A DNA stretch of 36,271 bases from Phycisphaerae bacterium (GTDB taxonomy: Bacteria; Planctomycetota; Phycisphaerae; UBA1845; Fen-1342). The notes under the pieces are model-generated. The model worked only from the letters and a program-made list of their open reading frames with translations, was not told the origin of the DNA and did not search any database. The first letter of the stretch is position 1; every line of letters begins with the position of its first letter. This document shows, piece by piece, positions 1-36,271 of the stretch. The position numbers were made by a program, and so were the translations under genes. The stretch covers positions 1-36,271 of the forward strand of contig JANQNU010000045.1 of NCBI GenBank assembly GCA_028279405.1. Direction: 5' to 3'.

Positions 1-2
1 AT

Positions 3-3000
3 AGCACCCCTGACGGTTGCGACAACTGCCCGGATACACCCAACGCCAGTCAGACGGACAGCGACGGTGACGGCTACGGCGATGCCTGCGACATCTGCCC
101 GGGATTCGATGACGACGGACCGGACCTGAATGACGATGGTCTGCCGGACGCCTGCCAGTCGTGCGATACGCCGACGTTCGACGCCGACGGCGATCTCGAC
201 GTCGACCTCGACGACTACGGGCTGCTGCCGGTTTGCCTCCAAGGGCCGGGGTCCACGCTCGGAATCGGCTGCAACTGCTTCGACTACGACGCCGACGACT
301 CGATCACGATGCACGACTACGCGGCCTTCCAGGCGGCCTTCACGGGTGCGGACATCCGCATCGAGGCGCCCGGCGAGATCATCCTGTCGAACATCAAACT
401 TGGTGCGACCCGGAAGGGCATCGCGCTCTTCGGCGAAGTCGAACAGGACTTGTCGGGTTGGGGCGTCGGCCTGATCGGCGACCTGAACGACGACGGCCTG
501 GGCGAGATCCTGGTCGGGGCACCGTCGGCCGGTACCGGCGAAAACGAACAACGGGGCCGCGCTTACGTCATCTGGGGATCGACGGACCTCGACAATCTGG
601 AATTGTCCGACGTCGCGGCTGGAATCGGCGGGTATGCAATCGATGGGTGGTTCGGCAACTACGGTCACCCCTATCCCCATCTTGAAATCTCGAGCGTTGG
701 TGCTGATCCGATCTTCGATCAGGGTGGTCCGCAAGGCGAGGCCTTCGGCTTCAACGTTATGTCCGCCGGCGACGTGGACGGGGATGGCATCGAAGACATG
801 CTCATGTCGGCCCCATTCGCCCCAGCCAACGGAGAGATCTGGGGCGGCCGCACGTACGTGCTCTACGGCGGAGAGCAGGACGGCACCGGTTCGCCGTACA
901 GCTTGCAAACGATCATGCACGATAGCGAAGGCATGATCATCGCTGGAGATCGCGGAATCTGCCCGGACTGTCCTGGTGGCTCTTTCTTCCGGGATGGCGA
1001 CCTCTCCGGTTACGCGGTCGCAGGCCACGAGGATTTCAATGGCGACGGACTGGCAGATGTACTCATCACCGCGCCAAACCACAGTGATGCGAATCGCGGC
1101 CGGGGCTATGTCGTGTTCGGCAAGCAGAACCCCGAACCGATCGACCTGCGGAATCTCAACAACCGCGGCCTCGTCCTGGATGTGCAGGACAATGGCAACG
1201 CCGGCTGGTGGGGCAATCTGATTGGTGATTTGAACGGCGACGGAAAGTCCGAGGCCATCATCCCCATGCAACAGTTCGTGACGGCGACAATGTACAGCGT
1301 CTTCGGACAGGATAGTGGAACGGCGGCGTTGCGGTTCAACCAGCCGAACCCGGACAGTCATACTCCGATTATCCCCGGCGCTGTCTCCTGTGGTGCGAGC
1401 TGCAACGGACGCCGATCTTCGTTCCACGCGTTGGGTGGCGGCGGCGACTTCAATGGCGATGGCCGCGCCGACTACGTCTTCGCGTCCGAAGTGCTCAACC
1501 AGAATCTGGAAGAAGTGCTGGTGGTGTTCGGTGCTCCCGACCCCGACGTGACAACCAGCGGCGACGACATCTTCGGGCCCGTGAACGCCCCGCTCGATCC
1601 GCCGATCGGCGGCGTCCGGATCTATTCGCAGACGTTCGCTGCCCGAGGACTCGGCGCCAAGATCGATCTGAGCCACGACCTCAACGGCGACGGCTTCGAC
1701 GACCTGGTCTTCAGCGCCCGCGGCCAGGGCCGGTTGTGGACGTACGTCATCTTCGGCGGTTCAGCCAGCCGCACGATCGACCTCGACAATCTGGATCTCG
1801 GTGTCGACGGCCTCGTCATCTACGATCCCCTGAACGAGTCAAACCCGGGCCTCGCGATCAGCACGGAAGGTGACGTCAACGGCGACGGTCTGCACGACCT
1901 CGCGATCGGCGCCCCGCGCGACGATGTGGGTTCCGCCAACACGGGTACCTCCTACCTGATTTACGGTGCCGACTTTACGAATGCCATCACCCACCTCGGC
2001 GACGAAAACAACAACTCGTTGAGCGGTAGTCCGAACAACGACGCAATGGTCGGCGGGCGCGGATTCGACGCGCTGATCGGCAACGGTGGTGAAGATACCT
2101 TCTATGGCGGCGCTGGCGACGACATGATTATCGTGGCGGACGGCAATTTCCGCCGAGTACGGGGTGGTACTGGATTCGACACGCTCAAAATCGCCGGCGT
2201 CGGCGCCCTCGACACGCGCGCCGTCCGCGGACGAATCGGCGAGATCGAGAAGATCGATATGCAAGGCGGCGGTGCCGACTTGTTGAACGTGCAACGCATC
2301 GACGTGCTCAACATGAGCCCGACGACGAACGTGCTGTGGGTCGAAGCCAACGCTGAGGACACGTTGATCTCATTAGGCGAGAAGTGGGTCGATACCGGCA
2401 ATGTCTTCCCCGCCGTACGTCGTTTCCAGGATGGGCACGCACAGCTCTGGGTGTCTCAGAACGTCCGATTGCGCATGTCGCCGGTCATTACCGCGAGTAA
2501 TGTGACGATCGATGAAGACACGTCCATCGGAACCCGGATTCTGGAGCTGGTTGTGACGGATCCGGACGGCGACACGATCAACAGCGTCGAGATCGTCGGC
2601 GGGACGGGTATGGGGCTCTTCGCTGTTGACACCGCCACGGACGAGATCTTCGTGACCAGTGCATTGGACTTCGAGACCGAGCCGTCCTACACGCTCGAAA
2701 TCGTCGCGACCGACAGCGAGTCGGATCAGGGTTCCGTAGTCGTTCGTATCGACCTGCGATCCGTCAACGAGGCGCCGACGCTGGTGGCGAACGATCTGAC
2801 CACCACGATTGAGGAGCACGCGCCGGCCGGGACACTGATTGGGAACTTCAGCGCCGCAGACGTCGATGCTGGTGACATGGTCGGGTTCGAGCTCGACTTC
2901 GATGACCCGAGCCTGGTGTCGCCGGCGCCGGTAGGTTCCTTCGCGATTGATATGGACGGCGTGTTGACCGTCGCCGACAGCGCCGGACTCGACTTCGAGG

Positions 3001-4235
3001 CGTTCAGCACGGTGGACTTCCTGGTCTACGCGGTCGATTCCGAACAACTGCGTTCCGCTCCCGTGCATCTGACGATCACCCTGACGGACGTGACGAACTG
3101 GAGCTATCCGGTGGAAGGCACGTTCCGGACATCGAACACCAGCATGTGGGGCACGGTTGACGCCGTCGGTCTGCAGCCGATGAGCTTCGAGAAGTTCGTC
3201 AATCTGACGCACCGACCGTCGGTTACCAGGTCGGTGCTCGGCGTGGGCTTCTCGGTAACGCTGGACGGCATGATCGACATCACATCGACGATGACCATGG
3301 ACGCCGGCAGTGTCAGTGCCGGAGTGCCGATGGCGTCGTCACTTGAGATTCCGGATGAGGTGTCGCTGGGTCAGCCGTTTGACGTGGGGCTTTTCTTCGG
3401 GATACCCGCAGAGTTGCCCTGGATGAGTGGCAGCACTCCGGCGGCCGACCTGGACGTGGTGGTCGACATGAATGGCTTCGCTGTTGAAACAACGATCAGT
3501 GACTTTGGACCGTGGACCGGCACGAATACCGACGACGCTCTCGTGACGTCGACCACGAGCGATGTGTGGTTTGCCGAGCGCAGCGCGGGCAACCGGCAAC
3601 TGGTCCTTAGCGGTCTGGAGAAACGGTTGATTGCAGCGGAAAACATCGACTGGGATGCATACATTCTGCAATTCCTGTCGCTGACGGGCTTGCCGAGCAA
3701 TGAAGGCTCAGCCGGTCCGTTGACCGCCGCAGGTGTGGTCATGTTCATGGACTACGTGTTGTGGAGCATTCAGCTCAGCGGCACCCTCGACGTCGCCCTG
3801 GACCTGACACTCGACATCAACGGCTTCGACACCGTACTCGTACTCGAAGACGGTACGCGAATCGCGCTCAACGCAGACGTTTACAACAGCATCACGCTCC
3901 CGCTCGGCGCGGATGTGAACGGTGACGGCTACGTCGAGTTCGATGTACGGGTCGAGCTCGACCAGACGTTCTCCAATAGCAGCGACTTTTTCGGGACGTT
4001 TACGAAACAGTGGATCGCCGGTGACTTCGACGTAGACGCATTTGTGGATGGTTGCGAGTTGTGTGAACCGCAGACCGCCCACATCGGGCCGATGATTGAT
4101 GTCAGCACGACCGTCGACATCGCGGTCGATGACGCGGGTGTCCCGACGCCGTGGCCGACAGGGCAGACGGGGCAGTTCCCGCTTGGCGGGTTCAATAGGA
4201 TTGTCATGAGCGGCGCTTTTGACCTGGCGGACTAG
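3..4235 (+). CDS. Giant secreted FG-GAP/RTX-like/cadherin-like protein (5' truncated by window edge)
   Basis: The reading frame is open from base 3 and ends at TAG 4233-4235; the true start lies upstream, so 1410 residues are visible. In order: thrombospondin type 3 repeats (about residues 1-55, DxDxDG loops with paired Cys), an internal dockerin-like EF-hand pair (about 57-115), seven FG-GAP propeller repeats (about 150-655, for example DLNGDGFDDLVF and DVNGDGLHDLAIGAP), a short RTX-like calcium nonapeptide stretch (about 665-715, GGAGDD), two cadherin-like domains (about 825-1030, VTDPDGD and DFETEPSYTLEIVATD), and about 385 residues I do not recognise. This is the composition of calcium-stabilised extracellular adhesins in Planctomycetota. 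No membrane anchor or PEP-CTERM tail ends the protein. The secretory signal is presumably upstream of the window. Adhesion or matrix function is inference. Confidence 0.9.
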   Translation, partial: STPDGCDNCPDTPNASQTDSDGDGYGDACDICPGFDDDGPDLNDDGLPDACQSCDTPTFDADGDLDVDLDDYGLLPVCLQGPGSTLGIGCNCFDYDADDSITMHDYAAFQAAFTGADIRIEAPGEIILSNIKLGATRKGIALFGEVEQDLSGWGVGLIGDLNDDGLGEILVGAPSAGTGENEQRGRAYVIWGSTDLDNLELSDVAAGIGGYAIDGWFGNYGHPYPHLEISSVGADPIFDQGGPQGEAFGFNVMSAGDVDGDGIEDMLMSAPFAPANGEIWGGRTYVLYGGEQDGTGSPYSLQTIMHDSEGMIIAGDRGICPDCPGGSFFRDGDLSGYAVAGHEDFNGDGLADVLITAPNHSDANRGRGYVVFGKQNPEPIDLRNLNNRGLVLDVQDNGNAGWWGNLIGDLNGDGKSEAIIPMQQFVTATMYSVFGQDSGTAALRFNQPNPDSHTPIIPGAVSCGASCNGRRSSFHALGGGGDFNGDGRADYVFASEVLNQNLEEVLVVFGAPDPDVTTSGDDIFGPVNAPLDPPIGGVRIYSQTFAARGLGAKIDLSHDLNGDGFDDLVFSARGQGRLWTYVIFGGSASRTIDLDNLDLGVDGLVIYDPLNESNPGLAISTEGDVNGDGLHDLAIGAPRDDVGSANTGTSYLIYGADFTNAITHLGDENNNSLSGSPNNDAMVGGRGFDALIGNGGEDTFYGGAGDDMIIVADGNFRRVRGGTGFDTLKIAGVGALDTRAVRGRIGEIEKIDMQGGGADLLNVQRIDVLNMSPTTNVLWVEANAEDTLISLGEKWVDTGNVFPAVRRFQDGHAQLWVSQNVRLRMSPVITASNVTIDEDTSIGTRILELVVTDPDGDTINSVEIVGGTGMGLFAVDTATDEIFVTSALDFETEPSYTLEIVATDSESDQGSVVVRIDLRSVNEAPTLVANDLTTTIEEHAPAGTLIGNFSAADVDAGDMVGFELDFDDPSLVSPAPVGSFAIDMDGVLTVADSAGLDFEAFSTVDFLVYAVDSEQLRSAPVHLTITLTDVTNWSYPVEGTFRTSNTSMWGTVDAVGLQPMSFEKFVNLTHRPSVTRSVLGVGFSVTLDGMIDITSTMTMDAGSVSAGVPMASSLEIPDEVSLGQPFDVGLFFGIPAELPWMSGSTPAADLDVVVDMNGFAVETTISDFGPWTGTNTDDALVTSTTSDVWFAERSAGNRQLVLSGLEKRLIAAENIDWDAYILQFLSLTGLPSNEGSAGPLTAAGVVMFMDYVLWSIQLSGTLDVALDLTLDINGFDTVLVLEDGTRIALNADVYNSITLPLGADVNGDGYVEFDVRVELDQTFSNSSDFFGTFTKQWIAGDFDVDAFVDGCELCEPQTAHIGPMIDVSTTVDIAVDDAGVPTPWPTGQTGQFPLGGFNRIVMSGAFDLAD

Positions 4236-4245
4236 TCAACCAACC

Positions 4246-4276
4246 GGGCCCGCGGCGGCAAGTCTGCCGTGGGCCC
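4246..4276. terminator. Hairpin between convergent genes
   Basis: GGGCCC plus CGGCA pairs with TGCCGTGGGCCC around a short AGTC loop, with a small bulge in the left arm. It lies 10 bases after the stop of the plus-strand gene and before the end of the minus-strand gene at 4390, so it could serve both. No T-tract follows. Confidence 0.5.
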
Positions 4277-4389
4277 ATGGGTTCGACTACGCTGGGAGCG
4301 ATTGCCGCCGTAACAACGCCGGTGACCGGATCAACGGCGACTTGCTTGGCCCGTCCGTCCGACCGCCTTGCTTCATGGATACGCAGGTT

Positions 4390-7300
4390 TTACTTCGCAC
4401 CGGCTCCGGGTACGGGCCGTCCCGGCGTCCACGGCGCATTGGCAGCGTCCAGGCGACGCTCGAGTGCCGGTAGTTCGCGGGTCAGCAGCTTGTCGAGGCT
4501 CGTGGCGACCTCGCGCATTTGGGCAGTCGCAAGATCGAAGACCTCGCGATGGGTCGCGGTCGGTCCGGATAGCGAAAAGCGCGTTCCGGTGCGAAGCACT
4601 TCCAATCGCGCCTGGATGGACACCGGGCCTTGGTCGTTGGCCATGTCGCGGAACTCGTTGCCGGAGAGTGTCTGCTGCAGATCCGCCACTCGCCGCTCCA
4701 TCTCGCGAAGGTCAGCGAACAGGGCGGCATCGTCCACCCGCGAGCGATCGAGGGTGCCGCGGATCCGGTTGAGTCGCTGTCCGGTTTCCCGCAGTGCGCT
4801 CCGCGCAGCGGTCGCTTGCCGACGTAGTTCCGCGAATTCCTGCTGGAAGGCGATGACTTCGGTCGGCGTTGCTGAGGGCAGTGTTCGCTCTGGGCGCATT
4901 GGCTTGACCGTAAATGACTGGCTCAGCCCGAGGTCGGTAATCTTCCCGTCGACTCGGGTAGCGAGATGAACGGTGTAGGTTCCGGGGGCGACCATGACGC
5001 CGTCGTCGGGATTCCGCATGGACTCAAACGGATTCTCCTCGGGTCTTTTCTGCCAGGGGTTGGTTGACGGGTAGGTCAGGCTCCACGTGACGCGGTGAAT
5101 GCCTTTCTTCGCCGGTCCGGTCAGGTGGCGGACTACCGCGCCCTCCGAGTCGCGCACGGTGAGCATGACGACTGGCTCCTGCTCGCGCGATTCCGCGATG
5201 ACGGCATCCCATCCCGGTGTGGGTGTGTCGCCACCTTCTTTCTTGGTCTTCTTTTCCGCTTCCGCCCGACGTGCCTTCCTCGTCTGGATCGTGTCCTTGA
5301 GGTAGTAGGTGAAGACGGCGCCGAACGGCGGGTTGGGCGCCACAAAGAACGCGTCACCCTGCGACGCCTTGCGCCCGTAGCCCAGCGTGCGGCGCGGCAC
5401 GTACCACCAGGCGTCGCGCACGGGAAAGAGCAGCGCGTCGTCTTCCAGCGCTGCTCCTGAGATGTCGCGCAGTGCGGAGTAGTCATCGAGTACGTAGAAT
5501 CCGCGCCCGAACGTCGCGCCGACCAGATCATTCTCGCGCTTCTGGATCGCCAGGTCGCGGAACGGAATGTTGGGGACACCGCCGGTCAGCTTGATCCATG
5601 CTTCGCCGCCGTTCACGCTGAAGAACACCCCGAACTCGGTGCCGGTAAAGAGCAGGTTCGGATTCACGTGGTCCTGTACCAGTCGCCAGGCGAGGTGGCG
5701 CTCGGGAAGATTGCCGGTGATGGATGTCCACCTTGCGCCCCGGTCGGTGCTCTTGAGGATGTAGGGCGCGAAGTCACCCGTTTTGTGTTGGTCGACACAG
5801 ACGTATACCGTGTCCGCGTCGTGCAGATCCGCCTTGATGTCGTTGACGAAGAACTTGTCCGCGACACCGGGCAGGTGTTCGATCGTGCGCCAGCTGCGAC
5901 CACCGTTTTCACTGACGTGGATCAGGCCATCGTCGGTACCCGCGTATAGCAGGCCCTCGACGATCGGCGACTCCGCCAGCGATGTGATCGTGCAGAATTT
6001 CGACATCGCGTAAAGATCCCAGACCGCGTCCACGCTCCACACTCGTCCCATCATCGGTTCGCGGAGGCGGTCGAGGTTGCGGGTGAGGTCCTTGCTGACC
6101 GGCGTCCAGCTATCGCCGTGGTCATCGCTGCGCCAGACACGCTGGCTGGCGAAGTACAGCCGCGCGGGGTCGTGCGGGCTGATCAAGATCGGCGAATCCC
6201 AGTTGAAGCGCTCGGTGGGTTCGCCGGCGCGTGGCTGGGGCTGGATGTAGATGATCTCGCCGGTCTTGCGGTCGTGGCGGACAAGATTCCCTTCCTGCCA
6301 CTCGGAGTAGATGATGTCGGGGTTGGTGGGATCGATTGCCGGCTGATGACCGTCGCCGAAGACCGTGATCATCCAGTCGGAGTTGCGAATGCCGTGGATG
6401 TTGTCGGTACGCGACGGGCCGTGCTGGGTTGCATTGTCCTGGGTACCGCCAACGATGTTGTAGAACGGCTCGTCGTAGTCCACCGCCACCTTGTAGAACT
6501 GCGTGACGGGCAGGTTGGCGGCAAAGCGCCAGTGCTTTCCAAGGTCCCAGCTCTCGTAGATTCCGCCGTCGCAGCCGACGAGCAGATAATCGGGGTCATG
6601 CGGACTGAAGGCCAGGGCGTGGTTGTCGCTGTGCTTGGTGCGATAGCCGAGCGTGTGGAAGGTCTTGCCGCCGTCTTCCGTGACGTGCAACTGGACATCC
6701 ATCTGGTAGACGCGGTCGAACTGGTGTGGGCTGGCGAAGATCTCCTGGTAGTAGTGGGGCCCGGTACCCCCGGAGATGTAGTCGTTCCGTTTTTCCCACG
6801 ACGCGCCGCCGTCGGCTGATCGGTAGAACCCGCCCTTGCGGTGGCCGAGTTCGATCGTTGCGTAGATCACATCGGGTTTCTGCGGCGAGATGGCCAGGCC
6901 GATCTTGCCCATGTCCTCTTTCGGCAGGCCCTTGGTCAGTTTGCGCCAGGTTGTGCCGCCGTCGGTGGACTTGTGGATGGCGGTCTCCGGCCCGCCGTTG
7001 ACCAGCGCGGCGACGTTACGGAATCGTTGATGGGTGGTCGCGTAGAGCACGTCGGGATCGCGCGGATCCATGCGGACCTCGTTCACGCCGGTGTATTCAC
7101 CGCCGCCGAGGATCTTGGTCCAGCTCGCGCCCGCATCGGCGGACTTGTACAGGCCACGTTCGCCGCCGGCCGACCAGAGCGGTCCCTGGCATGCGACGTA
7201 GACGACGTTGGGATCATCGGGATGGACGATGATGGTCCCGATGTGCTCGGATGCCTTCAGCCCGAGGTTCTCCCAGCTTGCGCCGCCATCGCGCGAACGA

Positions 7301-7737
7301 TATACGCCGTCGCCGTAACCGACGTGCCGCCCACCGACATTTTCACCCGTTCCGAGCCAGATGGTGGACGGGTCATGTGGATCGATCGTTACACAGCCCA
7401 GCGAGTACGACCCCTGATCTTCGAAGAGCGGCGTCCAGGTCGTGCCGGCATTGGTCGTCTTCCAAAGATTGCCGCTGCCCACAGCGACGTACCAGGTGCC
7501 GGGATCGTTAGGGTGGATTGCGATGTCAGCGATCCGTCCGGACATGAGCGCCGGACCGATGCCGCGCATCTTGAGGCCTGCGAACGTCGCCGGGCACATG
7601 GTCCCTTCGCACTTGTCCTTCGCTTCGGCCTCGTCGTCGTGCGAGTCGGCGAACGTCGTGGACGACGGTATCACGCAGAGTACGACCGCGGCCAGGGCGA
7701 TCCAGAATGGAACGAGGGGGTTCGCGGATCCACGCAT
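4390..7737 (-). CDS. Secreted sortilin/VPS10-like BNR (Asp-box) propeller protein
   Basis: 1115 residues from ATG 7737, which has GAGAGG about 7 bases upstream and is followed by a signal peptide (hydrophobic LVPFWIALAAVVLCVI, then a cleavage-like TFADS). The frame is open a further 69 codons upstream, but that part is Arg-rich and lacks a secretion signal. At least ten Asp-box motifs of the S-x-D-x-G-x-x-W type occur (SRDGGASW, STDGGTTW, SADGGASW, SENGGRSW), giving one or two propellers of the BNR/sortilin-N class that is often labelled glycosyl hydrolase without proof. No sialidase catalytic set was identified. A Lys/Glu-rich linker, a beta-sandwich-like part and a helical, probably coiled-coil segment (about residues 990-1060) end the protein. 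It lies 272 bases downstream of the kinase gene on the same strand and may be a separate transcript. Function is unknown; binding of extracellular ligands is inferred. Confidence 0.88.
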   Translation of the reverse strand: MRGSANPLVPFWIALAAVVLCVIPSSTTFADSHDDEAEAKDKCEGTMCPATFAGLKMRGIGPALMSGRIADIAIHPNDPGTWYVAVGSGNLWKTTNAGTTWTPLFEDQGSYSLGCVTIDPHDPSTIWLGTGENVGGRHVGYGDGVYRSRDGGASWENLGLKASEHIGTIIVHPDDPNVVYVACQGPLWSAGGERGLYKSADAGASWTKILGGGEYTGVNEVRMDPRDPDVLYATTHQRFRNVAALVNGGPETAIHKSTDGGTTWRKLTKGLPKEDMGKIGLAISPQKPDVIYATIELGHRKGGFYRSADGGASWEKRNDYISGGTGPHYYQEIFASPHQFDRVYQMDVQLHVTEDGGKTFHTLGYRTKHSDNHALAFSPHDPDYLLVGCDGGIYESWDLGKHWRFAANLPVTQFYKVAVDYDEPFYNIVGGTQDNATQHGPSRTDNIHGIRNSDWMITVFGDGHQPAIDPTNPDIIYSEWQEGNLVRHDRKTGEIIYIQPQPRAGEPTERFNWDSPILISPHDPARLYFASQRVWRSDDHGDSWTPVSKDLTRNLDRLREPMMGRVWSVDAVWDLYAMSKFCTITSLAESPIVEGLLYAGTDDGLIHVSENGGRSWRTIEHLPGVADKFFVNDIKADLHDADTVYVCVDQHKTGDFAPYILKSTDRGARWTSITGNLPERHLAWRLVQDHVNPNLLFTGTEFGVFFSVNGGEAWIKLTGGVPNIPFRDLAIQKRENDLVGATFGRGFYVLDDYSALRDISGAALEDDALLFPVRDAWWYVPRRTLGYGRKASQGDAFFVAPNPPFGAVFTYYLKDTIQTRKARRAEAEKKTKKEGGDTPTPGWDAVIAESREQEPVVMLTVRDSEGAVVRHLTGPAKKGIHRVTWSLTYPSTNPWQKRPEENPFESMRNPDDGVMVAPGTYTVHLATRVDGKITDLGLSQSFTVKPMRPERTLPSATPTEVIAFQQEFAELRRQATAARSALRETGQRLNRIRGTLDRSRVDDAALFADLREMERRVADLQQTLSGNEFRDMANDQGPVSIQARLEVLRTGTRFSLSGPTATHREVFDLATAQMREVATSLDKLLTRELPALERRLDAANAPWTPGRPVPGAGAK

Positions 7738-8009
7738 GGGCAACCTCTCAGATGCAACTACACTTCTCGTCGCATCCTGGGCGTTCCCGGATGCTGTTCG
7801 TGGCGCAGGCCAGTGATCGGCACGGGTGGAATCTCCAGTATAGCTTCGATTCTGGAGATGATTGCCAATCAGTGTAGGCTTCGGGCGGCGTTCGAGCCAG
7901 TCATGACGCCGGGGTTCGCAAGAGCGGCCGGAGTTGTCCGGCACGATCGTGAGCAGGTCCGTGGGGCGGCGCCAGCAAGATATCGAAGAAATGTCGGGCC
8001 TGGCCGGGC

Positions 8010-10829
8010 CTAGTTCTCTTCCGCGCGTTTGACGGAAGCCAACGCGCGCCTGATTGCCATCGTCCGCGTGTCGCCTTCGCCAAAGGTTTGTTCGGCGTGC
8101 TCAAAAATGGCGGCGTACGCCACCGACAGGTTCTGCCAGGCCTCGCCCATTTCCAGCGCATCACTGAGATTCGCGATCACGCTTCTCGTGTTCTGATGAT
8201 CCGCGCCAAAGACCGTCGTCAGGCCGGCGATCACCTCCAGAAAGAGCGGAACCGCTTCGTCGGATCGATCCCATTGTACCAGCAGCCTCGCGATGCGGTT
8301 CATCGACAGTAACGTGCCCCGGTGCGCCGGCCCGAAGACACGTTGTCGAATGGCGAGCGCTTCGCGAAACAGTGCTTCCGCGTCTGCATTGTCTCCGAGC
8401 TTCAGTTTGCAACTTGCAAGGTTCTCGATCGGACCCGCCAGCCCGGCGTGATCCGGTCCATACTTCTCTTTACGCGCCGCGATGATTCTCTGAAACAGAT
8501 CGGCGGCGTCTTGCGGACGCTCCGTCAGGTAGTAGAGGCTGGCCAGGTTGTTCTCTGACTGCAAGGTGGAGGGATGTGTGGCTCCACGCACTTCACGTTG
8601 CGCAGCCAGGAGCGACAGGTACAGTGATTCCGCGGCGTCGAACTCACCCTTCTGACGCAAGAGCACGCAGAGATTCGTCTGAGACTCAAGTGTTTCCGGA
8701 TGCGCTTCGCCAAGCTCGATTCGCCGGGCTTCATACGCGGCGCGCAGATAGACCTCGGCCTCCACCAGTTTCTTCTGCTTGAGCAGAATCGCGCCGAGAT
8801 TCGACTGAGATTCAGTCAGTGCCAGGGAATCGACTTCTTGGTTTGCACCTTGGCGATACTCGATGAAATTGCGCAACGTCGCCTCGGCATCCTCGAGCTG
8901 CCCAAGCGAGAACTGAAGCGTGCCCAGTGTATTGACCCACCGACCGGCATTCGGGTGGGAGAGTCCGAAGGCACGCGATCCGTGCTCGTAGACGCCGCGC
9001 ACGATGGGTTCGGCCTCCTCGAAGCGCCCCTGTGCGATCAGCAACTCCGCCCAACGACTCGTCGCGAACAATGTCTCCTCGTGCTTATTGCCCAGCAGCG
9101 TTTGCTGGATCTCCATCGTTCGCCGTGCTGGAACCTCGGCGAGCGTGAGCATCCCCAACTCGCGTAAGGTCGATGCCAGTGTCGAAAGCAATCGGGTCTG
9201 CACCCGTGGTTGTTCGCCAAACTGCGTGTCGATCGCGCGGATCGATCGCTCGAAGATGCTAGCTTCAAGCGTCGTCAACGCTACGTCGGCCAGGTTGGTC
9301 TCTGCCAGTATCGCGCGCAAAGCGTCACGATCTTTCGCTGGGACGGCATCGAGCATCGCGGCACGCAGGTCTTCGGCCATTGCCGGTACGTCAATGTCAC
9401 TGAGCTGAGTGGATTGGAAGCGCACAACCTGATCGGCTTCCATCCGTGCAGCGATCGCTTCCTCTTTCTCCCGCTGGGCTGCATGTCCTGCCGCGATCGC
9501 AATGTTACGCTGCGTTCGCGCTTCGACGAGGAAGTAGCCGGTCCCGATCAGTCCGATCAGCAGCGCGGCGAAGGTCGCGGCGAGTCCGGCGACCAGGCCC
9601 TTGTTGCGCTTGGCGAACTTGCTAAGTTGGTAAAACGTGCTGGCAGGCCGGGCTTCGATGGGCTGGTCGACCAGAAAACGCCGAATATCGGCGGCGAATT
9701 CAGCCGCGGATGCGTAGCGGCGCTCGCGATCTTTCTCCATCGCCTTGGCCACGATTGTCTCAATGTCGCCGCGCAGCGACTTGTCAATCTCGCCAACCGT
9801 CGCCGGTTCTTCTTCACGAATGATGCGGGCCGCCTCAGCGACGGGCTTGCCCGTCAGATCATGAGGATGCTCGCCGGTGAGCAGTTTGTAGAGCATCACA
9901 CCCAACGCATACACATCGCAGCGTGTATCCAGGTCATCCGAGTGGCCAGCCACCTGTTCGGGCGCCATGTACGCAAGCGTCCCGACGAGTTGACCGACTT
10001 CCGTCTGCACGGTGACGACCTGAAGATCCGCATCGGTTGCGCGCGCGATCCCGAAATCAAGAACCTTGGGTTGGTCGAGCCCATCGAACTCCGATGCGCC
10101 AGCGGACGGTACGGCGTCTTGTTGGACCGTGCGTTCACGCCGGGTGACGACCAGCACATTACTGGGCTTGAGGTCGCGATGGATGATGCTCTTCTGATGG
10201 GCATGCTGAACGGCGTCACAGACGCGGGCGAGCAGTTCCAGACGCTCGCTACTTGCTAGGTTGTACGTGTTCGCATGCACGTCGAGCGGCTCGCCGTTGA
10301 CCAGTTCCATGGCAATGAACGGCTGACGACCATGCGGCAGATCCGCGAGGCCGGCTTCATACACCTGTGCAATGCCGGGATGTTGGAGGTGGCCAAGCAC
10401 CTGCGCTTCGTGTCGGAATCGCTTGAGTACGCTCGTATTGACCGTCCCCGGACGCAGCATCTTCAGCGCAATCAATCGGCGTGGCGAGTCCTGTTCGGCC
10501 TCGTAGATGACGCCCATGCCGCCGGCGCCGATCTGCCGACGGACGCGATAGGGGCCGACGCGTTCGGGTGGCGGCATGTCGTCCCGAAGATCATCGGTCC
10601 GGGGATGACCGACGACGAACTCGGCCAGCGCTTTCGCTCCTCCGCCCAGTTCGACGACTTCGACCGCCTCGCATACCGACGCGTCGTGGACCAGCAGCGA
10701 CTCGACCTCGCGTCGCAGGTCATCGTCAGACCCGCAAAGATCCGTCAGCGCGGTCGCTCGGTCTTCCGGGCGCGCTTCGCACACTTGATCGAATACGGCC
10801 CGCGCTCGTTCGAACAGAGAATCGCTCAT
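8010..10829 (-). CDS. Transmembrane Ser/Thr protein kinase with C-terminal TPR repeats
   Basis: 939 residues. The start ATG 10829 overlaps the sigma factor TGA (ATGA), which fixes it over an in-frame start 18 codons upstream. A helical N-terminus (about 1-60) precedes a Hanks-type kinase domain (about 95-390): glycine loop IGAGGMGVIYEAE, catalytic Lys near 123, HRDLKPSN with Asp near 219, DFG near 258 and APE near 291. A roughly 25-residue insert separates the catalytic loop from DFG. A transmembrane helix follows (about 410-435, GLVAGLAATFAALLIGLIG), then a long TPR array of about 42-residue units (about 540-910), probably extracytoplasmic. ECF sigma factors paired with such kinases are a described planctomycete arrangement in which phosphorylation is thought to control sigma activity. 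That role here is inference from the gene pairing. Confidence 0.95.
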   Translation of the reverse strand: MSDSLFERARAVFDQVCEARPEDRATALTDLCGSDDDLRREVESLLVHDASVCEAVEVVELGGGAKALAEFVVGHPRTDDLRDDMPPPERVGPYRVRRQIGAGGMGVIYEAEQDSPRRLIALKMLRPGTVNTSVLKRFRHEAQVLGHLQHPGIAQVYEAGLADLPHGRQPFIAMELVNGEPLDVHANTYNLASSERLELLARVCDAVQHAHQKSIIHRDLKPSNVLVVTRRERTVQQDAVPSAGASEFDGLDQPKVLDFGIARATDADLQVVTVQTEVGQLVGTLAYMAPEQVAGHSDDLDTRCDVYALGVMLYKLLTGEHPHDLTGKPVAEAARIIREEEPATVGEIDKSLRGDIETIVAKAMEKDRERRYASAAEFAADIRRFLVDQPIEARPASTFYQLSKFAKRNKGLVAGLAATFAALLIGLIGTGYFLVEARTQRNIAIAAGHAAQREKEEAIAARMEADQVVRFQSTQLSDIDVPAMAEDLRAAMLDAVPAKDRDALRAILAETNLADVALTTLEASIFERSIRAIDTQFGEQPRVQTRLLSTLASTLRELGMLTLAEVPARRTMEIQQTLLGNKHEETLFATSRWAELLIAQGRFEEAEPIVRGVYEHGSRAFGLSHPNAGRWVNTLGTLQFSLGQLEDAEATLRNFIEYRQGANQEVDSLALTESQSNLGAILLKQKKLVEAEVYLRAAYEARRIELGEAHPETLESQTNLCVLLRQKGEFDAAESLYLSLLAAQREVRGATHPSTLQSENNLASLYYLTERPQDAADLFQRIIAARKEKYGPDHAGLAGPIENLASCKLKLGDNADAEALFREALAIRQRVFGPAHRGTLLSMNRIARLLVQWDRSDEAVPLFLEVIAGLTTVFGADHQNTRSVIANLSDALEMGEAWQNLSVAYAAIFEHAEQTFGEGDTRTMAIRRALASVKRAEEN

Positions 10830-11428
10830 CCGGAATCTACGCCCCCGAGTTGCCGACTCAGCCAGGCCCTCGTATGGCGCCACTCCCGAGCCACTGTGGA
10901 AGCCGAAATGCCGAGCACGTGAGCGATCTCGTCGGTCGACAAGCCGCCGAACAGGCGCAGCTCGACGAGGCGCGCGGATCGTTCGTTCTGCGCCGCCAAT
11001 TCCGATAGCGCATCGTCCATCGCCACGAGATCAAGCACGGAGCTTTCTGAGGGCGAGCTAAGCCCGCTGAGCGAAACTTCGGCCCTCACACCGGACCGCT
11101 TCGCAGCCCGTTTCGCACGGGCGTGGTCGATCATGATCTGCCGCATGGCCGTGGCGGCGAGCGCGCAGAAATGAGCCCGGTCTTTCCACCCGGAGGTCGT
11201 TCCGACAAGTTTCAGATACGCCTCATGGACGAGCGCTGTCGGCTGGAGAGTGTGGTCGGACCGCTCACGTCTGAAATACCCGCCCGCAACCGCGCGCAAC
11301 TCGTCATAGACGAGCGGCAGCAGGTGCGACGCCGCTGCTGAATCACCGTCGCTTACACGCTGCAGCAGCTCGGTTACCGGACCTGAATCGTCCGCCGGCG
11401 TGCCGAGATGTCCGTCGTCGCCTCGCAT
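10826..11428 (-). CDS. ECF-type RNA polymerase sigma factor
   Basis: 200 residues from ATG 11428; a GTG at 11449 would add seven residues and cannot be excluded. Region 2 (about residues 18-90) includes SHLLPLVYDELRAVAGGYF, and YLKLV and FCALAATAMRQIMIDHARA are typical of the planctomycete sigma-70 family TIGR02999. Region 4 (about 140-195) carries the helix-turn-helix LSTDEIAHVLGISASTVAREW. The linker is Ser-rich. No anti-sigma factor is adjacent. Instead the stop overlaps the start of a Ser/Thr kinase, so the kinase is the likely regulator. The gene is divergent from a fibre protein gene at 11630, whose upstream region holds a box also present before the gene at 14622; these are candidate targets. 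Confidence 0.94.
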   Translation of the reverse strand: MRGDDGHLGTPADDSGPVTELLQRVSDGDSAAASHLLPLVYDELRAVAGGYFRRERSDHTLQPTALVHEAYLKLVGTTSGWKDRAHFCALAATAMRQIMIDHARAKRAAKRSGVRAEVSLSGLSSPSESSVLDLVAMDDALSELAAQNERSARLVELRLFGGLSTDEIAHVLGISASTVAREWRHTRAWLSRQLGGVDSG

Positions 11429-11499
11429 GCCGTCCAGTATAGCAGCCACCTAGGCACCGAGGACGGAAGACCGGGTTTTGGCGATTTCTCGGCTTTCCT

Positions 11500-11537
11500 T
11501 TGATTGAAACTGCATGAGATTCTCGTGGACGGGGATG
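11500..11537 (+). promoter_or_regulatory. Bipartite box upstream of the S74/RCC1 fibre gene, candidate ECF promoter
   Basis: TTGATTG at 11500-11506 and TCTCGTGGACGGGGATG at 11521-11537. The same pair with the same 21-base offset occurs at 14548-14585 before the next gene. It lies in the divergent region next to the sigma factor gene, 92 bases before the GTG start at 11630. Assignment to the ECF factor is inference. Confidence 0.5.
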
Positions 11538-11629
11538 AGGCCAGCGCCTCCGAAAATGACCCTAAATAACTGCACGGATTATCGTAACCACTTTTTCAGT
11601 AGTCACTTACGGGACCAAAGGAGACCCAG

Positions 11630-14437
11630 GTGAGATACACGGTACTTCCCCTGATTGCGGTCATGCTGCTCTTCGCCTCGTCGCGTAGCTTGGCCCAATC
11701 TCCGCTCAGCACCGGGTTCACCTACCAGGGCCAGTTGAGTCTCAGCGGCGCGCCCGTCAACGACTCGGCGGACCTCATGTTCACGCTCTGGGACGCGAAC
11801 GCAGACGGTAATCAGGTCGGTTCGGCGGTGGTGGTCAGCAACGTGGCCGTTGTCGACGGCCTGTTCACCGTCGAGCTCGACTTCGGTACAACGGCCTTCA
11901 CCGGCGACGCGCGCTGGCTTGAGATCGCGGTCGCTAGTCCGGCGGGAGGTGCGTTCACAACGCTCAACCCACGACAGCCGCTGACTGCGACGCCATACGC
12001 GCTGCACGCGCTTACCGCGCTCAACGCGACCAACGCCTGGGGAATGACCGGCATGGCCGGCACGGACCCGCTGGTCAACTTCCTGGGCACGACCGACGCG
12101 CAGCCGTTGGTACTCCGTGCGAATAATCAGATTGCCCTCACGCTGACACCCGCTGCCAGTGGCACGCTCATTGGCAACAACGTCGCGGGCGGCTACTGGT
12201 CGAACGCGATCGACGCCGACGTTGTTGGCGGCACGGTTTTCGGCGGCGTTCAGGTTGACGGCTTCGACAGCGTGAACCGCGTCAGCGCCAGCCTCGGAAC
12301 GGTTTCCGGGGGTGCCGGCAACACCGCGGGCCAGGTCGGCGAAGCGCTCGGCAGCGTCGCTGCGACCGTCGGCGGCGGCGTCAACAACACCGCCAACGCC
12401 AGCTATGCCGCGGTCGGCGGAGGGCAGAGCAACAGCGCTTCGGCGTCGAATGCCACCGTTGCTGGCGGCTGGTCAAACAATGCCAACGGCGACGCCTCGG
12501 CCATCGGCGGCGGACAGAACAACAACGTCGCCGGGTCCTGGTCGACCATCAGCGGCGGAAACAACAACCAGGTCAATGGCTGGAACGCAACCATACCCGG
12601 TGGTCGAAACAACCGCGCCAACGCCGACTTCGCGTTTGCCGCGGGCCAGCGCGCCAAGGCGGACCACGAAGGTACGTTCGTTTGGGCGGATTCCGAGGAC
12701 GCCGACTTCACGTCGACCGCGAACAACCAGTTCCTGGTCCGCGCCGTCAACGGCGTGGGCATCAACACCAACGAACCAACCACCGAACTCGACGTCGATG
12801 GCACCGTCACCGCGACCGCTTTCGTCGGCGATGGCTCGGGGCTCACGAGTCTACCCGGAGGTGTGGGCGTTTCACACGCGATGTCAGCCTGGGGTCGCAA
12901 TAATGAAGGACAGGTAGGCGGCGTTCCGACCGGCAATTTCATCGCGGTGGAATCGGGCCAATATCACAACATTGCAATTCGCATGGATGGTTCCTTGGTC
13001 AGTTGGGGATCGAATGAATACGGGCAAACGAGTAACACCCCGACCGGCACGTACATTGATGTTGCGGGCGGCTTTGGGCACAGCGTGGCGATTGCCTCCG
13101 ACGGTTCATTGATCAGCTGGGGACTCGACGATTCGGGGCAGGTGCGCAACGCGCCCACTACTGGTACGTACGTCGCTGTGGCAGCAGGTTCGAAGCACAA
13201 TGTCGCTATCGCGTCGGACGCTTCATTGGTCAGCTGGGGAGTCAACGACTTCGGGCAGATCGGCCAAACGCCAACGACGGGCAGCTATATTGCTGTCGCG
13301 GCTGGCTTGGTCCATAGCGTCGCCATTGCCGAAGACGGGTCGCTGGTCAGTTGGGGCAACGATCAGTTCGGCCAAGTAAGCCAGACCCCCGCGAGCGGCG
13401 CGTACGTCGCCGTGGCGGCTGGCCAATTCTATAGTGTCGCGATCGCCGACGACGGCTCGCTGGTCAGTTGGGGACGAGACAACGCCGGTCAGGTGAGCGG
13501 CACACCATCGAGCGGTTCGTACATTGCCGTCACGGCCGGAGGAGAACATAGCGTCGCGATTACCTCCGATGGATCGCTGGTCAGTTGGGGCTCGAACCAT
13601 CAACGTGCCGTGAGCGATACGCCGACAGCCGGCACATACGGCGCAGTGGCGGCGGGCGATCACCACAGTGTCGCAATGCTCACCGTGACATATGTCGGAC
13701 GCAGCCTAAACGTTGCCGGCACGGTGACTGCCGGCAACATGCGAATGAACGACAACGACATCTTCCTGCGAGGAGGAAGCGACAAGAATCACGGTTTGGG
13801 GTGGTACAGCAGCTCGAAGCCGTTCAGTGATTTCAGCGATGACGGTCCGGTGCTCTACGGGTGGTCCGGCGGCGCACTGGGCACGACGCGAGATGGCCAG
13901 GAGATCATACTGTCCTGGTCCAACGAGGGTCGTGTCGGTATCGGTCGCGCCGCATCCATCAATGTGCTCGAAGTCGAGGGCAACGCGTCAAAGTCCGTTG
14001 CCGGCGATTGGCTCGCCAACTCGGATCGCCGCATCAAGACTGACGTCCAAACCGTCGACAACGCGCTCGACACGCTCGACCGCGTGCGGCTCGTCAGCTT
14101 CGAATACACCGCCGACTACCAGGCAAGCCATCCCGGCGTTGGCGCCGGCCGCTACCTGAACGTCATCGCGCAAGAATTCGCGCAGGTCTTCCCCGATCAC
14201 GTCAAGAGCAGCGGCGAGACACTCCCGAACGGCTCCGAAATCCTCCAGGTCGACACCTACCCGCTGACGATCTACTCCGCGGCTGCGATTCAGGAGTTGC
14301 ATGATCAGATGCGCACGAGGGACCGCGAGATTCGGGCGCTGCAGGCTGAGAACCGAGCGCTGCGGTCGGCGAACGGTGCGCTTGCCGACCGCCTCACCCG
14401 GCTCGAAGCGTTGATGGACAAGCTGACGAGCAACTGA
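11630..14437 (+). CDS. Secreted S74 (intramolecular chaperone) fibre-like protein with RCC1 propeller
   Basis: 935 residues from GTG 11630, with AAAGGAGA ending 5-6 bases upstream. A signal peptide (to about residue 23, SSRSLAQ) is followed by an N-terminal beta domain shared with three other proteins in this window ([16 protein letters not shown]). Next come YadA-head-like repeats (about 220-340, [22 protein letters not shown]), the tail-fibre motif [13 protein letters not shown] (about 400), and seven RCC1/BLIP-II-like repeats of about 39 residues (about 418-684, SLVSWG...GQV). The C-terminal S74 domain has the nucleophile Ser798 in NSDRRIKTD with Lys803 five residues on, as in phage endosialidase and MYRF chaperones, plus [16 protein letters not shown] coiled coil ends the chain (about 885-935). 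Such domains trimerise and cleave themselves off. A trimeric surface fibre is inferred. Confidence 0.92.
12876..13682 (+). repeat. Seven tandem RCC1-type repeats of about 117-120 bases
   Basis: Coding repeat inside the fibre gene. Each unit encodes about 39 residues with SLVSWG, GQV, Y-x-A-V-x-A-G and HSVAI at fixed spacing. The seven units would close one propeller. Confidence 0.8.
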
Positions 14438-14481
14438 TTACTCCCCCCGCGTTCTCCACCCCTCAACACAGTTCTCGGATA

Positions 14482-14510
14482 AGGGCCGTCCGCGACCGCG
14501 GGGCGGCTCT
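14482..14510 (+). terminator. Hairpin terminator after the S74/RCC1 gene
   Basis: AGGGCCGTCC (14482-14491) pairs with GGGCGGCTCT (14501-14510) over ten positions including two G-U wobbles, with a nine-base loop. It lies 44 bases after the stop. No clear T-tract. Confidence 0.5.
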
Positions 14511-14547
14511 GCTCATTTCCGGACGCTCAAGAAATAAGACAAGAAAG

Positions 14548-14585
14548 TTGATAGTGGGCGGGGAGTCCTCTCGTGGACGGGAATG
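14548..14585 (+). promoter_or_regulatory. Second copy of the bipartite box, upstream of the PATR/dockerin gene
   Basis: TTGATAG at 14548-14554 and TCTCGTGGACGGGAATG at 14569-14585, with the same offset as the copy at 11500-11537. Flanking sequence is unlike the first copy, so the element appears conserved for itself. It lies 36 bases before ATG 14622. Confidence 0.55.
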
Positions 14586-14621
14586 TAGGGGGAACCTGCT
14601 AACAAACGAAGAGGATGATTC

Positions 14622-17600
14622 ATGAACGACCGACGTTGCAACACGAGATCGGCCGGCGGCGGGATGGCCCGGCGAACACTCACCCGACTGGGCGCGCTTG
14701 TCCTGGCGGCGACGGCAATGCTATCGTCCGTTCCGGCACAAGCGCATGACTACCTGTGGGATGGCCAGTTCAGTGACCGCTGGGATCACACTGTACCCTC
14801 CGGCCTTGGAGACCTCTTCCTCAGCAACTGGCAACCGGATCTCGGACTCCCGGTAATCCTGTTGATACCGGACAGCGACGACACGGTGCAATTCTCCTCG
14901 CCCATTGCCAGGACCAGTGTCAATCTCAATGGAAGCCGTACGGTTCAGTCAGTTTCCTTCGCCGGACCGCCGTACTCGTTGTTCGCCGACCTGAGCACGC
15001 ACTCGCTCACGCTGACGACCGGCGACATCACGACGAGTGGGACGGCCGCACACCGTGTGAGCGTTAATATGACGTTGAACTCCAGCGGTTCGTGGGCGAT
15101 CGGCGATACGTCGGAACTGATCGCGCATGGCCTGGTCAACACAAGCCATACGCTCACCAAGTCCGGCACTGGAAGGCTGACCCTCACGGGCGGCGACGAC
15201 TTCGACCAATCGAATATGCGCCTGCTTAGCATTACCGGCGGCGCCGTCTTCATCGATAGCGGATATGTCAACCTGGCCAACGGTTTCCACGTTAGGCAGG
15301 GTGCTCTCACCCTTCGGAATGCCGCCGAGGTCGACTCATCCGACGGATCCTCGTTGGGGCGGATCGATTCTGGCACGCTGACCATCTCCGGTAGCGATAC
15401 TTCATTGACGGACCACTCGCTGCTGGTGGGACCATTTTCTTCCAACTCGGGCGAGATCATCGTCGAGAACAATGCAACCGTGGAACTGGTTGAAGGCACG
15501 CTCATTGGAGTCGGCGGTACTGCCATCGGACTCGAAGGTGCCGGCAAGCTGACCGTGAAGAGCGGCGCAACCGTCAACACCGGTCCGGGAGAGCTGATCC
15601 TTGGAGGTTCCGGCGGGACCGGCACGGGCGAGGCGCTGGTCACCGGTGAGAACAGCCGCCTTTCCATTGGCGAGGACCTGAATATCGGCGGACAGAGCGG
15701 AACCGTCGTCGGCGACTACGGGAAGCTCGAGGTGAAAGCCAGTGGCACCGTCGACGTCGGCGGCGAGACCATCCTCTATACGTCAGGCAGCAGCCTCATC
15801 GTCAACGGCGCAACGCTGAGCACCAACCGGCTCAACAGCCAACCCGGCGTTCCCGCAACCATCAGCATCTCCAACCAAGCCCCCAGCAGCACGCACCCCA
15901 ACGGCCGGCCAGCCCTGACAGTCGGCAACGGGAACGGCGATTCGACGTTCAACGGCACGATTCAGGACGTGGAAGGTGGATCGGGAACCCTCCGCAAGAT
16001 CGGTACCGGAACGCTCACCCTCGGCGGCGCGAACACATACACCGGCGGTACGAGGATTGACGGCGGTACGCTCCTGGTCAACAACACCTCCGGCTCGGGT
16101 ACGGGCGCCCAACCGGTGAACGTCAACAATGGCGCCACGCTTGGCGGCAACGGAATTGTTGGTCACCTTGTGACCGTCAACAATGGCGGAACCATCGCGC
16201 CGGGCACAAGCGCCGGCGTCCTGACCGTGCGCGGCGCGGTGTTCGAGAGCGGCTCGACCCTCGACATCGAGCTGGCCGGCAACGGAAGCGTCGCCGGAAC
16301 GGACTTCGATCAGCTCGTCGATATCGGAAGCGTCATCATCCGTGCTGGCGCAACGCTCGATCTCAGCTACCTCAACGGGTTTACCGCCACGGCCGGCGAC
16401 TCGTTCGTCATCATCGACGCAGGATCGGTTGCCGGCGAGTTTGAAACGGTCAACTTCCCGGATGGCCAGGCTTGGTTCATCGAGTATGACGCCACTGCGG
16501 GAACGGTGACGATTGGTACGAGCCCGGACCAGGACGGCGATGGTGTTGTCGACGCGGACGACAACTGCCCGCTGGTAGCGAATCCGGACCAGGCAGATTG
16601 TGACGGTGACGGCAAGGGTGACGCGTGCGAGATCGCCGACTGTGTCGGCAGCCTGCTATGCATGGACTGCAACGGCAACGGCATACCGGACGGTTGCGAG
16701 AACGACACGCTCCCGGGCCGCAGCGCGGCGTTCGCAAATGGCGTGATCGTTGACGGAGATGCCAACGGTGCCTTCGACGTGGCCGCCGCGGATATGGACG
16801 GCGACGGCGATCTGGATCTTGTCGGCGCCCTTTCCCTAGCCAGCCAGATTGCGTGGTGGGAGAACACCGGTAGTGGTGCTACGTGGACCAAGCACACCAT
16901 CCAAACCGACTTTTCTGCCTCCTCCAGTGTGGCCGTAGCCGACATCGACGGAGATGGCGACAACGACGTCGTCGGTGCGGCCGATTTTGATAGTACGGTT
17001 GCCTGGTGGGAAAACACCGCCGGCGATGGTTCAGCCTGGACGCGACGCGATCTCGCTACCAACTTTGACGGCGCGAGTTCGGTGCATGTCGCCGACGTCG
17101 ACGGAGACGGCGATCCGGATGTATTCGGCGCAGCCTACGTCGACGGCGAAGTCGCCTGGTGGGATAACACTGCCGGCAACGGCACGACCTGGCAGAAGCG
17201 AACCATCGACGCCGGCTTCGGCACGGCGATCTCCGTCTTTGGCGCGGACATCGATGGAGACGGCGATCAGGACGTGATCGGCGCATCCTTCGTCGATGAT
17301 GACGTGGCCTGGTGGGAGAACACCGCGGGCGACGGCACTACCTGGACCAAACGGACGGTGGACGGCGACTTCGACGGTGCGTCATCCGTGTTCGCCGCCG
17401 ACATCAACAACGATGCGCACATGGATATCGTGGCTGTCGCGGACCGCGTCGGTGAGGTGGCATGGTGGCAGAACACCGCCGGCGACGGAACCGCCTGGAC
17501 CGAACGAACGGTCGATGATTCCTTTGGCAGCGCTAACGGCGTGTTCGTGGCGGACATGGATGCCGATGGCGACCTCGATATCGCCGGTGCCGCCTCGAAT

Positions 17601-19142
17601 AACATCGCCTGGTGGGAGAACGCGGACGGAAGCGGAACCACCTGGGTCGACAACACTGTGGCCGGAAACTTCAGCGGCGCTTGGAGCGTCGATGTCGCGG
17701 ACATCGATGACGACGGAGACGTCGATCTTGTCGGCGCTGCATTCACTGCGAACCAGATCGCCTGGTGGGAGAACAGTGGCGGGCAGTACAAGCTGACCAC
17801 GACCGCCAGCATTTCCGATGCTTGGGACGAGGGCTTGACCGATGACGCACTGCAAGTGGTGGTGACGCACAACGGTCGGACCAAGGACCACGCCATCGAG
17901 ATCGACAGCCTCTCGGTCCTGCTCGAGTCTGAACCAAACATACCGCTGACCACGCAGCAGGCCGCGACACTGCTGAGCAGCCTCAGCGTCTATCTCGATG
18001 ATGGTTCGGGCGATTTCGACGCCGACCTGGACACGGCGCTCGTGACCGTATCGTTGCTCAACCTGATCGACGGCGTGCAGGCGCTCGATCTACCGGACAG
18101 CGATTCGCGGGCCCAGGTCACGGTCGGCACCGACCGGACGTACTTCGTCGTCGCCACGTTGGTGACGCCGATCAACCAGCAGGGGCGCGACTTGTTCCGG
18201 ATCACGCACCTCGCCGACGCGGCCGTGGCAATCGACGCGACGGAAGAATGCACCTTGCTCCAACAGATCGGCGGGAACGACGTCTCCACTATGCTGATGT
18301 TGATCGACAGTGACCGAGACGGCGTCTGGAACAAGTTCGACATCTGTGCCGGCCATGATGACAACGTTGATACGGACAACGACGACGTGCCCGATGGCTG
18401 TGACACCTGCCTCGAAGCAAGCTCGTCGGGGCTGATCGGTGTCTACTATCCCGAGCTCGACTTCGGCGGGATGCCGATCGTTCGTACGGATCGGGTGGTC
18501 GATTTCAACTGGGGAGCCGATGAACCGTTCGCCGGGTTCGGCAACGACAGCTTTACCGTTCGCTGGAACGGGTACGTCAAGTCGCTCGCGGCCGGGACGT
18601 ACACCTTTACCACGCGTACGGACGACGGCGTGCGGTTGTGGGTGGATGGTCAGCTCCTGATCGACGACTGGACGGCGCACCCGGCACAGGAGGCCTCCGC
18701 GACAATCGACTTCGAGGCGAACACCGCCTATCCGATCGTCATGGAGTACTTCGAAGCCGTGGGTGGCGCTGAGGCCGAGTTGCGCTGGACACCACCTGCC
18801 GGCTCCGACGAGGTGATCCCGACGTCAGCATTGGCGCCGATTCTCGACGCTGACGCTGACGGTGTCGCTGACGCGTGCGATCAGTGTCCCGGCTTCGACG
18901 ACAACGTCGACACGGATGGCGACGGGACGCCCGATGGCTGCGACGCCGCAGATGTGCCGGGCGACCTCGATGCCGACAGCGACGTCGACCTCGATGACTA
19001 CAACCTGTTCCTCGCAGCCTACGGTAGCGCCGTCGGCGACGCGAACTACGACGAGAACGCCGACTTCGATGGCGATGGCTTCATCGGCATGACCGACTTC
19101 GGCATGTGGTATGCGCACTACCTGGCGTTTGCCAACAGCTAG
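14622..19142 (+). CDS. Secreted PATR / FG-GAP propeller / PA14 / dockerin-like multidomain protein
   Basis: 1506 residues from ATG 14622 (GAGG 7 bases upstream). A signal peptide ends near residue 41 (VPAQAH). The first about 620 residues are autotransporter-associated beta-strand repeats (PATR, for example GTGTLTLGGANTYTGGT), a solenoid fold. A thrombospondin type 3 segment (about 636-690) precedes seven FG-GAP repeats of about 50 residues (about 718-1055), each with DxDGDGDxD and a following AWWENT. After an unrecognised beta-rich part (about 1056-1220) come thrombospondin type 3 repeats, a PA14 domain (about 1268-1405, GVYYPELDF...DGVRLWVDGQLLIDDW) and a C-terminal dockerin-like pair of 12-residue EF-hand loops (DLDADSDVDLDD and DFDGDGFIGMTD). 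PA14 domains often bind glycans. The dockerin-like end could dock to the cohesin-like proteins encoded next door. No autotransporter barrel is present. Confidence 0.93.
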   Translation: MNDRRCNTRSAGGGMARRTLTRLGALVLAATAMLSSVPAQAHDYLWDGQFSDRWDHTVPSGLGDLFLSNWQPDLGLPVILLIPDSDDTVQFSSPIARTSVNLNGSRTVQSVSFAGPPYSLFADLSTHSLTLTTGDITTSGTAAHRVSVNMTLNSSGSWAIGDTSELIAHGLVNTSHTLTKSGTGRLTLTGGDDFDQSNMRLLSITGGAVFIDSGYVNLANGFHVRQGALTLRNAAEVDSSDGSSLGRIDSGTLTISGSDTSLTDHSLLVGPFSSNSGEIIVENNATVELVEGTLIGVGGTAIGLEGAGKLTVKSGATVNTGPGELILGGSGGTGTGEALVTGENSRLSIGEDLNIGGQSGTVVGDYGKLEVKASGTVDVGGETILYTSGSSLIVNGATLSTNRLNSQPGVPATISISNQAPSSTHPNGRPALTVGNGNGDSTFNGTIQDVEGGSGTLRKIGTGTLTLGGANTYTGGTRIDGGTLLVNNTSGSGTGAQPVNVNNGATLGGNGIVGHLVTVNNGGTIAPGTSAGVLTVRGAVFESGSTLDIELAGNGSVAGTDFDQLVDIGSVIIRAGATLDLSYLNGFTATAGDSFVIIDAGSVAGEFETVNFPDGQAWFIEYDATAGTVTIGTSPDQDGDGVVDADDNCPLVANPDQADCDGDGKGDACEIADCVGSLLCMDCNGNGIPDGCENDTLPGRSAAFANGVIVDGDANGAFDVAAADMDGDGDLDLVGALSLASQIAWWENTGSGATWTKHTIQTDFSASSSVAVADIDGDGDNDVVGAADFDSTVAWWENTAGDGSAWTRRDLATNFDGASSVHVADVDGDGDPDVFGAAYVDGEVAWWDNTAGNGTTWQKRTIDAGFGTAISVFGADIDGDGDQDVIGASFVDDDVAWWENTAGDGTTWTKRTVDGDFDGASSVFAADINNDAHMDIVAVADRVGEVAWWQNTAGDGTAWTERTVDDSFGSANGVFVADMDADGDLDIAGAASNNIAWWENADGSGTTWVDNTVAGNFSGAWSVDVADIDDDGDVDLVGAAFTANQIAWWENSGGQYKLTTTASISDAWDEGLTDDALQVVVTHNGRTKDHAIEIDSLSVLLESEPNIPLTTQQAATLLSSLSVYLDDGSGDFDADLDTALVTVSLLNLIDGVQALDLPDSDSRAQVTVGTDRTYFVVATLVTPINQQGRDLFRITHLADAAVAIDATEECTLLQQIGGNDVSTMLMLIDSDRDGVWNKFDICAGHDDNVDTDNDDVPDGCDTCLEASSSGLIGVYYPELDFGGMPIVRTDRVVDFNWGADEPFAGFGNDSFTVRWNGYVKSLAAGTYTFTTRTDDGVRLWVDGQLLIDDWTAHPAQEASATIDFEANTAYPIVMEYFEAVGGAEAELRWTPPAGSDEVIPTSALAPILDADADGVADACDQCPGFDDNVDTDGDGTPDGCDAADVPGDLDADSDVDLDDYNLFLAAYGSAVGDANYDENADFDGDGFIGMTDFGMWYAHYLAFANS
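16776..17789 (+). repeat. Seven tandem FG-GAP repeats of about 150 bases
   Basis: Coding repeat within the large dockerin protein. Each unit encodes ADxDGDGDxDxxGA, then AWWENTxGxGxxWT. The regular count of seven and near-equal length suggest one closed propeller that arose by tandem duplication. Confidence 0.8.
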
Positions 19143-19172
19143 CCGTCGGAACTGGCTGTGTTCGAAGACGGT

Positions 19173-19195
19173 GGGTGGGGCACTTGGCCCCACCC
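19173..19195 (+). terminator. Perfect hairpin terminator
   Basis: GGGTGGGGC and GCCCCACCC form a perfect 9-bp stem around ACTTG, 31 bases after the stop of the large dockerin protein. No T-tract. Confidence 0.6.
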
Positions 19196-19343
19196 GCTCG
19201 TCGGCGAGTGCGGGCCTCCGGTCTGCTGGCGTGTGCCGCGGATCCAACCCCTGGATGGCCCGCACTTGTTCTTCCTAACGCGTGAACCGTTTGTTCGCGC
19301 GACTCGACTGTGACGATTGAACGACGCAACTTGGAGGAATGTC

Positions 19344-19904
19344 ATGAAACGCTTCGCTGCACTCTTCGGTATCACGCTTGCCCTCGCCGGCAGTCCGGCC
19401 CGCGCCGGCATCTCGGTCTCGATCGAGCCCAGCAGCTCGATTGTCCAGGTCGGCGATACCTTCACGGTCGACATCCTGGCAGACATTACCAGCATCGACG
19501 CCATCGTCGGCTGGGGTATGGACTTATCGTTTGATTCGCTGATTCTCAGCCACAATCCGCTCACCGGCGTCTTGATCGGACCGAGCTTCAGCGCTGCGCC
19601 GACGCTCGACGGCGACGGTCTGGCCGGTCTGCTGCCGTTCTCGCCGCCGCCAATCACGGGTGTGAGCGGCAACGACGTCCTTTTGGCGACCGTGACCTTC
19701 GAAGCAACGCAAACGGGAACGACCGACCTGCTCGGCGGCTTCACGCTCGGCGATCTGACGGAAGGCTTCGTTCAACTCGGCGGCAGCCCGGTCGACGTCG
19801 CGTTCAACAACGGCCTCGTTCAGGTCATTCCCGCGCCGACCGCGGCCGTGCTCGGACTGATCGGTCTGGCAGCCGTCGTGCTGACGCGCCGCCGCGCAAT
19901 GTGA
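19344..19904 (+). CDS. Cohesin-like protein with PEP-CTERM-like sorting tail (copy 1)
   Basis: 186 residues from ATG 19344, chosen for the GGAGGA 7 bases upstream and the signal peptide that follows (MKRFAALFGITLALAGSPARA). The mature domain (about 22-160) is all-beta with features of the cohesin fold: VGDTFTVDI near its start, GWGMDLSFDS, a DGDGLAGL loop and LLATVTFEA near its end. The tail IPAPTAAVLGLIGLAAVVLTRRRAM is a PEP-CTERM-like signal of the PAP variety: short motif, hydrophobic helix, Arg cluster. Such tails direct processing by exosortase-type enzymes, none of which is encoded here. A close paralogue lies inverted at 21740-22309, and each copy is followed by a 25-codon gene. Dockerin-like modules sit in neighbouring proteins, so a scaffolding role is plausible but unproven. 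Confidence 0.9.
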   Translation: MKRFAALFGITLALAGSPARAGISVSIEPSSSIVQVGDTFTVDILADITSIDAIVGWGMDLSFDSLILSHNPLTGVLIGPSFSAAPTLDGDGLAGLLPFSPPPITGVSGNDVLLATVTFEATQTGTTDLLGGFTLGDLTEGFVQLGGSPVDVAFNNGLVQVIPAPTAAVLGLIGLAAVVLTRRRAM

Positions 19905-19965
19905 CAGCAGAACGGAACGTTATCGCGTTCGTCAACGACCACCAACGCTACGAAAGGACCTTGTC

Positions 19966-20043
19966 ATGTTGACCCGTTACCGCGTCCCGATTGCGTGCGG
20001 ATTGACCGCATTGCTCATGGTCATTGCATCGGCGTTTGACTAG
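19966..20043 (+). CDS. 25-residue hydrophobic micropeptide (copy 1)
   Basis: ATG 19966 to TAG 20041-20043, with AAGGA 7 bases upstream. The peptide has a short basic N-terminus (LTRYR), then VPIACGL, ALLMVIAS and a final AFD. It is one membrane-spanning stretch or a signal-peptide-like sequence without a mature part. A homologue of the same length is encoded at 21608-21685 after the other cohesin-like gene. Between the two, 11 of 25 codons differ synonymously, 7 are identical and 7 change mostly conservatively, and the stop codons differ but fall at the same place. That pattern indicates selection on the peptide. It lies 61 bases after the cohesin-like stop, probably in one transcript. Function is unknown; small membrane regulator, assembly helper or toxin-like peptide are possibilities. 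Confidence 0.8.
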   Translation: MLTRYRVPIACGLTALLMVIASAFD

Positions 20044-20091
20044 GCCACTATCCGATCGATCACTTTGCTTCTTTCCCTCCGATCCGCTTCT

Positions 20092-20142
20092 TGGGTTGGC
20101 GGATACTGTGGGCGGCTCGCTTCGTTGAGAAGCGAGCCGTTT
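20092..20142 (+). terminator. Conserved trailer motif and perfect hairpin terminator of cassette copy 1
   Basis: TGGGTTGGCGGAT at 20092-20104 is also present in the trailer of the other cassette. It is followed by GGCTCGCTTC, loop GTTGA and GAAGCGAGCC (20114-20138), a perfect 10-bp stem, then GTTT. Confidence 0.75.
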
Positions 20143-20263
20143 CAGCTTATGGCACGTGGGCTCGTTCGCACGTCGTCGGCAGACGGTTCACGTGTCAATA
20201 TCTCACTGGAAACGACGGTGAGCAGCAGCTAACCTGCGAAGGGGTTTCTTCCAGAGGTCGAAC

Positions 20264-20356
20264 ATGAAGCTGATTCTCCGCTCCGATATGCACGCCAATA
20301 TGGAGGTTTGTAAGCAAGATGAGCGCCGACAAATACAGTACTTCCGCTACATCTGA
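20264..20356 (+). CDS. Possible 30-residue ORF resembling the start of a metallophosphoesterase
   Basis: ATG 20264 has AGAGG 7 bases upstream and runs to TGA at 20354-20356, overlapping the next gene in another frame. The first residues MKLILRSDMHANMEV resemble the N-terminus of calcineurin-like phosphoesterases (typical pattern MKI-x-x-x-SD-x-H-x-N-x-E). The rest does not. It may be a gene remnant, an upstream ORF, or chance. Confidence 0.2.
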   Translation: MKLILRSDMHANMEVCKQDERRQIQYFRYI

Positions 20357-21410
20357 GAATCGATTCATTGGGCGTGTGCAACCTTCCTGTGTTCGAGCAC
20401 ACGTAGCAAGTTTGGTTTGTGGAACTTGCATTGTAGGAGCCATGTTTGCTGCCGGTTGCGCTGTGCAAGAGGTTCCAGACATAAAGCTATACGGGCTGTC
20501 GCAACTCTCTGGCGTCTGCGAATTGCCGCCAAAGAGCGGTCCGCGTTATGTAGTCGGTGGGGACTACAGGTGGAGGCGTATATGGGAAAACGATGGTCTT
20601 CGTTGGAGACTGCCGAAGTCAGGAAGTCTGAAGCGCGGCTTTCTTCGGTGCACATCCGGTGATCTTTCGGGCGACGGCGATCTGGCTGTCGCCAGGTACG
20701 ACGGAAGAGTAGAGATCTATGACTTTGAAGTGGGTACCTTAGATCATCAAGTTCCTTGCAACCAGCCGCTTGCGCTCGCGTGGTCCAACGACGGCGATGC
20801 GCTCGCCGTACTGAGCGAGGAAGATCTGGCTCACAAGAAGCTGAGCATTTACGATCACGAGGGCAGGCTGGTCGAATCATGGATTGTTCCGCTTCAGCAC
20901 GGCCGGCAGCTGGTCTCACTCCCTATCCATGACCGTTTCGCTATTAGCTGGAGCCCGGACAATCAGCGACTAGCTGTCAGCACGAAGTCAATTCCCGTAT
21001 CCTCCGTCGCTGATCCGAGCGGCGCGTTTGTCGCTCGCGGCAGCACCGAGGTTACCCCCACCCGTTATTACGGAGTTCATTTCATTGGAGATGACGTCGC
21101 TATCGGCTCATTGAAGGGCTATCGCACGATTCGAAAGTTGTCGGTTCGCGAGTCGATCAGGGATCAGGGGCCGTTCACGTCCGGATGGGGTGTTGCAACG
21201 ACCGATCCTCGCAAGGGCCTGGCGGTGATCTGGAGACAAGGCAACCCCTGGCAGCCGAAGATCAAGCATGCAAAGCTTGTCGTTTGTAATCAGGAGGGGG
21301 AGGACATCTTTACATGGGGAGCCGCCGTCGTCGGATTGCATATCTTCTCGTCAGACAGCGCGGCAGAATCAACAGATTCGGAAGAGCAGACGGCTGGTTA
21401 CACCAAGTAG
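20319..21410 (+). CDS. Lipoprotein-like WD40/TolB-type propeller protein
   Basis: 363 residues from ATG 20319; GGAGG sits 12 bases upstream, longer than usual, so the start is uncertain. A hydrophobic stretch ends in a lipobox-like AAGC (Cys47), though the n-region of about 28 residues is long for a lipoprotein. The rest is rich in propeller-type strands (LALAWSNDGDALAVLS, FAISWSPDNQRLAVSTKS, GRVEIYDFEVG). No catalytic motif was recognised. By eye its base composition is less GC-rich than the flanking genes, and it sits between two inverted cohesin/micropeptide cassettes, which would fit insertion or transfer. The protein ends in an acidic, Ser-rich tail. Function unknown. Confidence 0.75.
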   Translation: MSADKYSTSATSENRFIGRVQPSCVRAHVASLVCGTCIVGAMFAAGCAVQEVPDIKLYGLSQLSGVCELPPKSGPRYVVGGDYRWRRIWENDGLRWRLPKSGSLKRGFLRCTSGDLSGDGDLAVARYDGRVEIYDFEVGTLDHQVPCNQPLALAWSNDGDALAVLSEEDLAHKKLSIYDHEGRLVESWIVPLQHGRQLVSLPIHDRFAISWSPDNQRLAVSTKSIPVSSVADPSGAFVARGSTEVTPTRYYGVHFIGDDVAIGSLKGYRTIRKLSVRESIRDQGPFTSGWGVATTDPRKGLAVIWRQGNPWQPKIKHAKLVVCNQEGEDIFTWGAAVVGLHIFSSDSAAESTDSEEQTAGYTK

Positions 21411-21517
21411 ATGACCCGATCAAGGATGTGAGCAGACCCGTTCTTGCGATACCGATGAACGCTATTTTCAAGGGGGTATACGAATCTTTTGGTCCGGTGC
21501 GAACTGTGAATCCGCTG

Positions 21518-21568
21518 GAGCGGCCCGCTCCCGACGAAGCGGGGCCGCTCAGCGCATCCGCCAACCCA
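21518..21568 (-). terminator. Conserved trailer motif and hairpin terminator of cassette copy 2
   Basis: Read on the minus strand, TGGGTTGGCGGAT (21556-21568) is followed by a hairpin with arms 21538-21550 and 21518-21529 (AGCGGGGCCGCTC pairing with GAGCGGCCCGCT, one bulged base). The order and motif match the trailer at 20092-20142. The stretch 21411-21517, between this hairpin and the propeller gene, shows nothing I can name. Confidence 0.7.
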
Positions 21569-21607
21569 CAACGGATGGATCGAGAACGAAATGGTAAGGA
21601 TGCGCCA

Positions 21608-21685
21608 TCAATCGAACGCGCACGCGACGAGCATCAGCAGGGCGGCGAGCCCGCAAGCAATCGGAACTTTGTACCTCGCCCACAT
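21608..21685 (-). CDS. 25-residue hydrophobic micropeptide (copy 2)
   Basis: ATG 21685 to TGA 21608-21610 on the minus strand, with AGGAG exactly 7 bases upstream. The peptide begins WARYK, continues VPIACGL and ALLMLVAC, and ends AFD. It is homologous over its whole length to the peptide at 19966-20043. The LVAC sequence looks like a lipobox, but the first copy has VIAS there, so lipidation is not a shared property. It lies 54 bases downstream of the cohesin-like gene at 21740, in the same order as copy 1. The synonymous-rich divergence from copy 1 is the main evidence that it is translated. Confidence 0.8.
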   Translation of the reverse strand: MWARYKVPIACGLAALLMLVACAFD

Positions 21686-21739
21686 AGTGAATCTCCTATC
21701 ACGTAGTCGTCGGCCGGATGAGGGACAGCCGGTCGACTT

Positions 21740-22309
21740 CTAGGCAGCGCGCCGTTTGACCGTTACCACCGCTACCAATCCAACCAGGCCGAGCACCGCC
21801 GCGGTCGGCGCGGGAATGACCTGAACGAGGGCGCTGCTGATGGCGACGTCGACCTGGCCGCCGCCGAGCTGAACGAAGCCCTCCGTCGGATCGCCGATCG
21901 TGAAGCCGCCGAGCAGTCCCGCAGTTCCCGTTTGCGCCGCCTGGAACGTCAACGTCGCCAAAAGAACGTCGTCGCCGCTCACGCCGGTGACTGGCAGCGG
22001 CGAGAACGGCATCAAGCCGGCCAGGCCGTCGCCGTCGAGCGTGGGCGCCGCGTTGAAGCTCGGGCCGATCAACACATCTGTCAGCGGGTTGTGACTGAGA
22101 ATCAGCGAGTTGAACGAGAGGTCCATACCCCAGCCGACGATGGCGTCGATGCTGGTAATGTCCGCCAGGATGTCGACTGTGAAGGTCTCTCCGACACGGA
22201 CAATCGAGCTGCTGGGTTCGAGCGAAACCGAGATCGCGGCGCGTGCCGGGTATGCGGTCAGCGCCAGGATCGCCAGCGCGATACCGTAGTAGGCAACGTT
22301 ATGTTTCAT
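21740..22309 (-). CDS. Cohesin-like protein with PEP-CTERM-like sorting tail (copy 2)
   Basis: 189 residues from ATG 22309, which has GGAGGA upstream and a signal peptide after it (to about residue 24, YPARA). An open frame 33 codons longer exists but lacks a ribosome binding site or signal. The mature part is closely similar to the protein at 19344: VGETFTVDILADI, GWGMDLSFNS, IGPSFNAAP, DGDGLAGL and GVSGDDVLLATLTF. The tail IPAPTAAVLGLVGLVAVV ends in KRRAA and is a PEP-CTERM-like signal. Differences from copy 1 are scattered, so this is an older duplication than the fibre gene repeats further on. It lies in inverse orientation to copy 1 and is followed by the second micropeptide gene. Cohesin assignment rests on fold-like motifs only. 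Confidence 0.9.
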   Translation of the reverse strand: MKHNVAYYGIALAILALTAYPARAAISVSLEPSSSIVRVGETFTVDILADITSIDAIVGWGMDLSFNSLILSHNPLTDVLIGPSFNAAPTLDGDGLAGLMPFSPLPVTGVSGDDVLLATLTFQAAQTGTAGLLGGFTIGDPTEGFVQLGGGQVDVAISSALVQVIPAPTAAVLGLVGLVAVVTVKRRAA

Positions 22310-22324
22310 GATCGTATTCCTCCG

Positions 22325-22376
22325 AAGCATCATGCTTGAGTTTTCAAAGTCGTCGTCATTGCCGCACACCGGCAAT
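22325..22376 (-). promoter_or_regulatory. Two small palindromes in the leader of cohesin-like copy 2
   Basis: ATTGCCG-CACAC-CGGCAAT (22358-22376) is a perfect 7-bp stem. AAGCAT-C-ATGCTT (22325-22337) abuts the ribosome binding site of the gene starting at 22309. They could be operator or leader structure; copy 1 has no counterpart that I see. Confidence 0.35.
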
Positions 22377-22385
22377 CGGGTGCGG

Positions 22386-22462
22386 AAAAAAGGGGGAGTG
22401 CGGACCAAGTGGGGGGCTTTTGAGCCCGCGGCACGTGCACGCGGACTCGAGTCCGCACTCCC
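22386..22462 (-). terminator. Long-armed terminator with internal 16-bp palindrome
   Basis: On the minus strand GGGAGTGCGGAC (22451-22462) and GTCCGCACTCCC (22394-22405) form a perfect 12-bp stem enclosing 45 bases, followed by T6 (22386-22391). GCGGACTCGAGTCCGC (22441-22456) is a perfect palindrome overlapping one arm, so alternative folds compete. It sits 24 bases after the dockerin gene. Confidence 0.7.
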
Positions 22463-22486
22463 TGAGCCGGAACGATGCGTTGCCCG

Positions 22487-23035
22487 TTAACTGTTGGCGA
22501 ACGCGAGGTAATGTCCGTACCAGATGCCGAAGTCGGTCATCCCGATGAACTCGTCGTTGTCGAAGTCGGCATTGGGGTCGTAGTTCGGCTGGCCGGAGGC
22601 GCTGCCGTACGCGGCCAGGAACAGGTTGTAGTCGTCCAGGTCGACATCGTTGTCGCCGTCGAGGTCGCCGGGCACCGCCGGTGCTTCGCAGGCGTCGCCG
22701 ATGCCGTCGTTGTCACTGTCCATCTGATCAGCGTTCGGCACATCGGGACAGTTGTCGGTGTCGTCGGGGACACCGTCGTTGTCGCGGTCGGCTGGTGGGG
22801 GACCGACGAGTTGCCGTCCGGGCCAGAATCCGCCGCGGAGGGTGAATCCGCCGCTGGTCATGACGCCGGCGTCGGGCTGGCCGATCGTCCCGGTGAGGGT
22901 GAACCCCTGACCGCCGCTGGTGCCGCCGCCACCATCGATCGTGTGCCACGAAAGGTCGTACTGAGCCAGCGCAGCCGGCGCCAGTGCCACCACAACCAAC
23001 ACCGCAGCTGTCCGGATGAATCGACCCAATCCCAT
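22487..23035 (-). CDS. Small secreted protein with thrombospondin type 3 repeats and dockerin-like C-terminus
   Basis: 182 residues from ATG 23035, followed at once by a signal peptide ([20 protein letters not shown]); an AAGGGA lies about 9 bases upstream. The mature N-terminus (about 25-75) carries [28 protein letters not shown] and LRGGFWPG, a short module I associate with planctomycete secreted proteins. A thrombospondin type 3 segment follows (about 83-118, [17 protein letters not shown]). The last about 60 residues are dockerin-like, with loops [12 protein letters not shown] and [12 protein letters not shown], and are nearly identical to the end of the 1506-residue protein, down to a final AFANS. 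The protein is little more than a secreted dockerin carrier. It is adjacent to cohesin-like copy 2, but the two genes are separated by a terminator, so they are not one operon. Confidence 0.88.
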
Positions 23036-23463
23036 TTCAAGCTGTCCCTTCCTGGAACCCGTCCACCAAACGAATGCCCGTTCGCCGCACGTTTCTCTCT
23101 CGGCCGCGCTCTTCCCGGGCCGATCGCGTGGGCGGACTTGGCAATCCGCCGCTGCCCCCCTGAACGAGAATCGGCGTCGGAAGGTGAACGGATTTTTGCC
23201 AGTTTTTTCCCGCGCCAGGGTCCTGTTCGGGTGCCCTCGCCCGCTCGCAACAGCGGCCTGCCGACGCCGCTGTCGCCAGAACGCAAGACGAGAAGCCGAT
23301 TCGGTGCGTCCGATAACCATTATCATCTCCTTGGTACTTCGCCCTTGGCGCCCGGTGCGCCTGGCGTGCGTTTCTACAAAGGGTGGCGCAACCGGGCGTC
23401 GGGCGGCTCACCCTGCTGATCAAAAAAATGCTGACGGCGATCGCTGGCCGTTGGCGTGCCGCG
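23036..23463 (-). other. 428-base leader/intergenic region upstream of the small dockerin gene
   Basis: The dockerin frame stays open upstream to 23326, and ATG 23320 has AAGGAG exactly 6 bases before it, a better ribosome site than that of ATG 23035. The extra 95 residues are Arg-rich without recognisable domains and would bury the signal peptide. A long leader is therefore more likely than a protein extension. The terminator of the next gene lies at 23422-23451. Confidence 0.4.
23422..23451 (-). terminator. Rho-independent terminator of S74 paralogue 2
   Basis: On the minus strand ACGGC, eight bases, GCCGT (23451-23434), then CAGCA and T7 (23428-23422), 12 bases after the stop codon at 23464. 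Confidence 0.7.
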
Positions 23464-26313
23464 CTAGCGTGTTCCCGTCTGCTGGACGAGCGCTTCCAAT
23501 CTCTCCAGTCGCTGCCCGAGCGTTTCGTTCACGGTTTTCAGCGCCGCGACCTCGGCGTTCTTCTCTTCCTGAAGCAATTGCAGTTGTTCGATGCGCCGGT
23601 GCAGCGCCTGGGTGGCGGAGACATTCAGCATCGAGATCGCTTCGTAGTCGACGTTGTGGAAGTCGTCGACTTCGCGGCCGTAGACAAAGATGCGGCCTTC
23701 GAGCGACTTCGCTATTCGGAAGCGGTCGGCGCGGACTTCCAGGACTTCGTGGACGCTGGCGCCGTCATCGGTGATCAGTCGCACGCGGTCGCCGACTTCC
23801 AGATCGGTTGCCAGCGCGATCCAGCCGTCTTCGACGGAGGCCGGCTGGTAGATGTCCGGTACGACGTCGGCCGAGAGCGTGACGGCTTGGGGAAAGACGT
23901 CGCGCAGCTGCTGCCCGATGACCTTCTTGTAGGGTTGGTCACCGTTGGTGACCTTGTCGAGCATGGTGTAGTCGGTGACCTCGATGGCCATCAGGGTGTT
24001 GAGGTCGGCGTTGTTGTCGGACAGGCCGACGATGCTCTTGATCCGCGCGTCCGAGTGGGCGTTGAAGGAGCTAGCTGCGATGCGGTGCGACGCGTAGAGC
24101 GAGTAGTTCGCAGGGCTCGATCCCGCACTAATTCCGACGATTCCACTGCGACCGAGGAACGCGTGCAATCCCAGCGCTCTGGAAACGAATCCTTCGATGT
24201 CGACCTTTCCGCGCGTCGGATTGTTCGTACCGATGCCGACGCTTCCGGTGAAGTCAGCGTTGCCTGCGACGGAAAGCGGATTCGTCGGTGCAACCGTTCC
24301 GAGGCCGACGTCGCCGGACGGATCGATCGTGATCGCCGTTTTGTTGTTCGTCTGGTTTTTGAAGACCAATTTGCCCCGACCTTCATCCGCGGAGCCGCCG
24401 GTCGAGAAGATCAGGTATTCCCTGCCGCCGTCTATCGCCCGGGCGTCCAAGCTGAAGAACGCGCCGTGTGGTGCCGTGTCGTCGACCTCGACGCGCAGGT
24501 GCGCGACCGGGGTTTGATTGCCGCCGAGCACGTGCAGCGGTGCGGTCGGGGTGTCCGTGCCAAAGCCGACGAAGCCATTGCTGTAGTGGATGTTGGGGGC
24601 GTTCGTCTCCCATACACCACCCACGGGCAGGTTGGTCAGGCCCGAACCGTCGCCGACGAACGCGCCCGCGGTGACCGTGCCACCGAGTGCCACGTAGGTT
24701 CGGAAGGTAGCGTCGTTTGGGTGGAGATTCGACTGGCCGTCTGGGTAAGGATTGGCGCGTCCATTTCCTATATAGATCGTGTCGTTCGCGGCGACTTCAA
24801 AAGTGTACTGCTGGCCGGCCTGCACAAACGGCATCGCCACGACCGGCAGGTCGACCCACGCCGTCACGCCGGTAGGTAGACTTACTTCGCCTTGCGAGAC
24901 CACTGTTCCCTCAGTGCCGACGCCTTCGTAAACGGTCAGCGTCGCCGAAGTCGCGGTGCCGGTTGCATCTAGCCGAATACTCACCGTTTTGAGCGGTCCG
25001 CTCAGACCGGCTGTGAAGGATTGCCAGAGCCCGAAGACGATTGCGTGGGCATCGAGGGATTCCGACGATTGATCCAACTGGGGCGTCCCGAGCACGAACA
25101 CCGACCCGTTGGCGTGGATGTCGCCGATCACGTCGAGCGCCGCGCCCGGTGTATCCGTACCGACACCGACATTGCCGGCGGTGTAGTAGACGTCGTTCCC
25201 GGATTCGGTCCAGACGCCCGCCATCACCGGCAGGTTGGTGAGCCCCGATCCGTCGCCGACGAACGCGCCCGCGGTGACTGTGCCGTCGACGTCGAGTTCG
25301 GTGCTCGGCGTATTGGTGCCGATGCCGACGCCGCCGGTGGCACGAATCAGGAACTGGTCCTCGGCGGTCGAGGCGAAGTCGGCGGCCGTGTGGTCGGCCC
25401 ATACCCACGCGCCGTGATGATTGGCTTTTGCGCGCCGGCCTGCAGCGAAGCTGTGGTCTCCGGCCGCCACGTTGCTCGCTCCGCCGGGCACGGTCGAGTT
25501 CGTGCCGCTGGCGGTATTGCCCAAACTGCCACTGGAAAAACCGCCGCCGCCCGCCACGACGGAGTTGATGCCGCTGGCCACATTGTCAAAGCCGCCGCCG
25601 ACAGTTGATCGGACGGCGATCGCCTTGTTTCTTTGGCCACCCGCGACTGTTGCGCAGAAATCCCCGGCTTCGTTGGAGTCCCCGCCGCCGATCGTGGCGA
25701 CGAGCGCACCATTGCCCTGACTACCGAAACCCGTGATCCTGTTTGCAGTACCGCCGCCGATTGTGCCCCAGCTACCTGGGTCGTCGATGACGTTGCCTTC
25801 GCCGCCGCCGATCGTGCCGAACGTCTGGCGCACAACATTGCCGCTCCCGCCACTGACCGTAGCGTTACTGCCAATGGCGTCGTTGATTGTCGGGTGAATC
25901 ACGACGGATCCACTTTCGCCAACAACCATGCCGCGCGTTTGCAGCGCGTAAGGCGTTGCGGTTAGTGGCTGGCGGGGGCTGAGCGCCGTAAACGCGCCGC
26001 CGCCGGCCGATTCACGGAGCGCGATCTCAAGCCAGCGGGCGTCGCCGTTGAAGGCCATGACGCCGAAGTCGAGCTCGACAGTGATGAGGCCATCGACGAC
26101 CGCGACCGCGTCGACCGCGAGCATGGAGCCGATCATGTTGCCGCCCGCGTCGGCGTCCCAGAGCGTGAACTCGAAATCGTAGGTGTCGTTGACGGGGGCT
26201 CCAGAGAAATCGAGCCGACCCTGGTAGGTGAAGCCGCCTCCCACGGGTGTCTGGGCGGTCGCCATAGCGGCGAGTACAAGGGTGAGCGCGAATGTGAGCA
26301 GATTCTGACGCAT
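23464..26313 (-). CDS. Secreted S74 fibre-like protein, paralogue 2
   Basis: 949 residues from ATG 26313. GGAG lies 6 bases upstream and a signal peptide follows (MRQNLLTFALTLVLAAMATAQ); an upstream in-frame ATG four codons earlier overlaps that ribosome site. The N-terminal beta domain FTYQGRLDFSGAPVND is nearly identical to that of paralogue 4. YadA-head-like repeats (about 145-300, GGGEGNVIDD, VAGGQRNKAIAV), the tail-fibre motif VGIGTNTPSTELDVDG, one jelly-roll-like module (about 410-545, QSFTAG...QAGQQYTF), and a second fibre motif lead to the S74 domain. Ser754 and Lys759 lie in HSDARIKSIVG, and VIGQQLRDVFPQAV follows. About 130 residues more include a beta insertion (VGDRVRLITDDG) and a terminal coiled coil. 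Self-cleavage and trimerisation are inferred from the domain. Confidence 0.92.
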   Translation of the reverse strand: MRQNLLTFALTLVLAAMATAQTPVGGGFTYQGRLDFSGAPVNDTYDFEFTLWDADAGGNMIGSMLAVDAVAVVDGLITVELDFGVMAFNGDARWLEIALRESAGGGAFTALSPRQPLTATPYALQTRGMVVGESGSVVIHPTINDAIGSNATVSGGSGNVVRQTFGTIGGGEGNVIDDPGSWGTIGGGTANRITGFGSQGNGALVATIGGGDSNEAGDFCATVAGGQRNKAIAVRSTVGGGFDNVASGINSVVAGGGGFSSGSLGNTASGTNSTVPGGASNVAAGDHSFAAGRRAKANHHGAWVWADHTAADFASTAEDQFLIRATGGVGIGTNTPSTELDVDGTVTAGAFVGDGSGLTNLPVMAGVWTESGNDVYYTAGNVGVGTDTPGAALDVIGDIHANGSVFVLGTPQLDQSSESLDAHAIVFGLWQSFTAGLSGPLKTVSIRLDATGTATSATLTVYEGVGTEGTVVSQGEVSLPTGVTAWVDLPVVAMPFVQAGQQYTFEVAANDTIYIGNGRANPYPDGQSNLHPNDATFRTYVALGGTVTAGAFVGDGSGLTNLPVGGVWETNAPNIHYSNGFVGFGTDTPTAPLHVLGGNQTPVAHLRVEVDDTAPHGAFFSLDARAIDGGREYLIFSTGGSADEGRGKLVFKNQTNNKTAITIDPSGDVGLGTVAPTNPLSVAGNADFTGSVGIGTNNPTRGKVDIEGFVSRALGLHAFLGRSGIVGISAGSSPANYSLYASHRIAASSFNAHSDARIKSIVGLSDNNADLNTLMAIEVTDYTMLDKVTNGDQPYKKVIGQQLRDVFPQAVTLSADVVPDIYQPASVEDGWIALATDLEVGDRVRLITDDGASVHEVLEVRADRFRIAKSLEGRIFVYGREVDDFHNVDYEAISMLNVSATQALHRRIEQLQLLQEEKNAEVAALKTVNETLGQRLERLEALVQQTGTR
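23615..24120. repeat. C-terminal S74 block, about 500 bases, repeated at 26659-27163
   Basis: Near-identical at base level, for example GCGTAGAGCGAGTAGTTCGC in both. The conserved block begins before the coiled coil and ends just past the catalytic Ser. The two terminal coiled coils themselves differ. Confidence 0.85.
24622..25250. repeat. Internal fibre module, about 630 bases, repeated at 28200-28828
   Basis: Both copies encode GDGSGLTNLP, the QSFTAG/QAGQQYTF module and the GNVGVGTDTP motif at high base identity. A more diverged third copy lies at about 27601-28200, giving a tandem pair in paralogue 3. Confidence 0.85.
25943..26313. repeat. N-terminal fibre block, about 370 bases, repeated at 31171-31542
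   Basis: The signal peptide and N-terminal beta domain of paralogues 2 and 4 match nearly base for base. Paralogue 3, which lies between them, keeps only the signal peptide and has a different domain after it. Confidence 0.85.
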
Positions 26314-26374
26314 TTGCTTCTCCATTGCCGTTTGCAAGTGGGTTGGACGCTCGGGGGCGTTTCTCGTGTGCCCC

Positions 26375-26430
26375 TCAATCGGTAAACGCAACCGTCACGC
26401 GAGTTCCTTGGCTGTCGGGAGTTATTTTTT
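26375..26430 (-). promoter_or_regulatory. Conserved upstream element of S74 paralogue 2
   Basis: On the minus strand: AAAAAATAAC, then CCAAGGA, CGCG, TGCGTTTAC and TTGA at set distances, about 60-115 bases before the start codon. The same order occurs at 29320-29375 and, more diverged, at 31606-31658. Probable promoter or leader signal. Confidence 0.5.
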
Positions 26431-26493
26431 GTATGTTGTGTTGCGGTTGTTGGTGTCGGCACCGCGCGCGGTCGAACGACGCCAAGAGATGGG

Positions 26494-26515
26494 GGGCCGC
26501 ACTCGCGTACGGCCC
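26494..26515 (-). terminator. Hairpin after S74 paralogue 3
   Basis: GGGCCG, ten bases, CGGCCC, 22 bases downstream of the stop codon at 26538. The same hairpin follows paralogue 4. No T-tract. Confidence 0.5.
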
Positions 26516-26537
26516 GCGCTGCTGTGGTCCTGTCTGA

Positions 26538-29258
26538 CTAGCGCTGCGCTGACGCTTCGAGCAGCGCCTCGAGTCGCTCGAGACGGTTCTTCAGCTCGGC
26601 GATCTCGGTGTTCTTCTCGCTCTCGAGCGTCTTCATCTGTTGGTAGAGCGCTTGCGTCGCCGAGACATTGAGCATCGCGATGGCCTCGTAATCGACGTTG
26701 TGAAAGTCGTCGACTTCGCGGCCGTAGACGAAGATGCGACCTTCGAGCGACTTCGCTACGCGGAAGCGGTCGGCGCGGACTTCCAGGACTTCGTGGACGC
26801 TGGCGCCGTCATCGGTGATCAGTCGCACGCGGTCGCCGACATCCAGATCGGTTGTCAGCGCGATCCAGCCGTCTTCGACGGAGGCCGGCTGGTAGATGTC
26901 GGGTACGACGTCGGGCGAAAGGGTGACGGCTTGCGGAAAGACGTCGCGCAGCTGCTGCCCGATGACCTTCTTGTAGGGCTGGTCACCGTTGGTGACCTTG
27001 TCGAGCATCGTGTAGTCGGTGACTTCGATGGCCAGCAGGGTGCTCAGGTCGGCGTTGTTGTCGGACAGGCCGACGATACTCTTGATCCGCGCGTCCGAGT
27101 GGGCGTTGAAGGAGCTGGCTGCGATGCGGTGCGACGCGTAGAGCGAGTAGTTCGCAGGGTCCGCTCCCGCATTAAGGCCAGTGAGTCCATTGCCGTTCAA
27201 GTACCCGTGCAGGCCCAGTGCCCTGGAAACGAATCCTTCGATGTCGACCATTCCGCGCGTCGGGAAGCGCGTGCCGATACCGACGGGGCCAGAAGGATCA
27301 AGTGTCATCAAGACGCGGTTGTTCGTCTGGTTTTTGAAGACCAGTTTGCCCTGTCCCTCGGCCGCGGAGGCGCCGGACGAAAAGATCAGGTATTCCTTGC
27401 CGCCGTCCGTCGCCTCGGCGTCGAGGCTGAGGATCGATCCGAACGGTGCCGTACCATCGACCTCGACGCGCAAGTGAGAGAGCGGGGTTTGATTGCCGCC
27501 GAGCACGTGCAGCGGCGCGGTCGGCGTGTCCGTCCCGATGCCGACGTTGCCGTCGTTGTAGAACATGTCGTTCCCGGATTCGTTCCAGACGCCCGCCGTC
27601 ACCGGCAGATTGGTCAGGCCCGAACCGTCGCCGACGAACGCGTTCGCGGTGACTGTTCCGCCGGGCCGCACGTAGGTTCGGAAGGTAGCGTCCGCCTCAT
27701 AAGGAAGATTCGCCAGGCCGCCTGCGTAAGGATCGCCGGTTCCAACTCCTATGTCGAGCGATCCGAACAGGAGGAGTCGAAAAGTGTACTGTTGGCCGGC
27801 CTGCAAAGACGGCATCGCCGCAACCGGCATGTCGACCCACCCCGGCCCGCCGAGATTTACGTTGCCGTGCGAGATTATTGTTCCCACAGTGCCGACGCCC
27901 TCATAAATGACCAGAATGCCCGAGGTCGCAGAGCCCATGCCGCTATCCCAAATACTCACCGTTGTGAGCGCCCCGTCCACGCCGGCCGTGAAGGCCTGCC
28001 AGAACCCGAAGCTGGGAAGGGTTGAATCGTTGATTTCCGACGATTGGTCCAACTCGGTCGTCCCGAGTACGGACAACGATCCGTTGGTGCGGATGTCGCC
28101 GATCACGTCGAGCGGCACGGCCGGCGTATCCGTACCGATACCAACATTGCCGGCCGTGTAGTAGACGTCGTTCCCGGCTTCGTTCCAGACGCCCGCCATC
28201 ACTGGCAGGTTGGTCAGCCCCGATCCGTCGCCGATGAACGCGCCCGCAGTGACCGTGCCACCCGGCCGCACGTAGGTTCGGAAGGCAACGTCATTCGTGC
28301 CGAGATTCGACTGGCCGCCTGGGTAAGGATCGGCGCGTCCAATTCCGATGTAGGCCGTATCGTTCGCGGCGACTTCAAACGTGTACTGCTGGCCGGCCTG
28401 CACAGACGGCATCGCCACCACCGGCAGGTCGACCCACGCCGTCACGCCGGTAGGTAGACTTACTTCGCCTTGCGAGACCACTGTTCCCCCAGTGCCGACG
28501 CCCTCGTAAACGGTCAGCGTCGCTGAGGTCGCGGTGCCGAGTTCGTTTAACCGAATACTCACCGTTGTGAGCGGCCCGCTCAGACCGGCTGTGAAGGACT
28601 GCCAGATCCCGTAGTTGATTGCGTATGCGCTGACGGATTCCGACGATTGGTCCAACTGGGTCGTCCCGAGTACGAACACCCCCCCGTTGGCGTGGATGTC
28701 GCCGATCACGTCGAGCGCTGCGGCCGGTGTATCCGTACCGACACCCACATTGCCGGCGGTGTAGTAGACGTCGTTCCCGGATTCGGCCCAGGCGCCCGCC
28801 ATCGCCGGCAGGTTGGTCAGCCCGGAACCGTCGCCGACGAAGGCGTTCGCGGTGACCGTGCCTTGTTGGTCAACGTCGATCCCGCGCGTCTGGAGCGCGT
28901 AGGGGGTGGCGGTGACCGGCTGGCGCGGGGTCAAGGTGACGAACGCGCTGCCCGGCGGGCTTTGAACCGAAACCTCCAGCCAGCGCGCCTCGCCGTTGAA
29001 GACGTCCGGGCCAAAGTTGAGTTCGGTGGTGAAGAGCCCGTCCACCACGTCGCCGCCGGCGAGCACGGTCCGTCCGATCTGCGTGCCGCCGGTTTCCGCA
29101 TCCCACAGCGAAAACTCGAAGTCGGCGACGTCGTTCACCGGGATGCCGCTTGAATCGAGCCGGAACTGGTACGTGAAGGAGTTGCCCAATGGCGTCTGGG
29201 CCGTCGCCATAGCGGCGAGCACAAAGGTGAGCGCGAATGTGAGCAGATTCTGACGCAT
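26538..29258 (-). CDS. Secreted S74 fibre-like protein, paralogue 3, with tandem internal modules
   Basis: 906 residues from ATG 29258, with GGAG at good distance and the signal peptide MRQNLLTFALTFVLAAMATAQ. The N-terminal domain (FTYQFRLDSSGIPVND) is diverged from its neighbours although the signal peptide and upstream DNA match. There are no YadA-like repeats. Instead, two jelly-roll-like modules of about 135 residues (about 200-335 and 395-530) alternate with the tail-fibre motifs GDGSGLTNLP and VGIGTDTP. The S74 domain has Ser721 and Lys726 in HSDARIKSIVG, then VIGQQLRDVFPQAV, the VGDRVRLITDDG insertion and a coiled coil ending RLERLEALLEASAQR. That last sequence equals the end of paralogue 4, not of paralogue 2. 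Probable trimeric secreted fibre; target unknown. Confidence 0.92.
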   Translation of the reverse strand: MRQNLLTFALTFVLAAMATAQTPLGNSFTYQFRLDSSGIPVNDVADFEFSLWDAETGGTQIGRTVLAGGDVVDGLFTTELNFGPDVFNGEARWLEVSVQSPPGSAFVTLTPRQPVTATPYALQTRGIDVDQQGTVTANAFVGDGSGLTNLPAMAGAWAESGNDVYYTAGNVGVGTDTPAAALDVIGDIHANGGVFVLGTTQLDQSSESVSAYAINYGIWQSFTAGLSGPLTTVSIRLNELGTATSATLTVYEGVGTGGTVVSQGEVSLPTGVTAWVDLPVVAMPSVQAGQQYTFEVAANDTAYIGIGRADPYPGGQSNLGTNDVAFRTYVRPGGTVTAGAFIGDGSGLTNLPVMAGVWNEAGNDVYYTAGNVGIGTDTPAVPLDVIGDIRTNGSLSVLGTTELDQSSEINDSTLPSFGFWQAFTAGVDGALTTVSIWDSGMGSATSGILVIYEGVGTVGTIISHGNVNLGGPGWVDMPVAAMPSLQAGQQYTFRLLLFGSLDIGVGTGDPYAGGLANLPYEADATFRTYVRPGGTVTANAFVGDGSGLTNLPVTAGVWNESGNDMFYNDGNVGIGTDTPTAPLHVLGGNQTPLSHLRVEVDGTAPFGSILSLDAEATDGGKEYLIFSSGASAAEGQGKLVFKNQTNNRVLMTLDPSGPVGIGTRFPTRGMVDIEGFVSRALGLHGYLNGNGLTGLNAGADPANYSLYASHRIAASSFNAHSDARIKSIVGLSDNNADLSTLLAIEVTDYTMLDKVTNGDQPYKKVIGQQLRDVFPQAVTLSPDVVPDIYQPASVEDGWIALTTDLDVGDRVRLITDDGASVHEVLEVRADRFRVAKSLEGRIFVYGREVDDFHNVDYEAIAMLNVSATQALYQQMKTLESEKNTEIAELKNRLERLEALLEASAQR

Positions 29259-29319
29259 TTGCTTCTCCATTTGCCGTTTGCTAGTGGGTTGGTCGCTCGG
29301 GGGCGTTCTCGCGTACCCC

Positions 29320-29375
29320 TCAACCGGTAAACGCAGCCGTTGCGCGAGTTCCTTGGCTGTCGGGAATTATTTTTT
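29320..29375 (-). promoter_or_regulatory. Conserved upstream element of S74 paralogue 3
   Basis: Second copy of the element at 26375-26430: AAAAAATAATT, CCAAGGA, TGCGTTTAC and TTGA in the same order on the minus strand. Confidence 0.5.
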
Positions 29376-29437
29376 GTATGTCGTGATGCGGTTGTTGGTG
29401 TCGGCACCGCGCGCGGTCGAACGACGCCAAGAGATGG

Positions 29438-29459
29438 GGGCCGCACTCGCGTACGGCCC
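29438..29459 (-). terminator. Hairpin after S74 paralogue 4
   Basis: GGGCCG, ten bases, CGGCCC on the minus strand, 22 bases after the stop at 29482; identical in arms and position to the hairpin at 26494-26515. Confidence 0.5.
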
Positions 29460-29481
29460 GCGCTTCGGTGTCTCAATCCGG

Positions 29482-31542
29482 TTAGCGCTGCGCCGACGCT
29501 TCGAGCAGCGCCTCGAGTCGTTCGAGGCGGTTCTTCAACACGGCGATCTCGGCGTCTTTCTCTGCGCGCAATTCCTGAATCGCCGCGGCGGAATAGATGG
29601 TGAGCGGGTACGTATCGACCTGGAGAATCTCTGAGCCGTCAGGTAGGCGCTCGCCGCTGCCTTTGACATGGTCCGGGAAGACCTGCGCGAACTCCTGGGC
29701 GATGACGTTCAGATAGCGGCCGTCGCTGACGCCGGCGTGCTTGGCCTTGTAGTCGTCGGTGTACGCGAAGCTGACCAGTCGGACGCGATCGAGTGTGTCG
29801 AGCGCGTTGTCGATCGTCTGGATATCGGTCTTGATGCGCCGATCGGAGTTGGCCAGCCAGTCGCCGGCGGTTGATTTGGACGCATCGCCGCCGACCTCTA
29901 AAGCGTTCGCGACAGCGGTACGATTGATGCCCACCGATCCGGCCGCGTAGACGAAGGTGCGGAACGTCAGATCCCTGAAGGGGCTACTTGATGCTCGGCC
30001 ACCCGAGTAGGGGTTTCCGTTCGCTTGCCCGACCCATACGGATCCAGGGCCATCCACTGTAAAGGTGTATTGCTCGCCGGCCTGGAGCAGTGGTGTGTTC
30101 GCTATCGGAAGATCGACCCATTGCGTCGCGCCGACCGGCACACTCAAGATCTCCTGCGAAAGGACTGGGCCTCCCGGTCCTGCGCCGGCCTGGACGGTGA
30201 GCTCGACGGATGGCGTCTGGTTAGTAGCGTGCACGAGGATGCTGATCGTATGCAGGGCACCGGTTGTTCCAGCCGTGAACGATTGCCAGCCACCGTTTGA
30301 GGTTAGGTTGATGACTTCGTTGGATTGATCAAGCTGGTTCGGGCCGTAATGCACGAAGTTCTCCGTCTGTATCGCGCTCGGCAAGCTCGTGAGACCCGAG
30401 CCGTCACCGATGAATGCGCTAGCGGTGATCGTGCCGGCAACTTCGAGTTCGCTGCTTGGTGTATTGGTGCCGATGCCGACGCCGCCGGTCGCGTCGATCA
30501 GGAACTGGTCCGCGGCTGTGGAGGCGAACACCTCGTCGCTGCTTGACCAGACGAACGCCCCGTCGTGCTGTGCTTCGGCCTCACGTCCCGCGGCGAAGCT
30601 GTGCGCTCCGTCGGCGGCGTTGCTTCTCCCGCCCGGGATCGTGGCATACTCGCCGGTGGCCCTGTTGAAGAAACCACCACCGACCGCGGCGAAGTTGTTT
30701 TCGGCCACGTTGAAGCGCCCGCCCGTCACGGCCGAAGCATCGCCATCTGCCAGGTTGCCAATGCCGCCGGCAATCACTGCGGCGCCGATGCCGCCGATCG
30801 TACTTCTCACGGTGTTCGAGCTGCCGCCGCCGATGGTCTGCTGTGACCCGCCGCCCTCGATCGTGTTGCCGAGACCGCCGCTGATCGTCGCGTCGTTGTT
30901 ATTTTCGCCGACCCGATTCGGTAAGCTTTCGGTGCCGCCGAAAACAGTCGCGTTGATACTCCCGCTCGCCACCTCATTGGCGGAAGAGCCGCCGATGAGG
31001 TTGCCCGCCACCTGACCGCCCACGAATTGCGTCGGTTCGAGTCGCAGCGCCCGCTCGCCGTTCACGCGCAGCTCGAGCGGCTGCTGATCGGTGGTGCCCA
31101 AGAAATTCGTGTTCGGGTCCGTGCCGGCGTTGCCGCCGAGCGCCCAGGCGTTGGTGGCGTTGAGTGCCTGGAGCGCGTAAGGCGCCGCGGTCAGCGGCTG
31201 GCGGGGGCTGAGCGCCGTAAACGCGCCGCCGCCGGCCGATTCACGGAGCGCGATCTCGAGCCAGCGGGCGTCGCCGTTGAAGGCCATGACGCCGAAGTCG
31301 AGTTCGACCGTAATGAGGCCATCGACGACCGCGACCGCGTCGACCGCGAGCACGGAGCCGATCATGTTGCCGTTAGTGTCGGCGTCCCAGAGCATGAACT
31401 CGAAATCGTAGGTGTCGTTGACGGGTTCTCCAGAGAAATCGAGCCGGCCCTGATAGGAGAAGCCGCTCCCCACGAGTGTCTGAGCGGCCGCGGTCGCGGC
31501 GAGTGTCAGGGTCAGTACGAATGTAAGCAGATTTTGGCGCAT
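29482..31542 (-). CDS. Secreted S74 fibre-like protein, paralogue 4
   Basis: 686 residues from ATG 31542 (AAGGGAG upstream, signal peptide MRQNLLTFVLTLTLAATAAAQ). The N-terminal domain is nearly identical to paralogue 2. A YadA-head-like array (about 190-330, GGGSSNTVRS, GGGFFNRATGE) leads to VGIGTNTPSSELEVAG and one jelly-roll-like module (about 405-530, QSFTAGTTG...LQAGEQYTF). The catalytic end resembles the gene at 11630 rather than its neighbours: [16 protein letters not shown] with Ser566 and Lys571, then [15 protein letters not shown] and [11 protein letters not shown]. The coiled coil at the extreme C-terminus again matches paralogue 3. It is the shortest of the four and a clear mosaic. 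It is the first gene of the minus-strand fibre cluster, though each gene seems to have its own leader and hairpin. Confidence 0.92.
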   Translation of the reverse strand: MRQNLLTFVLTLTLAATAAAQTLVGSGFSYQGRLDFSGEPVNDTYDFEFMLWDADTNGNMIGSVLAVDAVAVVDGLITVELDFGVMAFNGDARWLEIALRESAGGGAFTALSPRQPLTAAPYALQALNATNAWALGGNAGTDPNTNFLGTTDQQPLELRVNGERALRLEPTQFVGGQVAGNLIGGSSANEVASGSINATVFGGTESLPNRVGENNNDATISGGLGNTIEGGGSQQTIGGGSSNTVRSTIGGIGAAVIAGGIGNLADGDASAVTGGRFNVAENNFAAVGGGFFNRATGEYATIPGGRSNAADGAHSFAAGREAEAQHDGAFVWSSSDEVFASTAADQFLIDATGGVGIGTNTPSSELEVAGTITASAFIGDGSGLTSLPSAIQTENFVHYGPNQLDQSNEVINLTSNGGWQSFTAGTTGALHTISILVHATNQTPSVELTVQAGAGPGGPVLSQEILSVPVGATQWVDLPIANTPLLQAGEQYTFTVDGPGSVWVGQANGNPYSGGRASSSPFRDLTFRTFVYAAGSVGINRTAVANALEVGGDASKSTAGDWLANSDRRIKTDIQTIDNALDTLDRVRLVSFAYTDDYKAKHAGVSDGRYLNVIAQEFAQVFPDHVKGSGERLPDGSEILQVDTYPLTIYSAAAIQELRAEKDAEIAVLKNRLERLEALLEASAQR

Positions 31543-31605
31543 GTCCGCTCCCTTGTGGCCTTGCGGGTTCGTGAGTGTAACGGAGGCGTTCCGACGACCG
31601 CCTCG

Positions 31606-31658
31606 TCAACCCGTAAACGCAAGCGATCCGCGCGCTCCTTGGTCGTCTCAATTATTTT
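31606..31658 (-). promoter_or_regulatory. Diverged upstream element of S74 paralogue 4, in a 329-base intergenic region
   Basis: AAATAATT, CCAAGGA, CGCG, TTGCGTTTAC and TTGA keep order and approximate spacing with the elements of paralogues 2 and 3 while flanking sequence differs, so the element is likely functional. In the rest of 31543-31871 I see only a small hairpin, GTCACC-GAGAC-GGTGAC (31672-31688), and the ribosome site of the next gene. Confidence 0.5.
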
Positions 31659-31871
31659 GCAACAGATGACTGTCACCGAGACGGTGACGCAGAGGGACGC
31701 GGCTACCTACTGGGTATGATTTGGCTCCGGTGAGGCGTGCCGAGAACCGACGTAGCGACACAGTGGCGACGCGAAGCAGTAGCACACGCTGTATCATGAA
31801 GCGCGGCGAAATGGTGCATCGTTGCCTTTCGAGCCAGCTACCAACGCCCATCAACGAAGACCGGAGGCCCG

Positions 31872-32741
31872 ATGAATAGGCGCGTCTCAAGAACCAATCC
31901 AAACCAACGGCTCGTGTTGATTGGTGTCGCATTGAGCGTTGTGGTACTGGTGGCCATGGTTATCTTCCTGAGGCCGCGCGGTTTTCGCGAGATCCCGCTC
32001 GGTGCCGAGGTGATCATCGTTCCCGATCTGTGGCATACGGCCGATCACTACCAGAAGTTACTAGAGCACTTGGATCAGCAAGGAGTGGCGGCGGAGGTTT
32101 TCGAACTACCAAGTGTTCGGGAGGCTGGGGAGCGAGACGGACGCGACGACGTGGCCGAACTGGGGAGCCTACTTGATCGGGGAGACGGTCCGGTTGTGGT
32201 CGTCGGGCATTCCTACGGGGCCTTCGTCGCGAGCGATGCAAGCATTGCGTGCCACGCTCGTGTCAAGAAGCTCGTGTTCATCGCGGGTTTCGTGCCCTGG
32301 CAAGCGGGCCAGACGGTCGAAGCAATGCTCACGAGCGCTGCTCTGGGTTCTCTCGTCGACATACGCGACTTTAGCAATGAAGCCGACACGGACGCGACAA
32401 TCACGCCTCCGGCGGACGCCGGGCAAAGATTCTTTTCGGAAATGTTTATCACTGCCGATGACCGCAGACGCGCTGTTCGGCAACTGGCAGCACAGTCCCG
32501 CTCGGTACTTACTTCGCCCGTTGATTTGAGTTGCTCGAGCACCGCCAAATCACACTATGTCCTGACGTTGAATGACATTACGGTTCCTGCAGGTGCGCAA
32601 GAAATCATCGTCCGGCAGGCTCGGATTCCCTACCCCCACGTTCTCGGGCTCAACGCCGGGCACGCGGCCGCTTACACCCATCCGGAGATACTGGCGGAGT
32701 TTATTCTTCGGCGTCCCGCGCGGACTTCCGGCGACGAATAG
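31872..32741 (+). CDS. Membrane-anchored alpha/beta hydrolase
   Basis: 289 residues from ATG 31872 (GGAGG just upstream). One N-terminal transmembrane helix (about 14-33, LVLIGVALSVVVLVAMVIFL) follows a basic start, so the enzyme probably faces the periplasm as an anchored protein. The fold starts at EVIIVPDLWHTADHY. The nucleophile elbow is GHSYG with Ser114. The later LTLNDITVP is at the usual position of the acid residue, and LNAGHAAAYTHP supplies the His, matching the esterase-like AB_hydrolase_6 group. The substrate cannot be predicted. Its stop is 10 bases from the end of the convergent LysR gene, with no room for a separate terminator. Codon use appears slightly less GC-biased than in the fibre genes. 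Confidence 0.88.
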   Translation: MNRRVSRTNPNQRLVLIGVALSVVVLVAMVIFLRPRGFREIPLGAEVIIVPDLWHTADHYQKLLEHLDQQGVAAEVFELPSVREAGERDGRDDVAELGSLLDRGDGPVVVVGHSYGAFVASDASIACHARVKKLVFIAGFVPWQAGQTVEAMLTSAALGSLVDIRDFSNEADTDATITPPADAGQRFFSEMFITADDRRRAVRQLAAQSRSVLTSPVDLSCSSTAKSHYVLTLNDITVPAGAQEIIVRQARIPYPHVLGLNAGHAAAYTHPEILAEFILRRPARTSGDE

Positions 32742-32751
32742 CGGTTCGTCC

Positions 32752-33678
32752 TCAGTTCCGATCGCGCCCGATCGGCGGTCGGCGGTGCCCACGAGTCTCG
32801 AACCCCCGTGCATAGTCTCGCAGGCCCGCGCGAAATGCGCCCAGCAGACGGCTCTGGTACCGGTAGGGGTTAGACAGCGCCGCGATCGTACGTTTCGGTG
32901 TAACGCCGGACAACGAGCGATAGACACGCCGCTTGGACGAATCCAGTCGGCGGGCCATCTCGGGAATCATCGAAACGCCGTGCGACAACGCCACGAGTTC
33001 CTGGACGGTTGCAATCTGGCTCGTACGTTCGACCGCGATCGGCTGAAACGCGCGCTGCTGGCAAAATGCAACCACGTTACCCGACAAGCAATGCGCCTCG
33101 TCCAGCAAAACGAACGCGTGCTGCTTGATGTCCCTGATCCCGATCCGACGCTTTCCAGCGAGCGGATGATCGTGCGCGACAACGAGTAGCAACTCCTCGT
33201 CGAACAACGGCTCCACGTCGAGATAGCGGACGGAGATCGGCAGCGCCAGCAGCGCCAGGTCGATTTCGCCTTGCTTGCAGCGATGGATCAGGTTGTCCGT
33301 CGTATCTTCCTGGACCAGCAGGCTCGCTCCCGGATAGTCCCGCGCAAACTCACGCAGCAGGCCCGGCAAAAAGAACGGCGCAATCGTTGGGATCGCGCCC
33401 AGCCGAATCCGTCCGCGCTCCGCGTCGTCGATCAACTCGGCCTTGACTTCATCCAGTGTGACCGTGATCTGCCGCGCTGCCGCCTGAAAACGCGTGCCGG
33501 CGTCCGTCAGCGCCACAGACCGCGACCGACGTTCGAATAGCGGTCGGCCAAGCTCATCCTCGAGCCGTTGAATCGAGCGGCTCAGCGCCGGCTGCGACAT
33601 GTGAAGTGCGTTCGCCGCGCGCGTGAAGTTCCGCAACTCGGCGACCCGCAGAAAGTAGCGTAGCTGGTCCAGATCCAT
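32752..33678 (-). CDS. OxyR-like LysR-family transcriptional regulator
   Basis: 308 residues from ATG 33678, the second of two adjacent ATGs and the one with AGGAG 6 bases upstream. The N-terminal winged helix (about 1-60) reads [39 protein letters not shown] in sections typical of LysR proteins, followed by a linker helix and the effector domain (about 90-295). Cys197 in EAHCLSG and Cys206 in VAFCQQ are nine residues apart and fall where E. coli OxyR has Cys199 and Cys208, the peroxide-sensing pair. Divergent transcription from a catalase gene 170 bases away is the classic arrangement of such regulators. It therefore probably senses peroxide and controls the catalase. An oxyR name is likely but not given, since only motifs were compared. 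Confidence 0.9.
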
Positions 33679-33699
33679 CATCGGCTCCTGCGACTCAAC

Positions 33700-33770
33700 T
33701 GATGCAAAACATGCATGAATCATATCATAAAGATGCATTGGATGTATCTCAAAGCACATCCTATCCTCCT
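33700..33770. promoter_or_regulatory. AT-rich divergent regulator/catalase control region
   Basis: A strikingly AT-rich stretch for this window. It has two ATGCAT palindromes (33711-33716 and 33733-33738) and a possible sigma-70-like promoter for the catalase, TTGGAT (33738-33743), 18 bases, TATCCT (33762-33767). LysR binding somewhere here is expected but no exact OxyR site is claimed. Confidence 0.4.
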
Positions 33771-33848
33771 GCATCGACGCTCAGAGTGCTGAAACGCGAG
33801 GTGGTCCCCGCGCGGCTAGCGGGATCGAAACTTGAGGGAGGTGCCATG

Positions 33849-36221
33849 ATGCACACGAGAACGTTTGGGCGAATGCTCGTCGCTGCTCTTTTTGCTGCGC
33901 TGCCGTCTTTCGCGATGGACGCGCCGCCGCTTACGGAAGACGGCGGCCAGCCGGTCGGCGACAATCAGAACTCGCGCACGGCCGGCCCGCGCGGCAGCGT
34001 GTTGCTGGACAACTTTCACCTGATACAGAAATTGGCGCGATTCGATCGCGAGCGCATTCCCGAGCGGGTGGTGCACGCCCGCGGGGTTGGCGCGCACGGC
34101 GAGTTTGTCAGCTACGGCGACTGGTCGGCCCACACCAAGGCGGATCTGTTCAGCGCCGAAGGGAAGCGAACGCCGATCTTCCTGCGGTTCTCCACGGTCA
34201 TTCATCCCAAGGGCTCACCGGAGCAATTGCGCGACCCGCGCGGCTTCGCGGTCAAGTTCTACACCAACGAGGGCAACTGGGACCTGGTGGGCAACAACCT
34301 TCCGGTGTTCTTCATTCGGGACGCCATCAAGTTTCCGGACATGGTCCATTCTCTGAAGCCCTCGCCGATTACGAACCAGCAAGATCCCAACCGGTTCTTC
34401 GATTTCTTCAGCCATGTGCCGGAAAGCACGCACATGCTGACCTTCCTCTATTCGAATCAGGGGACGCCCGGCAACTTGCGGCAGATGGACGGGTTCGGTG
34501 TCCATGCCTACAAGTGGGTCAACGCCGCCGGTGAGGTGACTTACGTCAAGTTCAACTGGCGCAGCCTTCAGGGGCATGCGCCGCTGTCGGCAATGACCGC
34601 CGCCAAGTCAGCCGCCGCCAACCACACCGGGTACACCGCCGATCTGTACGAGTCGATCGCGCGTGGCGAATTCCCGGCCTGGGAACTGGCCGTACAGATG
34701 CTCAAGACGGAGCAGCTCGACGACTTCGACTACGACCCGCTCGACGCCACCAAGACCTGGAACGACGTGCCGGAGATGAAGATCGGTCGCATGACGCTGA
34801 ACCGGATCCCCGACAATTTCTTCCAGGAGACCGAGCAGGTGGCGTTCTCACCCGGCATGGTCGTGCCCGGGATCGAGCCCTCCGAGGACCGACTGCTGCA
34901 GGGTCGTCTGTTCTCCTACGCTGACACGCAGCGATACCGACTGGGCGGCAACTACCTCGCGCTTCCGGTCAATCGGCCGGTCGCGACCGTGACCAGTTAC
35001 AATCAGGACGGCCAACTGAATCACGGGACGACCACGTCGGACGTCAACTACCAGCCGAGCGTTGTGGACAAGGCGCCGACCGAGCGGACTACCGAGCGGT
35101 ACAGCCAGGCACCGCTGGTCGGACAGGTTCAGCAGCAGCGCATCGAAAAGACGTTGGACTATCAGCAGGCAGGGGTGTTGTACCGTGGATTCACGGCCGA
35201 CGAGCGTGCTCACCTGGTGCAGAACTTTGCAGGCGACCTCGGCAGAGTAGCCAATCGACAGGTCAAGTTGCGGATCCTCAGCTTTCTCTTCCAGGCGGAT
35301 GAAGACTACGGCCGCAGCGTTGCTGAGGCAGTCGGCGAACGCGTCGATGACGTGAAGCGGATGATCGCCGCCAACCGTGAGGTCGAATCGACGCGCTGGC
35401 AGACCATCGCGTTGGCCGAGTCCGGCTCGAGCGATACTGTCATTGTTCGTAACACGTCGGCGCGCCCGATCCGCTACCGGACGCGCACCGCCGCTTCGTC
35501 CTGGAGCAATCCCTATACGCTACTGCCGAACGCCACTCATACGTACGACTCCGCGTCCATCGAGATTCGGCGGATCGATATCGAGCGGTCGATCGTGCTG
35601 GCCGGCATCGGCGATGCGATCGATCTGGGAGCTTTGCCGCGACGAGGATCGGCTGCGCCGTCAGCAGTCGGTATCGCGCGGGCGCCGCAAACCGCGCCGG
35701 CGGACACCCTGGAAAGTGCGTTCGCCGCGGCCCGAAGCAACGATCTCGGCCTCATTGCTGGCTTTCTGGCGGCAGGTTATTCGCCGAATACGCCGAACGG
35801 TCGGCGAGACACGCTGCTCTCGGTTGCAGCCTACCACGGAAGCCTTGATGTCGTTGCGCGATTGATTGCCGAGCCCGAGATCGAACTCGAAGGCCGGAAT
35901 CGGCTCGGACTGACCGCACTGGCCGCAGCTGCGTTCAAGGGCCATGACGAGGTGCTGGAGGCGCTGCTCGATGCAGGTGCCGATCCGAACGCCACGAACG
36001 GGGCAGGCCAGACGGCCCTGATGTTCGCTGCACTGGCCGGCCGGACGCGCTCGGTGGAGATCCTGCGCAACGCTGGCGCCAGCGCCTCGCTTGCGGATGC
36101 GGCCGGCAACACCGCTATGACCCTGGCACGCGGGCAGAACGCAACCGGCGCCGTCGGTGTTCTTCGCGGGGCCCCGTCTGGCGTCCAATCCGACGCGCCG
36201 TTGCCGCGCGAACTCGAATAG
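33849..36221 (+). CDS. Exported haem catalase fused to C-terminal ankyrin repeats
   Basis: 790 residues from ATG 33849 (GGGAGG 7 bases upstream; ATG 33846 directly before it is the alternative). A signal peptide (MLVAALFAALPSFAM) indicates export. The catalase core (about 30-490) has the catalytic His76 in RVVHARG, Asn149 in LVGNNLP and the haem ligand Tyr357 in RLFSYADT. A catalase-related helical domain follows (about 485-545). The usual THRHRLG after the Tyr motif reads TQRYRLG. Next come an unfamiliar beta domain (about 550-635) and at least three ankyrin repeats (about 665-780, GLTALAAAAFKGHDEVLEALLDAGADPN in sections). Catalase normally ends near 480-500 residues. Ankyrin proteins encoded beside catalase genes in Pseudomonas (AnkB) and Campylobacter support catalase activity, and here both are one chain. 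Likely induced through the divergent OxyR-like regulator. Confidence 0.94.
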   Translation: MHTRTFGRMLVAALFAALPSFAMDAPPLTEDGGQPVGDNQNSRTAGPRGSVLLDNFHLIQKLARFDRERIPERVVHARGVGAHGEFVSYGDWSAHTKADLFSAEGKRTPIFLRFSTVIHPKGSPEQLRDPRGFAVKFYTNEGNWDLVGNNLPVFFIRDAIKFPDMVHSLKPSPITNQQDPNRFFDFFSHVPESTHMLTFLYSNQGTPGNLRQMDGFGVHAYKWVNAAGEVTYVKFNWRSLQGHAPLSAMTAAKSAAANHTGYTADLYESIARGEFPAWELAVQMLKTEQLDDFDYDPLDATKTWNDVPEMKIGRMTLNRIPDNFFQETEQVAFSPGMVVPGIEPSEDRLLQGRLFSYADTQRYRLGGNYLALPVNRPVATVTSYNQDGQLNHGTTTSDVNYQPSVVDKAPTERTTERYSQAPLVGQVQQQRIEKTLDYQQAGVLYRGFTADERAHLVQNFAGDLGRVANRQVKLRILSFLFQADEDYGRSVAEAVGERVDDVKRMIAANREVESTRWQTIALAESGSSDTVIVRNTSARPIRYRTRTAASSWSNPYTLLPNATHTYDSASIEIRRIDIERSIVLAGIGDAIDLGALPRRGSAAPSAVGIARAPQTAPADTLESAFAAARSNDLGLIAGFLAAGYSPNTPNGRRDTLLSVAAYHGSLDVVARLIAEPEIELEGRNRLGLTALAAAAFKGHDEVLEALLDAGADPNATNGAGQTALMFAALAGRTRSVEILRNAGASASLADAAGNTAMTLARGQNATGAVGVLRGAPSGVQSDAPLPRELE

Positions 36222-36241
36222 CCAGCCGAGCCCCGGTAGAT

Positions 36242-36263
36242 GCGCCCGCGGTCGTGCGGGCGC
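36242..36263 (+). terminator. Perfect hairpin terminator after the catalase gene
   Basis: GCGCCCGC, loop GGTCGT, GCGGGCGC: a perfect 8-bp GC stem 20 bases after the stop, followed by TGTTCC. Confidence 0.65.
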
Positions 36264-36271
36264 TGTTCCGA

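Follow-up and report, generated by a model that had tools for sequence, protein, structure and literature searches.

Do the fibre genes of this locus owe their patchwork resemblance to recombination among paralogues, by which events did it arise, and what would such fibres be? A preliminary description of the DNA had proposed several block exchanges among four genes, resembling the diversification of phage tail fibres or surface antigens. The window, i.e. the whole stretch of 36,271 nucleotides that was analysed, is contig C55 of the 5.63-Mb genome of a Phycisphaerae-type planctomycete, a draft assembly of 92 contigs. We denote the genes par1 (11630-14437, plus strand), par2 (23464-26391, minus), par3 (26538-29270, minus) and par4 (29482-31542, minus). 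Scans for Rfam families and tRNAs gave no matches in the window.

The four products are built from a limited set of modules. Par1 has a leader, an N-domain (11711-12004), a HEAD, an RCC1 propeller, an S74 autochaperone (14021-14206) and a coiled coil. In par2, whose likely start codon is the ATG at 26325, the leader and N-domain (25942-26241) are followed by a HEAD with UspA1-like repeats (25315-25878), a CBM-like beta-sandwich (24691-25080), a stalk, an ICA2 chaperone-like domain (23602-24066) and a coiled coil. Par3 lacks the HEAD and comprises a leader, an N-domain (28893-29186), two tandem CBM-like domains (27669-28661; copies at 28269-28661 and 27669-28058), a stalk, an ICA2 domain (26646-27110) that is 95% identical to that of par2 at the amino acid level, and a short coiled coil of par4 type. 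Par4 combines a leader, an N-domain (31171-31470), a HEAD, a CBM-like domain, a Peptidase_S74 domain (29662-29847) and a coiled coil. Par3 had been thought to carry another N-terminal domain; it is indeed divergent, but it is the same domain, with 60-62% amino acid identity to those of par2 and par4.

The mosaic of paralogue blocks is real. The N-domains of par2 and par4 are 93% identical at the nucleotide level with a dS of 0.18, as against dS values of 1.10 for the HEAD and 2.62 for the CBM-like domain of the same pair. Par2 and par3 have their low values elsewhere, in the leader (0.26), first CBM-like domain (0.19), stalk (0.35) and chaperone (0.23), as opposed to 1.32 in the N-domain and 1.39 in the coiled coil; their signal peptides are 93% identical in nucleotides and their N-domains 65%. 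As for par3 and par4, they are close at the coiled-coil end (86% nucleotide identity, dS 0.36) and distant in the N-domain (dS 1.27) and CBM-like domain (dS 2.2). The three pairwise resemblances originally reported, namely the N-terminal block of par2 and par4, the final coiled coil of par3 and par4, and the signal peptide and leader of par2 and par3, are thus all borne out. Unequal constraint on the proteins cannot explain these contrasts, because the synonymous sites themselves differ.

Informative sites along the genes switch partner, from 81:3 to 10:92, a change matched in 0 of 2000 permutations. No single tree fits the blocks, as recombination among paralogues had been taken to imply. For the N-domain quartet the AU test favours par2 with par4 (alternative trees, p<=0.006) and for the chaperone quartet par2 with par3 (alternative trees, p<=3e-5), and each block rejects the tree of the other. 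Family-wide trees of the N-domain and S74 (11 members) are also mutually rejecting; since they have low supports and one extreme S74 branch, we base the argument on the quartet and dS tests. The N-domain tract has its upstream edge between 26257 and 26259, at about codon 23 of par2 counted from 26325, which is likely to be about the signal-peptidase site as judged from the sequence, and its downstream edge near 25940, where the domain ends. The proposal that block edges are domain edges therefore holds for the N-domain tract; the coiled-coil edge, in contrast, falls inside the coiled coil.

Such a patchwork might in principle have been created by the assembler joining unrelated copies, and the genome is a 92-contig draft in which several contig ends lie inside the family. 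However, blocks joined by such an error would be the same as their source, and these differ by 7-14%; moreover, no reading frame is broken, and the longest stretches of exact identity (62-80 bp) sit inside the blocks, away from their edges. We regard an assembly chimera as extremely improbable. With a dS of about 0.2, the recombination among paralogues is old.

How many events are needed is a separate issue. The homology between par3 and par4 starts inside the coiled coil (26618 and 29562, respectively) and runs past the stop codon into the intergenic region, with 89% identity over 231 bp at that junction. Up to the coiled-coil point par2 resembles par3, and beyond it the two diverge; par2 and par4 have no match across the coiled-coil/intergenic junction. 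Compared in steps of 60 bases, par2 and par3 show 88-100% identity across their intergenic region and leader. The par3/par4 coiled coil, the intergenic region and the par2/par3 leader form one continuous homologous unit, so that fewer events are required than had been described: the common coiled coil and the common leader are the two sides of a single tandem unit. On the minus strand, the copy with par3 (26619-29562, 2.94 kb) comprises the end of the par4 coiled coil, the intergenic region, the leader and the par3 body up to the coiled coil, and the copy with par2 (23531-26618) the end of the par3 coiled coil, the intergenic region, the leader and the par2 body.

The sequences of this 2.94-kb tandem unit are most readily accounted for by a single unequal crossover within the coiled coils. 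In the order of events that we infer for the window, a crossover between the coiled coil of par4 and that of an ancestral neighbour would have duplicated the unit, yielding par3 with a par4-type tail end and par2 with the ancestral tail end; promoter region and leader would have been common to both. A conversion tract limited to the N-domain would then have made par2, or its ancestor, and par4 alike, and par3 would have become distinct in that it lacks a HEAD and has two copies of the CBM-like domain. Two candidate upstream elements were dropped: a shared GTTTAC...TTGA element is clear only in three genes of the window, and the weak signal that a small EM motif search gave for 48 upstream regions may reflect leader or ribosome-binding-site composition.

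The fourth reported resemblance, between the catalytic blocks of par4 and par1, proved to be of another kind. Both genes match Peptidase_S74 (PF13884) over the cut-off with a Ser-Lys dyad, and the block is 86% identical in amino acids. Nevertheless, its dS (1.05) is like those of the N-domain (0.98) and HEAD (0.99) of the same pair, and the S74 block of par4 is nearer to copies in contigs C89 (dS 0.42), C59 (0.54) and C50 (0.58). This indicates a module type common to the whole family rather than a specific exchange. Par2 and par3 do not match PF13884, and we call their chaperone end ICA2. The motif is SDRRIK in the S74 domains and SDARIK in the ICA2 domains, both with the Ser-Lys spacing found in self-cleaving chaperones. 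By sequence and fold, S74 matches the ICA of MyRF (7DC3; E 1.4e-6, Z 10.0), a eukaryotic membrane-bound transcription factor unrelated elsewhere.

The window genes belong to a family of 54 genes (97 kb, 1.7% of the genome; four run off contig ends), as counted by search matches to the window proteins and an N-domain HMM. S74 is present in 15 of 50 members according to Pfam, and HEAD, CBM-like and RCC1 modules combine freely with C-terminal ends of S74, ICA2 or other type. Where two members are neighbours within 3 kb, they have the same orientation (16 of 16 pairs). Upstream homology extends to the start codon only among members of the same array or of end-joining contigs, with one short exception, and the distal gene parts mostly differ between array members. 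The usual rule is thus that promoter, leader and anchor are kept and the tip is changed; in par2 and par3, the exception, it is the N-domain that differs and the tip that is retained.

Some members have features of their own. The three with an NVPSA-type C-terminus, L032 (C13:321799), L038 (C39:6272) and L046 (C50:907), each adjoin a same-strand gene of approximately 600 codons for a protein with a beta-roll head and S74 but no N-domain, in a recurring two-gene cassette. L059 (C92:59396), a lipoprotein-like gene of 420 aa, joins GPQG repeats of collagen type to a cap motif of MAT type and an S74 chaperone. In L028 and L048 (C2 and C57) the N-domain follows a region resembling, by eye, a proprotein-convertase P-domain, so that it need not come first.

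Among 150 genomes sampled from the class, 24 have the N-domain at E<=1e-8, with 1-12 copies where present, in a scan that scored up to 33 candidates per genome; 3-12 copies are present in five named planctomycete genomes for which every candidate was scored. None of the N-domain genes examined in relatives has the module order of the window genes, so the arrangement is not one common to all relatives. A scan of the named genomes with par4 alone found no relative; the N-domain alignment did retrieve them. The domain also occurs (loci L061-L139) in Planctomycetota, Chloroflexota, Verrucomicrobia, Acidobacteria and others, and matched no Pfam family of its own.

What are these proteins? Bdellovibrio bacteriovorus is known to have mosaic adhesive trimers (MAT), i.e. 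chimeric fibres with swapped tips, and the authors of that work suggested that other bacteria may have them (PMC10769870). The best match of our N-domain to Bdello_MAT_N (NF053851) scores 34 bits (E 2.4e-8), and 7 of 50 members match at E<=0.01; the curated cut-off of 60 bits is reached by no member, nor in any of 199 planctomycete genomes. The six top planctomycete MAT_N hits are all matched by the family's own N-domain HMM as well, and through this chain of HMM matches the N-domain is a distant homologue of MAT_N. Its position right after a signal-peptide-like leader and its beta-rich sandwich model are as described for MAT. The V-G-x-[GN] cap motif of the stalk occurs 70 times in 39 of the 54 members and twice in a three-fold larger background, and par2 aligns with the crystallised MAT tip Bd3182 (8OJN) at this motif (E 0.007). 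The C-termini, too, are S74 with SDxxxK or a swapped tip, and both systems have many paralogues per genome, variable tips and evolutionary tip swapping. As the MAT_N cut-off is not reached, we call the family MAT-like and do not file it as MAT. It differs from that of Bdellovibrio by its planctomycete host, an N-domain of approximately 100 aa, its size (54 versus 21 members), extra HEAD, RCC1 and YVTN-type propeller modules, other C-terminal ends, and tandem arrays with visible crossovers; MAT fibres serve prey recognition in Bdellovibrio.

The HEAD matches the head of UspA1 (3PR7, E 6e-12), which recalls the trimeric autotransporter adhesins UspA1 and YadA. Unlike in these proteins, the C-terminus is an autochaperone or another end, and no YadA-type membrane anchor appears among the Pfam matches of 50 members. 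The genes also resemble phage tail fibres and tailspikes, with an endosialidase-type S74, modular mosaicism, a conserved N-terminus and exchanged tips, and there are PHROGs tail-fibre matches and, among 50 members, two weak matches to contractile injection systems. The genes might accordingly be tail fibres of a prophage or of such an injection system. However, they have signal-peptide-like leaders, a search of viral contigs did not find the N-domain, and matches to phage records are limited to residues 495-671, the S74 end. The family is scattered over the whole genome, with cellular neighbours (kinase-TPR, sortilin/BNR, hydrolase, LysR and catalase genes) and no virion or injection-system genes seen in the annotation of genes adjoining the members. 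Of the two parallels originally drawn, surface fibres fit, and a phage or injection-system origin is, in our judgement, very improbable.

We consider it rather probable that this is a 54-member family of exported, probably trimeric, MAT-like surface fibres made mosaic by recombination in tandem arrays. Trimer formation and surface display are predictions, the material being monomer models and leader sequences; by analogy with MAT (PMC10769870), the N-domain would be located at the cell surface. Following the signal peptide, the N-domain would anchor or position the fibre, the head and stalk repeats would project it, and lectin-like or propeller domains would bind; the C-terminal intramolecular chaperone with its Ser-Lys dyad would aid trimerisation and then cut itself off. 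The mosaic would arise by homologous recombination inside the arrays. The N-domain model is a confident beta-sandwich; its fold matches are common Ig/FnIII-like sandwiches (Z up to 7.4), which we did not use for function, and its profile matched no PDB sequence. A generic 'STALK' HMM drifted to low specificity and was left out of the conclusions. N-domain and chaperones are under purifying selection (dN/dS 0.08-0.6; N-domain 0.1-0.6).

The CBM-like domain is also a beta-sandwich, whose best fold matches are, among others, modules of the CBM6/32/35 kind and domains of phage baseplates or fibres; these are middling (Z 7-10), and sugar binding is putative. Between the tandem copies of par3, dN is 0.34 and dS 0.21 (dN/dS 1.6, bootstrap P 0.037, for this one pair), a hint that the binding part is under diversifying selection. 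This sign, together with the lectin-like and propeller domains in exchangeable positions, argues against a structural matrix, such as a sheath, holdfast or biofilm scaffold, in which the variety of domains would not be used for recognition. The very high copy number, the ice-binding-like and collagen-like members and the lack of a known ligand are what one would expect of such a matrix, and we give it a modest chance.

Recombination among the fibre genes might also be ongoing and programmed, a pool of cassettes being recombined into expressed genes so that rearranged subpopulations exist now. Tandem arrays and 80-bp exact repeats inside blocks are compatible with such a process, as are four pairs of contig ends (C92/C13, C89/C50, C2/C57 and C36/C58) that meet in or beside family genes with exact overlaps of 54-99 bp. 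The members at these ends are L028, L030, L036, L045, L046, L048, L049, L057 and L060. The overlaps may reflect strain variation or assembler breaks, and a surplus of contig ends in family genes, considered as a sign of strain variation, was ambiguous. Against ongoing switching, the blocks are about 7-14% diverged (dS about 0.2), and the neighbouring proteins tested include no recombinase. Among assembled members, no two longer blocks exceed 93% nucleotide identity, and no near-identical donor cassettes were seen in the assembly, where fresh copies could hide in collapsed repeats or unassembled variants. Programmed switching thus seems unlikely to us. It is tempting to go further and speculate that tip exchange in arrays with a constant promoter, leader and anchor, possibly still rearranging, provides a recognition repertoire more than twice that of Bdellovibrio, and that the organism may prey on or attach to many microbes; this we put forward as a long shot.

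Other parts of the window deserve mention. An inverted repeat of 75% identity links 18932-19879 to 21765-22697. Its first copy is the dockerin-like 3' end of the gene at 14622-19142 plus the next gene, whose product has, by eye, a cohesin-like domain and a C-terminal membrane anchor; the inverted copy sits behind the ORF at 22487-23326 (minus strand), which also ends dockerin-like. The repeat looks like a duplicated surface cohesin-dockerin pair, although Pfam found no domain in either of the two small proteins. Finally, 33702-36221 encodes a catalase fused to C-terminal ankyrin repeats.

In the literature we found no paper on S74 or tail-fibre-domain proteins of planctomycetes; as far as our searches show, a planctomycete family of such size, the added module types and the readable footprints of recombination are apparently new. 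Our results suggest that large families of MAT-like chimeric fibres exist well beyond Bdellovibrio. They also provide a readable record of how new combinations would be made, by unequal crossover within coiled coils and by short conversion tracts at domain edges. With that record and many natural chimeras in one genome, tip swapping becomes testable.

Follow-up and report, generated by a model that had tools for sequence, protein, structure and literature searches.

A repeated element before genes for very large secreted proteins in a Phycisphaerae bacterium is probably the core promoter of a small regulon read by an ECF sigma factor

The window, a stretch of 36,271 nucleotides covering positions 1 to 36,271 of contig JANQNU010000045.1 of a Phycisphaerae bacterium, contains three related genes on the minus strand. 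Gene C (23464..26313) encodes a repetitive fibre-like protein of 949 aa, gene B (26538..29258) a second fibre-like protein, and gene A (29482..31542) a 686-aa protein with an endosialidase-type Peptidase_S74 chaperone (Pfam, 6e-14). The start of gene B was set at 29258, where MRQNLL follows GGAG; the mechanical ORF begins at 29270. All three products share the N-terminus MRQNLLTF, have a signal peptide as judged by eye, and are repetitive and secreted-looking. Aligned over 977 columns, the B and C proteins agree in 561; the best local alignment of A with C begins at residue 1 and has 289 identities in 600 columns. The B product has a phage-fibre match below the Pfam threshold, and the gene C product matched no Pfam domain. 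As drawn from these sequences, the label 'fibre' seems fair but thin. Elsewhere in the window, positions 33702-36221 encode a catalase that carries ankyrin repeats at its C-terminus, which appears to be an unusual fusion.

The leaders of genes B and C are duplicates of one another. The B-C intergenic leader (26314..26537, minus strand, 224 nt) and the A-B intergenic leader (29259..29481, minus strand, 223 nt) share 202 identical positions in an alignment of 225 columns (90%); the initial annotation of this DNA had noticed their near-identity. By itself this degree of identity is also expected from tandem duplication. The same annotation had described an ordered core consisting of AAATAA, CCAAGGA, TGCGTTTAC and TTGA, and this core was found upstream of all three genes, including gene A, where the remainder of the leader has diverged. 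Copy C occupies 26375..26427 on the minus strand (AAATAA 26427-26422, CCAAGGA 26411-26405, TGCGTTTAC 26390-26382, TTGA 26378-26375). Copy B occupies 29320..29372 on the same strand (AAATAA 29372-29367, CCAAGGA 29356-29350, TGCGTTTAC 29335-29327, TTGA 29323-29320), as does copy A at 31606..31657 (AAATAA 31657-31652, CCAAGGA 31642-31636, TGCGTTTAC 31621-31613, TTGA 31609-31606). The spacer between CCAAGGA and TGCGTTTAC is 14 nt in each of the three.

The occurrence of CCAAGGA-N14-TGCGTTTAC was determined in the genome to which the window belongs (5.63 Mb in 92 contigs). As this genome is 95.5% complete, the site counts are lower bounds. Five sites match exactly; no site has one mismatch, two sites have two mismatches and 20 have three, compared with 30 sites at up to three mismatches for the pattern read backward. 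Each of the two-mismatch sites overlaps a mechanical ORF of 100 aa or more. Three of the exact sites are copies A, B and C, and the other two lie on a further contig, C29. The distance from TGCGTTTAC to the start codon is 68 nt for C, 68 nt for B, 70 nt for A, 68 nt for the first C29 site and 70 nt for the second. The possibility that the element turns up at random in the genome is contradicted by these five perfect copies: each precedes a gene for a large protein that looks secreted by eye, at 68-70 nt from its start codon. The element occurs above chance in this genome. A variant with a 15-nt gap was rejected, as it gave chance-level sites only. A search of 60 relatives with the longer pattern at up to two mismatches returned nothing except one two-mismatch site in genome G053.

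The contig C29 sites lie beside a sigma factor gene. P0006, encoded on the minus strand at 6091-6690 of locus L030 (C29:68000-87000), is an ECF sigma factor by PF07638 (1.9e-60, 204.4 bits; cut-off 21.1) and by TIGR02999 (216.6 bits, above the curated cut-off of 126.15). Downstream on the same strand follows a gene for a Ser/Thr kinase with TPR repeats (Pkinase 3.3e-39). The first C29 site is in the divergent region between this sigma-kinase operon and a gene for a 1558-aa product, and the second, 4.9 kb away, precedes a gene for a 1556-aa product. These two proteins are 56% identical to one another and both have a lipobox-like start as judged by eye. Between the C29 proteins and those of the window no significant similarity was detected (lowest E 0.019 among six pairs), and descent of the genes from a common ancestor therefore fails to account for the element that they share. 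Genes A, B and C are not adjacent to P0006. Since the scan of this genome found no exact copy of the box directed at the P0006 operon, autoregulation of P0006 through this box is improbable.

The form of the element suggests a core promoter. CCAAGGA would be the -35 element and TGCGTTTAC the -10 element, with the start-site region at TTGA; the A/T-rich sequence further upstream (AAATAA) may serve as an UP element. The GGA of CCAAGGA presumably stands in the register of the AAC of an ECF -35 element. The hallmark of ECF promoters, as described in PMC8103513, is AAC in the -35 and CGT in the -10 element. At all five sites TGCGTTTAC contains CGT, and GGA stands 16 nt before this CGT; AAC is present in three of the five but lies two bases further downstream than the GGA register. 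Because GGA takes the place of AAC, we call the element an ECF-like promoter with an atypical -35. It resembles the canonical promoters of that account in having CGT in the -10 element and two blocks at fixed spacing, and differs from them in GGA and in a longer conserved -10, TGCGTTTAC in the five sites of this genome.

A search for proteins related to P0006 covered 60 relatives, 114 genomes of the order and a collection of named genomes, and the sequence upstream of 91 ECF genes (44 from this genome, 31 from relatives, 16 named) was scanned over 420 nt each, the shortest being 240 nt. GGR-N14-TGCGTTT was present on the divergent strand at 7/91 loci, versus 0/91 in the reverse complement and 0/91 in the reversed sequence. 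The seven are P0006 itself and, with their identity to P0006, G033 C27 (74%), L153 (70%), G068 (68%), G111 (67%), G044 (63%) and G040 (54%); counting P0006, they include the five loci closest to it in sequence. L153, from a Phycisphaerae (Planctomycetota) MAG, is the closest named sigma locus among those with an upstream region. Of eight loci from other genomes that are at least 61% identical to P0006 and have upstream sequence, five carry the motif, directed away from the sigma gene. It was absent upstream of the other three, G033 C4 (65%), G098 (61%) and G003 C309 (61%), as well as of the paralogues on contigs C48 and C53 of the window's genome (about 60%). A further relative, L171, is 83% identical to P0006 over a fragment cut by the contig end, and stands outside the eight. 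L171 and another ECF relative, L154 (54%), are on contigs labelled Acidimicrobiia and are possibly mis-binned. Three copies are present at the G033 locus, before mechanical ORFs of 613, 1521 and 2115 aa, and the G068 and G111 loci have two copies each. Between species the -35 block varies (CAAGGA, TTGGGA, CAGGGA, TTCGGG, TACGGG, TAGGGG), while the gap and TGCGTTT are constant. The design of the element is thus conserved at related sigma loci. Acidobacterial relatives of the sigma factor in three Pyrinomonadaceae MAGs (L156, L158, L160) have a similar block, GCGTTA..TTGAAGG, in the divergent region with TGACCC upstream.

A matrix built from the three window sites only, with no sigma locus contributing to it, was applied to the same 91 upstream regions. 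The C29 locus scored 29.8 bits, first of the 44 ECF loci of its genome, of which the next scored 14.3 bits. P0006 and the four loci nearest to it in sequence were all in the top seven of the 91, and the highest control scores were 8.6 bits (reverse complement) and 11.6 bits (reversed). Over all 91 loci the correlation between matrix score and similarity to P0006 was not significant (Spearman 0.18, p 0.09); this weak overall correlation suggests that the motif marks the close relatives of P0006, not the whole family. With a looser -10 matrix, made from the five sites of this genome and the three of G033, 10 of 76 other ECF loci reached at least 10 bits, versus 1 and 2 in the controls; the two loci that supplied the matrix and one region shorter than 150 nt had been set aside. 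Unsupervised motif discovery in 62 divergent regions returned other motifs and not GGR-N14-TGCGTTT, and for one of two widths the real strand did no better than the reverse.

With a probability of roughly 77%, we take the element to be a core promoter that is read by P0006 and unites a few genes for very large secreted proteins in one small regulon. The best reading for genes A, B and C is still the coordinated control first suggested for them, distinct from that of the box at 11500 and 14548. The further contig, the ECF-type core promoter form and the probable sigma factor had gone unnoticed in the initial annotation. It is from the position of the first C29 site and from the related sigma loci that we infer that P0006 would recognize the sites, and the start of transcription near TTGA is likewise predicted.

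Other explanations were weighed against this reading. The strongest is that the element is indeed an ECF promoter but is read by a different ECF sigma factor or by several, and that the five genes are not private to P0006. The genome does hold 44 strong PF07638 matches, and the ECF gene at C69:146891 is faced by a partly similar site (14.3 bits), so cross-talk is possible. Yet the C29 locus stands 15 bits above the other 43 ECF loci of the genome in the matrix test, and the assembled genome has no other exact site, which makes reading by another ECF factor unlikely. It is less probable still that the element is the operator of a transcription factor that works on an ordinary promoter. The window has a gene for a LysR-type regulator nearby (32752-33774), and operators can be long conserved sites, but the core is not palindromic by eye and consists of two unequal blocks with a fixed 14-nt gap. 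Moreover, its distance from the start codon is near-constant in this genome and it recurs upstream of related ECF genes, neither of which favors an operator.

Tandem duplication, in which each gene was copied together with its leader and the core is under no selection, would account for the near-identity of leaders B and C; the first 120 coding nt of the two genes are also alike (96/120). However, the core was retained before gene A although the remainder of that leader diverged, it precedes two C29 genes with no significant similarity to those of the window, and it recurs at related sigma loci elsewhere, so a mere footprint of duplication is very improbable. Least probable of all is an RNA element of the 5' untranslated leader, such as a riboswitch or attenuator. 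Although the start-codon distance is near-constant and a GC hairpin is visible by eye just past TTGA in A, B and C, the five leaders fold no clearly better than shuffled sequences (z -1.46, -1.54, -1.09, +0.46 and -1.69) and the folding of the C29 leaders differs.

P0006 is one of many such sigma factors in this genome, which has 72 PF07638 matches, 44 of them strong (E <1e-28). A kinase motif, HRDxKxxN or close to it, lies within 4 kb downstream at 37 of the 44 strong loci, and one of the seven lacking it is cut by the contig end. A stricter test that also included DFG left 31/44. The ORF neighboring the ECF gene, examined at the 29 of 44 loci with a resolved ECF, is divergent in 20 cases and on the same strand in eight; in the remaining one the contig ends. 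With the ECF gene resolved at only these loci, the count carries no weight in what follows. Many of these ECF genes have a TATAAT-like block on their own strand near the start which, as judged by eye, is unlike the divergent boxes.

The DAED motif of sigma2.2 binds RNA polymerase. In P0006 this motif is replaced by QPTA. ECF43 factors likewise have an uncharged sigma2.2 motif (STTA in EcfP, QTTA as the consensus), and its Thr is phosphorylated by the partner kinase, according to the accounts of the group consulted in PMC8999054 and PMC13147305. A Thr occupies this position in 43 of the 44 strong ECF proteins of the genome, the exception being C57:319294; the motif of C69:113133 is QTTA and that of C75:22005 is QPTA. 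Because the Thr of P0006 occupies the ECF43 phosphorylation position, activation of this sigma factor by its kinase is probable. If ECF43 factors are a guide, the kinase would phosphorylate the Thr of QPTA, and phosphorylated P0006 would then be able to bind RNA polymerase. It would fire the five promoters jointly, those of the two adjacent giant lipoprotein-like genes and those of the three fibre-like genes of the window. In EcfK a Thr-to-Ala change leaves the protein functional, and a linker site, T106, also matters, as described in the relevant part of PMC13147305.

The arrangement is comparable with that of EcfP/PknT of Vibrio parahaemolyticus and EcfK/PknS of Xanthomonas citri, in which, as these pairs are presented in the sources cited, the ECF gene adjoins a Ser/Thr kinase gene. 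P0006 and a second ECF factor of the window, P0009, resemble ECF43 in having a Hanks-type kinase neighbor and an uncharged QPTA with its Thr, a likeness of synteny and motif only. As targets of EcfP and EcfK those sources describe a type VI secretion system and polymyxin resistance, whereas giant secreted proteins are proposed here, and unlike those systems, dozens of such ECF factors occur in one genome. The phylum and the ECF-kinase synteny are shared with the planctomycete groups ECF59, ECF61, ECF62 and ECF217, for which kinase control has been proposed (PMC8999054, in its treatment of these groups). Groups other than ECF43 keep DAED or a similar acidic motif in that same treatment, in contrast to the QPTA of P0006.

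P0009 (10826..11449, minus strand) is assigned by TIGR02999 (213.4 bits; cut-off 126.15) and PF07638 (183.4 bits), and here too QPTA replaces DAED. Its partner is a Ser/Thr kinase with TPR repeats (8010..10883, minus strand; Pkinase 1.1e-38), and divergent from the pair lies the plus-strand gene of a 935-aa protein with RCC1-like repeats and Peptidase_S74 (11630..14437). The second box of the window, TTGAT-N16-TCTCGTGGACGGG, is similar in design to the first; one copy lies in the divergent region of this pair (11500..11533, plus strand) and the second copy (14548..14581, plus strand) ahead of an ORF of 1506 aa that has FG-GAP and PA14 domains. Over the whole genome this pattern gave two exact sites, one with two mismatches and three with three mismatches; the backward control gave none. 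The two-mismatch site (C1:46932-46965, locus L146) lies before an ORF of 733 aa; like the window proteins, its product contains a TYQGQL stretch. The block CGTNNACSG is common to both boxes; a scan of the 600 nt upstream of the 44 ECF genes of this genome showed that it is not general. We propose from these sequences that P0009 reads the second box and not the first. This fits a picture in which two ECF-kinase pairs would use different promoters, each before giant secreted proteins. Repeated two-block boxes are possible before large ORFs at L079 (C13:332401) and L100 (C50:6106), among the matches listed. The two-block search behind these, run inside every ECF locus with three masks, gave 225, 290 and 315 hits on the real strand, 393, 393 and 413 on the reverse complement, and 2, 2 and 7 on the reversed sequence; because the reverse-complement control exceeds the real strand, these boxes are only a lead.

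The window thus holds two candidate promoter codes, CCAAGGA-N14-TGCGTTTAC and the box at 11500 and 14548. An ECF-type promoter with its regulon is a known kind of system, of which this is a new member; in the literature searched, which yielded only the ECF-kinase synteny and the ECF43 studies, we found no target promoter or regulon for any planctomycete ECF-kinase pair. It is conceivable, if somewhat short of an even chance, that the genome harbors several dozen insulated sigma-kinase channels, each with a promoter code of its own that precedes the gene of one adjacent giant secreted protein and those of a few distant ones, and that kinase input would select what is displayed on the surface. 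The present finding gives one ECF-kinase pair a concrete promoter, a candidate regulon of five genes and a named sigma factor. What the kinases of planctomycetes control becomes directly testable, and these sequences suggest that they govern how very large surface or secreted proteins are displayed.
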